A stretch of DNA of 64,000 nt from Flagellimonas aequoris (GTDB lineage Bacteria; Bacteroidota; Bacteroidia; Flavobacteriales; Flavobacteriaceae), in assembly GCF_003584165.1 (NCBI RefSeq), contig NZ_QXFJ01000030.1, positions 806,001 to 870,000 of the forward strand, given 5' to 3'. The notes below the pieces were generated by a model. That model was given only the letters and a program-made list of their open reading frames with translations, was not told the origin of the DNA and did no database searches. This document shows positions 1-64,000 of this stretch, in pieces; positions within the stretch are counted from its first letter, which is position 1; each line of letters begins with the position of its first letter. The position numbers and the translations under genes are program-made.

Positions 1-1500
1 ATTTGATAACCTTCTTGGACATCTACCGCAGTGGTGGTATTGATAATCGTATTGTTCCCATCTTTCCACTCAAACGTGTATCCTTTGGTGCCGCCCGTCA
101 CCAAGACTGTAATACTTCCATTGGTAAAGCCATAGGCCGTGGGTGTTTGAAATGCTGTCAGTTCTACCTCAACGGGGTCATCGGGTTCAGTAATGACCAT
201 TTGGGTTTCACCATTGGGTATTCCCATACAACCACTGGCATGTTGCACCTCAATTTCGTAGTCACCGGGAGACAATCCTACAAGGGTATGGCTATTTTGT
301 TGGGCAAAATTTTTCCAGTCACCCCCATTGATACGATATTGATAGTTGTTTACATTTCCCCCTTGGGCTGTGATTTTGATACGACCATCACTTCCACCAT
401 AGCAATACACATCGTTGAGTTTTTGGAGGGAGAAGGTTATGGGGTCTGGATCTTCTACTTTAAAAACATCGGATGGAATTAAACTATTCCATGAATCATT
501 GTCAGGTTCCTGCTCATCATCGAATCGTGTTTGGTATTTTATGTAGTAAGTTCCCTGCGCTAAGTTTTTAGGCCAAACATAGCCAAAGGTTTCATTTTGA
601 TTGTCGACTAATGATGCGATGTTCCCTATTTGCTTTACCAAGGCATCATTGGCATCATCATATAGAGAAACATATAATTTTTCATTTTCATAAAGGTTCC
701 TATCCAAATTGATAGTGAAATTGCCGTCGTTTTTTCCGGGACAAGAAGTTTTATGTGTAATGATTTCATCCAACCCTGGGGAACAACCAATGATGGAGAA
801 TGTAAAGTACTGATCCGATGCCAAAACAACATCTGTGAATGGTGCGGTAACAGTATAAGTGAGTTGCAGGTTTCCTTCGAAGAAAGTTTTATAATTCTCC
901 CCAAAAATTTCTTCTACACTGACATTTAATGGATACCTATGCCTAAATTGAGGTATATCAACCCACTCATTGTTTTTGTTGATGTATTGCCAAGTTAGGT
1001 TTATCACATTGTGGTTCTGTCCATCTTCATATTGTTCAAAAAGTGGTTGATTGAGACATCTATCCGTATCTCCTGGATCTAGGTTAGGCAACAGGATTGA
1101 GAAATAATCTAATGGCAAGCAATTAACCGTGCCACATTCCAATATATCAGGACCATCATATTCAATTTGAAGGATTTCAAAGGGATGTAATGTTTTTTCT
1201 TTTAAATCACTTGGCGCATCACAATACCAACCAAATTGACCACAAGGCCCATTACAATTATTCTCTGGGTCATCATTATACCCTTCTAGATAATCAACGC
1301 TTACCAATACTTGGTCTTCGGGAATAGAAAAAACTCCCATATCATGGGAAATAGTATATTTATATTCATAATCACCTATTTGACACCAATTTGCCGGAGT
1401 AATGTTTTCTGGCTTTTTAGAAAAAACATAAAGAGTAGATTGTGAAAATCCAACTTGGACTATTAAACCAAAAAGTAGAAGTAGAGTAATTTTTTTCATA
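1..1500 (-). CDS. secreted SprB-repeat protein, C-terminus beyond left edge
   Basis: The reverse strand is open from an ATG at 1500-1498 to base 1, about 500 codons with no stop, so only the N-terminal part is present. The first 20 residues, MKKITLLLLFGLIVQVGFSQ, form a clear signal peptide. A Cys-rich region follows (residues about 80-150). Near residues 360 and 450 are two stretches of the SprB-repeat type (YCYGGSDGRI...GLSPGDYEIEV and FTNGSITVLVTGGTKGY...WKDG), repeats found in large flavobacterial surface adhesins. It lies 4 bp after the FN3-protein stop and ends a three-gene minus-strand run. The function is unknown; a surface or adhesin-like role is inferred. Whether it ends in a type IX secretion signal cannot be seen. 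Confidence 0.8.
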
Positions 1501-1504
1501 ACCA

Positions 1505-3661
1505 TTAATATTTTACATCCAAAGTTGAAATCCCACTTACTCCCCCATCTTGAAACACCATTCTGAACAAGTAGGTATATTCATTGTTGACCTTTACTTT
1601 ACGATCTATGATGCCTGTTGCATCCGCAGGGATTTCTTTTAAGAGGTTCATGGAACCCGCTTTAAGACCTTTATAAATGACAATCTTGGATGCGTTTTCG
1701 AGTTTGTATGACTTCCAGTGAAGTTCTATGGCATTATGCTCCCTATCAGCAAGTCCATAAACCCCTTCCAATGGAGGGTATAAAGTGGCCTTGGGGAGTA
1801 CCACGGTCAAAGGGGGTGAAGGATCGGATTCCAAACCACTATCATCCACAGCAATTAGGGTATAACTGTATTGGCGGTTTTCCTCAACTTCACTATCTGC
1901 CCAGCTTGCAATCGATGGCCCCGAGCTCTCCTCTAGGGTATGAACCAACCTCCAACCAACACTGTCCTTTTCTTTCCTATAGAGTTGATGCTGTACTACA
2001 TCTTCACTTGAACTCTTGGCCCATGTGAGGTGTACCTTGCCTTCTTTGATATGGTATGACTTGAATACAGGCTGGTTGGGTCTTACAAAATCCGGCTTTT
2101 TGATTTCCAAAATCTCAGAGGGTTCGGACATATTGAACCGTTGGTCTACCGCAATGAGCTGATAGTACACCTTATTATTCAAGCTTTTTACCGAGACACT
2201 ATCATAATAGGTAGTCCCCTGATGTGGAGAAACCGTTATTTGGGAATACTCCTCGTTTTTATTATTACCCTTAAAAATGCGATAGCCAAGGATATCCTTT
2301 TCGGTGTTTGGGTCCCAATTCAACGTTACCACTCCCAAACTATCTATGCTGCCTTTAAACCCTTTGGGTTTATTTGGGGGGACAGAATCCACAGGTTGAA
2401 CCAAAGCCGGAAATGAGGTGCGGCTTCCCCCATTTTTACCTATTGCCGTTATGGTCATATAATTTGTGGGATCCAGGCCATCATACTGCACCTTTCTTGC
2501 CTCAGGGGGAATATTTTTCACTACTGTTTTGTAGGTGCCATCTGCCCTGTTACTTTTATTGAGTTCAAAACCTGTAATGTGCCCGTTGCCCTCTTCCAAA
2601 AATTCCCATTCCAACAGCACACTTCGTTCATCCAAATAATGTTTGTTGGTAATGTGGGGGACGTATTCCAGTAGCTTCTCGCCTTTTCCTGAAACCACCT
2701 CTGAAAATGGGCTGAATTCCCCAAACGGCGTTTTTGCTTTAATACGATAATGATAAGTTTTTCCATTGGTGATGGAATCCGTATAAAACATGCGCTGGGG
2801 ATCCGTCCGTTCACTGTGGTTGAGACTGGTCAATGGCAAATCATTCAAACTTTTAAAGTTGATGCCATCTTCCGAACGTTCCACGTAGTAACTGTTGTAG
2901 AGTTGATGGTGTGTGGCATAATTCCAGCTCAAAAGAGTCTTCCCATCCATAAAGACCACGGCCAAATCCAATGGCTTGGGCAGTTCCTCATAGTCTTTAA
3001 GACCTATAAAAACTCCTCCTTCCTGAATCGAAAGCACATTATCGGGAGCCGCTGGAGAAACTTTGTACACATATTTCTCATTGGCGTACACTTCATTGTC
3101 CACATAGCCCAGCCCTGCCATTTGCGCGACTTCAAAATCTTGGTCTGCGGCATACAGTCCCCATGTAAACCGTTGTTCTTGTTCTTGGGCCAGATTTATG
3201 ATACTGGACAACTCGTTCATTCCCTCCACATCAAAACTTTCACCATAAATGGATTGGGCCAAAACGGCAGCGTTGTCATTTGTTTCGATTTGGGGCATCC
3301 ACTCTTCCAATGGCTGGGGTTTAAAAAAACCTAAGGATTTTTCAATAGGCCGGGGTAACGTGGTCTGGTTTTGCGTTACGGTATATCTTTTCACCTCATA
3401 ACCATCCTGATTGAGTTTTCTCCACGCCAGAGCCGTGGTGACAGCCCAGCGTAGCATGATGGAGCCATTCTGCTGCGGCCGGGCCATCACTACGATTTGA
3501 GGAGTCTCCAATTCCAAGGAATCTTGTTGTGCATGGCTTTTTGAAACTAAAAAAAGGCTTATCGCCAATAACCAAAAACAAGCTACCGAATGTAATGGAG
3601 CAAAGTGCCTGTTCAAAAGTTTCTTGCCAAATAGGATGTCTTTTAATGCTTTGACCATCAT
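1505..3661 (-). CDS. secreted fibronectin type III repeat protein
   Basis: This protein has about 718 residues. The ATG at 3661-3659 is chosen because it shares one base with the stop of the upstream gene (TGATG), a coupled-translation arrangement; the frame could also start at a TTG just upstream. A basic N-terminus precedes a hydrophobic segment (ACFWLLAISLFLVSKSHAQ) that reads as a signal peptide. From about residue 215 on there are four or five FN3-like beta-sandwich units, seen as repeated VxLxW...GYxIxR/YY...Y.Y.xxAxD patterns. No enzymatic motif is visible and the end (STLDVKY) does not look like a type IX signal. It is likely a structural or scaffold protein working with its two neighbours. 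Confidence 0.85.
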   Translation of the reverse strand: MMVKALKDILFGKKLLNRHFAPLHSVACFWLLAISLFLVSKSHAQQDSLELETPQIVVMARPQQNGSIMLRWAVTTALAWRKLNQDGYEVKRYTVTQNQTTLPRPIEKSLGFFKPQPLEEWMPQIETNDNAAVLAQSIYGESFDVEGMNELSSIINLAQEQEQRFTWGLYAADQDFEVAQMAGLGYVDNEVYANEKYVYKVSPAAPDNVLSIQEGGVFIGLKDYEELPKPLDLAVVFMDGKTLLSWNYATHHQLYNSYYVERSEDGINFKSLNDLPLTSLNHSERTDPQRMFYTDSITNGKTYHYRIKAKTPFGEFSPFSEVVSGKGEKLLEYVPHITNKHYLDERSVLLEWEFLEEGNGHITGFELNKSNRADGTYKTVVKNIPPEARKVQYDGLDPTNYMTITAIGKNGGSRTSFPALVQPVDSVPPNKPKGFKGSIDSLGVVTLNWDPNTEKDILGYRIFKGNNKNEEYSQITVSPHQGTTYYDSVSVKSLNNKVYYQLIAVDQRFNMSEPSEILEIKKPDFVRPNQPVFKSYHIKEGKVHLTWAKSSSEDVVQHQLYRKEKDSVGWRLVHTLEESSGPSIASWADSEVEENRQYSYTLIAVDDSGLESDPSPPLTVVLPKATLYPPLEGVYGLADREHNAIELHWKSYKLENASKIVIYKGLKAGSMNLLKEIPADATGIIDRKVKVNNEYTYLFRMVFQDGGVSGISTLDVKY

Positions 3662-6600
3662 CAATAAGGGTTATTGTATTTGAAAATTTCGGAGGTTCCT
3701 TTAATATTACCCGGCAGGATATATTGGAACATGACCTTATAATCCCCTTTTTGTATAGCAGGGAAAATGCCATTGATGATGTAATCGTATTGCTGGATCT
3801 TGTAGGCGTTTGCAGAGGGATTGTTCAAATAGGCATTCACCACTTTATACTGGATATCCAAAAAGTCTTGCTTATAGTAAAAAGGAAGGTTGTAGCGATA
3901 GGGCAACCTAATATCCAAAAGGGAATAGGACGGGCTTGATTCCAGATATGTGCAATACCAACTCAAAACCTCAATACCCTTTTTAGGCGGCAATCCCAAA
4001 AGAGAAACATCCCTATTTACCGTAAACGCTGGTTCCAACGGATAAGCTTCATAAATCAAGGGATCGATCTTCTGATGATAGTAGGAATCATTCAAAATAG
4101 CTTGAGCCATGATCATAGGATTGTCCCCGGTATATGTACTTCCCAACAATTCTTCCTTGCTAAACCGTTCCGAAGGGGCCACATCCACTTGGAGCGCATG
4201 CACATTGGAATAGATGGGGTCCAAATAATAATCGGTCGCATTTTTGGCTCTTAGTTTTTCTGAAAAAGTATCAAAAGCACTTGTGGTAAACTCATAGACA
4301 AGTATTTCTGTCTCTGCTTCCTTTTGGGCCGTGGTCTCCATCTTACGATTACGAACCTCTATACTGGTACCTTCATCTCCCATATCTTGGGCCACATAAT
4401 TTTCACCAACACTTCCGGAGCTGGCCTGTTCGGGGGATTGACTAAGTATTTGGAAGGAATAGGTCTTTTGGTTTCCCAAGGTTGGAAAATCAAAATGGGC
4501 CATTTTATCATTTTGGTCGTAAAAAATATTGTTCACTCGAAACTCTTCACTTTCCGATGTAAACCTCGCAAACTGGATCCAATCCGTTTCTGGTTCAAAA
4601 AGATAGGGTTGTCCCCTTTCTAATTTAATGTATCCGGATTTTCTCTCTTTCTGATAAAAATACTTTTGATCGATTACGGGGTAGCAATACACAATATTCG
4701 TAAGTGGAATATAGTCCGGGGCATCTCCCGTGGTGAAATGACGTTCTTCACTTTCCTTGGCAGGCTTTCCGTCTTGAGAAAGGGTAACCCAACCATTGTT
4801 TCTCCACTCTTGGAAACTGACCGTAACCTTGGTTTGAAGGGAAGCGTTCGGGGGCAAAATATCGTGGGATATAAAGTTTACCGCATCGTTGTTTTCATTC
4901 CATTCAAAATTTCCTTGGATGGTATTTCCATCCTTGGTGACCCTGAATTCATCCAACAGGATGCGATAGGTTTTAATGCCTTCGTCATCCTCAAGCTCAA
5001 AAGGGGCATTAATCTTCATGTTGAAGACGGCTTGTGGCACGGTAAAAACATCCACTCCATCGGTTCCTTCCTGCGGATTGACTTCGGATATCACTTTCAA
5101 ACCTCCCAATGGAGACCCACCAACAATCTCACATTCCTCTCCCAATTCAACCTTAAATCTAAACCTGCCCTTGACCAATCCTCCCAAAAGATTGAAATAT
5201 CCTCCCAAATAACCCCTGAACCATGCTGGATTGGGTAGTTTCGCCTGTAAAAGAACCGCAGCCCCAGCTTTGATAATGGGAATCTTTTTGTGAACGAACA
5301 ATAACTTAATCTTGATGCCAAGTTCTCCCTGTAAATAGGCATATGCCTGACCATTGGCATACCACCCATCAATTCCGATCTGCCCACTTCCTTTGCAAGC
5401 GGTTTCCCCATAATCTCGCATCATGATATCAAACCCAAGACCTGCCTGAAATCTTGCATAAAAAATCAGAAAGGTCATGTCCCCAGTATCCACACTGAAA
5501 TCGGAACCAAAAGCTAGCCCCCTACCTTCCCCTAGGGCATTCAAGTCCCGCATATAATCCAATTGGGCCACATCCACCCCCAATATTTCAGCAACAATGG
5601 CGGGCGGTGGCGGGCTCCCTGCCAAGTGATCACCGATCATGAGATAAGATGTACTTTTTATATTGAAACTACCCAGTCCCAACTGTAGGCCAATGCGGTC
5701 TTCAGGGGTTCCCACATGGAGATACCATTCCCCTGGGCCAGAGTGAAACACTGCCCAACCAGCCCTTCCCTTAGGTCCTACTCCTTTAAAAAAACCTCCG
5801 GGTGTATTGACATAGATTTCTAATTCAGCATGAAAAGTCTTGTTCCTGAAATCCATCTCCATTGCAAAATTGGCATCAATACCCACATCAAAAGTGAGTC
5901 CGTCTTGAGGAAAGCTTACTTTACCGTAATCGACCAGATTGGTCTCCTTTAACTGTTGCATGGTCGCGTTGTTCTCGCCGTATGAGTTTATTTTTTGCTC
6001 CATGCCAGCCAACTTCTGTTTGAACTTATCCCCGAACTTATAATCAAGGGCTTTTACAATGTGTCCCTCTCCAAAGAACAGCACACGGTTTAACCCAAGG
6101 TGGTTGTTAAAATCCATTTCAAAACCGACCTTGCCGTTAAATGCATTTTCGTTGGCAAGTGCAAATCCTATGAGTGCCCTAAAACCTAACCCTGTGCTAG
6201 CACTAGGGACATAAGATTGGCCTGAAGGTGCCATGGCCGAATAGGTTCCAGTTTGTTTGGACATCTTGTAGTAGGCACCTCCGCCAAATCCATTTACTTG
6301 CGCCGGGCCTATGTAGACCTTCGTAGGTGATTTGGAAAGGTCTGCATAGGCATCTACGAACCAATATCGAAACTCTTTTTTTCCAAACCATGCCGAAGCA
6401 TCAACACTGATTCCATTGAAAGTGGCTCCCAGCTCCCCATAAAATCCGTTTCCATAGATAGGGTCATTATTCTTAATGTCCAGCATACCATGCATTTGTA
6501 TGCTTCCCAAGTCCGCTTCAATAGCTATTCTGCCAATGTCAATACCTTTAAATCGCCAGCGATGTAACGCTTCATTCTCGTTGAACCCACCTACAATAGA

Positions 6601-8376
6601 AAGTTTTGTACTACCCGAAAAACCACTTTCCATCAAATTGACATTGACTCCAAAGGTTAAAGAGGCTTCCGAATTGTTTGTGGTAATGCATATTTCGGAT
6701 ATAGTCACGGGGAAATCAGCAAACTTGACCTCGCCATTGTATCCAAGATAGTCCACTTGAAAATAGGGGATCTCGGTCTGCAATTGAAGGTTCTGGAACG
6801 TAATTCCCTTAAAATCCATGATTGGATTACCATCTTTCGATTCAGAATTGTTCCCTTTTATTTCCAAGCTTCCATGGAGGACTGCCTTTGGTCTGAACTT
6901 GTTTTCGGATACCCTTAATTCCACATAGGAGTTCGGTGTCAATGTGGCTTTTGCCTTAAAAACATCAAACGAAAGCTCGCTATCAGCTGTAGCTGAGAGT
7001 AAATATTCTTCATTGACCGGGTCTATTATAGCTTCATACGAAAGTACTTTTCCTTTTGTGCCATTTTGTTCGTTATCTTGAGAATTTACGGCCACTTCTT
7101 TTGTTAAAGGCAACACTATCAATCCATTAAATCCCGCACTTACTAAGTTGTTCGTCAGTAAACTGGCTTCAATATGATCTACTGAGAATTGCCACTTTGA
7201 AGCTTCTCCTTCTTGGATCGGTAAAATATGATCTACCGAGAATTTCCCAGATACACCCATACCATCCATCAATAGATGGGAGGCCCGAAATTTTATCCGT
7301 TCCTCACTGCCTCTTTTTTTGAACTGTTTTGGGAGTACCACATTGAATTCCTTGAGGTACACTCCACGCCATAATTGTTCATTTCCAGAAATCAAATATT
7401 GTTGGTATCCATCTGGAAAATACATGTTGGAAGAATTCCTGATATCACTAAAATCGAAAACAGCATCTTTGACCTCAAACACCAATCCTGCTTTTCCAAT
7501 ACCATCCGAGTTCCCTAATTTTGTAAGTTGAAAGGGTGGAAGGTCCACTTCCACCAATATATCGTTCCAATCGCTCACAATGGTTTGGAAATGTCCCTGC
7601 ACTTTGACATCGGCATTTGAAATAACCGAGTAATTGGCATCAACGGGTTCCAATAGATTTCGTGAGAATAATATGTCCGCCGAAATACCGAGTTCCTTAA
7701 ATCCACCACAGTCAATTGTAACATAAGTTGACTTTTCAACGTTTCCCGTCTTCATATCGAAACCTCCCTTGAGGGCTACCAAAGCATTGCCCCCATTGAT
7801 GGGAATAGGGATATCTCCCAATAAAATCAAATTGGCATCACCATAAATTCCACCTTGATGGGAAATCCTTATATTATCTGAACCAAAAAAGAGATTTATG
7901 GAAGTCCCATTTACATCGGATTGGGGTATACCTATATGGACAAAAGCAGTTACCTCTGTATACTCTGGGAAAATCTTGGCTTTGCTTATGGCCAAAGTAT
8001 AGGTCATGTTTCCTATTTCCTTTTTTACACCGATTGGCAAAACAGCAATATCTTTGGAATTGACAAGATCCACATAATTTTGGGTCGATTCCAATCTTTC
8101 AAATACCGTTTTTGCAGTGGAAATTTGTTCATTGACGACTGAATCCAAAGCAAAATTCTTACCCATATATGTTTCATTGAACTCGCTTATCGGCCTAGGG
8201 AAAGAAGATGGCACTTTTGCATGATCAAGATCTAACCCTTTAAAATATCTTATCGATGTCTTGCCAGACAAAGGGGATTTTTCTAATAATGAGTCCTTTT
8301 TCTCTGGATGTATTGCTGCTACTGACTTTAACACGTAAATACATATGAAACAGAACTTTACAACATTTTTGGCCAT
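3661..8376 (-). CDS. very large secreted beta-rich protein of unknown function
   Basis: This 1571-residue protein has an N-terminal hydrophobic signal (VKFCFICIYVLKSVAAIH). The remainder is almost entirely predicted beta structure: many alternating hydrophobic strands and Gly/Asn turns, with short Pro-rich loops (GSPPPPAIV near residue 920). A Gly-rich region around residues 1000-1110 (GQIGIDGWYANGQAYAYLQG...) resembles a beta-barrel or beta-helix face. I recognise no family or catalytic motif. It is the first gene of a set with the FN3 protein (one-base overlap) and the SprB-repeat protein, so the three probably form one cell-surface assembly. No good TAnnTTTG box is seen just upstream. Confidence 0.85.
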   Translation of the reverse strand: MAKNVVKFCFICIYVLKSVAAIHPEKKDSLLEKSPLSGKTSIRYFKGLDLDHAKVPSSFPRPISEFNETYMGKNFALDSVVNEQISTAKTVFERLESTQNYVDLVNSKDIAVLPIGVKKEIGNMTYTLAISKAKIFPEYTEVTAFVHIGIPQSDVNGTSINLFFGSDNIRISHQGGIYGDANLILLGDIPIPINGGNALVALKGGFDMKTGNVEKSTYVTIDCGGFKELGISADILFSRNLLEPVDANYSVISNADVKVQGHFQTIVSDWNDILVEVDLPPFQLTKLGNSDGIGKAGLVFEVKDAVFDFSDIRNSSNMYFPDGYQQYLISGNEQLWRGVYLKEFNVVLPKQFKKRGSEERIKFRASHLLMDGMGVSGKFSVDHILPIQEGEASKWQFSVDHIEASLLTNNLVSAGFNGLIVLPLTKEVAVNSQDNEQNGTKGKVLSYEAIIDPVNEEYLLSATADSELSFDVFKAKATLTPNSYVELRVSENKFRPKAVLHGSLEIKGNNSESKDGNPIMDFKGITFQNLQLQTEIPYFQVDYLGYNGEVKFADFPVTISEICITTNNSEASLTFGVNVNLMESGFSGSTKLSIVGGFNENEALHRWRFKGIDIGRIAIEADLGSIQMHGMLDIKNNDPIYGNGFYGELGATFNGISVDASAWFGKKEFRYWFVDAYADLSKSPTKVYIGPAQVNGFGGGAYYKMSKQTGTYSAMAPSGQSYVPSASTGLGFRALIGFALANENAFNGKVGFEMDFNNHLGLNRVLFFGEGHIVKALDYKFGDKFKQKLAGMEQKINSYGENNATMQQLKETNLVDYGKVSFPQDGLTFDVGIDANFAMEMDFRNKTFHAELEIYVNTPGGFFKGVGPKGRAGWAVFHSGPGEWYLHVGTPEDRIGLQLGLGSFNIKSTSYLMIGDHLAGSPPPPAIVAEILGVDVAQLDYMRDLNALGEGRGLAFGSDFSVDTGDMTFLIFYARFQAGLGFDIMMRDYGETACKGSGQIGIDGWYANGQAYAYLQGELGIKIKLLFVHKKIPIIKAGAAVLLQAKLPNPAWFRGYLGGYFNLLGGLVKGRFRFKVELGEECEIVGGSPLGGLKVISEVNPQEGTDGVDVFTVPQAVFNMKINAPFELEDDEGIKTYRILLDEFRVTKDGNTIQGNFEWNENNDAVNFISHDILPPNASLQTKVTVSFQEWRNNGWVTLSQDGKPAKESEERHFTTGDAPDYIPLTNIVYCYPVIDQKYFYQKERKSGYIKLERGQPYLFEPETDWIQFARFTSESEEFRVNNIFYDQNDKMAHFDFPTLGNQKTYSFQILSQSPEQASSGSVGENYVAQDMGDEGTSIEVRNRKMETTAQKEAETEILVYEFTTSAFDTFSEKLRAKNATDYYLDPIYSNVHALQVDVAPSERFSKEELLGSTYTGDNPMIMAQAILNDSYYHQKIDPLIYEAYPLEPAFTVNRDVSLLGLPPKKGIEVLSWYCTYLESSPSYSLLDIRLPYRYNLPFYYKQDFLDIQYKVVNAYLNNPSANAYKIQQYDYIINGIFPAIQKGDYKVMFQYILPGNIKGTSEIFKYNNPY

Positions 8377-8535
8377 GAATAGGTTGCCTTATCTTTATTG
8401 GTGAGAGAAAAAACTTTACTAGTTGCGAGGGAAAATAGCCTAAATCAATAGGCTTCATGACTAGAATTGATGGATGTCCATTTTCAATTGACGAATGGAG
8501 AAATAAAGGCATATCAATAAACCAGGGCAAATAAA

Positions 8536-8563
8536 AAACCCAAGCTGTACAGCTTGGGTTTTT
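8536..8563 (-). terminator. intrinsic terminator after tRNA-His
   Basis: The perfect stem AAACCCAAGCT / AGCTTGGGTTT (loop GTAC) is flanked by an A-run on the left and a T-run on the right. Read on the minus strand it lies 12 nt after the tRNA-His 3' end and is followed by a U-tract. It could work in both directions. Confidence 0.85.
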
Positions 8564-8574
8564 GTCTACTTAAG

Positions 8575-8649
8575 GGTGGAAGACCGGGCTCGAACCGGCG
8601 ACCTCTGGAACCACAATCCAGCGCTCTAACCAACTGAGCTACAACCACC
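8575..8649 (-). tRNA. tRNA-His (anticodon GTG)
   Basis: Read on the minus strand it folds as a cloverleaf: D arm GCTC/GAGC, anticodon stem CTGGA/TCCAG enclosing the loop TTGTGGT (anticodon GTG), and T arm GCCGG/CCGGT with TTCGAGC. G at 8649 can serve as G-1 opposite C73, the histidine identity element. CCA is not encoded. The acceptor stem GTGGTTG/CTTCCAC has two adjacent T-T oppositions (5-68 and 6-67). Confidence 0.93.
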
Positions 8650-8663
8650 ATTTAAAGCGGATG

Positions 8664-8694
8664 CAAAAATACTTTTTTGTATTGATTCAACCAA
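8664..8694 (-). promoter_or_regulatory. promoter of tRNA-His
   Basis: On the minus strand a TTG (8694-8692) lies 20 nt before TATTTTTG (8671-8664), matching the Bacteroidota TTG/TAnnTTTG pattern. Transcription would start about 8 nt before the mature 5' end. Confidence 0.6.
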
Positions 8695-8913
8695 AATATT
8701 TTAAGACTTCCGTACATTAAAATTTTCATTCAGTATTTGACCTTCATATCCTCATTCGTAACCTGCTCAAAATCATGTTGTGCCATGTATGGTATAAATC
8801 ATCGATGAAATACACTTTTTTCAAGACCAAACACACTATTTTTGACGTTTCACAACAATTTATTCCCGCAAGGGCAACCGAAAGTTATTTTTACATCAAA
8901 TTATTTCAACCCT

Positions 8914-11004
8914 TTGTTGTCGGAAAAAAACTTCATATCCAAGTATAAAAGCTTACTCGTTTCGATAGTGGTGTACAGCTGTGCCCTACTCGTTTCCGCA
9001 CCCCTTACCGCACAATCTAACAAAAGGGACAGTTTGTCCTTTAAGTTGCAACGGTTGGAATCCACTGAAAGGTTCAATCCCAAGGATACTACACACATCA
9101 ATCTCTTGATCAAGCTTGCCAAATCATATCGATATTTGGACAGTGACAGTATCTATTCCATTGCAAGCAGGGTACTAAAATACAGTGAGGCCATCGATTA
9201 CGATTATGGCAAAGTGAAGGGACTGGATGCATTGGCAGATTACTATTACAACAAGGGAAACCGTAAAAAGGCCATGCCCCTGTTCCAAGAGGCCCTTCAA
9301 TTGGCCAAGGATATGGATGATATCGAATGTGAGGTTTCCATCATCAATACCCTCGCGCAAAACTATAGCTTTGAAGGGAACTATGCGGAGGCATTAAACC
9401 TTAACCTTAAAGGAATTGATCTGGCACGCCAAATTAACCAGCAACAAATGTTATCGGTCCTCAACGAGAACATTGCCAGTCTTTATGCGGAACAGAAGGA
9501 TTTTAAGAATGCCTTGATGTTCTATGACACAGTACAAAAAATAAACCGTAGACTGGGTGATGAAGTCGTGGATGCGGAAACCCAAAGCAACATGGCCTCT
9601 TTGTACAAGGACGCAAAGGATTTTAAAAATGCCATGTTCAATATCAACCGTAGCATCAACACCTTTGAAAAGCATAAAATAATCGACTGGCTTGCCTATG
9701 CCTATGAAGTGAAAGGTGACATATATCTGGAGCAGCAAAAATACCAATGGGCCCTCTATTGGTACGATCAGAGCAACATGCTTTTCAAGCATCAGATAGA
9801 AGATGATAGGATCAAGATCCAATTGATGAACGGTATGGCCAAAGTGTACCTAGGACTCGGAAAAGATAGCCTCTCCTTAGTGTACGCACAGGAAGGTCTT
9901 GGACTCTCCACCAAGATAAAATCCTTACAGGGACAGATCGATTGTTCGGAGACCTTATATAAATTGAGTAAAAAGAACGGAGATGATACCAATGCCCTAT
10001 CCTATTTAGAGGCCTTTAAAAAACTTTCCGATTCCCTGTCCAGGGACAAGAACAAACAAAGTCTGTCCTTATTGGAGACCAAGTTGCATTACGAACAGGA
10101 AAAAAAGGAACTGATAGAAGCCAATGACGAAGCTCTTGCCAAACAGCGAAATTATATTTATTTTACTGTTATTATCCTGCTCATCCTCAGTATCATCACT
10201 TTTGTGATCAGGCGTAGCGAGGGCATTCAGAAGAAACTGAACAAAGAACTTAAAGAAAAGTCGCAGGCGGTCACCGAAAGGGAAACCGAATTGCATGAGA
10301 TAAACAAGACCAAGACCAAACTGTTTTCCATCATTGGTCATGATCTTAGGGGGCCTATCGGTGCCCTTCAGGGTCTGTTGAAATTATTTACCGATGGTGA
10401 GATCACCAAAGATGAATTTTTGTCCTTTATACCAAAACTGAAGGCCGATGTGGAAAACATTTCCTTCACCCTGAACAACTTATTATCCTGGGGGCAAAAC
10501 CAATTGAATGGTGTGGTTACCAAGCCTAAACGGGTTTCTTTGGACAAAATCGTGACCAACAACATCCAATTGTTGTCCGAACTGGCCAAGAGTAAATCCA
10601 TCAAACTCATCAATCAACTCCCAGAAAATCCATTGATTTGGGCCGATCAAAACCAAATGGACATTGTAGTGAGGAATTTACTGAGCAATGCCATTAAGTT
10701 TACTCCTGATAATGGTCTGATCACCATAGAGGCAGAAGAAAAGAAGGATATGTGGCAAGTTTCCGTTAGGGACACCGGTATTGGCATGAACGAGGAAATC
10801 CAGAAAAAAATCTTTAAAGATTCCACCAACGTTACCACCTATGGTACCAACAACGAGAAAGGCACCGGGCTCGGGCTTTCATTGTGCAAGGAAATGGTAC
10901 TGAAAAATAAGGGTAAAATATGGGTGGAAAGTATTCCGCGTAAGGGGACCACATTCTTCTTTACCGTTCCCATGGCCGAAAAAAGATATCAAAAGGCAAG
11001 TTGA
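8914..11004 (+). CDS. TPR-repeat membrane sensor histidine kinase
   Basis: A hybrid sensor of a type common in Flavobacteriia: export signal (LLVSIVVYSCALLVSAPLTAQ), about five tetratricopeptide repeats in the periplasmic half, one membrane helix (YIYFTVIILLILSIITFVI, about residues 415-433), a coiled coil, then a HisKA domain (SIIGHDLRGPIGAL, phospho-acceptor His at about residue 476) and a HATPase domain with N, G1 and G2 boxes (NLLSNAIKF, DTGIGM, GTGLGLSLC). The frame is open from a TTG at 8842, but that TTG lies inside a TAnnTTTG promoter box (8837-8844) and there is no ATG before the signal peptide, so I use the TTG at 8914; 8917 is equally possible. No response regulator is adjacent, so the partner is elsewhere. 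Confidence 0.85.
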   Translation: MLSEKNFISKYKSLLVSIVVYSCALLVSAPLTAQSNKRDSLSFKLQRLESTERFNPKDTTHINLLIKLAKSYRYLDSDSIYSIASRVLKYSEAIDYDYGKVKGLDALADYYYNKGNRKKAMPLFQEALQLAKDMDDIECEVSIINTLAQNYSFEGNYAEALNLNLKGIDLARQINQQQMLSVLNENIASLYAEQKDFKNALMFYDTVQKINRRLGDEVVDAETQSNMASLYKDAKDFKNAMFNINRSINTFEKHKIIDWLAYAYEVKGDIYLEQQKYQWALYWYDQSNMLFKHQIEDDRIKIQLMNGMAKVYLGLGKDSLSLVYAQEGLGLSTKIKSLQGQIDCSETLYKLSKKNGDDTNALSYLEAFKKLSDSLSRDKNKQSLSLLETKLHYEQEKKELIEANDEALAKQRNYIYFTVIILLILSIITFVIRRSEGIQKKLNKELKEKSQAVTERETELHEINKTKTKLFSIIGHDLRGPIGALQGLLKLFTDGEITKDEFLSFIPKLKADVENISFTLNNLLSWGQNQLNGVVTKPKRVSLDKIVTNNIQLLSELAKSKSIKLINQLPENPLIWADQNQMDIVVRNLLSNAIKFTPDNGLITIEAEEKKDMWQVSVRDTGIGMNEEIQKKIFKDSTNVTTYGTNNEKGTGLGLSLCKEMVLKNKGKIWVESIPRKGTTFFFTVPMAEKRYQKAS

Positions 11005-11727
11005 TCAGATCAAATCGCCTAAACTGTCCACGGCGGCAAAACGCTCCACGGTAAAACCCTCGGCATATTCCACACCAACGATCCTGCCCAAATCCCTAGC
11101 TCGGTAAATGACGCTATCGATAAAATTCTTGCTACTGATAGGGGTTTCCGGTTCGTCACTATTGGGGTCGTAAAATTGTGACCCATATGCTTTTATCGCT
11201 GCAATCTTGGTATCGATAAATCCAGTTACATCCATCACGAAATCAGGTTCCAAGTTTTTCCATTGGATGTAATGATAAACCACTTTGGGTCGCCAGGGTT
11301 CCTGCCACTCATCGTCACCGTCCATTTTTGTGTCTATCTTGACGAGACCACTCAAAAAACAGGCATCGCTTACCAGTTTACTCCCCTTCCCATGGTCAAT
11401 ATGGCGATCATCCACGGCATTGCACAATACAATTTCAGGTCTGTACAGCCTTATCATTTTGATAAGCTCAAGTTGATGTTCTTTGTCGTTTACAAAAAAA
11501 CCATCGGCGAATTCCATGTTTTCCCGTACAGAAATCCCTAAGATTTTAGCAGAAGCTGTCGCTTCCCTGTCCCTGATTTCTGCCGATCCCCGGGTTCCCA
11601 ATTCCCCGCGGGTCAAATCCACAATTCCTACTTTTTTTCCTTTGGAAACTTCTTTGGCGATTGTCGCACCAGCTCCAAGTTCTGCGTCATCGGGGTGTGC
11701 CCCGAATACTAAAATGTCTAATTTCAT
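11005..11727 (-). CDS. bshB1: bacillithiol biosynthesis deacetylase BshB1
   Basis: This 240-residue PIG-L/LmbE-fold protein starts MKLDILVFGAHPDDAELGAG, with the metal-binding AHPDD motif, followed by DLTRGELGTRG and DDRHIDHGKG, which are characteristic of BshB1. The family removes acetate from GlcNAc-malate to give GlcN-malate, the second step of bacillithiol synthesis, using Zn2+ in the cytoplasm. Its stop abuts the stop of the convergent kinase gene. It starts 7 bp after the PLP-enzyme stop, so the two are very likely one transcript, which pairs sulfur amino acid metabolism with a cysteine-containing thiol. Confidence 0.93.
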   Translation of the reverse strand: MKLDILVFGAHPDDAELGAGATIAKEVSKGKKVGIVDLTRGELGTRGSAEIRDREATASAKILGISVRENMEFADGFFVNDKEHQLELIKMIRLYRPEIVLCNAVDDRHIDHGKGSKLVSDACFLSGLVKIDTKMDGDDEWQEPWRPKVVYHYIQWKNLEPDFVMDVTGFIDTKIAAIKAYGSQFYDPNSDEPETPISSKNFIDSVIYRARDLGRIVGVEYAEGFTVERFAAVDSLGDLI

Positions 11728-11734
11728 AAGCTAC

Positions 11735-12901
11735 TTATGCGGTAACCGTTAGGGCCTTTACCTTGGCAATGGCCTGTTCAATATCCGCTATGATGTCTTC
11801 AGTTTCTTCTATTCCCAATGAAAAACGTATCAGGGAATCCTTTATTCCTTGTTTTTCCCTATCCTCAGGACTCATCAACGCGTGTGATGTGGTCACAGGA
11901 GAAGTCATGGTACTCTCCACCCCTGCCAAACTCATGACAGGTTTGACCAATTTTAGATGCTTGTAAAAAAGTGCATGGTCCACATTTGGCAATTCAAAGG
12001 ACAGCATGCCTCCGAATCCTTGCATTTGGGATTTGGCCAGTTCGTGATCGGGATGGGTTTCCAAGCCTGGATAGTATACAGCTGCCACATCTTCATTCTG
12101 ACTCAAGTATGTAGCCATTTTCATGGCATTTTCATTTTGGGCCCTTACCCGTAATGCCATGGTCTTCACACTGCGTTCCAACAGCCAAACGGTATAATCG
12201 CTCAAGCTGCCACCAAAGCAAATCCCGGTCTGGAACACTTTCTCCATATTTTCCTTTGATGAAACGACCACCCCAGCGCAAATATCCGAATGTCCTCCCA
12301 TATACTTTGTGGCACTGTGCAGCACCACATCCACCCCGAGGTCTATCGGGGTCTGGTTGATGGGACTTGCAAACGTATTGTCGATCATGGTAACAATCCC
12401 CTTACGTTTTGCCAATTCACAAACTCCTTTTATATCAGTAATGGTCAGAAGTGGGTTGGAAGGCGTTTCCATATAGATCAGTTTGGTATTGGGATTGATT
12501 TCCTTTTCAAAATCTTTAGGTTCCCAACCATCGGTGAAAGAATATGAAATCCCGAACTTTTGGAATTGGGTCACCGCAAAATGATATGTCCCTCCATAAA
12601 TGGTCTGTTGCAGTACAATGTGGTCACCAGCTTGCAAGAACGCCAACAAAGCGGTACTGATAGCGGCCATACCACTACCAAGAATCAGGGCGGCCTCGGC
12701 ATGTTCCAAGGCCGCCAATTTTTTACAGAGTGCCTCTTGGTTCGGTGTATTGAAATATCTAGGATATCTCTTTATATCAACATCATCAAATTCATAGGAT
12801 GTGCTCATGTACAGGGGCGATATGGCTCCTTTGTACAATTTGTCCTCCAATTCACCTTCATGGGTGCAAATGGTATTGATGCCTTTTTTATCAGTATTCA
12901 T
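11735..12901 (-). CDS. PLP-dependent Cys/Met metabolism enzyme (cystathionine gamma-lyase or synthase type)
   Basis: This 388-residue fold-type-I enzyme contains the Cys/Met PLP signature around DVVLHSATKYMGGHSD; the Lys of SATKY is the cofactor-binding residue. YGGTYHF, ETPSNPLL and GVESTMTSP are also typical of the cystathionine gamma-lyase / gamma-synthase / methionine gamma-lyase group. The sequence alone does not decide among them. The downstream gene bshB1 needs cysteine for its final product, which favours a cysteine-forming role, as inference. It starts 35 bp after the MATE gene and may share its transcript. Confidence 0.88.
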   Translation of the reverse strand: MNTDKKGINTICTHEGELEDKLYKGAISPLYMSTSYEFDDVDIKRYPRYFNTPNQEALCKKLAALEHAEAALILGSGMAAISTALLAFLQAGDHIVLQQTIYGGTYHFAVTQFQKFGISYSFTDGWEPKDFEKEINPNTKLIYMETPSNPLLTITDIKGVCELAKRKGIVTMIDNTFASPINQTPIDLGVDVVLHSATKYMGGHSDICAGVVVSSKENMEKVFQTGICFGGSLSDYTVWLLERSVKTMALRVRAQNENAMKMATYLSQNEDVAAVYYPGLETHPDHELAKSQMQGFGGMLSFELPNVDHALFYKHLKLVKPVMSLAGVESTMTSPVTTSHALMSPEDREKQGIKDSLIRFSLGIEETEDIIADIEQAIAKVKALTVTA

Positions 12902-12936
12902 GATGGAAAATCTTTAGGATAAAGATACGAAACCCA

Positions 12937-14346
12937 TCATACTTGCACCTGCTTCCAGTTTCCTTTTTTAAACCATACCATGGCAATAATGGCCAATACC
13001 ACTTCTGCCAAAGTAATCGCGACAAAAACACCCATGGCACCCCATTCCAACACCAATGCGGCCACATAGGCCAAAGGGAGTTGGAACATCCAGAACGAAA
13101 TCAGATTGATCTTGGTCGGAGTCTTTGTGTCACCAGCTCCATTAAAGGCTTGGCTCACTACCATACCGTAAGCATAGAAAATATAGCCGGCCGCTATGAC
13201 CTGCAGACAGAGTGACCCATTTTTGACCACATCGGGCGTAGTGTTGAACCATGAGATAATTTCCTTGGCAAAGATGAGATAGACCAATGAAACCGTTCCC
13301 ATAAAAATGGCATTGTACTTGCCCGTTTTCCAAACGGATACCTCTGCTCTATCGGGTTGTTTGGCACCTAAATTCTGTCCTACCAAAGTAGCTGCTGCGT
13401 TGCTCATACCCCAGGATGGCATCAAGGTGAACATCATCACCCTGATAGCAATGGTATAGCCTGCCAAAACTTCGCTACCAAATTCTGACATGATCCGCAT
13501 CAAAAAAATCCAACTCGATGTACCAATCAAGAACTGTGCAATACCTCCCAATGAAACCTTGATCAGGTTCACCATCACCTTGAAATTTAGGACCAAGTCA
13601 GACAAAACCAGTTTGATCTTGCCCCATCCGAAGAACAATATCCCTAATTGGAAAAGGACTGCTGACCCCCGACCGATATTGGTAGCTATGGCCGCTCCCA
13701 TAACACCGTATTCGGGAATGGGACCAAACCCAAAGATAAACATGGGGTCCAAAATAATGTTGAGTCCATTGGACAATACCAAGGCCCACATGGCAATGGA
13801 AGCATTACCAGCCCCACGGAAAATAGCGTTGATCAAAAAGAGGAGCACCACAGTGATGTTGCCTCCGATCATAAATTTGGTATAGCCAAAACCTTCCTCT
13901 ATCAGATCGGGTTCCCCTCCCATCAAGGCCAAAATTTCCTTGGCGAACACAATGCCTATTATTCCCAAGATTACCGAAATCAACACTCCAAGACTAATGG
14001 CCTGGACTGCTGCAACTCTGGCCCCTTGAACGTCTTTCTCGCCAATTCTTCGGGCTACAACTGCTGTAGCCGCCATACTCAACCCGATGGCCAAGGCATA
14101 TACTAAAGTAATCACGGATTCCGTAAGCCCAATTGTGGCCACAGCATTTACACTCACTTTGGAAACGTAAGCAATGTCTACCAAAGCAAAAATGGATTCC
14201 ATGAGCATTTCCAAGATCATGGGAATGGAGAGCATAAATATCGCCCTACGGATGCTTCCGGTGGTAAATTCAGTTTCTTTTCCGGATACGGCAATCCAGA
14301 AATATTGAATCAATTTTTTGAATGAAAATGTATTTTGATGTGTCAT
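12937..14346 (-). CDS. MATE family multidrug/metabolite efflux transporter
   Basis: This 469-residue protein has about 12 membrane helices in two homologous halves. It begins with a soluble stretch, then TGSIRRAIFMLSIPMILEML, the usual MATE N-terminal region, and later shows the PSWGMSNAAATLVGQNLGA segment typical of NorM/DinF relatives. The family exports cationic drugs or metabolites in exchange for Na+ or H+ across the inner membrane. The start codon lies 6 nt after a 108-nt nested inverted-repeat structure, so expression may be controlled by RNA folding. The substrate is unknown. Confidence 0.92.
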   Translation of the reverse strand: MTHQNTFSFKKLIQYFWIAVSGKETEFTTGSIRRAIFMLSIPMILEMLMESIFALVDIAYVSKVSVNAVATIGLTESVITLVYALAIGLSMAATAVVARRIGEKDVQGARVAAVQAISLGVLISVILGIIGIVFAKEILALMGGEPDLIEEGFGYTKFMIGGNITVVLLFLINAIFRGAGNASIAMWALVLSNGLNIILDPMFIFGFGPIPEYGVMGAAIATNIGRGSAVLFQLGILFFGWGKIKLVLSDLVLNFKVMVNLIKVSLGGIAQFLIGTSSWIFLMRIMSEFGSEVLAGYTIAIRVMMFTLMPSWGMSNAAATLVGQNLGAKQPDRAEVSVWKTGKYNAIFMGTVSLVYLIFAKEIISWFNTTPDVVKNGSLCLQVIAAGYIFYAYGMVVSQAFNGAGDTKTPTKINLISFWMFQLPLAYVAALVLEWGAMGVFVAITLAEVVLAIIAMVWFKKGNWKQVQV

Positions 14347-14351
14347 TTTAA

Positions 14352-14459
14352 AAGAATTATGTGTGAGAAATGTGTGGAAATGTCAACCGTACCGAAAAGT
14401 GTTTCGGTTACTTTTTTGGCGTAAAGCCAAATGTGACATCTATAGCGTACATAATTCTT
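14352..14459 (-). promoter_or_regulatory. structured 5' leader of the MATE gene (candidate riboswitch-like element)
   Basis: In the minus-strand RNA, an 11-bp perfect outer helix (AAGAATTATGT 14352-14362 with ACATAATTCTT 14449-14459) encloses ATGTCA/TGACAT (14380-14385 / 14434-14439). That helix encloses two hairpins, ACCGAAA/TTTCGGT (14391-14408) and TTGGC/GCCAA (14416-14430). The outer helix ends 5 nt before the MATE ATG. A weak promoter-like CATCTTTG (14484-14477) would start the RNA at about 14470. I recognise no known riboswitch class. A mobile palindromic element is the alternative. Confidence 0.55.
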
Positions 14460-14518
14460 ATAACTTCATGATGAAGCAAAGATGCAACTTTTTTTTAAAG
14501 GGAAAAGAAAAATCTTAA

Positions 14519-17500
14519 TTATTTGGCGTAGTGCACTTTATATCTCCAATAACTGATGCCTCCCAAAATAAATACCCCTAATACCGTGAACCAAACAAAA
14601 CTTGGCGTAATTACTTGTTCTCCACTGGCATAACTATGGAGTCCCACCAAATAGAAGTTCACCCCAAAATACGTCATCATGATACTGGAAAAAGCCAAGA
14701 CACTGGCAAAATTGTAAATCCATTTGCCCCTAAGACCCGGCACAAGCCGCATGTGGAGCACAAAGGCATAGACCATGATGGAGATAAGTGCCCAAGTCTC
14801 CTTGGGATCCCAGCCCCAGTAACGTCCCCAACTTTCGTTGGCCCATTGTCCTCCCAAAAAGTTACCTATGGTCAGCATAACCAAACCTGCGGTCAGGGCC
14901 AATTCGTTGATCACGGTAAGTTCCTTGATATTGAGATCCATCCGCTTTTTGTTCTTATCGGTTGTCAAAATCATCAGCAATAAAGAAACTACGCCAAGGA
15001 TCATGCCCACAGTGAACGGACCATAGCTACCCACAATAACGGCCACGTGGATCATCAACCAATAACTATCCAGAACAGGTTGCAGATTGGCAATTGCAGG
15101 ATCTACCCAACTCTGATGGGCGATCCAAAGCAACATGGAAGTGACAAAAGCACTCGCTGCAATGGTCAGCTCACTTTTTCTACCCAGAGCCAGTCCAATG
15201 CCCATGGTAGCCCAAGAGACATACAGAATGCTTTCATAGGCATCGCTCCAAGGCGCGTGACCCGAAATATACCAACGCAACACCAAACCAATGGTGTGCC
15301 AGATAAAGAACAGGATAATGGTCCCTTTGAGAAGATAGGCGAAGGCTTTTAAAATTTTCCGCTCCTTGAAAATTTGGATCATGAGCACCAAGAACAGGAT
15401 TACCCCCACCATTGCATAGTATTTGTACAATCGGTTGAAGAGATCTAGTTTGTTGTAGATGATCTCGATCTTGACCTTATTGTCGGATGGTAAGACTTCC
15501 TCCCCATGATTCTTTTGGTTCTGTTTGAAGGCTTCCAACATACGGTCCGGTTGGGAGTAATCTCCAGTAACGATAGACTGTTGCAAGGAATTCAGGTAAA
15601 ATGGAATGGCATTCCGAATAAAGTTGGAATACAACGAGTCTTGAACTTGGTAATTACCACTCCGATATTCCACCGCGGATACCCATTTGTTGTTCTCATC
15701 GTTCAACAGAGGGAATATTTTTACCATATTTCCACTAAGGGCCATATCCAACAAGCTTAACCTTTCACCCACCTTTTTGATGTCCTTTTCAAAATTGGAA
15801 GGATTAGTGGTAGAGGTGGCTTGCTCTAGATAAGAACGAAGTTTGTAAGCTCCTTTTTCATCAAAAAAGTCGGTGGCTTTTACATATTTAGTACCTGACG
15901 GAACGCCAATGACCTTGCGGATGCTATCGTTTTGCCATTTACCCACTTCAATCAAATCCACGGTATACCACACCCCAGGATTCAGCATCATGGAGAGGAA
16001 AACCTGATCGGCAGACATATCCTTGTACTTGTCCTTTCCACTTAACTTTCTTAACAATTCAGAAGAAAACGTGTGTATAGGCTTCATTCTTCCGGCACCA
16101 TCTTGGATAACCAAAGCCCCGAATTTTTCAGCATGCTCCTTGGCAACGGTTGTGGCCTTAAGTACGGAATCAATCTGTGCTTGGGTCGGCATTGTGGAGT
16201 GTCCATGTTCATCCGTGGTTTCTTGTGCATGTGCTCCGGTTAAAGCTAGCAACAAAAAAGCTATGGCCAAAGCTGCTTTCTTAGCCTTGATTTTCTCCAA
16301 CATCTGTTGTAGGTCTTTAAAGCGCGTATCCCCAAAGAACATGATGCCCATCAATCCTATGTAAAGCAGAAAATACCCAATATAGGTAATCCATGTACCC
16401 CAAGCGTCATGGTTTACAGAAAGAACGGTTCCTTTTTCATCTGGGTCAAAACTGGACTGAAAAAACCGATATCCATGATGGTCCAACACATGGTTCATAT
16501 AAATGTCATAATCGAAAGGTCGCTCATCATGAACCGTAATACGGCTCATAAACGAAGCATAACCGGCCTCGGTCCCAGGATATTTCTCCGCAATAAAATC
16601 GTTGAGTTCAATGGAAAAAGGCAATTCATAAACCTTGGAACCATAACTCAAGGAGAAATCCAATCCGCCTACATTGATCTTGTCCGAAAAGTTGGTAGTT
16701 CCTTGTCCTCCCAATAATTTTACTTCTTTGGATTCACCGTTGGCGGAAATGGAAACGATCAAAGCATCTTGTGTTACCTTGGTAATTTCTTCATCGGGTA
16801 CCTTAACAATACCATAAGTTCCCTTCACCAAGGGTTCCGGAATCACAAATTGCATTCCGGCCATATTATAGAGCGAACGCAGTTGTAGGGTTTGAAGGCT
16901 GTCCTGAACCACCTCTCCCTGAAACTGATCCGCCATTCTCATAAAATTGCCTTCAAAAGGGGGTTTGATCTGGTATCCTCCTTCTTCCGAATAAAAAATG
17001 TTTACCGCCCCATCGGTTTCGTTGTTCAAGGCAAAAAGCACATTATGGATGCTGGCAATCTTGCCGTTCTCCAAATAATGTTCATGGCGTTGCCCATTTC
17101 CGGCTTCCACAATTTGTAGGTATTCGGTGCCATTTTCATCGGGAATCAGACCTTTTTCTGCTCCATGGATAAAATCCACATAGGAAATAGTAAAGGGTTG
17201 TCCGTTAAAATCGGATTTCCATGGTAAACTAGAACGTTTTCCTTCGGGGGTCACTAAAATATCATCTTCCAAAATGCGACGCTTGGTCTCTCCATTGATC
17301 TCCCCATCCACGTAAGCGGTCAAAAACGTCTTATCGGAATAAAACCTATTTTCCGTGGCCCCTTCCCGAATGGGCATCATACCTTCAAAACTGATATAAC
17401 GGGTAACAAAAGCGCCCAAAATAATTAAGATCCAAGACAGGTGCAGGACCAGTATCGCCCATTTTTTCCAATTCAACAATTGGTACCTGTAGATGTTTCC

Positions 17501-17689
17501 TATAAAATTGATTACAAAAAAGACCATGATGGCCTCGAACCAAGTGGTATTGTAGATATAGATTCGGGCAGTTTCAGTGCTGTACGAGCTTTCCACAAAG
17601 GTACCGATGGCCATTGCTGCTGCAAAAACCAAAAATAGAACGGCCATAAGTCTTGTGGAAAAAAGGGTCTTTTTGAGAAAATCGATCAT
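14519..17689 (-). CDS. ccsBA: fused cytochrome c biogenesis protein CcsB-CcsA (ResB-CcsA)
   Basis: This 1056-residue membrane protein is a System II cytochrome c maturation fusion. The N-terminal part is ResB/CcsB-like: helices at about 10-35, 50-70 and 75-95, a long periplasmic region, and a helix near 440. An internal hydrophobic stretch (AALAIAFLLLALTGAHAQ) precedes a Bacteroidota-specific periplasmic insertion. The C-terminal part is CcsA with about eight helices and the WWD haem-handling motif (WGRYWGWDPKETWA, about residues 955-968). The complex moves haem across the membrane and attaches it to CxxCH apocytochromes. On the minus strand TATTTTTG (17722-17715) is a likely -7 box, 26 nt before the ATG. 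Confidence 0.93.
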   Translation of the reverse strand: MIDFLKKTLFSTRLMAVLFLVFAAAMAIGTFVESSYSTETARIYIYNTTWFEAIMVFFVINFIGNIYRYQLLNWKKWAILVLHLSWILIILGAFVTRYISFEGMMPIREGATENRFYSDKTFLTAYVDGEINGETKRRILEDDILVTPEGKRSSLPWKSDFNGQPFTISYVDFIHGAEKGLIPDENGTEYLQIVEAGNGQRHEHYLENGKIASIHNVLFALNNETDGAVNIFYSEEGGYQIKPPFEGNFMRMADQFQGEVVQDSLQTLQLRSLYNMAGMQFVIPEPLVKGTYGIVKVPDEEITKVTQDALIVSISANGESKEVKLLGGQGTTNFSDKINVGGLDFSLSYGSKVYELPFSIELNDFIAEKYPGTEAGYASFMSRITVHDERPFDYDIYMNHVLDHHGYRFFQSSFDPDEKGTVLSVNHDAWGTWITYIGYFLLYIGLMGIMFFGDTRFKDLQQMLEKIKAKKAALAIAFLLLALTGAHAQETTDEHGHSTMPTQAQIDSVLKATTVAKEHAEKFGALVIQDGAGRMKPIHTFSSELLRKLSGKDKYKDMSADQVFLSMMLNPGVWYTVDLIEVGKWQNDSIRKVIGVPSGTKYVKATDFFDEKGAYKLRSYLEQATSTTNPSNFEKDIKKVGERLSLLDMALSGNMVKIFPLLNDENNKWVSAVEYRSGNYQVQDSLYSNFIRNAIPFYLNSLQQSIVTGDYSQPDRMLEAFKQNQKNHGEEVLPSDNKVKIEIIYNKLDLFNRLYKYYAMVGVILFLVLMIQIFKERKILKAFAYLLKGTIILFFIWHTIGLVLRWYISGHAPWSDAYESILYVSWATMGIGLALGRKSELTIAASAFVTSMLLWIAHQSWVDPAIANLQPVLDSYWLMIHVAVIVGSYGPFTVGMILGVVSLLLMILTTDKNKKRMDLNIKELTVINELALTAGLVMLTIGNFLGGQWANESWGRYWGWDPKETWALISIMVYAFVLHMRLVPGLRGKWIYNFASVLAFSSIMMTYFGVNFYLVGLHSYASGEQVITPSFVWFTVLGVFILGGISYWRYKVHYAK

Positions 17690-17803
17690 GGAAATTCAGT
17701 ATGCTTACGGCTCGCAAAAATACGGCCTTTTTACCATTTTGTCGTTTTTAGGGCTATAAATAATCCCACAGATTTGTTAATTATGAGAATGATGCATCTA
17801 TCC

Positions 17804-17811
17804 TAAATTTG
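17804..17811 (+). promoter_or_regulatory. -7 box upstream of the DUF2520-kdsC-maf operon
   Basis: TAAATTTG matches TAnnTTTG and lies only 11 nt before the ATG at 17823, so the mRNA would be nearly leaderless. A TTTG at 17773-17776 is too far upstream to be a normal -33 box. Confidence 0.4.
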
Positions 17812-17822
17812 TAGTTTTGGGC

Positions 17823-18584
17823 ATGCTCAACGTTTTGTTACTGGGTACCGGAAACCTTGCCAGACATTTGTTCCAGGCCATATCCCAATCGGATAGGGCC
17901 CAAATTGTGCAGGTAGTAGGCAGAAATCTCAATGATTTATCCTGGTTTTCCCATCATACGGCCGTCTCCAATGATTTTAATGATGTTTTTGATGCCGATG
18001 TTTACTTGATTGCGGTTAAGGACGATGCGATTCTAGAAGTTTCCAAACCTTTGGCTAATAAATCAGGAATTGTAGCGCACACTTCGGGGGCAACGGATAT
18101 GGATGTTCTCGTTCCCGAAAACAAAGGTGTTTTCTACCCTTTACAGTCCTTTACCAAAGGCAGGGAACTGGATTTCAAGAACATTCCCATCTGTGTGGAA
18201 GCCAACAAGGAATCCTCGCTTCAAGTGTTGAAACAATTGGCAGATTCCATTTCTTCCAACGTTCAAGAAATCGATTCCGACCGGCGAAAAAAATTGCATC
18301 TTGCAGCGGTTTTCGTGAGCAACTTCACCAATTATCTGTATGGTGTGGGTCAAGAAATCTGCTCGGAAGAAGGACTTTCGTTCGACCTTTTGAAACCCTT
18401 GATTTTGGAAACTGCAGAAAAGGTGCAGACCTTTGCACCGCGTGATGCCCAAACGGGCCCTGCAAGACGGAACGATCAGTTGAGCATGCAAAATCACCTG
18501 AACCTATTGAAAAATGAAAAACACATCGCCCTGTATCAACAGTTGAGCGATGCCATAAAAGAAGTTTATGAAGAAAAACTATAA
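17823..18584 (+). CDS. Rossmann-fold and DUF2520 domain protein
   Basis: About 253 residues. The N-terminus is an NAD(P)-binding Rossmann segment (VLLLGTGNLARHLFQAI) resembling F420/NADP oxidoreductases and pyrroline-5-carboxylate reductase; the C-terminal half is the helical DUF2520 region (HLAAVFVSNFTNYLY...). The family is assumed to be a dehydrogenase-like enzyme with no established substrate. The ATG at 17823 is used because it follows the -7 box and directly precedes the Rossmann strand; a TTG two codons upstream is possible. The gene overlaps kdsC by 17 bp and heads a three-gene operon. Confidence 0.88.
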   Translation: MLNVLLLGTGNLARHLFQAISQSDRAQIVQVVGRNLNDLSWFSHHTAVSNDFNDVFDADVYLIAVKDDAILEVSKPLANKSGIVAHTSGATDMDVLVPENKGVFYPLQSFTKGRELDFKNIPICVEANKESSLQVLKQLADSISSNVQEIDSDRRKKLHLAAVFVSNFTNYLYGVGQEICSEEGLSFDLLKPLILETAEKVQTFAPRDAQTGPARRNDQLSMQNHLNLLKNEKHIALYQQLSDAIKEVYEEKL

Positions 18585-19095
18585 AGAGCTTTTGAGCAAC
18601 ATCACCACCTTTGTTTTTGATGTGGATGGTGTTTTTACCGATGGCTCCGTACTGATTACCTCTGACGGGGAATTGCTGCGAAAAATGAGTGTAAAGGATG
18701 GTTATGCGGTTAAAACAGCCATTCAAAAAGGATATAATATTTGTATCATTACTGGCGGCACCAATCCTGGTGTAAAGGAACGACTTAAAGGTTTAGGGGT
18801 TACCGATTTTTACATGGGTGCACATCATAAGGAAGAACCCTTGAAAGAGTATCTCGACATTTATAGCATAGATTCCCAAAGCGTTGTATATATGGGCGAT
18901 GACCTTCCGGATATCCCACCGATGAAAATGGTGGCCTTGGCGACTTCCCCACAAAATGCAGTGCCAGAAGTGAAGGCCATTTCTGATTATGTTTCCCATA
19001 AAAATGGAGGCGATGGTTGTGTCAGGGACATTATAGAACAAGTTTTAAAAGTTCGAGGGGATTGGAACGATAATTTTAGCGCCAAGAATGACTAA
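18568..19095 (+). CDS. kdsC: KdsC-type HAD phosphatase (KDO 8-phosphate phosphatase)
   Basis: This 175-residue C0-type HAD hydrolase without a cap has motif I TFVFDVDGVFTDGS (nucleophile and acid Asp pair), motif II IITGG, motif III Lys in the HHKEEPL region, and motif IV YMGDDLPDIPPM. The length and the GVFTDG signature match KdsC, which removes phosphate from KDO 8-phosphate in lipopolysaccharide inner-core synthesis; the sister 2-keto-3-deoxynononate phosphatase is the main alternative. It overlaps both neighbours, indicating coupled translation in the DUF2520-kdsC-maf operon. Confidence 0.9.
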   Translation: MKKNYKELLSNITTFVFDVDGVFTDGSVLITSDGELLRKMSVKDGYAVKTAIQKGYNICIITGGTNPGVKERLKGLGVTDFYMGAHHKEEPLKEYLDIYSIDSQSVVYMGDDLPDIPPMKMVALATSPQNAVPEVKAISDYVSHKNGGDGCVRDIIEQVLKVRGDWNDNFSAKND

Positions 19096-19681
19096 GAATC
19101 CGCTAAAGGAAAAACTAATGGAAATCAAAATCATTCTGGGATCTGGATCCCCAAGACGCAAAATGTTCTTGGAAGAATTGGGGCTCGAATTTGAAGTTCG
19201 GACCAAATCAGTGGAAGAAGTTTATCCCGAACACCTTCAAGGCAAAGAAATATCAGATTACCTGGCCCAATTGAAAGCCGAACCCTTCAAAGCTGAGTTA
19301 AAATCCAACGAGGTTGTTATCACCTCGGATACGGTGGTTTGGCATAATGGAGTCTCTTTGGCCAAAGCAGCCGATGAAAAAGAGGCATTTTCCATGATAA
19401 GGACACTTTCCGGGGACTGGCATGAAGTGATTACCTCGGTATGTTTTACTTCGAAGAACTTCCAAAAAACCGTCAGTGCCGTTACCAAGGTGAAATTCAA
19501 GGAATTCACTGACGACGAAATCAACTACTATATTGAAGAATTCGAACCCTTTGACAAAGCTGGTGCCTATGGCATACAGGAATGGATCGGGATGATCGGA
19601 ATTGAAGAAATCCAAGGTTCCTACTCCAATGTTGTGGGTTTACCCACCCATTTGGTATACGAGACACTGATGAGCCTTTGA
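19088..19681 (+). CDS. maf: Maf-like nucleoside triphosphate pyrophosphatase
   Basis: This 197-residue Maf/Ham1-fold protein contains the signature IILGSGSPRRKMFLEELGL near the N-terminus, then SDTVVWHNG and DKAGAYGIQEWIG, the family's conserved metal and substrate sites. Maf proteins hydrolyse non-canonical or modified dTTP/UTP/CTP-type nucleotides to monophosphates. The ATG at 19088 overlaps kdsC by 8 bp and gives the usual flavobacterial N-terminal extension (NPLKEKL); an ATG at 19121 would also keep the domain. Its stop abuts the convergent ferredoxin stop. Confidence 0.92.
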   Translation: MTKNPLKEKLMEIKIILGSGSPRRKMFLEELGLEFEVRTKSVEEVYPEHLQGKEISDYLAQLKAEPFKAELKSNEVVITSDTVVWHNGVSLAKAADEKEAFSMIRTLSGDWHEVITSVCFTSKNFQKTVSAVTKVKFKEFTDDEINYYIEEFEPFDKAGAYGIQEWIGMIGIEEIQGSYSNVVGLPTHLVYETLMSL

Positions 19682-19912
19682 TCAAATACTTTTTACGGAA
19701 ATAATCTTTACCGGGCAGGCTTTTGCCGCTTGCTCGCAGTTGTCAAAAATATCGTCGTCGTGCGATTTAATAGTGTGGAACCCCTTCTTGTTCTGGGCAT
19801 GCAACAAAACGGATTTTCCGTCTTTTTTGGACATGGCAAACTGCTCCGGTGCCATTTCCACACAGTAATTGCACCCAATGCACTTTTCGCGCTGCAAGGT
19901 CACTACAACCAT
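19682..19912 (-). CDS. small 4Fe-4S ferredoxin
   Basis: A 76-residue protein with cluster ligands CIGCNYC (residues 12-18) and a distal Cys-Pro in AAKACPVKI (about residue 67), a single-cluster bacterial ferredoxin pattern. Its ATG overlaps the U32 protein's stop by one base (TAATG), so translation is coupled. U32 tRNA-hydroxylation proteins bind iron-sulfur, so an electron-donor role for the neighbour is plausible, but it is inference. Confidence 0.88.
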   Translation of the reverse strand: MVVVTLQREKCIGCNYCVEMAPEQFAMSKKDGKSVLLHAQNKKGFHTIKSHDDDIFDNCEQAAKACPVKIISVKSI

Positions 19913-21162
19913 TAGGCCTCTACCTTATTTTCAACGATTTTGTACAATTTATCGGAAGGCCTGATCCTGAATTCCAAAGGAATGGTTACGGAATCCCCCT
20001 TCTTTCCTGTAGAGATTTGGGCATCGTTCACCAGCATTTGGGTCACCTTCATTTCTTTGGCTCCTGTGGTAGGGCCAGTAATCAAGATGGTATCGCCGAT
20101 GGAAATATCATAGGCCTCAATGCTGAATTCCCCAATATTGGTCTTGGGGAAGAAATGTGCCCCTTTTCCGATGTATACTTTTTTCTGGGTGGCCGAAGAG
20201 CCAGGAATTTTGCTCCACTCTCCTAATTTCTGTCCCAGATAGTATCCACTCCAAAAACCACGATTGTAGACCTTTTCCAGTTCTTGCATCCAAGTAATCA
20301 CCTTTTCTTTATCGTAGGTTCCATTGTACAGACTATCAATGGCCTGACGGTAACAGCCAATGACCTTTGCCACATATTCAGGTGCCCTGCCCCTACCTTC
20401 GATCTTCAATACTTTGATACCGGCATCGGCCACTTGATCTAAAAAATCGATAGTACAAAGGTCTTTAGGCGACATGATGTACTCGTTGTCGAGTTCCATT
20501 TCAAAACCGGTCTCTTGATCGATTACCGTATATTTTTTCCGGCAGTTCTGCTTGCAGGCTCCTCTATTGGCCGAAGAATTATAGGAATGAAGGCTCATAT
20601 AACATTTGCCCGAAACGGCCATACACAAGGCCCCGTGGCCAAAAATCTCTATCTCAACCAAACGTCCTGATGGGCCTTTTATTTGCTCCTTTTCAATTTG
20701 ATCGGTAATTTTCTTTACCTGTCTCAAGCTCAGTTCCCTGCTCAATACCATCGTATCTGCAAAAAGGGCATAAAACTTCACTGTCTCAATATTGGTGACA
20801 TTAATTTGGGTTGAAATATGCACTTCCAAGCCGAGTTCCCTTGCGGAAGCAATTACTGCTTGATCCATGGCAATAATGGCAGTAAGATCAGCCTCCTTTG
20901 CCTTTTTGAGCAAGGTTTTAACAATGGAAAGATCGTGATCGTAAATGATGGTGTTCAAAGTGAGGTAGGTCCTCACTCCTTTTTCCTTGCATCTTCTGGA
21001 TATTTCAGGAAGATCGTCCAACGTAAAATTAATGGATGCCCTTGCCCGCATGTTCAACTGCTCCACCCCAAAATAAACAGAATCCGCCCCATTGTCCAAT
21101 GCCGCTTGCAACGATTCAAAGTTGCCTGCTGGTGCCATCAGTTCTATCTGCTGCATTCCCAT
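19912..21162 (-). CDS. U32 family protein (TrhP-like tRNA hydroxylation)
   Basis: This 416-residue protein has the U32 N-terminal signature (IELMAPAGNFESLQAALDNG...VYFGVEQLNMRARA). It also has the conserved cysteine cluster (MAVSGKCYMSLHSYNSSANRGACKQNC, in part) that holds the iron-sulfur cluster. Despite the old 'peptidase U32' name, the characterised relative YegQ/TrhP acts in prephenate-dependent 5-hydroxyuridine formation in tRNA; that assignment is from family knowledge. On the minus strand TTG (21216-21214), an 18-nt spacer and TAGTTTTG (21195-21188) form a good promoter 25 nt upstream. A ferredoxin gene follows with one-base overlap. Confidence 0.9.
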   Translation of the reverse strand: MGMQQIELMAPAGNFESLQAALDNGADSVYFGVEQLNMRARASINFTLDDLPEISRRCKEKGVRTYLTLNTIIYDHDLSIVKTLLKKAKEADLTAIIAMDQAVIASARELGLEVHISTQINVTNIETVKFYALFADTMVLSRELSLRQVKKITDQIEKEQIKGPSGRLVEIEIFGHGALCMAVSGKCYMSLHSYNSSANRGACKQNCRKKYTVIDQETGFEMELDNEYIMSPKDLCTIDFLDQVADAGIKVLKIEGRGRAPEYVAKVIGCYRQAIDSLYNGTYDKEKVITWMQELEKVYNRGFWSGYYLGQKLGEWSKIPGSSATQKKVYIGKGAHFFPKTNIGEFSIEAYDISIGDTILITGPTTGAKEMKVTQMLVNDAQISTGKKGDSVTIPLEFRIRPSDKLYKIVENKVEA

Positions 21163-21372
21163 CGCTTTAATGCTTCAATTTTTTTTGCAAAACTACGCTT
21201 TTAGCTTGCATAACAAAAAGTTAAGTGTGATTGTTATTTTTCTTATTTCTATACGATATAAAAACTATGATTTAACTTTATCGATGAGTTCAGATCCATA
21301 ACCCCTTTATTTGCAATGTATGTGCCCTGTTAAAACTGTTCTAAATAGCCGAAACCCTATTTTTTATCTTTC

Positions 21373-21380
21373 TATATTTG
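21373..21380 (+). promoter_or_regulatory. -7 box of the PIG-L/symporter operon
   Basis: TATATTTG matches TAnnTTTG and lies 23 nt before the ATG at 21404. It excludes the longer open frame beginning at 21311 as the real start. No clear -33 TTG is visible. Confidence 0.5.
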
Positions 21381-21403
21381 GTTCAACCACTAAAAAACCA
21401 ACC

Positions 21404-23935
21404 ATGAAGCACTTTTGGGTCCATTTTCTGTTTATCCTATTGATTAGTTTTAACTCCTTCGCCCAAAAACCTGATAAACCTACTACTTCGGAAATTTATC
21501 ACCACCTTCAAAAATTGAATTTTTTGGGGACCGCCCTGTATGTGGCGGCCCATCCAGATGACGAGAATACCAATCTGATCTCCTATCTATCCAACCATGA
21601 ACATGCCCATACCGTGTACTTGTCCATGACGCGTGGCGATGGTGGACAAAATTTGATCGGTTCTGAGCTTCGTGAGCTTTTAGGCGTATTACGTACCGAA
21701 GAACTTTTGGCAGCACGAAATATTGATGGTGGGGAACAACGATTTACCAGGGCCAACGATTTTGGCTTTTCCAAACACCCCAATGAAACCTTGAAAATTT
21801 GGGATAAGGACAAGGTGTTGAGCGATATGGTCTGGGCTATTCGGAACATAAAACCTGATGTCATCATCAACCGTTTTGACCATCGTACACCGGGATCTAC
21901 ACATGGCCACCATACCTCTTCCGCCATTTTAAGTATGGAAGCCTTTGATTTGGCCAATGATGCCTCAGCCTATCCCGAACAATTGAAATCAACTTCACTT
22001 TGGCAACCTAAAAGAGTATTTTTCAATACTTCTTGGTGGTTTTATGGCAGTCAGGAAAATTTCGAGAAAGCGGACAAGTCCAATTTGGTGAAAATGGATG
22101 TGGGCGCTTATTATCCTGATTTGGGGTTGTCCAACAACGAGATTGCCGCTATGGCACGCAGCCAGCATTTATGTCAAGGTTTTGGAAGATTGACCGATCG
22201 CGGGTCTTCTGATGAATACGTTGAATTTTTGAAGGGCGACAAACCTACCAACAATGATCTTTTTGCTGGTATCAATACTACCTGGTCACGTGTTAAGGGT
22301 GGTGAGGCTGTTGGGGAAATCTTATACAAAGTTCAGGACAATTTTGATTTTAGGGATCCATCCAAACACCTTCCCGATTTGGTGAAAGCCTACCAATTAC
22401 TACAAAAAGTGGAGGATGACCATTGGAGAACCCTTAAATCCGAAGAACTCAAAAATCTTATTTTGGAATGCGCCGGATTATATCTGGAAGCCAGTTCCGA
22501 ATCGGGCACCACAACTCCCGGTAGTGCTGCCAAAATCCGCATAGAGACCATAAACCGAAGTGCCCAGAACATCACTTTGAAAGAAATCGATATTATTGGG
22601 GCTTCTTCAAAATTGACTCCCAATACCGCATTGTCCAATAACGAGGAAAAGAATTTTGAAATCAGTTTTACCGTTCCGGAAAATACCAATTACACAAGTC
22701 CCTACTGGTTGAACGAAGTAGGAACGTTGGGCACTTACACGGTAAACGACCAAAGTTTGATAGGTAAGCCAGAGACACCAGCCGCCTTCGTGGCACGATT
22801 TGTACTGAATCTTGCTGGTACTGATATCGCATTCGATAAACCAGTGGTCCACCGATTTTCCAAACCCGATAAAGGAGAATTGTACGAGCCATTTGCTGTT
22901 TTGCCCGAAGCCACTTCAAAAATTGATGAAAAGGTACTGATCTTCGCCACGGATGCCACCAAGGATATTCAAGTTAAGGTTAGGGCCGGGAAAGACGATG
23001 TAGCGGGCAAAGTTGCTTTGGATCACCCGACCGGATGGACCGTAACCCCAGCCAATATTCCTTTCAACATTCCACAAAAAGGCCAAGAAGTAACGGTTAC
23101 CTTTAAAGTTACACCACCCCACACGGACAGCGAAGGAAAAATATCGCCCGTAATTACCATTGGAAACAAGAAGTATGGCAAGGAACTTGTGGAAATTAAT
23201 TACGACCATATCCCAAGGCAATCCATTTTGTTGCCATCCGAAGCCAAAGTCGTTCGAATGGATATTCAAAAATCCGGGGAACACATTGCCTATATTATGG
23301 GAGCTGGGGATATGGTTCCGGAAAGTTTGGAGCAAATTGGGTATCAGGTACATATCATTGACCCCAATGATATCCAAAAAGGTTCTTTGGATAAATATGA
23401 TGCTGTTGTAGTTGGAATTAGGGCATACAACGTGGTGGAAGCCTTGAAATTCAAACAACCCCTACTTTTTGAATATGTAAAAAATGGGGGGACTATGATT
23501 GTGCAGTATAATACGGCAGGAAGATGGGCCAGTCAGTTTGAAAATATTGCTCCATACGATCTTACCTTATCCAATGATAGGGTTACCGATGAAAACTCGG
23601 AGGTAAAGATTGTAGCGCCAGGGAATGCCTTGATGAACTACCCCAATAACATCCAAAAAAGTGATTTTGATGGATGGGTACAAGAAAGGGGACTTTATTT
23701 TCCAAAGGCTTGGAGTTCAGAGTTTATCCCAGTGATTTCCATGGGGGACGAAGGGGAATCTCCCTCTGAAGGAAGCCTTTTGGTGGCACCGTACGGAGAA
23801 GGTCATTATATTTACACCGGATTGAGCTTTTTCAGGGAACTTCCCGCAGGTGTATCCGGGGCCTATAAGCTTTTTGCGAATATGCTGTCCGTTGGAAAAA
23901 GTGAAGTAAAAAAAGAAAGTAATGTCAAAGGATAA
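21404..23935 (+). CDS. secreted PIG-L (LmbE) family deacetylase with C-terminal accessory domains
   Basis: About 843 residues with a signal peptide (FWVHFLFILLISFNSFAQ). The N-terminal third is a PIG-L domain: VAAHPDDEN (metal-binding HxDD), MTRGDGGQN, and HGHHTSS (third metal ligand). This fold removes N-acetyl groups from sugars. After about residue 400 there are beta-sandwich segments like NPCBM/NEW3 sugar-associated modules, and the end resembles a ThuA/glutamine-amidotransferase-like domain (YDAVVVGIRAYN...VKNGGTMIVQYN). The next two genes (33-residue membrane peptide, Na+/solute symporter) follow closely, so the operon probably releases an acetylated sugar or glycoside outside and imports the product. 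The substrate is unknown. Confidence 0.88.
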   Translation: MKHFWVHFLFILLISFNSFAQKPDKPTTSEIYHHLQKLNFLGTALYVAAHPDDENTNLISYLSNHEHAHTVYLSMTRGDGGQNLIGSELRELLGVLRTEELLAARNIDGGEQRFTRANDFGFSKHPNETLKIWDKDKVLSDMVWAIRNIKPDVIINRFDHRTPGSTHGHHTSSAILSMEAFDLANDASAYPEQLKSTSLWQPKRVFFNTSWWFYGSQENFEKADKSNLVKMDVGAYYPDLGLSNNEIAAMARSQHLCQGFGRLTDRGSSDEYVEFLKGDKPTNNDLFAGINTTWSRVKGGEAVGEILYKVQDNFDFRDPSKHLPDLVKAYQLLQKVEDDHWRTLKSEELKNLILECAGLYLEASSESGTTTPGSAAKIRIETINRSAQNITLKEIDIIGASSKLTPNTALSNNEEKNFEISFTVPENTNYTSPYWLNEVGTLGTYTVNDQSLIGKPETPAAFVARFVLNLAGTDIAFDKPVVHRFSKPDKGELYEPFAVLPEATSKIDEKVLIFATDATKDIQVKVRAGKDDVAGKVALDHPTGWTVTPANIPFNIPQKGQEVTVTFKVTPPHTDSEGKISPVITIGNKKYGKELVEINYDHIPRQSILLPSEAKVVRMDIQKSGEHIAYIMGAGDMVPESLEQIGYQVHIIDPNDIQKGSLDKYDAVVVGIRAYNVVEALKFKQPLLFEYVKNGGTMIVQYNTAGRWASQFENIAPYDLTLSNDRVTDENSEVKIVAPGNALMNYPNNIQKSDFDGWVQERGLYFPKAWSSEFIPVISMGDEGESPSEGSLLVAPYGEGHYIYTGLSFFRELPAGVSGAYKLFANMLSVGKSEVKKESNVKG

Positions 23936-23936
23936 T

Positions 23937-24038
23937 ATGGATACCAAAATGGAATGGAAAAAGGAATACACGATTGTGGTCCTTTTAAATGCCATTTATA
24001 TTTTGATTTTTTACTTCATCATGCTACTAAACAACTAG
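23937..24038 (+). CDS. 33-residue single-pass membrane peptide
   Basis: An ATG one base after the PIG-L stop opens a short frame with a charged N-terminus (MDTKMEWKKEYTIVV), one hydrophobic helix (VLLNAIYILIFYFIMLL) and the end NN. It stops 8 bp before the symporter ATG. The tight spacing, codon-like composition and amphipathic start followed by one helix all suggest a real small membrane protein, perhaps a symporter subunit. It is short enough that automatic annotation could miss it. I know no named family for it. Confidence 0.65.
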   Translation: MDTKMEWKKEYTIVVLLNAIYILIFYFIMLLNN

Positions 24039-24046
24039 AAATTTTA

Positions 24047-25759
24047 ATGGCATTATTAGATTGGATCATTCTTGGCAGTACACTATTGTTCATAGTAACC
24101 TACGGCGTATGGAAAACCCGTGGCAGCAAGGATGTTGATGATTACGTGCGTGGTGGTGATAATGTGAAATGGTGGACCATTGGCCTATCAGTTATGGCCA
24201 CACAAGCCAGTGCGATCACCTTTCTTTCCACACCCGGTCAGGCATTCCATGATGGGATGGGGTTTGTGCAATTTTATTTTGGACTGCCCTTGGCCATGAT
24301 CGTCATCTGTTTGATCTTTATTCCTATTTATAAAAAATTAAAGGTATTTACCGCTTACGAAATGTTGGAAGGGCGTTTCGATCTCAAAACCCGAACCCTT
24401 ACGGCCATCTTGTTCTTGGTGCAACGCGGACTTGCAGCGGGTATCACCATTTTTGCACCATCCATTATTCTTTCCGCCGTATTGGGATGGGACCTTCGTA
24501 CTCTGAACGTCATCATTGGGATACTGGTGATCATCTATACCGTTTCCGGGGGAACCAAGGCGGTCAGTGTTACGCAAAAGCAACAGATGTTCATCATCAT
24601 GATGGGCATGTTCTTTGCCTTTTTCTTTATTCTAGGGGCATTGCCTACCGATATTTCCTTTGATAAAGCATTGAAAATCGCTGGGGCCAACAACAAACTC
24701 AATATTCTTGACTTTACCTTCGACACCAATAACCGATATACATTCTGGAGTGGTATCACTGGTGGATTCTTCTTGGCCCTCGCCTATTTCGGAACAGACC
24801 AAAGTCAAGTACAACGGTATCTTTCGGGAACATCAATAAGGGAAAGTCAATTGGCCTTGGTCTTTAATGGCATTTTCAAAATCCCGATGCAATTCTTCAT
24901 CCTATTGGTCGGTGCCATGGTTTTTGTATTCTATCAATACAATACTTCGCCACTAAATTTCAACCCCGCGGCCACACAAGCTGTGATGACCTCAGAATAC
25001 GCTGATGAATACACAGCCCTGGAGGAAGACCATAAAAAAATCGAAATGGAAAAGCAGATTGCCCAACATGCCTTTTCCGGTGCTTTAGAGCTGAAAGAAT
25101 ATAACGCCATTGAACAGGCCAAACGAGATATCATCAAAATAAATGAAAAGGAAAAAGCAAGCAGGGATGCCGCAAAGGAGCTCATTACCAAAGCCAATAC
25201 CGAGGTAGAAACCAATGATAAGGACTATGTCTTTATCCATTTTATCCTGAACAACTTGCCCGTCGGACTTATTGGATTGTTATTGGCAGTGATCCTATCC
25301 GCTGCCATGTCATCCACGGCATCGGAGTTGAACGCGTTGGGCACTATCACCGCCCTCGACCTGTATAAGAGAAACCTGAAAAAAGAACGGGACCCCAAAC
25401 ACTACCTCATGGCAACCAAAGGGTTTACGTTGTTATGGGGAATCCTGGCCATATGCATTGCCAACGTGGCCAACCTTTTTGACAATTTGATACAATTGGT
25501 CAATATTATCGGGTCTATATTTTATGGGAATGTATTGGGCATTTTCCTTCTTGCATTCTTCTTCAAGTTCGTAAAGGGAAATGCAGTTTTTGTCGCGGCC
25601 ATCGTGACCCAAATCATCGTCATTATTGGTTGGTACCTGGATTGGATGTCCTATCTGTGGCTCAATGCCTTCGGCTGTGTATTGGTGATTCTGTTGGCTA
25701 CCATTACGCAAGGTTTCGACAATTTTTTGGGTAACCCTCCAGAGGAGATAGAGAAATAA
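24047..25759 (+). CDS. sodium:solute symporter (SSS family)
   Basis: About 570 residues with some 13 membrane helices. The early segment WWTIGLSVMATQASAITFLSTPG and the later GFFLALAYFGTDQSQVQRYLSG and AVILSAAMSSTASELNALGT are the classic SSS sodium-site motifs. A charged, coiled-coil-like stretch of about 75 residues (around 325-395, rich in Glu/Lys) is inserted between two helices; similar inserts occur in other Bacteroidota members. The ATG at 24047 is chosen because the longer frame would run through the preceding small gene. It likely imports the product of the secreted PIG-L enzyme. Confidence 0.92.
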   Translation: MALLDWIILGSTLLFIVTYGVWKTRGSKDVDDYVRGGDNVKWWTIGLSVMATQASAITFLSTPGQAFHDGMGFVQFYFGLPLAMIVICLIFIPIYKKLKVFTAYEMLEGRFDLKTRTLTAILFLVQRGLAAGITIFAPSIILSAVLGWDLRTLNVIIGILVIIYTVSGGTKAVSVTQKQQMFIIMMGMFFAFFFILGALPTDISFDKALKIAGANNKLNILDFTFDTNNRYTFWSGITGGFFLALAYFGTDQSQVQRYLSGTSIRESQLALVFNGIFKIPMQFFILLVGAMVFVFYQYNTSPLNFNPAATQAVMTSEYADEYTALEEDHKKIEMEKQIAQHAFSGALELKEYNAIEQAKRDIIKINEKEKASRDAAKELITKANTEVETNDKDYVFIHFILNNLPVGLIGLLLAVILSAAMSSTASELNALGTITALDLYKRNLKKERDPKHYLMATKGFTLLWGILAICIANVANLFDNLIQLVNIIGSIFYGNVLGIFLLAFFFKFVKGNAVFVAAIVTQIIVIIGWYLDWMSYLWLNAFGCVLVILLATITQGFDNFLGNPPEEIEK

Positions 25760-25785
25760 AAAACCCACTTAAAAGTGGGTTTTTA
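25758..25785. terminator. bidirectional intrinsic terminator
   Basis: The stem AAAAACCCACTT / AAGTGGGTTTTT with a two-base loop, A-rich on one side and T-rich on the other, begins at the symporter stop. It serves the symporter operon on the plus strand and the convergent DUF2911 gene on the minus strand. Confidence 0.85.
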
Positions 25786-25806
25786 CAATATGCTTTAGAA
25801 GCTTCA

Positions 25807-26661
25807 TTACATTTCGGCCCACTCTTTCAGGGAATCCTTGTTCATTTTTACATAATCTTGGTTACCAGCAGCCTGGGCCGCGGCCAACGATCTTTTAGCA
25901 GCTTCGATGGCTCCTTTCTTATCCCCTAATTTGGCATAGATCAACGATTGGGTACGCATCATCCAATAGGCTTTGCCTCCGTCCATTTCTACAGCTTTGT
26001 CGACCCATTCCTTGGCCTGCTCCATGTTCATTCCTTCACTGAAGTAATAGGAACCCGCAGCAAAATAATCATTGGCAGTAAGACCTTCTGTTTTGGACAT
26101 GGTCTCCGTAATACTCTGAATGGCCTTGTCAACAGTAGGTACCACAAATTTTACCCCAACATAGGTTTTCTCCCAAAGAATGCCCAAAGTTGCACCATTG
26201 TTGTTAAGGTCATCAATGGTGAACATAAAAGTTTCGATATTTTCAGAAATAGGATAGGCCTCTACCTTAACGGTTGCAGCTACCTTTGAAGCATCCCATT
26301 CCTGTGGATTTCCCCAGTTCTCTGTATCCGTGTAGAAAATAACTTCCCATACAGCTTCACCAGGTCTTGTGTAGATGGCGTAGGTACCGGCTTTCAATGC
26401 TTTGCCTTCCACCACAACATCATCACTAAAGGAAATGGTAGTGTTCTTATTGGCACCTGTCCTCCAAATGGCATCAAAGGGAACAAGGTCTCCAAAAACC
26501 TTTCTTCCACGCATCGATGGTCTGGAATATTCCACCACTACATCGGTGAGGCCCACTTTCTGCTCCAACTTGGAAAACGGACTGGGAGCAGGGGTCTGTA
26601 TCTGGGCCTGCACAGATACCGCTAATGTTGCAATAAATAATAAAAGTGAAATTTTTTTCAT
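25807..26661 (-). CDS. secreted DUF2911 protein with C-terminal TPR-like helices
   Basis: This 284-residue protein has a signal peptide (MKKISLLLFIATLAVSVQAQ). The DUF2911 signature follows: VEYSRPSMRGRKVFG...DAIWRTGANKNTTISFS...LKAGTYAIYTRPG, about residues 40-110. The last 100 residues form paired helices like a short TPR (NDYFAAGSYYFSEGMNMEQAKEWVDKA...). The family is widespread in Bacteroidota with no known activity. TAGCTTTG on the minus strand (26699-26692) is a likely -7 box. It converges on the symporter operon across a shared terminator. Confidence 0.9.
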   Translation of the reverse strand: MKKISLLLFIATLAVSVQAQIQTPAPSPFSKLEQKVGLTDVVVEYSRPSMRGRKVFGDLVPFDAIWRTGANKNTTISFSDDVVVEGKALKAGTYAIYTRPGEAVWEVIFYTDTENWGNPQEWDASKVAATVKVEAYPISENIETFMFTIDDLNNNGATLGILWEKTYVGVKFVVPTVDKAIQSITETMSKTEGLTANDYFAAGSYYFSEGMNMEQAKEWVDKAVEMDGGKAYWMMRTQSLIYAKLGDKKGAIEAAKRSLAAAQAAGNQDYVKMNKDSLKEWAEM

Positions 26662-26787
26662 AGGAAATAGTGTTTACATTGTTTAGTCGAACAAAGCTAA
26701 AGATAAAGAAATCCCTTATTTGTTAAGAAATCCTTAAAACGATGAATCGGATAAACCCGACGTTCTCTAATGTAAAGGTATATTTTT

Positions 26788-26830
26788 TTGTTTAATCTTT
26801 TTTAAAATAAATTAAACAATATTATCTTTG
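26788..26830 (+). promoter_or_regulatory. operator and promoter of the SRPBCC-SDR-photolyase operon
   Basis: A perfect 9-bp inverted repeat, TTGTTTAAT (26788-26796) and ATTAAACAA (26811-26819), spacer 14, ends 3 nt before a -7 box TATCTTTG (26823-26830). The ATG follows at 26844. The repeat occupies the -33 to -12 region, the place where MerR-type regulators act. The regulator itself is not in the window. Confidence 0.6.
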
Positions 26831-26843
26831 TGAAAACAAGTGG

Positions 26844-27344
26844 ATGAAACTTTATCAACTCCTTGCAAAGCAAGCATTGCCCATTTCTAAAAATGAAGCC
26901 TGGGAATTTCTATCCAATCCAAGAAACCTGAAAGCCATTACACCAAAACACATGGGATTTGACATTTTATCAGGCGCGGACAAAAACATGTATCCTGGCC
27001 AGATCATTCAATATACGGTGAAACCTTTTCCTATGGTCAGCACCACGTGGGTCACCGAAATTACCCATGTGAAAGAAGGTGAATACTTCGTTGACGAACA
27101 GCGCTTTGGCCCGTATGCCCTTTGGCATCACAAACATTTCTTAAAAGAAGTCCCTTATGGTGTTGAAATGGAGGACCTCATCGACTATAAATTGCCTTTC
27201 GGTATAATTGGATCATGGGCCCATCCTTTTTTAGTAAAAAAACAATTACAGAAAATCTTTGCCTTTAGGGAGAGGAAACTCGCGGAATTATTTGGTAAGG
27301 TTGATGGTGTGCAAAATGAATTGACCCTTAAAAGTATTGGATGA
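26844..27344 (+). CDS. SRPBCC family protein (polyketide-cyclase/cell-division-inhibitor type)
   Basis: This 166-residue START/Bet v1-like ligand-binding protein opens with QALPISKNEAWEFLSNPRNLKAITP and has the later PFGIIGSWAHPFLVKKQLQKIFAFRE helix typical of the group annotated 'cell division inhibitor' next to SDR and photolyase genes. Its ligand is unknown. The stop overlaps the SDR ATG by four bases (ATGA). The promoter carries a perfect palindrome, so the operon is regulated as a unit, probably by light or a tetrapyrrole/cobalamin-type signal (inference from the photolyase partner). Confidence 0.85.
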   Translation: MKLYQLLAKQALPISKNEAWEFLSNPRNLKAITPKHMGFDILSGADKNMYPGQIIQYTVKPFPMVSTTWVTEITHVKEGEYFVDEQRFGPYALWHHKHFLKEVPYGVEMEDLIDYKLPFGIIGSWAHPFLVKKQLQKIFAFRERKLAELFGKVDGVQNELTLKSIG

Positions 27345-28036
27345 TGAAAAATATCTTGCTTATTGGGGGGTCACATGGCATCGGTCTGGAGATCGCTTCA
27401 AAATTGTCCGTAAAAAATCATGTTTACGTTGCCAGTAGGACTATCGGCGGACTATCTGAAACCAATATAACGCACATTCCTTTCGATGCACTATCGGAAA
27501 ATCTATCGGACAAACCACTTCCTGAAGAAATCCATGGCTTTGTATATTGTCCTGGCAGCATAAACATTAAACCATTTAAGATGCTGACTGAAGAGTCTTT
27601 TCGCAACGAAATGGAAATCAACTTCTTCGGATTGGTCAAAACAGTGAAGTCCGTGATTGGAAACATGGTCGAAGGCGGCAGTATAGTGTTTTTAAGTACA
27701 GTGGCCGTATCAACTGGAATGCCATTTCATACCAGTATTTCGGCGGCAAAAGGAGCCATTGAAGGCTTTGCAAGGGCATTGGCGGCCGAGTATGCCCCAA
27801 AACTTCGGGTGAACGTCATTGCACCATCACTGGTAGATACACCACTTTCCGAACGTTTACTCAACAATGACAAGAAAAAGGAGATGATGGCACAGAGACA
27901 TCCATTGAAAAAGGTAGGACGCGTTTCCGATGTGGCCAATGCTGTCCTCTTCCTTTTGGATTTCGAAAATTCATGGATTACCGGCCAGGTAATCGGGGTC
28001 GATGGGGGAATTTCCACATTAAACATGAACTCATGA
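27341..28036 (+). CDS. short-chain dehydrogenase/reductase
   Basis: This 231-residue classical SDR has the cofactor motif ILLIGGSHGIGLEIA near the N-terminus, a YCPGSINI segment in place of NNAG, and a C-terminal DGGIS. The usual active-site Tyr-x-x-x-Lys is not clean: the region reads STVAVSTGMPFHTSISAAKGAIEGF, with Lys in SAAKG but His/Thr where Tyr normally lies. Activity may therefore be altered. ATGA overlaps join it to the SRPBCC gene and to the photolyase. Confidence 0.85.
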   Translation: MMKNILLIGGSHGIGLEIASKLSVKNHVYVASRTIGGLSETNITHIPFDALSENLSDKPLPEEIHGFVYCPGSINIKPFKMLTEESFRNEMEINFFGLVKTVKSVIGNMVEGGSIVFLSTVAVSTGMPFHTSISAAKGAIEGFARALAAEYAPKLRVNVIAPSLVDTPLSERLLNNDKKKEMMAQRHPLKKVGRVSDVANAVLFLLDFENSWITGQVIGVDGGISTLNMNS

Positions 28037-29346
28037 AGGATACCGTATCGGTTTTTTGGTTCAGAAGGGATTTACGATTGGATGACAATGTCGGTTTATA
28101 CCAGGCATTAAAATCCGGACATCCCGTACTCCCAATTTTTATTTTTGATACTGAAATCTTGGGGCAGCTGCCGGAAAAAGATGCCAGGGTAGGCTTTATC
28201 CAAGAAAGGCTTCAGCAATTACACCAAAAGTTGGCCTCCGATTACGGAAGTGGTTTGGCACAGTTCCATGGCACTCCAAAAACTGTTTTTCAAAAATTGA
28301 CCCAGGAATTTGATGTAAAAGCGGTATACACCAACCATGACTACGAACCCTATGCAAAAAAAAGGGACAAAGAGATAAGTGATTTTTTGTCCCGTATTGA
28401 TATTGATTTTAAAACTTTTAAGGACCAAGTCATCTTTGAAAAGAGTGAGGTGGTAAAGGATGATGGTAACCCTTATGTGGTCTACACCCCTTACATGAAA
28501 AAATGGAAGGAAAATTTCAACCCTCCCATACACTTGGTCAATTATGACACACTCCCCCTACTCCCCGAAAAATTGTATAAACCAAACTCGCTGCCCAAGC
28601 TTTCGTTAAAAACCATCGGTTTTGAAGCATCAGAAATCAAAGTCCGTGATTATAAAGTTTCATCGGAACTTATTCAAAAATATCCCGAAACAAGAGATTA
28701 TCCTGCAAAGGAATATGGAACCTCACATTTGGGACCCCATTTACGATTTGGTACGGTATCCATTAGGAAAATGATAAAAAAGGCCATATCCGAAAAAAAT
28801 GAAACCTTTTGGAACGAGTTGATCTGGCGGGAGTTTTTCATGCAGATCCTTTGGCATTATCCCCATACCGTGAATGAGGCCTTTAAACCAAAATACGACC
28901 GCATCATATGGCGCAACAATGAAGAGGATTTTGAGCGATGGAAATCCGGACAGACGGGTTATGTCCTTGTCGATGCAGGAATGCGTGAACTAAACGCAAC
29001 AGGACATATGCACAATCGGGTACGAATGTTGGTGGCGAGCTTTTTGTGCAAACATTTGCTGATCGATTGGCGCTGGGGCGAGGCGTATTTTGCCGAAAAG
29101 CTGTTGGATTATGAAATGGCCAGCAATGTGGGAAATTGGCAATGGGCCGCCGGTAGTGGTGTGGATGCCGCTCCATATTTCAGGATTTTCAACCCAATGA
29201 CCCAGGTTGAAAAATTCGACAAGGAACGGGAATACATCAATCAATGGGTGCCTGAACTCCAGGAACTCACCTACCCTTCCCCGATAGTCGACCATAAGAT
29301 GGCGCGTGAACGCTGCTTAAAAGTCTACAAAGAGGCTGTGGGTTAA
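28033..29346 (+). CDS. cryptochrome/DNA photolyase family protein
   Basis: About 437 residues. The N-terminal alpha/beta domain (VFWFRRDLRLDDNVGLYQAL) and the C-terminal FAD domain (FWNELIWREFFMQILWHYP, TGYVLVDAGMRELNATGHMHNRVRMLVASFL, ASNVGNWQWAAGSGVDAAPYFRIFNP) are complete and match class I CPD photolyase/cryptochrome. The Trp residues of the electron-transfer chain are plausible in LLDYEMASNVGNWQW. The reaction is blue-light repair of pyrimidine dimers, unless it is a signalling cryptochrome. The start is the ATG in the ATGA overlap with the SDR gene. Confidence 0.93.
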   Translation: MKDTVSVFWFRRDLRLDDNVGLYQALKSGHPVLPIFIFDTEILGQLPEKDARVGFIQERLQQLHQKLASDYGSGLAQFHGTPKTVFQKLTQEFDVKAVYTNHDYEPYAKKRDKEISDFLSRIDIDFKTFKDQVIFEKSEVVKDDGNPYVVYTPYMKKWKENFNPPIHLVNYDTLPLLPEKLYKPNSLPKLSLKTIGFEASEIKVRDYKVSSELIQKYPETRDYPAKEYGTSHLGPHLRFGTVSIRKMIKKAISEKNETFWNELIWREFFMQILWHYPHTVNEAFKPKYDRIIWRNNEEDFERWKSGQTGYVLVDAGMRELNATGHMHNRVRMLVASFLCKHLLIDWRWGEAYFAEKLLDYEMASNVGNWQWAAGSGVDAAPYFRIFNPMTQVEKFDKEREYINQWVPELQELTYPSPIVDHKMARERCLKVYKEAVG

Positions 29347-29441
29347 AGCTTTTTCAGTAATTTTAGTACTTGCAATGATCAGATAACCTTTCTTCTGGAA
29401 GGTAATGGTCATGCATCTCTAACTAACTGTAAACCTTTAAA

Positions 29442-30869
29442 ATGAAAAAAACCACAACTCTTTTGCTTTTGGGACTGCTTTCGCTCAACTTGGCGGCCCA
29501 AAAGATGACCAAAGACAAAAAAGAGGTCGTTGCCTCTGTCGAAAAACACAAGGAAAACCTGATCCAATTGAGCGACTCCATTTGGGCGTTGGCCGAAACC
29601 GCCTTTGAAGAGTCCATTTCCGCCGAATTGTTGGCTGATTACGCCGAGAAAAATGGTATGACCGTCACCCGTGGGGTGGCCAACATCCCAACCGCTTTTA
29701 TAGCCACTTACGGTTCCGGCAAACCGGTAATCAGTGTGTTGGGGGAATTTGATGCACTTCCTGGTCTATCACAGAATTCAGTCCCCACAAAAGATCCTCG
29801 AATTGAAGGTGCCCCTGGTCATGGCTGCGGACACAACATGTTCGGTGCAGCAAGCCTTGGTGCTGCCATCGCCATCAAAGAACAAATTGAAGCTGGAAAA
29901 ATAAAAGGAACCGTCAAATTCTTCGGAACGCCTGCGGAGGAGAAATTCTTCGGTAAAGTTTGGATGGTGGAAGCTGGTCTTTGGGATGATGTTGATGTGA
30001 ACGTAAGCTGGCACCCATCCGCCCAAATTGAAGCCGATGTACAAAGCGGTCTGTCTTTGGTGGACTTTATTGTGGAATTCTACGGACAGGCTGCCCACGC
30101 TTCCGCAGACCCTTGGAATGGACGCAGCGCAGCAGATGCCTTGGAACTTTATACCACTGGAATCAATTATTATAGGGAACATATTAGGCCCACTTCCAGA
30201 ATCCATTATCACATTCAAGATGGTGGGCAAGTGGTCAACGTAGTCCCTGATTATGCCCGCTTATGGGTAAGGGTCCGCGATCCCAAGCGTAAAGTGATGC
30301 TCCCTACCTATGAAAGGGTAAAGGCCATGGCCGAAGGAGCAGCCATCATGGCCAATGTGGACTATAAGATTTCCTTGGTCTCCGGTATCTATGAAACCTT
30401 GGTGAACCGAGCTGGTGGAGAGATCATGCAGAATAACTTGGAGCTATTGGGCCCCATTACTTATACAGAAGAGGAAACGGAATACGGAAAGGCCATTCAA
30501 CGTGCCACTGGAAAACCTGAAGTGGGTATGGACGGCGCAGTACATGAGTTTAAAGAAACCGAAGAACTTCCTGGAGGTGGCTCTACCGATGTGGGAGATG
30601 TGAGCTGGAACGTGCCCAACATCAATTTGGGTGTAACCGTTGCTCCCAAGGATACACCATGGCACTCATGGGCCGTTGTAGCCTGCGGAGGGATGAGCAT
30701 TGGCCATAAAGGAATGGTGCATGCCGCCAAAGCCATGGGCTTGACCATGTTCGATCTTTTTAAAGATGCTAAATTGGTAGATAAGGTAAAAGAAGAATAC
30801 AAAACCAGAAAAGGGGATGAAAAATATAAGGCCATGATCGATGGCCCACCGCCAATCCCCGGTAAATAA
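29442..30869 (+). CDS. secreted M20D-type amidohydrolase (AbgB-like)
   Basis: This 475-residue protein has a signal peptide (MKKTTTLLLLGLLSLNLAAQ) and an M20 metallopeptidase core: VLGEFDALPGL (metal Asp), PGHGCGHNMFGAA (Cys/His metal ligands of the D subfamily), GTPAEEKFFGKVWMVEAG (catalytic/metal Glu), the dimerisation region QAAHASADPWNG, and a C-terminal GGGSTDVGDVSW. It resembles AbgB, the p-aminobenzoyl-glutamate hydrolase subunit, but export implies hydrolysis of amide-linked amino acids in the periplasm. No clear -7 box precedes it. A terminator follows 19 bp after the stop. Confidence 0.92.
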   Translation: MKKTTTLLLLGLLSLNLAAQKMTKDKKEVVASVEKHKENLIQLSDSIWALAETAFEESISAELLADYAEKNGMTVTRGVANIPTAFIATYGSGKPVISVLGEFDALPGLSQNSVPTKDPRIEGAPGHGCGHNMFGAASLGAAIAIKEQIEAGKIKGTVKFFGTPAEEKFFGKVWMVEAGLWDDVDVNVSWHPSAQIEADVQSGLSLVDFIVEFYGQAAHASADPWNGRSAADALELYTTGINYYREHIRPTSRIHYHIQDGGQVVNVVPDYARLWVRVRDPKRKVMLPTYERVKAMAEGAAIMANVDYKISLVSGIYETLVNRAGGEIMQNNLELLGPITYTEEETEYGKAIQRATGKPEVGMDGAVHEFKETEELPGGGSTDVGDVSWNVPNINLGVTVAPKDTPWHSWAVVACGGMSIGHKGMVHAAKAMGLTMFDLFKDAKLVDKVKEEYKTRKGDEKYKAMIDGPPPIPGK

Positions 30870-30887
30870 TTTTTTTAAATTGATATA

Positions 30888-30912
30888 AGCCTGCCTAAAA
30901 CGCAGGCTTTTT
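30888..30912 (+). terminator. intrinsic terminator of the M20 gene
   Basis: The stem AGCCTGC / GCAGGCT (30888-30894 / 30902-30908) is followed by a run of T on the plus strand. Confidence 0.85.
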
Positions 30913-30941
30913 CAACTGTTTCCACAATAAAAACTAAGCTG

Positions 30942-31943
30942 ATGAGCAATCCCATTTTACAAGCATTTCCATTAAGTATGCCCTGGCAAACCCAGGATCC
31001 TTTTCTATTTAGTGTATACCATCTAGACCATTACCCAAAGGGTAACGGGGAAATGGGACCAGATCCAGAGTTGCTCGGAGGAAGAAGTCTGGGTAATGAT
31101 TTCAATCCTTATGAAAAATGGCGTATGTACCACGGGCAGACCATTCCAGGATTTCCGTACCATCCGCACAGGGGATTCGAAACAATAACCATTGTGAATA
31201 AGGGTTTTTGTGATCATTCCGATTCCCTTGGGGCGGCAGGTAGGTTTGGTGAGGGTGATGTACAATGGATGACAGCTGGAAGAGGGGTGCAGCATTCCGA
31301 AATGTTCCCACTTTTGAACGATGACGGCGACAATCCCTTGGAGCTCTTTCAGATTTGGTTGAACCTTCCAAAGGCCAGCAAATTTGTGGAGCCCCATTTT
31401 AAAATGTTATGGAACGAAGATGTTCCCATAGTGACGGAAGGAAAAGCGACGATCAAAGTGGTTGCCGGAAACTATAAATCGACCGAAGCCATTGCCCCTG
31501 CACCGGATTCCTGGGCTGCAGATCCAAACAATGAGGTTGCCATATGGAACATCCATGTTGATGCAAATTCCGAATACATCTTACCAAAGGTCGGTTCAAA
31601 AGTCAACCGAACCCTGTATTTTTATGAGGGTGATACCATCCAAATAGAGGGAAAAAACATAAATTCAAAATTTGGAATTGCCTTAGATCCTTTGCAAGAT
31701 GTGCATATTACCATTGGGGCAAAAAATGCACATTTCATTTTATTGCAAGGCAAACCCATCAACGAACCAGTGGCCAAATATGGTCCGTTTGTGATGAATA
31801 CCGAGGAAGAAATCCAACAAGCCATGGAAGAATACCGTCTTACCCAATTTGGTGGATGGCCCTGGCCTTATCCTGACCATGTACACGATAAGGAGAAAGG
31901 ACGTTTTGCCCTGTATCCTGATGGCTCTTTAGTGAAGAAATAA
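30942..31943 (+). CDS. pirin family protein
   Basis: This 333-residue bicupin protein has iron ligands in the N-terminal cupin ([14 protein letters not shown], and the HSEMFPLL segment after [11 protein letters not shown]). Pirins are cytoplasmic; some act as quercetin 2,3-dioxygenases, others as redox-responsive regulators, so the substrate is open. The C-terminal cupin is followed by a long tail ([20 protein letters not shown]) seen in Bacteroidota members. The downstream hydrolase starts 6 bp after the stop, so the two form an operon. Confidence 0.92.
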
Positions 31944-31949
31944 TTTTAT

Positions 31950-32885
31950 ATGGAGAAGATACGCCTCGTTCTGTTCATTTTCTTATTGGGCCTAATACCC
32001 ATCACCGCACAGGTGGAAGAAAAGGCTATTACTTTGGAGACAGAAACAGGAAATATTGAAGGGACCTTACTCCTTCCCCTAACTCCGGAAAACCCTCCCG
32101 TAGTGCTGATCATTTCTGGCTCGGGGCCTACCGATAGGGATGGTAACAATCCTATCATGAAAAATAATTCTCTAAAAATGTTGGCGGAAGGTTTGGCCGA
32201 ATATGGTATTGCTTCCCTCCGATATGATAAAAGAGGCATCGGTGAAAGCAAGGATGCCGGTCCCACAGAAAATCAACTACGCTTCGAGAATTATGTGGAT
32301 GATGCTAAAGCTTGGATTCAACTTCTATCACAAGAGACCCGATTCTCAAAGGTAGCCGTGTTGGGACATAGTGAAGGATCTTTAATTGGTATGCTTGCAT
32401 CCCAAAACACAGCAGTGGCCCAATATATTTCAGTTGCCGGGATTGCCGATCCTGCTGCCAAAGCCCTAAAAGAACAACTCAAGGCACAACCAGCATTTGT
32501 GACCGAACTGTCCAACCCCATATTAGATCAACTGGAAATGGGCCAACAGGTGGATTCCGTGCCTCCTATCTTATTTTCCCTTTTCCGTCCGAGTGTGCAG
32601 CCCTATATGATCTCGTGGTTCCAATACGACCCAAAGGAAGAGATGGCCGAGTTGGACATCCCTATTTTGATTGTTCAGGGGACCACCGATATTCAAGTGG
32701 ATACTTCCAATGCCCAAGCACTTGCAGATGCTAATCCCAAAACCCAATTGCAACTGATTGAAGGCATGAACCATATCCTAAAGCTTGCCCCCTTGGACCG
32801 GACCGCGAACATTTCGACATATTCCTTGCCTGATCTTCCCTTAATCGAGGGGCTTGTGGATCGTATTGCCCAATTTATGAATTAG
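31950..32885 (+). CDS. secreted alpha/beta hydrolase
   Basis: This 311-residue protein has a signal peptide (IRLVLFIFLLGLIPITAQ) followed by an alpha/beta-hydrolase fold. The oxyanion strand is PPVVLIISGSGPTDRDGN, the nucleophile elbow is GHSEGS (Ser in GxSxG), the acid is probably the Asp in VQGTTDIQVD, and the His is in EGMNHILK. The family includes esterases and acyl-peptidase-like enzymes; no substrate can be given. It follows the pirin gene closely. The first residues read MEKIRL, consistent with the annotated start. Confidence 0.88.
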   Translation: MEKIRLVLFIFLLGLIPITAQVEEKAITLETETGNIEGTLLLPLTPENPPVVLIISGSGPTDRDGNNPIMKNNSLKMLAEGLAEYGIASLRYDKRGIGESKDAGPTENQLRFENYVDDAKAWIQLLSQETRFSKVAVLGHSEGSLIGMLASQNTAVAQYISVAGIADPAAKALKEQLKAQPAFVTELSNPILDQLEMGQQVDSVPPILFSLFRPSVQPYMISWFQYDPKEEMAELDIPILIVQGTTDIQVDTSNAQALADANPKTQLQLIEGMNHILKLAPLDRTANISTYSLPDLPLIEGLVDRIAQFMN

Positions 32886-32923
32886 TTAAAAAGGACTCCC
32901 TTACTTAATTTTTCCAAAAAAAA

Positions 32924-32957
32924 TTGCGTAGTCAAATAACTACATATATATTTGTAG
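32924..32957 (+). promoter_or_regulatory. promoter and operator of the ArsR-SRPBCC operon
   Basis: TTG (32924-32926), a 20-nt spacer and TATATTTG (32947-32954) form a full Bacteroidota promoter. Inside the spacer lies the inverted repeat GTAGT/ACTAC (32928-32943), and CTACA/TGTAG (32940-32957) surrounds the -7 box. This placement fits autorepression by the first gene of the operon. Confidence 0.6.
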
Positions 32958-32986
32958 CCATATAGCTTCATAATTTAAATACCTTC

Positions 32987-33334
32987 ATGATGAAATTGAG
33001 ACGTGATCCCTTCCAGGCCATAGCCGACCCAACCCGTAGGGCCATATTGGTTTTGCTGGCCTCACAGACCATGACCGCAGGTGCCATTGCCGCCAATTTT
33101 GATGTGGCTCGGCCTACCATATCCAAACACCTTCAAATTCTGGGTGAATGTGATCTGGTGGCATCCACACAGCAAGGTCGTGAGATGATCTACGAGCTTA
33201 AGGTCGATAAAATGAAAGAAATTGATCTTTGGTTGGAACAGTTCAAGAAAATATGGGAAAATCGCTTCGATAATCTCGACGCCTATTTGGCCAAACTTCA
33301 AAACGAAAACAAAAATGGGAAAAACAGAAAGTAG
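32987..33334 (+). CDS. ArsR-type winged-helix regulator
   Basis: A 115-residue HTH_20/ArsR protein: DPTRRAILVLLASQTMTAGAIAANFDVARPTISKHLQIL is the winged-helix core, without the metal-binding Cys of ArsR/SmtB. It belongs to the group that is almost always next to AHSA1/SRPBCC genes and regulates them. Three SRPBCC genes follow, the first overlapping by 20 bp. Repeated ATGs at 32987 and 32990 give two equivalent starts. Its own promoter has an inverted repeat in the spacer, so autoregulation is likely. Confidence 0.9.
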   Translation: MMKLRRDPFQAIADPTRRAILVLLASQTMTAGAIAANFDVARPTISKHLQILGECDLVASTQQGREMIYELKVDKMKEIDLWLEQFKKIWENRFDNLDAYLAKLQNENKNGKNRK

Positions 33335-33767
33335 ATCATTAAGCATCTCTAGAACACTGCAGGCACCCATTGAGCTGGTCTGGGAAGTCTGGACCACTCC
33401 AGAACATATTGCCCAATGGTGGGGACCAAATGGCTTTACCAATACCATTCAAAAAATGGATGTACAGGAAGGGGGCGAATGGAAGCTTACCATGCACGGA
33501 CCCGATGGGACCAACTACCCCAACCGCAGTATTTATAAAGAGGTCATTCCTTTCAAAAAAATTGTCTTTGAACATTTTAACCCTCATTTTATTACCACGG
33601 TTCATTTTGAAGCTATAGGACAGACTACTATCATGAATTGGTCCGCTTTGTTCGATAGCGAAGAAATGTTGCAGACCATAATCAAAGCCCATAAAGCGGA
33701 CAAAGGCATGAAAGAAAATGTTGATAAACTTGAACGTTATCTGTCAAACTTAAAAACAACCCTATGA
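33315..33767 (+). CDS. SRPBCC (AHSA1-like) protein, first of three
   Basis: About 150 residues with the AHSA1 pattern: SRTLQAPIELVWEVWTTPEHIAQWWGPNGFTNT, then GGEWKLTMHGPDGT and a C-terminal helix ending in VDKLERYL. These are small hydrophobic-ligand-binding folds with no fixed activity. The ATG at 33315 is the only start that keeps the domain N-terminus and it overlaps the regulator by 20 bp; the longer frame upstream is read-through. It overlaps the next SRPBCC gene by four bases. Confidence 0.9.
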   Translation: MGKTESRSLSISRTLQAPIELVWEVWTTPEHIAQWWGPNGFTNTIQKMDVQEGGEWKLTMHGPDGTNYPNRSIYKEVIPFKKIVFEHFNPHFITTVHFEAIGQTTIMNWSALFDSEEMLQTIIKAHKADKGMKENVDKLERYLSNLKTTL

Positions 33768-34258
33768 AAACCAGTCTTTTATTTAAATTCACCGCTGACA
33801 AAGTGAACAACAAAATTTTGATCAAACGAGAATTTAACGCCCATCAAGATCTCGTTTGGGATGCGTTCACCAAACCCGAAATATTAGATCAATGGTGGGC
33901 TCCAAAACCATTTGTCTCCAAGACCAAGTCCATGGACTTTAAAGTAGGTGGAAGAAGGCTCTATGCTATGTGTGGACCCAACGGGGAGGAATATTGGGAT
34001 CTTGCGGATTATCTTTCCATATCACCCAAAACCAACTTCCAATATATGGATGGATTTTGCGATAGCGAAGGAAACGTTAATACGGAAATTCCACAATCCA
34101 AGTGGAATGTTGATTTTGTAGATCAAGGGGACACTACCCTTGTGGACATTACCATATCGTATGAAACATTGGCAGATCTGGAAAAAATTATAGAACTTGG
34201 CTTCAAGGAAGGATTCACGATAGCCTTGAACAGCTTGGATGAATTGTTTGAAAATTAA
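33764..34258 (+). CDS. SRPBCC (AHSA1-like) protein, second of three
   Basis: A 164-residue Bet v1-like protein: IKREFNAHQDLVWDAFTKPEILDQWWAPKPF, GGRRLYAMCGPNGEEYW and the terminal GFKEGFTIALNSLDELF helix. It is a diverged paralogue of its two neighbours, sharing the DQWW/AQWW motif. The ATGA overlap with the previous gene shows translational coupling. The ligand is unknown. Confidence 0.9.
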   Translation: MKTSLLFKFTADKVNNKILIKREFNAHQDLVWDAFTKPEILDQWWAPKPFVSKTKSMDFKVGGRRLYAMCGPNGEEYWDLADYLSISPKTNFQYMDGFCDSEGNVNTEIPQSKWNVDFVDQGDTTLVDITISYETLADLEKIIELGFKEGFTIALNSLDELFEN

Positions 34259-34267
34259 ACTATCAGT

Positions 34268-34678
34268 ATGCAATCCATCACCATTGAAACCCTAGTTGCT
34301 GCCCCGACCGAAAAAGCTTGGGATTACTATACTTTACCTGAACATATTACCCAATGGAATTTTGCCGATCCCTCTTGGCATTGTCCCAATGCGGAAAACG
34401 ACCTTCGAGTTGGCGGCAAATACAAGGCCCGTATGGAGGCCAAGGACGGTAGTTTTGGGTTCGATTTTGAAGCAACCTACACCGAAGTATCAGAACAGAA
34501 GAAAATTGGATACGTTCTTGGAGACGACAGGAAGGTACATATATTTTTTCAGCCCCAAGGCGATTCAACTCATGTGAAAATCATCTTCGATGCTGAAGAT
34601 CAAAATTCCTTGGAGCTACAGAAAAATGGCTGGCAGGCTATTTTGGACAATTTTGCCCAATATACGGAATCCAACTAG
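34268..34678 (+). CDS. SRPBCC family protein, third of three
   Basis: A 136-residue protein with the SRPBCC start (IETLVAAPTEKAWDYYTLPEHITQWNFADPSWHCP) and a shorter C-terminal helix (NGWQAILDNFAQYT). It starts 9 bp after the second SRPBCC gene and abuts the convergent murA stop. The triplication of this fold behind one ArsR regulator suggests several related ligands, as inference. Confidence 0.9.
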   Translation: MQSITIETLVAAPTEKAWDYYTLPEHITQWNFADPSWHCPNAENDLRVGGKYKARMEAKDGSFGFDFEATYTEVSEQKKIGYVLGDDRKVHIFFQPQGDSTHVKIIFDAEDQNSLELQKNGWQAILDNFAQYTESN

Positions 34679-35986
34679 TTAAACCCGAACAATTTGGGCC
34701 CCAATGGCCCTCAAGCGTTCGTCGATGTTTTCGTACCCACGATCGATCTGTTCAATATTATGGATGGTTGACGTGCCTTTTGCCGAAAGTGCCGCTATCA
34801 GCAAGGAAACCCCGGCCCTAATATCCGGAGACACCATGGTTGTGGCCTTTAAGGTCGATTTGAAATCATGCCCAATCACGGTAGCTCGGTGCGGGTCACA
34901 AAGGATGATCTTGGCTCCCATGTCGATTAATTTGTCCACAAAGAACAAACGGCTTTCGAACATTTTCTGGTGGATGAGCACTTCTCCCCTAGCCTGAGTA
35001 GCCACCACGAGGATGATGCTCAATAAATCTGGTGTCAACCCTGGCCAAGGCGCATCAGCAATGGTCAAAATAGATCCGTCAATGAAATTCTGGATCTGAT
35101 AACCCTTCTCATGCTTGGGAATGAAGATGTCGTCACCCTCTTTTTCAATGGTAATTCCCAATTTTCCGAATACGGTGGGAATCTGTCCCAAATCATTCCA
35201 ACTTACATTTTTGATGGTAAGTTCGCTCCGGGTCATGGCTGCCAGTCCGATCCAAGAACCGATTTCAATCATATCGGGCAGCATGGTATGTTCGGTGCCT
35301 CCTAATTTTTCGACACCTTCAATGGTCAATAAGTTGGAACCAATGCCAGTAATCTTCGCCCCCATTCGGTTTAGCATCTTGCATAACTGTTGCAAATAGG
35401 GCTCACAAGCGGCATTGTAAATCGTGGTAGTACCTTCGGCAAGCACAGCGGCCATCACAATATTGGCAGTCCCTGTCACGGAGGCTTCGTCCAAAAGCAT
35501 GTAGGTACCTTTCAACTTTTCGGCCTCCACACCATAAAAATGCTCCTCTTTGTTGTATCTGAATTTGGCCCCCAATTTTATAAAACCTTCAAAATGGGTA
35601 TCCAAACGCCTTCTTCCAATTTTATCACCTCCTGGTTTGGGAATGTATCCTTTTCCGAATCTTGCCAAAAGTGGCCCTACCAACATAATGGATCCCCGCA
35701 AGGCCCTTCCATCTTCCTTGAACTGGGAAGACTGTAAATAATCCAGGTTCACGTCATCCGCAATAAAGGTATAGGAACCTTTGCCCTTCTTTTGAATCTT
35801 TACGCCCAAATCTTCAAGCAGCGCAATCAATTTGTTGACGTCGACAATATCCGGTATGTTGTTGATAGTAATTTTTTCCTCGGAAAGCAATACGGCGCAA
35901 AGAATCTGTAGTGCTTCGTTCTTTGCTCCTTGGGGGGTTATCTCACCATGCAACTGGTGACCACCCTCTATTCGAAATGTACCCAT
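34679..35986 (-). CDS. murA: UDP-N-acetylglucosamine 1-carboxyvinyltransferase MurA
   Basis: This 435-residue EPSP-synthase-fold enzyme catalyses the first committed step of peptidoglycan synthesis (enolpyruvyl transfer from PEP to UDP-GlcNAc). GGHQLHGEITPQGAKNEALQI near the N-terminus holds the conserved Lys-Asn pair. In the catalytic loop (LRGSIMLVGPLLARFGKGYIPKPGGDKIGRR) the position that is Cys115 in E. coli reads as Asp (PKPGGDKIG); Asp at this site is known to give fosfomycin resistance. The C-terminal DPHRATVIG and RAGVSLLIAALSAKG segments are typical. It follows the DUF4290 gene by 15 bp. Confidence 0.95.
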   Translation of the reverse strand: MGTFRIEGGHQLHGEITPQGAKNEALQILCAVLLSEEKITINNIPDIVDVNKLIALLEDLGVKIQKKGKGSYTFIADDVNLDYLQSSQFKEDGRALRGSIMLVGPLLARFGKGYIPKPGGDKIGRRRLDTHFEGFIKLGAKFRYNKEEHFYGVEAEKLKGTYMLLDEASVTGTANIVMAAVLAEGTTTIYNAACEPYLQQLCKMLNRMGAKITGIGSNLLTIEGVEKLGGTEHTMLPDMIEIGSWIGLAAMTRSELTIKNVSWNDLGQIPTVFGKLGITIEKEGDDIFIPKHEKGYQIQNFIDGSILTIADAPWPGLTPDLLSIILVVATQARGEVLIHQKMFESRLFFVDKLIDMGAKIILCDPHRATVIGHDFKSTLKATTMVSPDIRAGVSLLIAALSAKGTSTIHNIEQIDRGYENIDERLRAIGAQIVRV

Positions 35987-36001
35987 GTATTCCTTTGGCG
36001 T

Positions 36002-36649
36002 TTAATATCTTTTCTTGCGGTTTCTCTGGTTACCTTTTTTGTTGGTTCCGTTTCTGTTGGATTTGGCCTGTCTGGTTTTCAGAAACTGGTTGCTTTCGGT
36101 CAAGTTTTCGCCATCCCTTGCCAAATCAATCTCCCCGTTGCTCAGTTCTTTCAAATGTTCAAATATGGCCTTATCCTCAACCGTATCCTTGTTCCACGTC
36201 AAATAGCATTTTTTCATGTGGTTGGCAATGGCGTATTCCAAGCCGGAACGCATATCCCCTTTCTCCCACTTTACCGCAACATCAATCATACGCTTGATGT
36301 TGTTCCCGTAAAAACGATATTTTGGGTGGTTTTGCGGGTATTTCAATGGCTCAGGACGTTGTTGCAATATCTCTTTGGACGTAATGGGGAACGGGGAATC
36401 CACATCCAATTTAAAATCGGACATAATGAACAACTGGTCCCATAGTTTATGTTGAAAATCGGGCACATCGCGCAAGTGGGGCTGAAGATTGCCCATAACG
36501 CTGATAATGGCCTTGGCTTCCTTGTTACGTTCCTCACGATCGGCAATGGATACCGCATGATCTACCATTTTTTGAAAATGACGACCATATTCTGGGATAA
36601 AAAGCTTCGGACGCTCTGTATTGTATTCTAGGTTTTCTACTGTATTCAA
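36002..36649 (-). CDS. DUF4290 domain protein
   Basis: A 215-residue Bacteroidota-specific protein: YNTERPKLFIPEYGRHFQKMVDHAVSI and HLRDVPDFQHKLWDQLFIMSDF are the DUF4290 hallmarks. The last 30 residues are strongly basic (SNRNGTNKKGNQRNRKKRY), suggesting nucleic acid or ribosome contact. No enzymatic motif is visible. It sits directly upstream of murA in what looks like a two-gene operon, a neighbourhood common in this phylum. Confidence 0.92.
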   Translation of the reverse strand: MNTVENLEYNTERPKLFIPEYGRHFQKMVDHAVSIADREERNKEAKAIISVMGNLQPHLRDVPDFQHKLWDQLFIMSDFKLDVDSPFPITSKEILQQRPEPLKYPQNHPKYRFYGNNIKRMIDVAVKWEKGDMRSGLEYAIANHMKKCYLTWNKDTVEDKAIFEHLKELSNGEIDLARDGENLTESNQFLKTRQAKSNRNGTNKKGNQRNRKKRY

Positions 36650-36734
36650 TTTAAAACGTTTAAGAGAATTAATTTTGGGAAGTGTATATCCAATAACGTT
36701 CGCAAAATAATAAAATTATGGCAAAGTCTGCCGT

Positions 36735-37028
36735 CTACAAGGAAATTACACCTTCCACAATGGCCACCTCCTTGTACTTCAAGATCACCTCGTCCGGGTC
36801 TTTCAGGTTCACGGTTATGGATAGGCTGGTATACGTTCCTTTTTTGGACTTTTTGGATTCGATGACCGCTCCAGTATTATCAAAAATGTCATGGATCTGT
36901 GCAATGCGTTCCTCATCGGTAGGAACGATAAATTTATACAGGTAATCGGAAGGCCAAGTGGTATTCTCCAAAAGTTGCTCCCTCAGTCTTTCGTAAAATT
37001 CATCCGTGCTATCCTTCTCCATGCCCAT
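36735..37028 (-). CDS. DUF493 family protein
   Basis: A 97-residue protein like E. coli YbeD: EFYERLREQLLENTTWPSDYLYKFIVPT, a ferredoxin-like alpha-beta core, ending AIVEGVISL. The open frame extends to 37310 but the upstream part is the reverse strand of the NTPase gene, so the ATG at 37028 is used. The gene diverges from the NTPase gene; their starts are about 80 bp apart. The family may be a small regulatory or ACT-like fold; the function is not known. Confidence 0.88.
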   Translation of the reverse strand: MGMEKDSTDEFYERLREQLLENTTWPSDYLYKFIVPTDEERIAQIHDIFDNTGAVIESKKSKKGTYTSLSITVNLKDPDEVILKYKEVAIVEGVISL

Positions 37029-37110
37029 ATTTTTTACAAATATAGGGTTTAACCGACAATTTTTTTTCCTTGGGGCTATTTCATTACTTTGTACCGTTAA
37101 AATAAAACGT

Positions 37111-37674
37111 TTGGGCAAGAACAAGGTTGTGATCACCGGAGCTCCGGGAACGGGTAAGACCTCAATCGTGAACGGGTTGGAGAGCAAGGGATTCCATTGC
37201 TTCCATGAAATCATACGTGATATGACCTCCAAGGCCAAGCAAGAGGGCAATGAAGGTGTTTTTGTGAGCAACCCCTTGGTCTTTGTAGAGGATGCACACC
37301 AGTTCAACATGGACCTGCTGCAAGGCCGGACAGCCCATTACAAGCAATCGCTCAAAACCGATGTGCCCATCAGTTTTTTTGACCGTGGCATCCCGGATGT
37401 TTTGGCCTATATGGATTTCTTCGGACAGGCCTATGATGATGAATTTATGGCCTACTGCGAGATCCATCGCTACGATTCGGTTTTCATTGTTCCTCCTTGG
37501 GAGGAAATCTATATTTCGGACAATGAAAGATTGGAAACCTTCGAAGAAGCAGAAAAAATACATCTGGCCTTAATGGCCACCTATACCCAATTTGGCTATA
37601 ACCCCATTGAAGTGCCAAAAGATGAAGTCCACAAGCGGATTGATTTTATTTTGGAAACACTTAATACCATTTAG
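37111..37674 (+). CDS. P-loop NTPase / small-molecule kinase-like protein
   Basis: About 187 residues. Walker A is VVITGAPGTGKTSIV right at the N-terminus, then FFDRGIPDVLAYMDFF and an aspartate-containing VIFIVPPW-type strand (VFIVPPWEEIY), placing it with AAA_28-like predicted ATPases/kinases. There is no ATG in a suitable place; TTG at 37111 gives MGKNKVVITGAP, the usual N-terminus of such proteins, 18 nt after a TACTTTG promoter-like box. The longer frame would overlap the divergent DUF493 gene. The stop overlaps the recQ GTG by one base. Confidence 0.8.
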   Translation: MGKNKVVITGAPGTGKTSIVNGLESKGFHCFHEIIRDMTSKAKQEGNEGVFVSNPLVFVEDAHQFNMDLLQGRTAHYKQSLKTDVPISFFDRGIPDVLAYMDFFGQAYDDEFMAYCEIHRYDSVFIVPPWEEIYISDNERLETFEEAEKIHLALMATYTQFGYNPIEVPKDEVHKRIDFILETLNTI

Positions 37675-39566
37675 TGCAAAAGGATATAAAAGGCATTTTA
37701 CAGGAATACTGGGGACACCACAATTTTAGGGGCTCCCAGCAAGCCATTATCGATACCGTTCTTTCGGGCCGGGATGTTTTGGCATTGATGCCCACCGGTG
37801 GTGGAAAATCCATTTGCTATCAGGTGCCAGCCCTGGCAAAAGAAGGGCTCTGTATTGTGGTATCACCTTTAGTGGCATTGATCCAAGACCAGGTAGCGCA
37901 ATTAAAGAAAAAGGGAATCAAGGCCATTGCGCTTACCGGGGGGATTCCTTTTGATGGACTCAACAATCTTTTGGACAATTGCCTGTACGGCAACTATAAA
38001 TTTCTATACCTGTCGCCCGAACGATTGCAGCAAAGCTTGGTTCAGGAACGCATACAGGAAATGGATGTGAACCTTATCGCCATAGATGAGGCACACTGTA
38101 TTTCGCAATGGGGAAATGATTTCAGGCCTGCGTATTTAAGTTGTTCCATCCTCAGGGAATTAATCCCCAACATACCTGTGATAGCCCTGACAGCAACGGC
38201 CACGCCTAGAGTTGTGGAAGACATTCTTGAGAACCTGAAATTGGAAAACGCACAAATCTTCAAGGATTCCTTTACACGTTCCAATCTTATATTTAAGGTA
38301 AAGCGCACAGAGGACAAGCTTTTTCAGCTTAAAAAATATGTGGGCAAGATTTCTGGGAGTACCATTGTCTATGTCCGCTCCCGAAAAATGTCCGTTTCGC
38401 TTTCCAAGTTTTTAAATGAAAGCGGATTTTCCGCCACGTATTTTCATGGGGGCATGAACAAATCCGAGAAGGAGGAAAAACTCAACCTTTGGTTGAACGA
38501 TGAAATCCGGATTATTGTGGCCACCAATGCTTTTGGCATGGGGGTAGATAAACCCGATGTCCGTTTAGTGATCCATTATCAAATACCGGATAGTTTGGAA
38601 AGTTATTACCAAGAGGCAGGAAGGGCAGGAAGGGATGGTCAACCCTCAACAGCCATGGTGCTGACATCCATGGAAGATAAACAACGGGCAGAACAACAAT
38701 TCCTTTCCTCCTTGCCCGATGTGGCTTTCGTGAAAAAGATATATTCCAAACTGAACAATTTTTTCCAGATTTCGTACGGGGAATGGGTAGAGGAACCCCT
38801 CTCCTTCAAGTTCAATGAATTTTGCAAGCGATACGAACTGGAACCGAATTTGGCCTTCAATGCACTGCGTACCCTGGACCAAAACTCGGTACTGACGATC
38901 ACGGAAAATTTCAAGGAAAAGAACACCCTTAAATTCGTGGCCTCCAAAGCAGGCATTTTTGAGTATTTGGACCGAAACCGCACTACCGCCCCGATCATAC
39001 AGACCATTCTACGCACCTATGGTGGAATCACCGAATATGATACCAAAATAGACCTTCATCTGCTATCCAAGAAGACAGGGAAAAGCGAAAATAAACTCAA
39101 AAAAATATTGCTTCAACTTTTGGAAGATGGTATTGTGGTATACCAAAACAGCACCAGTGATCTGGAAATTACTTTTTTGGTTCCCAGGGAAGACGACCAT
39201 ACCATCAACCCTTTTGCCAAAAAAATAAAGGATTTCAACAACATCAAACAGAGCAATATGGCAGCCATGTTGGGCTATATTGACAACACCAAAATATGCC
39301 GTAGCATTTATCTGTTACATTATTTTGGCGAAAAATCCGCTGAAAAATGTGGTACGTGCGATATTTGCACCAAGAATTCCAAAAAGGCCTCCCATCTTAA
39401 TTTGGGAGAAAAAATCTTGGAACTCCTGACCCTTGCCCCGCATACCTCCAGACAACTGGAAAAAGCAACGGGTGCTGATGAAAAAGAACTTTTAAAAACA
39501 CTGCAGGGATTGCTTGAAGATGAAGTAATCACTATAAATTCCAGAAATGAGTATAGTAAAGAATAG
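37674..39566 (+). CDS. recQ: RecQ family ATP-dependent DNA helicase
   Basis: This 630-residue superfamily 2 helicase has motif 0/I FRGSQQAIIDTVLSGRDVLALMPTGGGKSICYQ, motif II DEAH (IAIDEAHCISQWGNDF), motif III ALTATAT, and motifs V/VI ATNAFGMGVDKPDVR...QEAGRAGRDG. Later it has a zinc-binding RQC part with C-x2-C ligands (CGTCDICTKN) and a C-terminal helical region. It unwinds DNA 3' to 5' in recombination repair. It starts with GTG, sharing one base with the upstream stop (TAGTG), and overlaps fmt by 20 bp. Confidence 0.95.
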   Translation: MQKDIKGILQEYWGHHNFRGSQQAIIDTVLSGRDVLALMPTGGGKSICYQVPALAKEGLCIVVSPLVALIQDQVAQLKKKGIKAIALTGGIPFDGLNNLLDNCLYGNYKFLYLSPERLQQSLVQERIQEMDVNLIAIDEAHCISQWGNDFRPAYLSCSILRELIPNIPVIALTATATPRVVEDILENLKLENAQIFKDSFTRSNLIFKVKRTEDKLFQLKKYVGKISGSTIVYVRSRKMSVSLSKFLNESGFSATYFHGGMNKSEKEEKLNLWLNDEIRIIVATNAFGMGVDKPDVRLVIHYQIPDSLESYYQEAGRAGRDGQPSTAMVLTSMEDKQRAEQQFLSSLPDVAFVKKIYSKLNNFFQISYGEWVEEPLSFKFNEFCKRYELEPNLAFNALRTLDQNSVLTITENFKEKNTLKFVASKAGIFEYLDRNRTTAPIIQTILRTYGGITEYDTKIDLHLLSKKTGKSENKLKKILLQLLEDGIVVYQNSTSDLEITFLVPREDDHTINPFAKKIKDFNNIKQSNMAAMLGYIDNTKICRSIYLLHYFGEKSAEKCGTCDICTKNSKKASHLNLGEKILELLTLAPHTSRQLEKATGADEKELLKTLQGLLEDEVITINSRNEYSKE

Positions 39567-40509
39567 TGCGCTTCGTATCGTATTTATGGGAACTCCCGAC
39601 TTTGCCGTTGGAAGTCTGAAACATATTTTGGAAGCTGGCCTGGAAGTGGTCGGCGTAATCACTGCCCCGGATCGACCTGCTGGTAGGGGCCGAAAAGTTC
39701 AGGAGTCCGCCGTAAAGCAATTCGCCGTGGAACATCACCTAAAAGTTTTACAGCCCACCAATCTTAAGGATGATAATTTTTGGAGGGAACTCAAAGACCT
39801 GAAAGCCAATCTTCAAGTGGTGGTCGCCTTTAGAATGTTGCCCAAAGAGGTTTGGCAAATGCCCGAATATGGCACTTTTAATCTCCATGCCTCCCTCCTT
39901 CCCCAATATCGTGGGGCAGCCCCCATCAATTGGGCTATCATCAACGGGGAGACTGAAACCGGGGTCACTACCTTTTATATAGATGAAAAAATAGACACCG
40001 GAAACATCATCCTTCAGCAAAAAGAAAAAATCTTGTTAGAGGACAATGTTGGAGATCTACATGATAGGTTGATGGAAACGGGAGCCAAGCTCGTAGTGGA
40101 AACCTGTAAACTGATCGGGCAAGGTTCCGTGGAGCTTAAAGCCCAACAAGAAAGTGCGGATCTAAAACCGGCACCCAAAATACATAAGGAAACCTGCGAG
40201 ATCGACTGGAACCATTCCATGAAGGCCATTTACGACCATATTCGTGGCCTCAGTCCCTACCCTGGTGCATGGACTACCTTGGTCCAAGGGGACAAAGAGG
40301 AACAAATCAAAATATTCGCCACCCAAATGGAAAGCGAGAACCATAACTATAACGTTGGAACACTGGTAGTCGACAAAAAATCCATCAAAGTGGCGGTGAA
40401 AAATGGGTTCATTCAACTCACGGAATTACAACTTCCCGGAAAACGGCGAATGAAAGTGAACGAGGTTTTGAACGGGTTGAAGCTTGAAGAAGGGGTCTAC
40501 CTCCGTTAA
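39547..40509 (+). CDS. fmt: methionyl-tRNA formyltransferase
   Basis: A 320-residue enzyme that formylates initiator Met-tRNA using 10-formyl-THF. N-terminal RIVFMGTPDFAVGSLKHI, the catalytic region FNLHASLLPQYRGAAPINWAIINGETETGVT (with Asn, His and downstream Asp) and the C-terminal tRNA-binding barrel are all present at normal length. It overlaps recQ by 20 bp, so it is translated from the recQ operon. There is no terminator before the HU region. Confidence 0.96.
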   Translation: MSIVKNSALRIVFMGTPDFAVGSLKHILEAGLEVVGVITAPDRPAGRGRKVQESAVKQFAVEHHLKVLQPTNLKDDNFWRELKDLKANLQVVVAFRMLPKEVWQMPEYGTFNLHASLLPQYRGAAPINWAIINGETETGVTTFYIDEKIDTGNIILQQKEKILLEDNVGDLHDRLMETGAKLVVETCKLIGQGSVELKAQQESADLKPAPKIHKETCEIDWNHSMKAIYDHIRGLSPYPGAWTTLVQGDKEEQIKIFATQMESENHNYNVGTLVVDKKSIKVAVKNGFIQLTELQLPGKRRMKVNEVLNGLKLEEGVYLR

Positions 40510-40557
40510 TCCCTTGCTATGAGTGGGCTGGCAAAATGTTGTCGTTTTTTTCCGACT

Positions 40558-40588
40558 TTATCAACAAACGTTTGAAGTTATCAACAAA
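40558..40588 (+). repeat. paired DnaA-box-like repeats upstream of the HU gene
   Basis: Two direct copies of TTATCAACAAA (40558-40568 and 40578-40588) lie 20 bp apart and flank the perfect palindrome CAAACGTTTG (40565-40574). TTATCAACA differs from the DnaA box consensus TTATCCACA by one base. They lie just upstream of the HU promoter. Confidence 0.45.
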
Positions 40589-40612
40589 AAGCCCGATTTC
40601 CCTAGGTTTTAC

Positions 40613-40642
40613 TTGCGTTACTGGCAAATCCGTATAAATTTG
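40613..40642 (+). promoter_or_regulatory. promoter of the HU gene
   Basis: TTG (40613-40615), a 19-nt spacer and TAAATTTG (40635-40642) form a textbook Bacteroidota promoter. Transcription would start near 40648, leaving about 40 nt of AT-rich leader before the ATG. Confidence 0.75.
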
Positions 40643-40686
40643 TTCAGCATTAAAATTATTTTAACAACAATTAATTTAATTCCATT

Positions 40687-40959
40687 ATGAACAAAACAGA
40701 ATTAATCGATGCTATGGCAGCTGATGCTGGCATCACTAAGGCAGCAGCTAAAAAAGCATTGGAATCTTTCTTGGGAAATGTAGAGGGATCACTTAAAAAA
40801 GGAAACAGGGTTTCCTTGGTAGGTTTTGGTTCTTGGTCAGTTTCCAAAAGAAGTGCCAGAGAAGGTAGAAACCCTCAGACTGGTAAGACCATCAAGATTG
40901 CTGCCAAGAACGTTGTAAAGTTCAAAGCAGGTGCTGAATTGAGCGGTGCAGTAAACTAA
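40687..40959 (+). CDS. HU family DNA-binding protein
   Basis: A 90-residue HU/IHF protein: MNKTELIDAMAADAGITKAAAKKALESF dimerisation helices, then GFGSWSVSKRSAREGRNPQTGKTIKI, the beta-arm with the conserved RNPQTG tip. It bends and compacts DNA as a dimer. It has its own strong promoter and terminator, so it is a single-gene unit. The start of the frame is fixed by MNKTEL. Confidence 0.97.
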   Translation: MNKTELIDAMAADAGITKAAAKKALESFLGNVEGSLKKGNRVSLVGFGSWSVSKRSAREGRNPQTGKTIKIAAKNVVKFKAGAELSGAVN

Positions 40960-40981
40960 TCAATTATTTTTAGAATATATG

Positions 40982-41006
40982 AAAGCACTTCCTCGGGAGT
41001 GCTTTT
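40982..41006 (+). terminator. intrinsic terminator of the HU gene
   Basis: The stem AAAGCACT / AGTGCTTT (loop TCCTCGGG) is followed by a T-run. It shows that the open frame starting at 40979 is not the real start of the downstream YqgE gene. Confidence 0.85.
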
Positions 41007-41074
41007 TTCATTTAATAGGGTTTTGGTTTTTTGGAAATATTGTATATTATGTTAAATTTAAAAACAAGAATCCT

Positions 41075-41641
41075 ATGAAAATGGTGAGCCATCAACCAGA
41101 AAAGGGGAAATTGCTTGTTGCGGAACCTTCGCTTACCGGGGATGTATCCTTCAACAGGTCCGTGGTGCTACTGGCTGAACACAACCATGAAGGGTCCGTG
41201 GGGTTCATTCTGAACAAACCGCTGGACTATACCATCTGTGATCTTGTTACCGAAATCAAAATCCCTTTTCAAGTTTTCAACGGAGGGCCTGTGGAGCAGG
41301 ACAACCTCTATTTCATCCACAAAGTACCTAACCTTATTGAAAACAGTGTTGAAATATCCGATGGTATTTTCTGGGGAGGCGATTTTGAAAAAACCGTTGA
41401 GCTCATCAACAATGAGGTCATTACCGAACAGGATATTCGCTTCTTCCTAGGATATTCGGGTTGGGGCTCACAACAACTGGATCAAGAACTCTCTTCCAAA
41501 TCCTGGGTGGTGGTACAGAACGAATACGAAAGCGGGATTCTTGAAAAATCTTCCATTGCCTTCTGGAAAGAAAAAATGGTAGAACTTGGAGGCGACTATC
41601 TTTTGTGGTCCAATGCCCCTGAAAATCCCTCTCTTAACTAG
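41075..41641 (+). CDS. YqgE/AlgH family protein
   Basis: About 188 residues: KGKLLVAEPSLTGDVSFNRSVVLLAEHNHEGSVGFILNKPL is the YqgE/AlgH hallmark, followed by FNGGPVEQDNLYFIHK and RFFLGYSGWGSQQLDQEL. The family is conserved but its role is unresolved (linked to transcriptional regulation in older literature). ATG 41075 is chosen over the longer frame, which runs through the HU terminator; ATG 41081 is also possible. It ends overlapping the convergent class IV aminotransferase gene by 8 bp. Confidence 0.92.
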   Translation: MKMVSHQPEKGKLLVAEPSLTGDVSFNRSVVLLAEHNHEGSVGFILNKPLDYTICDLVTEIKIPFQVFNGGPVEQDNLYFIHKVPNLIENSVEISDGIFWGGDFEKTVELINNEVITEQDIRFFLGYSGWGSQQLDQELSSKSWVVVQNEYESGILEKSSIAFWKEKMVELGGDYLLWSNAPENPSLN

Positions 41642-42488
41642 TTTGGGCCAATCTGGCCTTTGCGTTCAGTTTTCCCACTAGGCCTTTGGCCACTGTATTT
41701 CCAAATTCTTTTTTTCTGTATTTGCTTATGGGTTGTATACCCTGTATGCTGTTGGTGATGAACATCTCATCCGCTTTTTGGAGTTCGAATGGTGAAATGG
41801 ATTCTTCCAAAAGTTCCCATTCTTCACTGGCGGATATGATTTCCATGAGTTTTTTTCGAATAATCCCATCCAAACAACCATCTGACAAAGGCGGGGTTTT
41901 GATCTGATTTCCCTTGACCACAAAAAGATTACCATTGATGGCCTCCACTACCTGCTTGTCCGTATTCACCAACAAACAATTGGCATAACCGTTTTCTTTG
42001 GAGAATACACTGGCGACCACATGCAATGCCTTATTGCTGGTTTTAAGGTTGGACAACATATCCTTGTTCACGTAAAAATCCTTGAAGAGTTCTACTTCGT
42101 AAGGGCTATCATCCATAAGATAAAAGGGAGACCCCAAGGTAGAAGTTTCTATCACATAGGAAACATCGTTGGTGGCAGGGGTATACAATCCTCCATCCTT
42201 TCGGAAAACGGTCAATCTTACCCTAGCGGCTCCCGCATCCTGGTCATTGACGGAAATGGTCTTTTTGATTTCCTCCTCCAAAAACTCCAACGTAAACTCC
42301 ATGGGGATTTCCATCCTAAGTATACGCATGGAGGCCATCAAGCGAAAGTAATGGTCTTCCCAAAAAAAGAGGGTTCCATTCACACAGCGAAGGGTTTCAA
42401 AAAGGGCGTCACCATATTTTAGACCCCTATTGTCCGCTGTCAAAATCTCCTTTTCCTGGGGAAAAAGTGTACCGTTGAAATTAATCAT
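41634..42488 (-). CDS. class IV aminotransferase (aminodeoxychorismate lyase / branched-chain type)
   Basis: A 284-residue PLP enzyme of fold type IV. NRGLKYGDALFETLRCVNG places the substrate-side Arg/Tyr loop, the PLP Lys is in LKTSNKALHVVAS, and the cofactor phosphate site is SDGCLDGIIRKKL with EMFITNSIQGIQPI. Candidate activities are 4-amino-4-deoxychorismate lyase (PabC, folate) and branched-chain or D-amino acid transamination; sequence reading cannot choose. It is a single gene between YqgE and the START-like gene. Confidence 0.88.
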   Translation of the reverse strand: MINFNGTLFPQEKEILTADNRGLKYGDALFETLRCVNGTLFFWEDHYFRLMASMRILRMEIPMEFTLEFLEEEIKKTISVNDQDAGAARVRLTVFRKDGGLYTPATNDVSYVIETSTLGSPFYLMDDSPYEVELFKDFYVNKDMLSNLKTSNKALHVVASVFSKENGYANCLLVNTDKQVVEAINGNLFVVKGNQIKTPPLSDGCLDGIIRKKLMEIISASEEWELLEESISPFELQKADEMFITNSIQGIQPISKYRKKEFGNTVAKGLVGKLNAKARLAQTS

Positions 42489-42541
42489 AAAAAAATCCCG
42501 ATTTTATCGGGACCAAATATACGGCATCCTTTACAATCGTT

Positions 42542-42925
42542 CTATCTAGAGCCCAATACCTGTTTGAGATCGGAAACTTGGTTTTCCCAAAGCATTTTTG
42601 CCTCATCTACCTCGTCATCCTCGGCAAAATCCGTGATGAACAAAGAAACATCCTTGGTGATTTCATCCACAATAATGCGCATTTCGAAAAAAGAACCGTC
42701 TTCATTTTCGGTCCAGGCGAATTTTACGAACTCTTCACTCTTGCGTTTGAGCATTTTGGCCTTCTCCTCCGAACCGTTCCAAATAAAAGTGAAGGTTTCA
42801 CCGCGTGAGTTTACATTATCGGCGTACCATTCTGACAGTCCTGAGGGGGTGGAAATATATTGGTAAAGTAACTGAGGCGAAGCGTGTATCACGAACTCCA
42901 TTTCAAATTTAACCTTATCATTCAT
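42542..42925 (-). CDS. START-like domain protein
   Basis: About 127 residues: KFEMEFVIHASPQLLYQYISTPSGLSEWYADNVNSRG and the acidic C-terminal helix (DEVDEAKMLWENQVSDLKQVLG) define the small START-like family seen next to class IV aminotransferases in Bacteroidota. The longer open frame to 43024 would run through the tRNA promoter, so the ATG at 42925 is used. The ligand is unknown. This is the last core-genome gene before the integrated element. Confidence 0.9.
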   Translation of the reverse strand: MNDKVKFEMEFVIHASPQLLYQYISTPSGLSEWYADNVNSRGETFTFIWNGSEEKAKMLKRKSEEFVKFAWTENEDGSFFEMRIIVDEITKDVSLFITDFAEDDEVDEAKMLWENQVSDLKQVLGSR

Positions 42926-43012
42926 TATAGCATTCAATTTATCCTTTTCAACATTTGATATAGTTTGGGAAGATAAAAAAATAAATGTCAAATAATAAAT
43001 TAATCCCGAATT

Positions 43013-43043
43013 TTGATTCAGCAAAAATTAAACTATATATTTG
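43013..43043 (+). promoter_or_regulatory. host promoter of the tRNA-Met locus
   Basis: TTG (43013-43015), 20 nt, then TATATTTG (43036-43043). It reads into the broken tRNA-Met copy 20 nt downstream and then into the intact copy, so it probably drives both. Confidence 0.7.
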
Positions 43044-43063
43044 CACCCGCTTAACAAAACCAT

Positions 43064-43107
43064 GGCGAGGTAGCTCAGCTGGTTAGAGCGTCGGATTCAT
43101 AACCCGG
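43064..43107 (+). pseudogene. truncated tRNA-Met (5' half), left attachment site of the element
   Basis: GGCGAGG acceptor 5' strand, D arm (GCTC/GAGC) and the anticodon-arm start TCGGATTCATAACCC match tRNA-Met, but after the CCCGG-like part the sequence changes to GGGGACAAAATTG, so the variable loop, T arm and acceptor 3' strand are missing. It shares the 13-nt core GGATTCATAACCC with the intact copy. The most likely reading is the host gene's 5' half left by integration in the anticodon arm. Confidence 0.75.
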
Positions 43108-43134
43108 GGACAAAATTGAAATATTGTAGTAAAT

Positions 43135-43208
43135 GGCGAGGTAGCTCAGGTGGTTAGAGCGTTGGATTCATAACCCAGAGGTCGGGGGTTCAAGTCCCCC
43201 TCTCGCTA
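43135..43208 (+). tRNA. tRNA-Met (anticodon CAT), probably element-borne replacement
   Basis: A complete 74-nt cloverleaf: acceptor GGCGAGG/TCTCGCT, D arm GCTC/GAGC, anticodon loop TTCATAA, T arm GGGGG-TTCAAGT-CCCCC. It differs from the truncated copy at two positions (G for C in the D loop, T for C in the anticodon stem) and has no promoter of its own in the 27 nt between the copies. CCA is not encoded. CAT could also be read as initiator or Ile2; the structure fits elongator Met. Confidence 0.92.
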
Positions 43209-43222
43209 CTTTTTGATGATAA

Positions 43223-43250
43223 AAAACCCAAGATGAAAATCTTGGGTTTT
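43223..43250 (+). terminator. terminator after tRNA-Met
   Basis: The stem AAAACCCAAGAT / ATCTTGGGTTTT lies 14 nt after the tRNA 3' end and is followed by a run of T. It can act in both directions. Confidence 0.85.
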
Positions 43251-43257
43251 TTTGTTA

Positions 43258-43291
43258 GGTAAAACATAGGTAAAACATTTTGGTGTTTTAC
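43258..43291 (+). repeat. GTAAAACA direct and inverted repeats just inside the element
   Basis: GGTAAAACA occurs twice in direct order (43258-43277). The second copy also forms a perfect inverted repeat, GTAAAACA (43270-43277) / TGTTTTAC (43284-43291), spacer 6. Its place 50-80 bp from the crossover suggests integrase arm-type sites. From 43292 to 43628 I see only AT-rich sequence with no supportable gene. Confidence 0.4.
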
Positions 43292-43628
43292 TTGTCTATT
43301 ACTAACGAGTCAATTCAAGACTCAATTATTGTTATTCTTTATGTAAATAATGATGAGTGGCTATTTTACTCTATACGAAAGGTGCATTTGTAAAGAGTTT
43401 TAGTTTTATATCTCAATTTTTTTAGTCTAGGTCTGATGTGTAACTGGGGTTTTATTCTGTAGAAGGAATTATATCTTGCGAGCTTTAGATATTTTGATTG
43501 GAAATTTTCATTTGATATAAAGGATAAGTCTGCATTAAAACTAGACTTATCTATGATTAGCAACCTAATATAAACTTTAAACCGATAAGGCTTGGCAAGT
43601 AAATTGGCCGAAATATCGCTCTTATCAA

Positions 43629-45323
43629 TTATTCCTTATCGTCATTTCTTTCAAAATTTCTTTTTATTGGTAATCTCCAAAAAACCGGAAATGGTTGTCC
43701 ACGAAAGTGCCTACTGGATATATGTGGAATTAGATGAAACCCAGACGTGTAAAATTCAAATTTGTCTTCTTTAATAAACAGATCTACTTCTTCGGTTATT
43801 TCTTTTTTATACTCCTTAATTTCATCATATATGTTAATTGAATGCTTTAAAGTTCCTTCACCTTGACTGTAGTTTTTAGCACAAAAAAACCTTTCAACAT
43901 CCTCTGTACAGAACCAAATCTGCAAGTTTACTTTTGGGAAATTATCATTTATTAATGAACGTATTTCTTTATATAATTCTTCATCTTCAAATAGAACCGA
44001 ATACTCCAACAATATTATCAAAATCGTCGAAGAGTCTATTTCCGAATCAATATCTCCATTATGGATGTCAACCAGTTTGTCAAAATTGGTTCGAAACAAA
44101 GGGAAACGTTTATAAATCACAAAGTTATTATGAAAGGCAACAACCATACTTCTTATCCAATTACATGCATCATCTTTTTTACCCGTAAAATAAAGGAGCT
44201 GCAAGGCCAGAGCAATTTCGATGCAATGCTCATCATATTCGGGATAACTCAACGGTGGATTACTGTGAACAAATGATGAAAGGGCATTCGAAACGGATTC
44301 TGCACTTTTATAAAATTTCTGCGATTCTTCTTCTTTTGTAGCCCAATATTTAAATCGAAATTCTTGGATTTCCGCCAAGCCAATAGTTGCAAGTATTCCA
44401 AGATGCTCCCATGAATTTAAGCTATATTCAAGATAGTTTTTTGAATATCTGTAGATACTGTGTTTTGTTTGATAATGTTGCACCACCTTATTGAAAAAAG
44501 TAATTCCTATTCTTCTCTTTAAGCCGTAGAACATATAAAACTCTTGCTTTACATATGCTTTTTCAAGGTGCCCATTTTTAAATATCCAATCCCAACAAAG
44601 AAGAATACAGCGTTCACTCGCTAACACGGCAGGCTTAAGGTTCTTTAAATCTTGGGACCATTTGAACAAAATATTCAGACAGAGCCTTACCAGCCTGAGT
44701 TTTTTAAGAATCTTCTGTTTTTGCTTTGCATCTTTACGCAATATTTGGTCAAGCAATTCATAAAAATGCGAGAGATTATAATCCGGAACATCTAAAAATG
44801 CAAGCGTTTTTCTTAATAAAGATTGATATTCCGCAGGGAACAATTTTTCATTATCAAGGTAGGTATCCAACATTGAAGCAATTCTAGTGGTACCCCAAAA
44901 ATCATAGGTTCTTTTTTTATTGGAATTCGAGTCTATGTACTGCTTCCAATTAATCTGAACATTCTGTACTATTTCGCCATTAGTCGCAACGACTATTTTA
45001 ACTGGTAGTTTATTATACTTTTTTTCAAGTAAAGAGTTAATATAAACATCTTTGATTTCATTTAGGGAAGGTCTGGTTGAGTTTACCTTACCATCCCAAT
45101 TCGTTCGGTTTAGATTGCCTTGTTTAACTACAAAAAGAAACACTTTGGTTTTATGGTCTTCTGGGTCTTTGCCAACAGCAGCTATATCAACTCCATGCTG
45201 TCTTCCTTTCTGCGGAATGGATATGGGTATTATTTTCATTCCAATCAATAAATCGACAATAAGAGTATCGAGCTCTCCATCTTCCTTTAAAAGAGTGATA
45301 TACTCACTTAAAACAAACCTCAT
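43629..45323 (-). CDS. PD-(D/E)xK-like nuclease domain protein, second gene of a two-gene system
   Basis: 564 residues. The N-terminal 150 residues look like a restriction-endonuclease fold: KGRQHGVDIAAVG (Asp46) and, about 20 residues on, VFLFVVKQGNLNRTNWDG (Lys67). This is the G-x-D...x-x-K spacing of PD-(D/E)xK nucleases, but the usual Glu/Gln two before the Lys is Val. The other 400 residues are alpha-helical repeats without a recognised family. It overlaps the upstream gene by ATGA (45320-45323), so the two proteins are made together. Its AT-rich composition contrasts with the core genome. The call as a defence nuclease is inference; a degraded or regulatory nuclease fold is possible. 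Confidence 0.6.
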   Translation of the reverse strand: MRFVLSEYITLLKEDGELDTLIVDLLIGMKIIPISIPQKGRQHGVDIAAVGKDPEDHKTKVFLFVVKQGNLNRTNWDGKVNSTRPSLNEIKDVYINSLLEKKYNKLPVKIVVATNGEIVQNVQINWKQYIDSNSNKKRTYDFWGTTRIASMLDTYLDNEKLFPAEYQSLLRKTLAFLDVPDYNLSHFYELLDQILRKDAKQKQKILKKLRLVRLCLNILFKWSQDLKNLKPAVLASERCILLCWDWIFKNGHLEKAYVKQEFYMFYGLKRRIGITFFNKVVQHYQTKHSIYRYSKNYLEYSLNSWEHLGILATIGLAEIQEFRFKYWATKEEESQKFYKSAESVSNALSSFVHSNPPLSYPEYDEHCIEIALALQLLYFTGKKDDACNWIRSMVVAFHNNFVIYKRFPLFRTNFDKLVDIHNGDIDSEIDSSTILIILLEYSVLFEDEELYKEIRSLINDNFPKVNLQIWFCTEDVERFFCAKNYSQGEGTLKHSINIYDEIKEYKKEITEEVDLFIKEDKFEFYTSGFHLIPHISSRHFRGQPFPVFWRLPIKRNFERNDDKE

Positions 45324-46912
45324 TTTCTTCGTTTAAAACCTTGACTTTCCAATCTTAATTGAGCTTGACTCACGGGGTCTATGTACTCTCCTCTTGGCAT
45401 TTCGGTACTATGGGATATCAACTTTGGTTCCATATGGGCTGAGTATTCCCCTTTGAATTTTGCGAAAGAAGTCTTTCCGCTCCTAAAATGTAATGTAGTA
45501 AACAAACTTGAAAATGAACCGCCACTTTTTTCACTATCATCGTATGATTTACTGAATTTTTTGCTTTGTAGCCTATTCATATAATTTAATCGAACCTCAG
45601 ATGGATTAAATTCTTTTAAGGTTTCAAGTTTTGAGTAGGCATCATAATACTTCTCCCCATCTTTAATTATCTGATTAATGATTTTCTTGAGCTTTGTTGG
45701 AGCACTCTTTTTCTTTTCATTTAAGAAATCTATAGTTGAGTAATAATTGAATATTAAATGGTTAACGAAAATATCGCTCATGAAGTTTACGGTCGGTTTA
45801 TCGTCATGTTTGGCCTCGATAATTGAAAATAACAACGAAGTTGACAGCTCTTTTTCATAAACAAAACCAATTATTTTTCTTGTAACATACTCGATGTCAT
45901 AAAGACTATAATCTTTCAAAAGTTTTTTGTCTAGTTCTAATGTGTACACATTTCTATAACTCAATTCTCTCAAAATACCGAAGATTGCTAATTGGTAATT
46001 AATCGAATCGTCATTGAGCCATTCGGTAACCAAGGTCTGAAAATATTTGGGTTTCAAATTGTGGATTTCATCGAAAACAGTTTGAAGAAGCTTCGTGTTG
46101 TTGGCGTTTTCAGTCCTAAAGCCAACCCATGCATTCAAAAATTTGGTTACAAGGGACAAGTTATCTTTAACCTTCAGTTGAAGTAAGTAAGCGAGAGAAT
46201 TGTAAGCTCCAGTAAGCTTAATATCCATTGATACTAGAGCATCCAATATTAAGCTATAAAAATCCTTCTCAGATTCAATATCGATTTGATGATCCAATAT
46301 ATGCAATAGCTGAACTTTAATCTCATTTTCTTCCTTGCACAAAAGAGCTCGGATATGCGCATCCGCATTGGGAATATGTTTTCTTTGATTACCACAAGAG
46401 CTTACGACACCAGCTAAAACTCTAACCGAAGTATTTTCATCCTCAATTAACTCGGAAAATCTACCATCCACCTCAATGTTAAAACTCTCTAACTTAGGTT
46501 CGGACAAATCCATATAATAGATGGATGCAATACCTTGGGCTTTTTTTATTGAGGTCGCTTCATCAAATAATTTAAGTACTTCTTTTGTTGCCCATTTGTA
46601 GTCTTTCTTAAATACCCCTGAAACGACTCTTGCCAGCACACCTTGTATTTTCTCATTTGAATTTATACTTACTGATTCATAGAGTGACTTTCCAAATTTT
46701 AAATCCTTACTACAAGCATTATCAATTCCCTGATAAAATTCTGATGCCATAAAATCATTTTCGATTTTCGACAACAAAATTGGTAGTGAATCTATCAGCT
46801 TTGTAATTTCCACCTTTTCAATATTTTGACAAAAATCACGATATGGCACCCAAAAGTCTCGACCTTCTAATCCTGTGGAAAGATTGTCAAGAAATTGATT
46901 TACTTCATTCAT
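45320..46912 (-). CDS. alpha-helical (HEAT-like) repeat protein, first gene of a two-gene system
   Basis: 530 residues, almost all amphipathic helices in pairs of about 35-45 residues (such as LVTKFLNAWVGFRTENANNTKLLQTVFDEI and YFQTLVTEWLNDDSINYQLAIFGILREL), resembling HEAT/ARM scaffolds. No catalytic motif is visible. A flexible, Ser/Lys-rich C-terminal tail (about 450-530) ends in basic residues (GFKRRK). It precedes the nuclease-like gene with a 4-base overlap. It could be the sensor or scaffold partner of the nuclease. There is no clear promoter box in the AT-rich 400 bp upstream. No family is recognised. Confidence 0.6.
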   Translation of the reverse strand: MNEVNQFLDNLSTGLEGRDFWVPYRDFCQNIEKVEITKLIDSLPILLSKIENDFMASEFYQGIDNACSKDLKFGKSLYESVSINSNEKIQGVLARVVSGVFKKDYKWATKEVLKLFDEATSIKKAQGIASIYYMDLSEPKLESFNIEVDGRFSELIEDENTSVRVLAGVVSSCGNQRKHIPNADAHIRALLCKEENEIKVQLLHILDHQIDIESEKDFYSLILDALVSMDIKLTGAYNSLAYLLQLKVKDNLSLVTKFLNAWVGFRTENANNTKLLQTVFDEIHNLKPKYFQTLVTEWLNDDSINYQLAIFGILRELSYRNVYTLELDKKLLKDYSLYDIEYVTRKIIGFVYEKELSTSLLFSIIEAKHDDKPTVNFMSDIFVNHLIFNYYSTIDFLNEKKKSAPTKLKKIINQIIKDGEKYYDAYSKLETLKEFNPSEVRLNYMNRLQSKKFSKSYDDSEKSGGSFSSLFTTLHFRSGKTSFAKFKGEYSAHMEPKLISHSTEMPRGEYIDPVSQAQLRLESQGFKRRK

Positions 46913-47040
46913 TTTATGTAGATTCTTTTTTGAAAAACTATATAAATTTTATTTTAGGAGAAAATAGTAAGATATAAGTGTAATTTATCCTACTTTTTAA
47001 GTAAATCAAAGATCGTAATTGACTATTAGTTTCAACCATG

Positions 47041-47298
47041 ACAAAGAGAAAAATATTCAACTATTCCCCCTGATAACGAGAATCCATTATATGAGGTCTG
47101 TGACTTAAATAACAAGAGCGGTTTTATGTCGTAAAACAAAAAGACTTTTTATCGGATAACAAAAAGTGTGATGAAGCCATAGAATGCTTTCTGTTTGAAA
47201 CCGAAGAACATCAAGATTTAATAAATTACGGGTTAACGGAACCATTACAAACTGTCAATATTGAAAGAGGGTACTTAGGCGGCATTTTTCTGCATTAA
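47041..47298 (+). pseudogene. frameshifted remnant of an unknown gene
   Basis: Two protein-like pieces lie in different frames. One (47042-47134) reads STIPPDNENPLYEVCDLNNK. The other (47113-47298) reads ERFYVVKQKDFLSDNKKCDE and on to NIERGYLGGIFLH, then stop. Joined by one frameshift they read as a plausible protein tail. No family is recognised. The rest of the 46913-47323 gap shows only AT-rich sequence. Confidence 0.35.
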
Positions 47299-47323
47299 AT
47301 CATATAAAAACAACATTTTAAGA

Positions 47324-48139
47324 TTGAAAGACACGGACAATAAACTTCCATCAGATAGAGAGACATTCGAAAAGTTTAGAGGTGCCATGGCCTATATAGA
47401 AGTAGTTAAGCCCAATGGCGACATTGGGATTGGGTCAGCGTTTCATATTGGCGATGGAATTTTAGTTACAGCTCGTCATGTAGTCGAAAATTGCGAAATA
47501 ACAAAAATCGGAACTACAGAAAGTTATAATGTACCTGATGATAATGGGAACGTGTACATACACAATGTTGAAGGTAGGTTTCGAGCCGTTGCCCCACAAG
47601 AACTTACCATGTTGGCAGGACCTTATTATCACCCCGATTCTTCTATAGACGTTGCAGCTCTAATTACAAAACCCAATGATTGCAAAACGGCATTTCTAGG
47701 ATTGTATGTGGACAATTGGATTCATGACAGCGATTACCTTTTAAAAAAAACCGTCATCCTGGGTTATCCACCAATTCCTTTTTCAAAAGAGCCAAAACTA
47801 TTCGCGGCCAGTGCTGAGATTAACTCGATAATCAAAAAATACGTTGGTAAACATATTCATTATATCATATCTGCCATGCCAAGAGGTGGATTTAGCGGTG
47901 GCTTATGTCTTTTAGACAATCATATTTTAGGATTAATTGTAGAGTCGTTGACCTCGGATAATAAAGAAACTGAACTTGGATTCATGTCGGTTTTGTCCCT
48001 TGAACCAATATATAAACTGCTGACCCACAATGATATTTACCCAGCTGAGCAAATTGAATATTATTTCAAATCAGAGGATCGAGACAAGTTTAAAGAAGCT
48101 TGGAAAAAGGGGTTTTGGAAAAGCAATAAACTGGGTTAA
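47324..48139 (+). CDS. trypsin-like serine protease
   Basis: A 271-residue chymotrypsin-fold protease with the whole triad in order: His52 (LVTARHVVEN), Asp109 (DSSIDVAAL), Ser191 (PRGGFSGGLC). There is no signal peptide, so it should act in the cytoplasm, which is unusual for this fold but known for protease-based defence and caspase-like systems. It begins at TTG 47324, giving an N-terminal helix before the first strand; the next ATG (47387) would cut into the barrel. A zinc/HNH-like protein and a small unknown follow on the same strand, so they are probably co-expressed. Confidence 0.8.
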   Translation: MKDTDNKLPSDRETFEKFRGAMAYIEVVKPNGDIGIGSAFHIGDGILVTARHVVENCEITKIGTTESYNVPDDNGNVYIHNVEGRFRAVAPQELTMLAGPYYHPDSSIDVAALITKPNDCKTAFLGLYVDNWIHDSDYLLKKTVILGYPPIPFSKEPKLFAASAEINSIIKKYVGKHIHYIISAMPRGGFSGGLCLLDNHILGLIVESLTSDNKETELGFMSVLSLEPIYKLLTHNDIYPAEQIEYYFKSEDRDKFKEAWKKGFWKSNKLG

Positions 48140-48156
48140 ACTTTAAAATCATATTT

Positions 48157-48921
48157 ATGGCCATATGCAAACTATGTCTGAAAGATAGGCAACTTAGGCA
48201 ATCACATATCATTCCTGAATTTATGTATTCTGGAATTTACGATAAAAACCCTAAACGCTTTTATGAAATAAGAATTGATGATAATGAAGCTAAAAGTAGA
48301 ATTCAGCAAAAGGGCCAGCGAGAGAATTTACTCTGTGGAGAATGTGAATCTAAACTTAGTTTATATGAAAAGTATGCCGATGAAAATCTTTATGGCAAAA
48401 ATCAACAAGGGGAGGCTCGATTGATTAATCAATCAATGGACAGAGAGAGAAAAGTATTTTTATACGAATTTGAAGCATTTGATTATGACCGGATGAAACT
48501 CTTTTTGGATTCGTTATTATGGAGACTTTTGGTTTCCGAAACAATTTACACACCAGATTATGGCGAAGAAATCAAAGAACAACTTAGAAATTCAATTTAT
48601 ACCGAAACACCGTTGGACCCAGCTGAATTTCCGTGTTTGGTTCATTCTATCATGACAGCTCCGGGAAAGATGTTGAAAGGATTCATTTTATCCCCCTTAG
48701 AGAGGAAATACCAAAATCGAACAATTTTGAGTGTTCTTATTGATGGCTTTGAATTCAATTTTTACATGACGGACAATTTACCTGAAGATGAAATCATTCC
48801 ATTTCTTCAGAGAAACGGGGAGTTAAAGGTATTGGGTAGGTTGATTTATGATATGCCAGAATTAGTTGAAATTGTTAAGCAGAGAATGGATCACCTGAGA
48901 GAAAGGTTACATGAAAAATAG
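48157..48921 (+). CDS. CxxC...H...CxxC HNH-like zinc protein
   Basis: 254 residues. Cys4/Cys7 (ICKLC), His17 (QSHIIPEF) and Cys60/Cys63 (LLCGECE) form an HNH-like or treble-clef zinc site, and the SHIIP sequence resembles the His of HNH nucleases. The typical catalytic second His/Asn is not clear, so nuclease activity is uncertain. The remaining 180 residues are mixed alpha/beta with no known match (FEAFDYDRMKLFLDSLLWRLLVSE). It lies 17 bp after the protease gene and 12 bp before a small unknown. It could be the protease's target, a regulator, or a nuclease effector. Confidence 0.65.
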   Translation: MAICKLCLKDRQLRQSHIIPEFMYSGIYDKNPKRFYEIRIDDNEAKSRIQQKGQRENLLCGECESKLSLYEKYADENLYGKNQQGEARLINQSMDRERKVFLYEFEAFDYDRMKLFLDSLLWRLLVSETIYTPDYGEEIKEQLRNSIYTETPLDPAEFPCLVHSIMTAPGKMLKGFILSPLERKYQNRTILSVLIDGFEFNFYMTDNLPEDEIIPFLQRNGELKVLGRLIYDMPELVEIVKQRMDHLRERLHEK

Positions 48922-48933
48922 AATTTACCAATT

Positions 48934-49350
48934 ATGAATAATGAAATAAATAAAAAGAAGAGAAAGTATACGAATTTGATAAAAACCGAAATGATGCGAG
49001 GAGGTGGGCTTAAATTCAGTTTTTTTCAACTTGAAGTTTTTAAGGTTTTATTGACAGAGTTTGGCTATAATTATATCATGATAGGTGGCAAGGGTAAGTA
49101 TTTAAAATCTGCGCCAGAAGGTTATGAAATAGTTCGTTTTCACAAACTTCAGGATAGTTTTACGGACTACTTGAGGTATCATTTTGATCGGTCCAGTATT
49201 CCTGAAGGGATTTCATATGAAGACTTCTTGAACAAATATTACCAATCTAGGCCTATTAATCAGCATTATGCAAAATCTTTTTTTCAAGCAGAGAACAAAC
49301 TGGACGAAAATGATTTTATCTTAGAAAATGAATTTTTAAAGTTCAAGTGA
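48934..49350 (+). CDS. hypothetical protein, third gene of the protease operon
   Basis: A 138-residue protein with no recognised family. The N-terminus is basic (MNNEINKKKRKYTNLIKTEM), followed by aromatic-rich alpha/beta sequence (FFQLEVFKVLLTEFGYNYIMIGGKGKYL). It starts 12 bp after the CxxC protein, so it shares the operon. Codon and base use match the AT-rich cargo. Its function is not known. Confidence 0.6.
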   Translation: MNNEINKKKRKYTNLIKTEMMRGGGLKFSFFQLEVFKVLLTEFGYNYIMIGGKGKYLKSAPEGYEIVRFHKLQDSFTDYLRYHFDRSSIPEGISYEDFLNKYYQSRPINQHYAKSFFQAENKLDENDFILENEFLKFK

Positions 49351-49447
49351 TGAAAGTCTAATAGTGAATCTAGATGGACATAGAAATGCAGCGTCTCTAT
49401 TGAAAAGTCTACGCTTTTTAGTTCCAAACTCAAAAAAAAATCCAATT

Positions 49448-49587
49448 ATCACATTATAATGTGATTTTTATCCCTATTCACTCTTTCTATCACATATTTC
49501 ACTCTATTATCTCATTATAATGTGATTTTTGTTGTAAGTATTGAATTTTATAACTATTTTTACACCTAAATCACATTATAGTGTCAA
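49448..49587 (+). promoter_or_regulatory. three evenly spaced HipB-type operators and promoter of the hip operon
   Basis: O1 ATCACATTATAATGTGAT (49448-49465) is a perfect 18-bp palindrome. O2 (49509-49526) has one mismatch and O3 (49570-49587) three. Their starts are exactly 61 bp apart. TTG (49532-49534), 20 nt and TATTTTTA (49555-49562) form the promoter. O2 lies just upstream of it and O3 covers the transcription and translation start, which fits autorepression. The stretch from 49351 to 49447 holds no gene I can support. Confidence 0.8.
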
Positions 49588-49787
49588 AAAAGAAGATAGG
49601 CAAGAGCATTAAAGCACGTAGAAAAGCGCTACGGGTAACCCAACAACAATTGGCCCAACTCGCCGATGTAAGCGTTAATACACTCTATAAAATTGAGCGT
49701 GGCCAGGCAAACCCTACCCTTGAAACCTTGGATGGAATTGCGGATGTATTGGGAATGGAGGTATGCTTAAAAGTAAAGAAACTCTAG
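49581..49787 (+). CDS. HipB-like HTH antitoxin/repressor
   Basis: A 68-residue XRE-type helix-turn-helix protein: LRVTQQQLAQLADVSVNTLYKIERGQANPTLETLDGIADVLG. In the HipBST family this subunit binds operators and represses the operon. The GTG start at 49581 lies inside operator O3, so the mRNA is nearly leaderless and repression would be direct. Next is HipS 9 bp downstream. The operator sequence fits HipB-type dyads by form; the regulator's recognition sequence is assumed. Confidence 0.88.
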   Translation: MSKKKIGKSIKARRKALRVTQQQLAQLADVSVNTLYKIERGQANPTLETLDGIADVLGMEVCLKVKKL

Positions 49788-49796
49788 ATCGATTGA

Positions 49797-50129
49797 ATGA
49801 GGCGGGCCAAGATATTATTTAAGGGAGAAGAAGCGGGCATACTTACCCAGTATGACGATGGAAGCTTTTCGTATCGCTACCATGACCAATGGCTTGGCGA
49901 TTCGGGAAAGCCGTCCATAAGCCTAACGTTGCCCAAAACCGATCAGGAGTACCGTTCGGAACATCTGTTCCCATTTTTTTATAATATGCTTCCAGAGGGA
50001 ACAAACAAACAGGTAGTGTGCAGACATATGAAGATAGACCAAAACGATTACTTTGGCCTGTTGCTGACAACGGCACGTTATGATACGATCGGTGCCATAA
50101 CCGTAAAGAAAATTGAGCAACCGATATGA
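49797..50129 (+). CDS. HipS-like antitoxin (HipA N-terminal subdomain)
   Basis: A 110-residue protein matching the N-subdomain 1 of HipA (AKILFKGEEAGILTQYDDGSFSYRYHDQWLG... and the SLTLPKTD segment). As a separate gene between the HTH protein and the kinase it matches the HipBST organisation, where the small HipS is the actual antitoxin. It overlaps the kinase gene by ATGA. Split HipA is common in Bacteroidota, so HipS as antitoxin here is inference. Confidence 0.85.
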   Translation: MRRAKILFKGEEAGILTQYDDGSFSYRYHDQWLGDSGKPSISLTLPKTDQEYRSEHLFPFFYNMLPEGTNKQVVCRHMKIDQNDYFGLLLTTARYDTIGAITVKKIEQPI

Positions 50130-51112
50130 GCTTACCGATGATAAAATATTGTCCCGGCACTTTGGCAGAGGGGTATGAGACCTATAGCACGACCTGCTTG
50201 AGAAGGGTATTTGATGGCAGAAAGGTAAACCATATATTGCCTTACGATTCCCCGGCCAGCAACGAAGCTACGGATGAACTCTTTGTTGAGAACCGAAAAA
50301 GGATTTCGATTTCCGGGGTACAGGAAAAATTTTCCGTCCTTTTGGAGAAAAATAAACTTCGGCTTATTAACGAAGGGGAGCAAGGGACCTATATATTAAA
50401 ACCAATTCCCGGTGCGGGTAAAAATCCTGACCAGATGCCCGCCAATGAGCATTTGACGATGCAGATCGCACGACAGGTATTCGATATCGAGACCGCCGAA
50501 AATGCGCTCATATTTTTTAAGGATGGCACACCAGCCTACATTACCAAGCGATTTGATGTAAAGAAAGGCGGTGGGAAACTTGCCAAAGAGGATTTTGCTT
50601 CCCTGGCGGGAAGAACTCCCCAGACCCATGGGGAACACTATAAATATTCGGGCAGTTATCTTGAGTTGTTCGAACTTATGAAAAAGTACCTGCCTGCCTA
50701 TCAATTGGAGGCACCGAAACTTTTCCGACTACTCGTCTTCAATTATCTTTTTTCCAATGGGGATGCCCATTTTAAAAATTTCTCGTTATTGGAAACAGAA
50801 TTGGGAGATTTCAGGTTAAGTCCTGCCTATGACCTGCTCAATACACGAATGCATATAGAAGATTCCGATTTTGCGTTAGATGACGGCCTGTTACCTAAGA
50901 ACTTGTCCAAAGGCAAGGTTATGCAACAATTTCTTTCGCTTGCCGAACATGCAAAAATTGGCCAAGGCCAATTGGATGGGGTTTTGGAGAAATTGCTGTC
51001 GAATTCTGAAGAGGTCGAAAAACTAATAGACGCTTCCTATCTAAGCGATACGTCCAAACGAAATTATTTACAATCGTATCAAACAAGGCTTAAAAAACTA
51101 AATCGAAAGTAA
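50126..51112 (+). CDS. HipT-like serine/threonine kinase toxin
   Basis: A 328-residue HipA-type kinase. The autophosphorylation loop has RISISGVQEKFS with the SIS motif at residues 61-63, as in HipT, where two Ser regulate activity. The catalytic loop NYLFSNGDAHFKN and metal-binding SPAYDLLN (Asp) complete the kinase. HipA/HipT phosphorylate aminoacyl-tRNA synthetases and cause growth arrest. Length and gene order match HipT. It is the third gene of the hip operon and overlaps HipS by four bases. Confidence 0.9.
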   Translation: MSLPMIKYCPGTLAEGYETYSTTCLRRVFDGRKVNHILPYDSPASNEATDELFVENRKRISISGVQEKFSVLLEKNKLRLINEGEQGTYILKPIPGAGKNPDQMPANEHLTMQIARQVFDIETAENALIFFKDGTPAYITKRFDVKKGGGKLAKEDFASLAGRTPQTHGEHYKYSGSYLELFELMKKYLPAYQLEAPKLFRLLVFNYLFSNGDAHFKNFSLLETELGDFRLSPAYDLLNTRMHIEDSDFALDDGLLPKNLSKGKVMQQFLSLAEHAKIGQGQLDGVLEKLLSNSEEVEKLIDASYLSDTSKRNYLQSYQTRLKKLNRK

Positions 51113-51192
51113 TAGGTATAAATTCCAACGAATACATCTCCTGCTTGAAAAAATACGCATATTGCAACTTTACCATTAATCACATCGCCAAT

Positions 51193-51399
51193 ATGAAAAA
51201 CCTGAACAACTTTACATTCTCTGATGTCAAGGCCATATACGATTTTCTTGAATTGAGAAAAGACATTGTCTCCAAAAACCCCGAACATTTTGAAAAGGGA
51301 GAAGTTCACGCAATTATCTCCAAACAAAAATTTGTTTGGCAGCAACTCCATTCTAGAATGAATGAAATAGAAGAATTAAAATCCTATGAAAATGAATGA
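51193..51399 (+). CDS. small hypothetical protein downstream of the hip operon
   Basis: A 68-residue product: MKNLNNFTFSDVKAIYDFLE and a helical rest ending in KSYENE. The ATG at 51193 is used; a longer start at 51145 is possible. It overlaps the next gene by 14 bp, suggesting coupled expression. No family is recognised. Confidence 0.5.
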   Translation: MKNLNNFTFSDVKAIYDFLELRKDIVSKNPEHFEKGEVHAIISKQKFVWQQLHSRMNEIEELKSYENE

Positions 51400-51709
51400 G
51401 ATGTACACTATTTATGTCCACTTTCCATGTGCTGAAGATTATATGGATAAGGCCGTGCAACTTGAGATTCAGATGCCCTTTGTGCCTAGAATCGGAGATT
51501 GCCTCTTTATTGACCCTCAAGATTATAAACATTTAGAGAGAAAGGTAGAGCAAACCGAAACCTTGAAAAAAAGATACAAGAGATGGATTTATGGCGGGCA
51601 GCGATGTTCTTTTGATGATGCCTCCATTGTTATCGCAGTGGTCTGGAATAACAACGATAGCACTATTCACATTGAATTGGGAGAAAATATAGATGAAGAA
51701 AGGGATTAA
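51386..51709 (+). CDS. hypothetical protein downstream of the hip operon
   Basis: 107 residues, beginning MKMNEMYTIYVHFPCAEDYM, with alternating strands and no transmembrane part or known motif. It follows the small gene with a 14-bp overlap. The composition matches the cargo region. Its function is unknown; a pair of accessory genes of the element is the simplest reading. Confidence 0.5.
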   Translation: MKMNEMYTIYVHFPCAEDYMDKAVQLEIQMPFVPRIGDCLFIDPQDYKHLERKVEQTETLKKRYKRWIYGGQRCSFDDASIVIAVVWNNNDSTIHIELGENIDEERD

Positions 51710-51741
51710 ATATCGAATGTACAGAAGTTCCTTTATTAGAT

Positions 51742-51945
51742 TCACACCAAAATCGGGTTAACCCTCCCCGATTCCAAATTCACGAATGCCCCGTGTTTCT
51801 GAATTTGCTTATGGTACAACAACCGAAACAGACAATCGGCCGCATGGGCAACCAAAACATCATCGATAAACAACGATTGCTCGTTCAGCTTGTCGGAATA
51901 GGCACATCCCCTACCCTGCAAATTGGGCGTGTCATGCGCATCCAA
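51742..51945 (-). pseudogene. gene fragment between hypothetical and RadC-like genes
   Basis: The minus strand holds a short frame with coding-like codon use (starting LDAHDTPNLQGRGCAYSDKL, ending GRVNPILV) that opens right after a stop in the same frame and has no ATG. On the plus strand a second fragment (about 51965-52071) reads HIYKVNPELNLYFEVIDYAD and on to VFSKH. Both look like pieces of broken genes. No family is recognised. The 51710-52100 gap holds nothing else I can support. Confidence 0.3.
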
Positions 51946-52100
51946 ATCAGGAAAAAAATCACTTCATATCTATAAAGTAAATCCTGAATTGAATCTTTAT
52001 TTTGAAGTAATAGACTACGCTGATTTAATTGACTTCGCCGAAAAGCGGCATGAGGTTTTTTCCAAGCATTAGGAATTCATACAATGTAAAGCCCACCCAT

Positions 52101-52550
52101 TCACAAAATCCCATTATCTGCAAAACTGTAGTACCCACCATCTGGCGCTAGAATAATGTGATCCAAAACTTGCACGTCGAAGAGTTTGGCGGCATCCCGT
52201 ATCTTTTTGGTCAAATTACGGTCGGCTTCGCTGGCCTTTAGTTTTCCGCTAGGGTGATTGTGACATAATATTATTCCCACGGAGACGGTCTTAAGTATGA
52301 CAGCGAACAAAATTCGCAGGTCGACCAAAGTCCCCGTAATGCCTCCTTTGGATACCTCATAAATACCCTTTACTTTGTTGCCATTGTTCAAAAGTACCAC
52401 TTTAAAGGATTCATGCAGCGCAATGGTGTCTTGATCCCAATGGGCAGAAAGTAGTTGAGCAGCATCCTCGGACGAATTGATTTTGCGCCAATATTTGGCT
52501 TGGATTTTACCTTGGTAACTGACCTTGATTTCGTTTGCCTGAAGCTGCAT
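52101..52550 (-). CDS. RadC-like JAB/MPN domain protein
   Basis: A 149-residue protein with the JAMM metal site: HNHPSGKLKASEAD (about residues 97-110), with the catalytic Glu upstream (ALHESFKVV). RadC-like proteins are frequent on Bacteroidota mobile elements and may act in DNA processing or as peptidase-like enzymes; their role is unclear. Unusually for this phylum, an AAGGAGAGG sequence lies 7 nt before the ATG. Upstream of the start (52551-52917) is a spacer with no gene I can support. Confidence 0.9.
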   Translation of the reverse strand: MQLQANEIKVSYQGKIQAKYWRKINSSEDAAQLLSAHWDQDTIALHESFKVVLLNNGNKVKGIYEVSKGGITGTLVDLRILFAVILKTVSVGIILCHNHPSGKLKASEADRNLTKKIRDAAKLFDVQVLDHIILAPDGGYYSFADNGIL

Positions 52551-52959
52551 TTTGACCTCTCCTTGTTAGTTGTTTTCTACCTTCAAGATACACCCATACC
52601 CGTTGGAATCCACGGAAAAACAGGCGAAAATCCACCCTTTTCTTCTTTCCCCCTATCCACAAAAAAAGCGCCCGATAGGGCGCAAGATTACTAGTAATAA
52701 TAACATCTACTTTTTTAACGAAAATAAACCTAGGATGATTTCTATCGTAGGAGTCAAAATTTAAGATTGCATGGCATATTAAGAGCATTATTTCTCAAAT
52801 AAGACGAATAATTAAGAATCATCGGATTTTAAGGTTTATTTGGTAAGATGGGTAAGATGCACCAACTAGGTAATAAGTTTTTCACAACGCTTATATGTAC
52901 GATAATTCCGCACAATAATGATATATTTACAACTTAACCCACTAACCAACAATACCAAA
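52551..52959. other. intergenic region between RadC-like and NdpA-like genes
   Basis: About 400 bp without a supportable gene. It holds the AAGGAGAGG Shine-Dalgarno-like sequence of the RadC gene near 52555-52563 and, at the right end, a TATATTTAC promoter-like box (about 52921-52929) serving the divergent NdpA-like gene. I see no repeat. Confidence 0.5.
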
Positions 52960-53979
52960 ATGGAAATAAAAAATATCTTTCTTCATCATATTGATGTAGC
53001 AAATAGCTTAATTACAGAAATAAAAGTAATAGAAGATTCAGCAAACTTAAACACCTATATCGAATCCTTGGTTAAAGACATCCTCGATAATCCCAATAGA
53101 CGGTTTTATAATTGGAAAGATGGGGATACCGAAGTTAAAAATTCACTTGATCCCTTAAAGGAAATTGGAAATGAGAGTGAAAAATATGCCCTGAACAATG
53201 CAAAGAGACTGCTCGAAAAAGAAAGTAAAGCGCAAGAACAAGTCAATAAAATGAATGTTGAAATGCAAAAGGGTAGCTTACTTCATCTTTCTATTGAAAG
53301 CGATGGAACTCACAAAACGATTATTTGCAAAGTTGAGCACGATGAAGTAATGAATGAGGTAAATTTTGAATATATAAGAGGCCTTAATACAAGAAAAAAA
53401 TTATTTAAAGCAATCTTAATCTATTACAACTCAAATGGTCAAATAGAGCATAATTATGTACACGATAAAAATTCCTCTAAATATTGGTGGGATGATTTTT
53501 TGGAGTTAGAGCCAATAATTACGGATGATGACAATACTGAAAATTCACTGAATGAAATAGATAAATGTTTGACGAGATATCGGAAGAAATATTATGTGGA
53601 TTACTTGATTTTGAGAAATTCATTTCTAGGTCATTTTAGAAATAGGGATACACTTAATTTTTCCGATTTGGTAAACGATGTTTTTAAAAACTACACTCCA
53701 CTGAACAAACAATTCCCAAAAGACAGACTTTTAGCCTCAATTAATAAATTGCCTGAAAAGAACCTGTTCGACACCACATTTAATATCGCAAAAAACAAAA
53801 TCAATAAACGAAAAAAAACGAGTATTAGACTTGCAAGTAATCTATTTCTCAATATTGATGATTTTGTGGAAAATTTAAAAAACCTGATCGACTTGGAGCA
53901 AAAGAACGGAAATAAGTACGTTCGTATTAAGTCCGAGGATGGATATGATAAATTGGAAGATTTATTGAATAAATTATGA
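52960..53979 (+). CDS. NdpA/YejK-like nucleoid-associated protein, first gene of a two-gene system
   Basis: About 339 residues. The N-terminus IKNIFLHHIDVANSLITEIKVI and the overall layout (a conserved first strand and helix, then a long mixed region, YIRGLNTRKKLFKAI...KYWWDDFLELEP) resemble the 37-kDa nucleoid-associated family. The ATG at 52960 follows a TATATTTAC box; the longer frame start (52918) would lie inside that box. It ends with an ATGA overlap with a membrane protein gene, so DNA binding is probably coupled to a membrane-bound partner. Family resemblance is by eye only. Confidence 0.6.
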   Translation: MEIKNIFLHHIDVANSLITEIKVIEDSANLNTYIESLVKDILDNPNRRFYNWKDGDTEVKNSLDPLKEIGNESEKYALNNAKRLLEKESKAQEQVNKMNVEMQKGSLLHLSIESDGTHKTIICKVEHDEVMNEVNFEYIRGLNTRKKLFKAILIYYNSNGQIEHNYVHDKNSSKYWWDDFLELEPIITDDDNTENSLNEIDKCLTRYRKKYYVDYLILRNSFLGHFRNRDTLNFSDLVNDVFKNYTPLNKQFPKDRLLASINKLPEKNLFDTTFNIAKNKINKRKKTSIRLASNLFLNIDDFVENLKNLIDLEQKNGNKYVRIKSEDGYDKLEDLLNKL

Positions 53980-55373
53980 TTGATGCTGTTTACAAATTGT
54001 TTGATATAAAGAAGGACATCCATTTGATTGACAATTTCATTTCCTATGAGAGGGAATTTTTATCAGAGGTCAATCTAAATGAGAATAGTAAGTTTGATTT
54101 AGCTAAGTATAATGAGTTTAATGGCGAAATTACCAAATTTGGCTATGACTGGACTTTTGAGATTGAGGAACTTAATTACTCAATAAGTCAAAACAGTTAT
54201 TCGGAAATTGACTTTTTGGATTTTATTGATGGAGAAGAAATTACAGTAGTTCTGAAAATTTTCAAAAATAGTAGTCAAATTGTCATTTTTAATGAGGATA
54301 AATTCAATGAATTCCTTTCCTCTGAAAACTTAATAAATATTCTCAAACACTTTAACACTAGACAAGAAGGCATCGTTTTTTACAAATCGGATAATAAATT
54401 TACTTGCGCCAATCATTTTTTAGGATTTAATGAGACATTAAAAAATACATCGAGAATTAATTTTGACCTGAGTGCTCAATGTAATTTTACTAACTATTCA
54501 GAATTTAAGTATTCTCCGGAAGACTTCAATTTATTTGGAAATCCCTTGGATGATAAAATTCTGCTTCTCATGGACAAGCTAAGGTTTGTTTTCCTAATAG
54601 TCTACATTTTTGATAGCACGGAGATTTCGGATAACTCCATGAAAATTAAAATAAGTGGTTTCAAAACATTCAGGTATAGCTTGAATTTTTCAAGCTTGGA
54701 TATTAGTTCACTAAAGATTTATCAAAGGATTTACGATTGGATATACTCCGAAAAAAACAAGATAGAAGATAAATTAGGTATAGCGAGAAATATTCTTTCT
54801 ATGTATTTGGTTGATAAGGATTTAAATATTGAAAATGACGTTCTTGCCTCTATTCTTTCAGCAAATAACACCTATATCAAGGGAAACATAGGTAAATATG
54901 TAGATATAAGAAACAAAGTGCACAACCAATTAGAGTATGTTTCTGAAAGGGTTAATAAATCGTTAGAAGGGTTCTTTAATAATTTTCAAAAATCAATATT
55001 TGTTTTTATTTCATTCTATCTGTCAGTCTTTGTTTTCAAGACTTATAGGCAGCCTGACTTGAGTTCCGTTTTCAATAAAGAGACAACCTTAATGGCTCTA
55101 GGCCTTTTGGTAATTTCTTTTATATTCATGATATTCTCGAACTGGGTCCTAAATTTAGAAGAAAATAGGATCGGCAAAAAGTATGAGGATATAAAGAAAA
55201 GAGCTTTAGACTTGTTGGTAAAGGATGACGTTGATAAGCTTCTGGATAATGACAGAGAATTCAAAGCAGAACTAATATTTCTAAACAAACGTAGATGGCT
55301 TTATATATTTCTTTGGGGCCTTACTTTGCTTGTTTTTATTATCGTTCTTTGTTTTACTTCAGATTTTATATAA
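53976..55373 (+). CDS. soluble-domain plus three-TM membrane protein, second gene of a two-gene system
   Basis: 465 residues. The first 330 residues are soluble alpha/beta with no recognised family (IDGEEITVVLKIFKNSSQIVIFN...). Three membrane helices follow at about 340-356 (SIFVFISFYLSVFVF), 371-393 (TLMALGLLVISFIFMIFSNWV) and 441-461 (WLYIFLWGLTLLVFIIVL). The layout is that of a membrane-located effector paired with the DNA-associated NdpA-like protein, with which it overlaps by four bases. A similar division (DNA-sensing partner plus membrane partner) exists in the Kiwa defence system, but no homology to Kiwa is claimed. Confidence 0.6.
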   Translation: MIDAVYKLFDIKKDIHLIDNFISYEREFLSEVNLNENSKFDLAKYNEFNGEITKFGYDWTFEIEELNYSISQNSYSEIDFLDFIDGEEITVVLKIFKNSSQIVIFNEDKFNEFLSSENLINILKHFNTRQEGIVFYKSDNKFTCANHFLGFNETLKNTSRINFDLSAQCNFTNYSEFKYSPEDFNLFGNPLDDKILLLMDKLRFVFLIVYIFDSTEISDNSMKIKISGFKTFRYSLNFSSLDISSLKIYQRIYDWIYSEKNKIEDKLGIARNILSMYLVDKDLNIENDVLASILSANNTYIKGNIGKYVDIRNKVHNQLEYVSERVNKSLEGFFNNFQKSIFVFISFYLSVFVFKTYRQPDLSSVFNKETTLMALGLLVISFIFMIFSNWVLNLEENRIGKKYEDIKKRALDLLVKDDVDKLLDNDREFKAELIFLNKRRWLYIFLWGLTLLVFIIVLCFTSDFI

Positions 55374-55409
55374 AGATAATTCTCTATCCCTTTGTCGGTC
55401 ATTTTGCAC

Positions 55410-55547
55410 GCGTTAGGGATAGCAGCGACATCGACCGCAGTGGCCTCCTTAGGGTTCGTTGCCTTGAAAAGCGACAGCGGAGCTCTTTCAAGGCTTACAA
55501 AACCTTGGGGTCCGCAAGGGCGATATAGCGGATAGCCCGGCCAACGC
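55410..55547. repeat. structured intergenic palindromic element
   Basis: Outer complementary ends GCGTT(A)GGGATA (55410-55421) and TAGCCC(GGCC)AACGC (55533-55547) enclose two hairpins: GCCTTGAAA/TTTCAAGGC (55461-55494, 9 bp) and CCTTG/CAAGG (55503-55519). It is GC-rich against its AT-rich left side. The GATATAGCGGATAGCCC stretch resembles intergenic elements I have seen in other flavobacteria, recalled only. It sits between convergent genes and may terminate both. Confidence 0.45.
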
Positions 55548-55555
55548 CCAAAAAC

Positions 55556-58500
55556 CTATAAAGAGATGTTTGGCGTATGGGAGACTTTTTGGACGGACTT
55601 CGTTTGTGAAGTTGATTCTTCTTCTTTTTCCTCGGGTTCAACATCGTATTTATCTTCTAAGGAAAGATTGATTTCTTCCAATCGTTCTTCCATTTGTTCC
55701 AACTGTTCCGACTTGTCGAATTCCAGTTCCAACACCTTTCTATTGGCCGCTACCGCCTTGCCGAAATCGTCTTTCAGCTCCGTCTGCATATTGAGGTTCT
55801 TGGGTATCTTGGCCAAGGCATTGTGCATATATTCCGCAATACTTAGGGCATTGGCCACGATTTTCTGGGAACCATGGACGTAGCTGGCATTCGGGGTCTT
55901 GACAAACAACCGATGTTCATCGTTATCGATGACCTTGAGCCTCAGTTCGGCATCCAAGAGGGAGACTATGATATGCTCCCCGATCGTTTTTCGTTTGGAT
56001 TCTAAAAGATGCTGGAGTTTTTTTCCAATGACCAGCGTTTCTGTCGAACCTTCTATTTTTAACACTCTGAGTAAACTCAAAAAATAGATGCTTTTATCGG
56101 CGAGGGATTCCCATAAGGGTAGATCGTTTTGAAGATTGGCGATGTTTTTGTCCGTTTTCATTAGTTCGTTCTCATAGAAATGGATATTGTTCTGCGCTTC
56201 CAAACGGTTCTTTTTAAAAATGGCACGTTCGAGTTTCAGTTCGTCCAATTGCTTGCCCAGTTCTTCCTTTTCCAGATACAAAGGGTCGTTTTTAGCTACT
56301 GCCAACAAGGTTTTGTAGTCAATGGAGCCCTCATCGTTGACCGGCCCCATATCCAATCTGTTGAACTGTATCGTCCCATTGGTCAATTGCTCGATAAAGT
56401 TCTTTTTGATGTTCACATTGTTGAGCATGAGGGCATCGGTACAGTTCTCGACGATATAAAACGATACCACAACTTTGTTGTCAAAATGTTCCTTGGCACC
56501 TAGGTTCCCTTTGCGTACCCCCCTTCCGTTGCGTTGGTCGATATCCGTAGGCCGGTAGGGAATATCCACATGGTGTATCCGTACCAAACGTTGCTGGATA
56601 TTGGTTCCGGTCCCCAACTTTTCCGTGGAGCCGATGATGACGCGATAGGAACCCTCGTTTACGCTTTTGAAGCATTCCAAGCGTTTTCTATCGGTCTTAA
56701 AATCATGGATGAACACTATTTCTTCTTTGGGAACTCCATATTCTTCGACCAGAATACGCTTTAGCTCGTCATAGATATTGAAATGCTCCTTGGGAACCCC
56801 CAAATCAGAAAAAATGGCCTGTGCGCCCTTAAAAGAATTGGTTTCGACATACGTTTTATAGACTTCAGAGGCAATGGTCCGCAATTTGGCCTCCCTGGGG
56901 TCGTCCAATTCCTGGTTCAACAATCTTGGATCGATGGAGGCATTTCGCATATGATGAAGCGCGATCAGCGACAAGGCGCTTTTTTGTTCCTCGGTATATT
57001 CCTTTCCGCCGTATAACAAGCTACTGTCCCCTCTTTGCAGAAACTCCTTTATCCTGTCAAAATACGCCAATTGGGCGGCAGTAGGTTTTAACGTATGGAC
57101 ATCGAGCTGCATTCTTGGCCTATCGATTTGGTGCGTAGTTCCGTTGACGATAATCGAAATCTCGTTGTAGAGGGAGGACAACAATTTCATTTTCTTGAAG
57201 GAACGGAAACGCTCGCGAACCTTATAATCTCCCGAAACGGTAGGTTCAAATTCATAGGATTTGTTGGCGAACACCTGTGCCCATTGGTCAAAGGAGGTAA
57301 TGTTCATCTCCTGCATGCGATGGGGAATAAGGTATTTGAACAGTACATAGACCTCGGTAATCGAATTGGAAATGGGCGTACCCGATAGAAAAGTGGACTG
57401 AAAATCCCTTTCTTTTGCCTTTTGCAGGGTTCGAATGGCGACCAACAGGTTTTTGCTGCGCTGCGAGCCCTTGTTGGTATTCAACCCGGCAACCCTACTG
57501 TGCCGCGTGGTGTACATGAGGTTCTTGAACTTATGGGATTCGTCCACCATGATGTGCCCAAAGCCCATTTGGTCAAAATTGATGACCTCGCTCTGTTTCT
57601 GTTGCATCTGGAAATACACCTCGTCTAAAGTGGCCTTCAAATTCTCGCGCCTTTGCTGTAGCCCTTTGAGTACCCTTTTGCTGATGGAATACTTATCCTC
57701 ATGGATGACGTTCAGGTCGCGTTCCAGGTTCGCCAGTTCCTCACTGATGATGTCGTGGATGACCTTTGGGGACTGCGGAATGAACTTAAAGGTATCATGG
57801 CTCATCAATACCACATCGCAATCGGTACTTGCGATCTTGGCAAAAAAAGCATTGCGATTGGCGAGGCCGCTGACCACCTTGTCATGGGCGACCAATAATT
57901 TCATGTTCGGAAAGGCATTGAGCAGTTCGCTCCTCAACTGCACCACCGTGGAGCGCAGCCCGATAACCAAGGTTTTCTTCGAAAGGTCGAGTTCCTTTAA
58001 CTTGTATGAGGCCAAGGCCATGTCCAAGGTCTTCCCGAAACCCACCTCTTTATTGACCAACAACCCTTGGTTGATGATGATGCCCGCCACGGTATCTTTT
58101 TGGCTGGGGTATGGGGTAAACTGTTGCAACCCCTCGAATTTGAGATAGCTGCCATCATATTTGGGATGTACCTTGGCATCGTACATTCTGTAAAAGATAA
58201 ATTCCAGTTCTTTCCTCAGATCGGGCTTCCCCATGATGTAGTTGTGAAAATCCTTATAAAGGATTTCAAATTTGATCCGGATTTCCTGCATCCTAGCCTT
58301 ATCCGTTTTCTTGTTCCCCTTTGGCCCTTTCGATATATAGGGAATGGTTGAGTTCAGGGCACCTTCCAAAATATCTGTAAAATAATAGCTCCGGTTCTCG
58401 CTCCGTACATAGAACTTTCTGACCTCCTGATATTCGTAGGTCTCGATCTTGACCATGTATTTGGATGTACTCTCGTTGTAGGCAATGTGCGCCAAGGTCT

Positions 58501-60427
58501 GGTAGGTGTCATAGAGAAAGGCCCGGGTAATTTCCAACGGAAACCACGGTTCGTGCAGTTTGATATCAAGGTCTTCAAAAGGTGTAATGGGTGGTTTTAC
58601 CCCTTCCAAGGCCAATAGGGCTCTGTCGATGTAATTCTTATCGACATAGGATTGGTACGGGCCAAAATCGTTCCTTCGGTAAAAATTGATTTTTTCGTAG
58701 ATGGTTCCCGATAAAAAAAGGAATTTTGGAGCCAATACGACCCTCTTCCCTTCCGGGTTCAGAAACAATAATTGCCGTTCCAGGGCATCCTTGATGAGCG
58801 ATTCCTTGGCTTCCCCGGTCATTTGGGCCAAGACATCCGCATCGATGCCGTTGTATTTGTTCAACGAAAAATAGAGGGCATCTTCCAACGACAGCTTTTC
58901 AGGGGTTTTGGCCATCCCGCTCCAAGGATTGACCAAAATATCGGCCTTTAAGAAAGTGCCGTTTTCGGGTCTTTCCAAGGCCAGGAGCATCGGTCCCTGA
59001 ATGTCCAAAGTTACAAAAGGGTAGTTCGCTTTGTCGTGTAGTTTCCCGTACTGAAAGTCGAACAGGTCGTATTGATAGTTCAGGCTGTCCAAAGTCCGTT
59101 GCCCCTTACTCCTGTCGGTATCCAATAATTCGAGATAGGTATCGCGCAAGGCCAATATCTTGGAAAGCATATCGAATTCCTTGGGTTTGACGGTCAATAC
59201 TTCCAACGCTCCGTTTTCAAGGATTTTGGCGATTTTCTGTTCCCTGATGACCAGATTACCGGCCTTTAGGATGCCTTTATAACGCAACTGCGGAATGGGT
59301 GCCAGAGGTTCCTTGGGGCTAAATTCAATCGGCTTTTTTTCAATTGTCCTAGTTTTATGGGCAAGTCCAAAATCGCCCAACTTGTGGGTAATGGCAAGTT
59401 GCAGGCCTTCGAGATCGATCGCGTTACTCACGGTGTAATCGGTTTGGTCGTACATTCCGCCTTCCGCTATTTCGCCCAGGACCCGATCTCCGTATATCGA
59501 GAAATACGAACTGAACTGGACCGTGTTCTGGCCCACTGCGTGTTCAACGGTATCGGAAAACAGTTCATTGATCTTCTGCTGTTCGGCAGTTGTTTCTATC
59601 CCCTGATTGTTCTGAAATACCAAAATATCGGTGACCACGGCCGTATTTTCCTGCGCAAAGGCCGTATCGGGCAGGCGGACACCGCCCAAAAAATTATTGG
59701 TTTCCATCAAGTCCTTCCGAATGGGCGCATATTGGGCCTTGTCCAAAAAATTCTTGGTACATATCAAAACGGAAACCCCAGCGGGCTTTAGACAGGACAA
59801 TCCCTTGTACACAAAATAGGAATGGATGTTCTTGGAAATCCGGGCCTGTAATGGATGGCCATTTAACGCGGTATCGAAAATCTTGCTCGCCCCAAAGGGA
59901 ATGTTGCTGACCACAAGGTCATACTTCCTAACGGCATCGGTCTGTGCCATATTCTCAAAGGGGACCCCAAAAATCTGAACATTGGTGTTCGGTTTAAAAT
60001 TATGTTCCAAAATACGGGCGGTCAGAATTTCCTTTTCAAAAGCGGTGAATCGTGCCGCAGGAAACTTCTTCAATAATTCCCGAATGAAAAGCCCGTTTCC
60101 CGCGCTCGGTTCCAAAACGGTCTCTGGTTTATAATCCTGCAATCCATTCAAGAACGAACCGATGGACCGTATAATGGGAACAGGTGTAAAATAGGAATTG
60201 AGGGAACTGTTTTCCAAGCTTGCCAGCACGGTCGGGGCATATTCCTGCCCGAAATAACGTTCCAACCGTTCCAAAAAAACGGATCGATATTCCTCATTCT
60301 TGAGGATGTCGTAAATATTGCCAAAACCAAGGTTGTTAATAAATAGATGCGGATCCGATTCTGGCGCGTGGAGGGCGTCCAAGGTCCTCACCAAATGGTC
60401 GAGGTACCTTTTCTTTGAGTATTTCAT
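55556..60427 (-). CDS. N6-adenine methyltransferase / SNF2-type helicase fusion
   Basis: 1623 residues. The N-terminal SAM site is VLEPSAGNGLFIREL (about 104-118) and the methylase motif is VVSNIPFGASK (Asn175-Ile-Pro-Phe, an NPPF-like adenine-methylase motif). The C-terminal half is a SF2 helicase: Walker A variant EVGFGKTLDMA (about residue 796), DESH (MVDESHKFKN, about 962), FLSGTPISNS, and motif VI RNGRGVRKGN (about 1300). The last 200 residues are coiled coil with a Ser/Gln-rich tail. Such fusions are characteristic of Bacteroidota conjugative elements and phage DarB-like anti-restriction proteins. It may protect transferred DNA from restriction, as inference. It is the last of four minus-strand genes. 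Confidence 0.9.
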   Translation of the reverse strand: MKYSKKRYLDHLVRTLDALHAPESDPHLFINNLGFGNIYDILKNEEYRSVFLERLERYFGQEYAPTVLASLENSSLNSYFTPVPIIRSIGSFLNGLQDYKPETVLEPSAGNGLFIRELLKKFPAARFTAFEKEILTARILEHNFKPNTNVQIFGVPFENMAQTDAVRKYDLVVSNIPFGASKIFDTALNGHPLQARISKNIHSYFVYKGLSCLKPAGVSVLICTKNFLDKAQYAPIRKDLMETNNFLGGVRLPDTAFAQENTAVVTDILVFQNNQGIETTAEQQKINELFSDTVEHAVGQNTVQFSSYFSIYGDRVLGEIAEGGMYDQTDYTVSNAIDLEGLQLAITHKLGDFGLAHKTRTIEKKPIEFSPKEPLAPIPQLRYKGILKAGNLVIREQKIAKILENGALEVLTVKPKEFDMLSKILALRDTYLELLDTDRSKGQRTLDSLNYQYDLFDFQYGKLHDKANYPFVTLDIQGPMLLALERPENGTFLKADILVNPWSGMAKTPEKLSLEDALYFSLNKYNGIDADVLAQMTGEAKESLIKDALERQLLFLNPEGKRVVLAPKFLFLSGTIYEKINFYRRNDFGPYQSYVDKNYIDRALLALEGVKPPITPFEDLDIKLHEPWFPLEITRAFLYDTYQTLAHIAYNESTSKYMVKIETYEYQEVRKFYVRSENRSYYFTDILEGALNSTIPYISKGPKGNKKTDKARMQEIRIKFEILYKDFHNYIMGKPDLRKELEFIFYRMYDAKVHPKYDGSYLKFEGLQQFTPYPSQKDTVAGIIINQGLLVNKEVGFGKTLDMALASYKLKELDLSKKTLVIGLRSTVVQLRSELLNAFPNMKLLVAHDKVVSGLANRNAFFAKIASTDCDVVLMSHDTFKFIPQSPKVIHDIISEELANLERDLNVIHEDKYSISKRVLKGLQQRRENLKATLDEVYFQMQQKQSEVINFDQMGFGHIMVDESHKFKNLMYTTRHSRVAGLNTNKGSQRSKNLLVAIRTLQKAKERDFQSTFLSGTPISNSITEVYVLFKYLIPHRMQEMNITSFDQWAQVFANKSYEFEPTVSGDYKVRERFRSFKKMKLLSSLYNEISIIVNGTTHQIDRPRMQLDVHTLKPTAAQLAYFDRIKEFLQRGDSSLLYGGKEYTEEQKSALSLIALHHMRNASIDPRLLNQELDDPREAKLRTIASEVYKTYVETNSFKGAQAIFSDLGVPKEHFNIYDELKRILVEEYGVPKEEIVFIHDFKTDRKRLECFKSVNEGSYRVIIGSTEKLGTGTNIQQRLVRIHHVDIPYRPTDIDQRNGRGVRKGNLGAKEHFDNKVVVSFYIVENCTDALMLNNVNIKKNFIEQLTNGTIQFNRLDMGPVNDEGSIDYKTLLAVAKNDPLYLEKEELGKQLDELKLERAIFKKNRLEAQNNIHFYENELMKTDKNIANLQNDLPLWESLADKSIYFLSLLRVLKIEGSTETLVIGKKLQHLLESKRKTIGEHIIVSLLDAELRLKVIDNDEHRLFVKTPNASYVHGSQKIVANALSIAEYMHNALAKIPKNLNMQTELKDDFGKAVAANRKVLELEFDKSEQLEQMEERLEEINLSLEDKYDVEPEEKEEESTSQTKSVQKVSHTPNISL

Positions 60428-60464
60428 GAGTGAGTGAGTTAAGGAATTTGATTGGATGCTTATG

Positions 60465-60914
60465 CTACATAGTCAGACCTTTATTTTTATCTGGATTAAT
60501 TTGTTTACGGACTTCCCGCAAATCATATTCTGAAAGTGTAAAACCTAAATTTGTTAAAAGGGCATCGTTGAATTTGCGCTTGGCAAACTCGGACCAACCA
60601 AGAATTCCATTGTGTTCTATTTCATTTTCATGGTAATATTCTTGGGCAAGATTGATTTTGCATTCTTCCACCATACATTTTCTTGAGTATCTGAGCCTTT
60701 CACAAATCCACTCGTAATTGAAATACAGTAGGTTTTGGTGCATATCCCGATTTGCCATATAGTTATCCGATACCAAATGGCCCGTTTCTTTTTCGTACAT
60801 CCTCACACTTCCGTTGTCATCACATTCGCTGTCGCCGATATAGTAAATGAACGATTTTGTTACCATGGCCATTTTAAAAACGTGTCCGTCGATTTTTTTG
60901 TACTTATTTTCCAT
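60465..60914 (-). CDS. hypothetical element protein
   Basis: 149 residues, with a conserved-looking core (MAMVTKSFIYYIGDSECDDNGSVRMYE) and a long charged helical end (LREVRKQINPDKNKGLTM). No transmembrane segment or known family is seen. It starts one base after the next upstream gene's stop and lies 37 bp before the methylase-helicase gene, so it belongs to the same minus-strand operon. Its function is unknown. Confidence 0.65.
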   Translation of the reverse strand: MENKYKKIDGHVFKMAMVTKSFIYYIGDSECDDNGSVRMYEKETGHLVSDNYMANRDMHQNLLYFNYEWICERLRYSRKCMVEECKINLAQEYYHENEIEHNGILGWSEFAKRKFNDALLTNLGFTLSEYDLREVRKQINPDKNKGLTM

Positions 60915-60915
60915 T

Positions 60916-62187
60916 TTAGGAAGGTTTCATTTGCACAGTCTGTACTGCTAGATTATTTTTTAGTTTTACCAAGGCAATTGGAAAATTTTTACAGTGCGAG
61001 TAATTCCGATCGATATGCCGCAGTACGGAACCGACAATGGGTCTAAAGTTCATGTCCTCTTGATTTTTCTCGCCTTCCGCAAAACGCCATTCCCCCGTAC
61101 CGTAGTGCTTTTTGAGGAACGCCGTTCTTTCATTGTTTTTTAGCACAATGGCTTCTTTTTCGACCACAAAATTCTTTTTGACAATGACCTCTTTCGAGAG
61201 GTACAATCTTTCTTGGGCAGAAATTTCCTTGGATTGCATGAGTTTTTTATAAGTTTCCCATTGCAATCGTGAATGTCCGTTAACTTCCTCTTTGCGTCGA
61301 ACATAAAGGACGCCTTGATGGATACCAAGTTGTAGACCGTGCTTTAGATAGGCTATGAGTTCTATCTTGCTGTCCAGAAAGCGTTCCTTGAATTCCTGCA
61401 TGCCGAAATAGAGGGATTCGGATTTTGGTGCCGTCTCCAGAAAGGACTGAAACACCAAGTAGCGCTCCGTAGCTTCCGTAAGGGTCATGATATTGTATTT
61501 TCCTTCGAATTCCGAAAGATGGAACTGTTTGCCTACATATTGTATGGGATCGGATACCACCTGCTCGCTTGGTAGTAAAATCGATTCCTTGAAATAGGGA
61601 TTGCTTTGGAAGGTCAGTTGGACGGCATCATTATAAAATGCCGCAATATTTCTGCTATCCTTTCTTTCGTTTTGCAATCGGTCGGCCCCATAAAAGGAAT
61701 GCTCAAATCGAAGCGAACTTTTTTCTACCGGATGTAAGGCCGAAACCGATTGACGCAAGCCTCGACCGTCGTAGGTTTTCCATAAAGGAATATTACCGTG
61801 GGTAGTGCTGGCCATAAAAAAGGTTTGGGTATTGAACTGAAACCCGAATTTTATCGCGCACAAAAGCGAATCGCTTTCCAAAATCCTAAAATTCCCGATA
61901 GGAACGATTTTATGGTCGTGGTTTACCAGTAGTTCTTTTTCCTTGCCTTGGGCCAATAGCTTTTTAAGGTTTCCATCGATATAGCCCTTTTTGGCAAGGT
62001 TTAGCCGTTTGATATAATCGAGCTTTTTAAGGTCTTTGACTTCATCAGTGGTTATCGAGTCATATTCCAGCTTACCAAAGGCCCTAAAATCTATATCTTT
62101 CGACATTTGCCTGTAATTATTGACAGTATGGTAGAAGCGCCTTGCAAAGCGTGCAGCTCTTTTCCAAATTGGGATTTTATTTTCCAT
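60916..62187 (-). CDS. hypothetical element protein
   Basis: About 423 residues. The ATG at 62187 is used because it overlaps the M23 stop by 11 bp; the longer frame starts inside the peptidase gene. The N-terminal end is basic (ENKIPIWKRAARFARRFYH). The rest is alpha/beta with regions like LYFGMQEFKERFLDSKIELIAYL and a C-terminal GTGEWRFAEGEKNQED. I recognise no family. It lies in the operon with the M23 peptidase, so a mobilisation role is likely but unproven. Confidence 0.65.
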   Translation of the reverse strand: MENKIPIWKRAARFARRFYHTVNNYRQMSKDIDFRAFGKLEYDSITTDEVKDLKKLDYIKRLNLAKKGYIDGNLKKLLAQGKEKELLVNHDHKIVPIGNFRILESDSLLCAIKFGFQFNTQTFFMASTTHGNIPLWKTYDGRGLRQSVSALHPVEKSSLRFEHSFYGADRLQNERKDSRNIAAFYNDAVQLTFQSNPYFKESILLPSEQVVSDPIQYVGKQFHLSEFEGKYNIMTLTEATERYLVFQSFLETAPKSESLYFGMQEFKERFLDSKIELIAYLKHGLQLGIHQGVLYVRRKEEVNGHSRLQWETYKKLMQSKEISAQERLYLSKEVIVKKNFVVEKEAIVLKNNERTAFLKKHYGTGEWRFAEGEKNQEDMNFRPIVGSVLRHIDRNYSHCKNFPIALVKLKNNLAVQTVQMKPS

Positions 62188-63013
62188 GAGTATTGGGTTT
62201 AATATCCATGACTTCGGCATAGATGGTTTTCTTTAGGTTAAAGGATGGCCTTGGATCGATTTTGACTTCATTCTTCCAAACTTCGTAATGCAGATGAAAT
62301 CCCGTGGAACTACCCGAACTACCAACCGTTGCTATAAGCTCATGTTGGTCAATAGTCTGTCCTTTGGCGACCAATACCTTTTCCAAATGTCCGTAGAGGG
62401 TCTTAAAACCGAACCGGTGCCTGATGATAATATGGATGCCATAACCATTTTCTGAATAAATGACCTCGGACACGGTTCCCGCGGCCGATGCATATATAGG
62501 CTTGCCTGATGGAGCGGCCAGATCGATACCAAAATGGGTTTTCGTTTTTTTGGAAATGGGATGGGTACGCATGCCATACCTACTTGACAATGAATAATTG
62601 CCCTTTTCCAAGGGAACACACGAGGGAAACTGGTGCAGGAGTTCCGGTCGGTATGTCAAATATGTTTCCAAAGTAGCTATATAGGAGTAATCCGGAATTT
62701 GATACAGGTACTTGGCAATCCGTTCTTCAATGGCCAATAACAAATGTTCCCGTTCCTTATCCACAATGGTACTATCAAAGCGGTCGGTTTTAAAATTGTC
62801 CTTTAGCCGTTCCCCGTAATTTTCCATGGCAACGGTTGTTTCCCGAAGTTTTGAATTCGAAAAACCAAAACCATTTCCGATGACATAGAAAAGACAAAGA
62901 AGTATCAGAAAGAGCAAGTGGGCCAGTTCCTTTCGACCCATACCGCTGATATAGCAATGTCCAACTATTCGCAATTTTTTCCCTAATAAATTTGCAGATT
63001 CAAAAAAATTCAT
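62177..63013 (-). CDS. M23 family peptidoglycan metallopeptidase
   Basis: A 278-residue protein with an N-terminal membrane helix (ELAHLLFLILLCLFYVIG, about 31-48) and a C-terminal lysostaphin-type domain: YGMRTHPISKKTKTHFGIDLAAPSG (Zn ligands His and Asp) and GFHLHYEVWKN (HxH). Such enzymes open the peptidoglycan for conjugative transfer machinery. It faces the envelope. A good minus-strand promoter (TTG 63059-63057, 19 nt, TAAATTTG 63037-63030) starts this operon, and it diverges from the primase/toprim-like gene. Confidence 0.9.
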   Translation of the reverse strand: MNFFESANLLGKKLRIVGHCYISGMGRKELAHLLFLILLCLFYVIGNGFGFSNSKLRETTVAMENYGERLKDNFKTDRFDSTIVDKEREHLLLAIEERIAKYLYQIPDYSYIATLETYLTYRPELLHQFPSCVPLEKGNYSLSSRYGMRTHPISKKTKTHFGIDLAAPSGKPIYASAAGTVSEVIYSENGYGIHIIIRHRFGFKTLYGHLEKVLVAKGQTIDQHELIATVGSSGSSTGFHLHYEVWKNEVKIDPRPSFNLKKTIYAEVMDIKPNTHGK

Positions 63014-63059
63014 ATATTTGCTTTATCTACAAATTTATAATTTATTTGCAAATAAGCAA
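62992..63059. promoter_or_regulatory. divergent promoters with a 14-bp palindrome
   Basis: The plus strand has TTG (62992-62994), 18 nt, TATATTTG (63013-63020) for the primase/toprim-like gene. The minus strand has TTG (63059-63057), 19 nt, TAAATTTG (63037-63030) for the M23 operon. The perfect palindrome TTATTTGCAAATAA (63042-63055) lies in the minus-strand spacer, close to the plus-strand start at 63063, a good place for a shared repressor. Confidence 0.6.
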
Positions 63060-63062
63060 GAA

Positions 63063-64000
63063 ATGAAAAAAAATTGGCTAACAGAAGACCATCGCATCGA
63101 CCTCCCGAAGCTTTTTAAGCATCTTGGCTTTCGAGCGGTACAACGGGAAAGAACACATTATCTATACAAAGGTAACGGCGCGCAATACGTTATCCTCAAC
63201 ACCGAAAAGGGCTATCTGTACTATAAAATAGAACGCCCGGATGAAAAACTATCGGCCTCGGATCTGATTACCGAACATGTATCGAAAACCGAGGGAATGG
63301 ACAAAGAAATGCTCTGGGACAAAGTGGACACCTATTATAGAGAGGTGTTACGGACAGAAAGTTTATTGGTTAGCGACAATACAGAAAGCACCGTTGAAAC
63401 AGTAACAAAAGATTTCAACCATTTTCTTGCTTATGCCTTACCCTTGGATAAAAACACCGATGGACTCTACAAAAATTTAGACGATATGGCACCTTTTGAG
63501 GGGCGCATCTTCAAAAATAAGGAAGACGAAGTCCTATTTCCACTGTTCAATATCCAGAACGAGGTCTGTGGGTATTTTACGGATACCGAGCAAGAGGTGC
63601 TCCCTTATAAGGAATCGGCCATCAAACATTCGTTGTGGTATTCCAATATTCCCAAAAAAATCGATGGACTGTTCCTTTTTAAAGATCCTAAAGAGGCGTT
63701 GGCGTTCCATAGAAAATTCCAGTTTAAAAACGTCGTATATCTCGCTTTGGGGGCTATCAATGCCCAAACGACACGAATTCTTTTTCAAATCCAGCGTTTG
63801 ACCAAGGTGGATAAGCTTTTTTTGAGCTTTACAGGCTATAAAAAACTGGAGGGGTATTTACGCGACCTGCATTTTATATCCTATGTGGAGGATTCGGATT
63901 TTAAACTGCATTTGACCGATAGGGATATGGTAATCGATTTCCCAATGGGAAACGAGAAATCCTTTTCCCGATTTTATGATCATACGCGGCGGTTCAATAC
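63063..64000 (+). CDS. primase/toprim-like element protein, C-terminus beyond right edge
   Basis: The frame is open from the ATG at 63063 (MKKNWLTEDHRIDLPKLFKHL) to the last base, more than 310 codons. A helical N-terminus of primase type (YLYKGNGAQYVILNTEKGYLYYKIERP) precedes an alpha/beta region with DGLFLFKDPKEALAFHRKF and VVYLALGAINAQT, which resembles a toprim core with weak acidic motifs. In Bacteroidota conjugative elements a gene like this codes a primase-like protein used in transfer. The assignment is by analogy; the window ends before the domain is complete. Confidence 0.6.
   Translation, partial: MKKNWLTEDHRIDLPKLFKHLGFRAVQRERTHYLYKGNGAQYVILNTEKGYLYYKIERPDEKLSASDLITEHVSKTEGMDKEMLWDKVDTYYREVLRTESLLVSDNTESTVETVTKDFNHFLAYALPLDKNTDGLYKNLDDMAPFEGRIFKNKEDEVLFPLFNIQNEVCGYFTDTEQEVLPYKESAIKHSLWYSNIPKKIDGLFLFKDPKEALAFHRKFQFKNVVYLALGAINAQTTRILFQIQRLTKVDKLFLSFTGYKKLEGYLRDLHFISYVEDSDFKLHLTDRDMVIDFPMGNEKSFSRFYDHTRRFN

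Follow-up and report, generated by a model that had tools for sequence, protein, structure and literature searches.

A gene pair assigned to the Olokun anti-phage defence system at the left end of a mobile element in Flagellimonas aequoris, and the variant active-site motif of its putative nuclease

The window analysed here is a 64,000-nucleotide stretch of contig NZ_QXFJ01000030.1 of Flagellimonas aequoris (positions 806,001 to 870,000). It carries two minus-strand open reading frames, oloA and oloB, which share four bases, ATGA, suggesting that the two genes may be translationally coupled (Table 1). The GC content is 0.33–0.35 in the four 1-kb bins across the pair versus 0.41–0.45 in eight bins of the same size to its left, in agreement with an earlier note on this DNA, which had described two overlapping AT-rich genes. 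There is no in-frame extension of the oloA start beyond position 46912, and a longer OloA starting upstream is ruled out because stop codons close all three frames. The basic tail that the note had ascribed to the first protein exists in the window copy, which ends in KRRK, but such an end is found in 0 of 14 aligned relatives.

Table 1. Features of the Olokun locus and of the ends of the mobile element (positions are those of the window unless a contig is named; L and G numbers in the text are our handles for loci and genomes)
Feature	Position	Strand	Description and basis
oloA	45320..46912	(-)	First gene, 530 aa, predicted HEAT-like helical-repeat protein; ORF, PADLOC, model
oloB	43629..45323	(-)	Second gene, 564 aa, predicted N-terminal PD-(D/E)xK-fold domain (~1-160) and C-terminal helical domain; ORF, PADLOC, model
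ATGA, oloA stop / oloB start overlap	45320..45323	(-)	Sequence
Asp46 codon of OloB	45186..45188	(-)	Computed from ORF start 45323
Lys67 codon of OloB	45123..45125	(-)	Computed from ORF start 45323
Glu89 codon of OloB, candidate relocated carboxylate	45057..45059	(-)	Computed from ORF start 45323
Left element end: 5' half of host tRNA-Met	43064..43105	(+)	att core GGATTCATAACCCGG running to ~43107
3' half of host tRNA-Met	G000:C7:47198-47243		Far end of element, other contig
Complete tRNA-Met carried by element just inside left end	43135..43209	(+)	ARAGORN

The pair lies within a mobile element and close to its left end, as the note had placed it, and this end is marked by the host tRNA-Met gene, which the element has split by integrating into it. 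The 5' half of this gene is in the window and the 3' half on another contig, and the element spans at least two contigs. Both halves share the 15-base core GGATTCATAACCCGG, and they agree with the intact tRNA-Met of genome G1095 at every base (42 of 42 and 46 of 46, respectively). In a genome of the same genus (G944), an intact tRNA-Met is located between the same two flanking genes, and the gene to the right of the far end of the element comes directly after the tRNA. By eye, a putative tyrosine integrase gene was recognised next to the far end (L123, 8820-10037), with putative conjugation genes downstream (L121).

OloB matches PADLOC profile PDLC03926 with an E value of 3.2e-145 (483.3 bits; residues 2-552 against profile positions 3-554 of 556), and OloA matches PDLC03925 with an E value of 3.1e-69 (232.8 bits; residues 8-523 against 71-589 of 596). 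Since both proteins match the profiles of one two-gene system over nearly their full lengths, the pairing goes beyond chance. The gene order is that of Olokun, with oloA immediately before oloB and both genes on one strand. On these profile matches the pair is assigned to Olokun (OloA plus OloB), an anti-phage defence system already described. The window pair shares with PADLOC Olokun both proteins, their order, strand and coupling, and nearly the whole of OloB, whereas its OloA is a 530-residue form that lacks the first 70 profile positions. The pair is an ordinary copy of a known system and offers a single testable detail, which concerns the active site.

The source genome holds one Olokun copy. 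With an E value threshold of 0.001, an OloB profile matches 18 of 397 genomes of the family, 14 of these over 500 or more of the 556 positions, the source genome included. It also matches 3 of 395 genomes of the class, 9 of 395 of the phylum and 1 of 16 genomes of the family to which G138 belongs, and in each of these searches 0 of 14 control genomes. By tblastn with OloB, 34 of 72,556 plasmid records and 0 of 50,697 phage records match. Alignment scans yielded four loci in viral contigs and 100 relatives in genome contigs, the best 80 of which were taken; a genome-contig scan with a single protein query found no relative. By record title, the viral loci and the best 80 of 100 relatives belong to Bacteroidota, Pseudomonadota, Cyanobacteria, Bacillota and others. 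The nearest among the best 80 is Winogradskyella ursingii, with 67% identity in OloB and 44% in OloA. Compared with the three nearest relatives, dN is 0.27–0.28 for OloB and 0.51–0.54 for OloA; no dN/dS ratio is given because dS is saturated in five of the six comparisons.

An OloA homologue is located directly upstream of OloB in all 84 loci (four from viral contigs and the best 80 of 100 from genome contigs), although OloA is split into two ORFs in L072 and L076 and OloB in L108 and L112. PADLOC likewise identifies the divergent pairs of G138 and G686 as OloA plus OloB. Pairwise identities of OloA and OloB correlate over 72 non-redundant pairs, with r between 0.82 and 0.91 in four A-against-B comparisons, and 0 of 200 permutations reach r in each. 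Since the identities rise and fall jointly, oloA and oloB move as a single unit. The earlier note's reading of a defence-type pair is supported, and the two genes stay together in other genomes, as that reading required. Left out of the analysis were G705 (L007), whose profile match was not recovered with a purpose-built OloB profile, and the partial matches L009 and L010.

A model of OloA built from 59 sequences has a mean pLDDT of 90.6 and is helical over residues 2-462, forming a predicted solenoid to about residue 462. After it come a stretch modelled with low confidence (464-478) and a short C-terminal part. The highest-scoring structural matches of the model are the PP2A scaffold and AP-3 chains, with a Z score of 12.6 and rmsd values as large as 13.6 and 16.0 Å, and the helical matches of both OloA and OloB fall in a Z range that the comparison tool deems non-specific. 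Among PDB proteins, the profile of the 59 OloA sequences matches HEAT/ARM chains, both designed and natural, with a best E value of 1.2e-18. Pfam HEAT_2 is matched by 11 of the 59 members, and the window OloA alone has no Pfam HEAT match. On the model and the profile matches, OloA is a predicted HEAT-like solenoid, in agreement with the HEAT-like helical scaffold of the earlier reading.

Flavobacterial OloA proteins have 527–536 residues (L037-L046, L048-L050, L075, L091), and those of other lineages up to about 716. The median pairwise identity is 0.44 for the nuclease part of OloB, 0.24 for its helical part, 0.22 for OloA residues 331-530 and 0.16 for OloA residues 1-330. In a profile per 20 residues, the best-kept OloA blocks are 341-360, 381-400, 421-440, 461-480 and 501-520. 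In two Klebsiella plasmid loci, OloB is paired with a 300-residue OloA whose match to the profile is confined to its C-terminal part (positions 327-574 or 345-574 of 585). A variable solenoid that senses and a conserved C-terminal region in contact with OloB would fit both the conservation of OloA and this short Klebsiella form.

The OloB model, built by AlphaFold2 from 65 sequences, has a mean pLDDT of 91.2 and a pTM of 0.84. Its N-terminal part consists of helices 2-11 and 17-28, strands 31-35, 47-52 and 59-67, helix 83-98, strand 108-114, helix 120-133, strand 138-143 and helix 145-155, after which helices continue to the end. In model comparisons, residues 1-161 or less align with MspJI (Z 9.6, 131 residues, 3.6 Å), AF1548 (Z 9.6, 110 residues, 2.8 Å) and FokI (Z 9.2, 142 residues, 3.7 Å), and a somewhat longer N-terminal range aligns with EcoT38I (Z 8.2, 135 residues, 4.1 Å). 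The order of the elements is that of the PD-(D/E)xK fold, and residues 1-160 are thus predicted to adopt a PD-(D/E)xK-like fold. A structural check for a nuclease fold in this region, proposed along with the restriction-endonuclease-like core in the earlier reading, therefore finds that fold in the model. Foldseek with the OloB model gives no match at E < 0.001, and the OloB profile has no match to PDB sequences up to E 10. The helical remainder resembles helical-repeat and 14-3-3 chains with Z scores of 8–9.7, a range in which the tool deems a match possibly a mere common arrangement.

MspJI is a modification-dependent restriction enzyme. Its place among the nearest solved folds, together with a C-terminal helical domain of OloB that could bind DNA, raises the possibility of a restriction-type system in which OloA or the helical domain of OloB reads phage DNA directly, whether modified or not, and no phage protein is sensed. 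We consider this unlikely: FokI and AF1548 align as well as MspJI, so that the fold of OloB does not point to MspJI; no DNA-reader domain is found, 0 of 65 OloB members matching any Pfam family at an E value of 0.01; and variation is greatest in the HEAT-like half of OloA, a pattern that is at least as compatible with a fast-changing protein partner. The reading preferred here is that OloA senses infection and OloB acts as the nuclease, and the active site of OloB bears on its second part.

Active-site residues were counted in 85 OloB sequences and then in 116 rows, in which one gene appears twice (as L008 and L015) and further near-duplicates were kept. Glu14, Asp19, Asp46 and Lys67 show no variation in any of the 116 rows, and the earlier note had correctly located Asp46 (QHGVDIAAV) and Lys67 (FLFVVKQGN). 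As in MspJI, FokI and AF1548, the Asp lies at the start of the second strand and the Lys at the end of the third in the predicted fold, but unlike in those proteins there is no Glu or Gln two residues before the Lys. OloB of the window has Val65 where the Glu of the ExK motif is expected, and among the 116 rows position 65 is S in 44, T in 29, V in 23, A in 6, C in 6, E in 4, L in 2 and I in 2. Since the Glu is absent from 112 of the 116 rows, Val65 is normal for Olokun, OloB is a variant-motif domain of the fold rather than a canonical member, and its activity is not assured. The four rows with Glu65 (L013, L016, L133, L135) form one clade with a support of 1.0, in which the canonical D...ExK is kept. 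The missing Glu had been said to leave activity open, and this concern is partly answered: the absence is a feature of nearly the whole family and not of this copy alone, and one small clade retains the motif.

It is quite unlikely, in our estimate, that the PD-(D/E)xK domain of OloB has lost catalysis and serves solely to bind nucleic acid, protecting by binding, blocking or scaffolding with OloA as its partner. The replacement of the acidic residue, often by Ser, Thr or Val, agrees with such a role, but a binding-only domain would not need the invariant Asp46, Lys67 and Glu14, the four-row clade retains the textbook motif, and active restriction enzymes with relocated carboxylates are known, as PMC551604 reports. 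According to the same paper, in Cfr10I and NgoMIV ('PD-XXK-E') the Lys is in place and the carboxylate comes from elsewhere in the chain (PMC551604). OloB resembles these enzymes in the kept Lys, in the replaced ExK carboxylate and in an acidic residue in the following helix (Glu89), but has no sequence match to them, and its residue 89 is not acidic in every row, being Gln in 6 of 116 and Lys or Met in 3. The ExK carboxylate is probably supplied from elsewhere in an active OloB, perhaps by residue 89 or by Glu14 of the first helix.

Residue 89 is located in helix 83-98 of the model, after the catalytic strands, and is E in 100, D in 7, Q in 6, K in 2 and M in 1 of the 116 rows. An early count of E or D in 85 of 85 sequences is partly a search artefact, because one of the two peptide patterns used contains that Glu. 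In the 59 of 84 loci that match the other pattern, position 89 is E in 53 and D in 6, and in the 14 rows from the profile search, which used no such pattern, it is E in 7, D in 1, Q in 5 and K in 1. The two rows with Lys89 are one gene fetched twice, and those with Gln89 are L027, L125-L128 and L131. No clean swap between Glu65 and Glu89 is seen: L013, with Glu65 and Met89, fits it, but the other three Glu65 rows (L016, L133, L135) also carry Glu89, and Gln89 occurs. Since the evidence from the search pattern, the Gln89 rows and the Glu89 of three of the four ExK rows is mixed, relocation of the carboxylate to residue 89 is rated as possible.

These observations lead to a likely picture in which the Olokun copy at the left end of the element comprises a metal-dependent nuclease, OloB, and an infection sensor and trigger, OloA. 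OloB would be held in check by OloA or assembled on it. The variable N-terminal solenoid of OloA may recognise a phage product or a phage-induced state, and the more conserved C-terminal part may dock on OloB and pass on the signal; both the sensor role and the docking are suggested by conservation. Once switched on, OloB would cut phage DNA or, in an abortive response, nucleic acid of the cell. A more specific form of this picture may be put forward tentatively and with some doubt: OloB would be active in a main form with a relocated second carboxylate (residue 89 or Glu14) and in a minor clade with the classical ExK, so that Olokun would have two active-site types in one architecture, with the fast-evolving HEAT solenoid (OloA residues 1-330) as the sensor and the C-terminal part of OloA as the trigger. 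For those who work on Olokun, this provides testable predictions about the residues whose loss kills activity and about the trigger part of OloA, together with a natural comparison between ExK and non-ExK OloB proteins.

The original report of Olokun is reportedly that of Millman et al. 2022, which we take to be reference 7 of PMC10121019. In the literature, the system is named among those described in that reference (PMC10121019), tabulated under nuclease activity (PMC10855318), called 'not thoroughly characterised' (PMC12592470) and listed with an unknown mechanism in a 2026 review (PMC12926258). Among papers judged by their titles, with subscription papers and preprints outside the scope, none was found that uses 'OloA' or 'OloB' in the defence sense. 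The proposal of the earlier note that the pair is a candidate undescribed defence system, neither protein being recognised as part of a named one, has next to no chance of being right: Pfam and NCBIfam searches give no significant family for either window protein, so that the pair looks nameless outside a defence library, but the PADLOC comparison, suggested in that note as a check, matches both to Olokun, a system named in papers, and rules the proposal out. The earlier reading was thus right about the kind of system and wrong about its novelty; a false new system is removed and the pair is given its name.

Other defence genes are found near Olokun elsewhere. Fourteen of the 34 plasmid loci were examined and 12 of these are annotated, and in 6 of the 12 (L019, L021, L022, L026, L027, L029) a defence-suggestive annotation lies within 6 kb, namely NACHT, AbiEii, DNA methyltransferase, TIR/SIR2 or DncV-like. 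Gabija and other nuclease-containing defence systems resemble Olokun in their defence context, whereas the Olokun pair includes neither an ATPase nor a helicase. Gabija is a neighbour of Olokun in one genome of the Flavobacteriaceae (G525, L011), with E values of 5.2e-153 for GajA and 6.6e-206 for GajB.

Comparison of sequences shows that integration of the mobile element has split the host tRNA-Met gene between the window and another contig of the same genome (G000:C7). The element carries its own complete tRNA-Met gene just inside its left end, and a genome of the same genus (G944) has an unoccupied tRNA-Met integration site.

The gene adjoining oloA encodes a trypsin-like peptidase, which matches PF13365 with an E value of 5e-5, a match too weak to reach the curated cutoff of that family, and for which the protease matches in PADLOC are weak. 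PADLOC and family searches found no family for the two genes that follow, and it is possible that the three genes form a second cargo module. The overlapping pair of 353 and 465 aa is the most AT-rich cargo (GC 0.29–0.31), and neither gene has a Pfam family at E 0.01. By eye, the 465-aa protein, the second of the pair, has putative membrane helices at its end.

Features of the mobile element and of Olokun loci elsewhere
Location	Feature	Basis
Window 43064-43209	Part of split host tRNA-Met; element's own tRNA-Met	
G000:C7 47198-47243	Remainder of host tRNA-Met	
Window 47324-49350	Trypsin-like peptidase, then two genes without family; strand opposite oloA	PF13365
Window 49797-51112	Split HipA; the genes for its Couple_hipA (110 aa) and HipA_C (328 aa) parts overlap	Family search
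Window 52918-55373	Overlapping gene pair	
L011 (G525, Flavobacteriaceae) 11131-17862	Gabija (GajA, GajB) adjoining Olokun; 399-aa protein	PADLOC (Gabija)
L030, L031 (Klebsiella plasmids) 5096-5998	Shortened OloA	
L032 (Burkholderia ubonensis plasmid) 6001-9039	Divided OloB	

The 399-aa protein near Olokun in L011 contains IDIYSPKLKIGIQAKKK, by the look of which it may be a further PD-(D/E)xK nuclease; a PADLOC search gave no match for this protein. The canonical ExK Glu is kept in OloB of one Olokun clade (L013, L016, L133 and L135; 4 of 116 aligned rows) and is absent from the other 112. OloA of the two Klebsiella plasmids is shortened to 300 aa, with the OloA profile match restricted to the C-terminal part, and adjoins a full-length OloB. 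In the B. ubonensis plasmid, an annotated IS3 transposase gene separates the two pieces of OloB.
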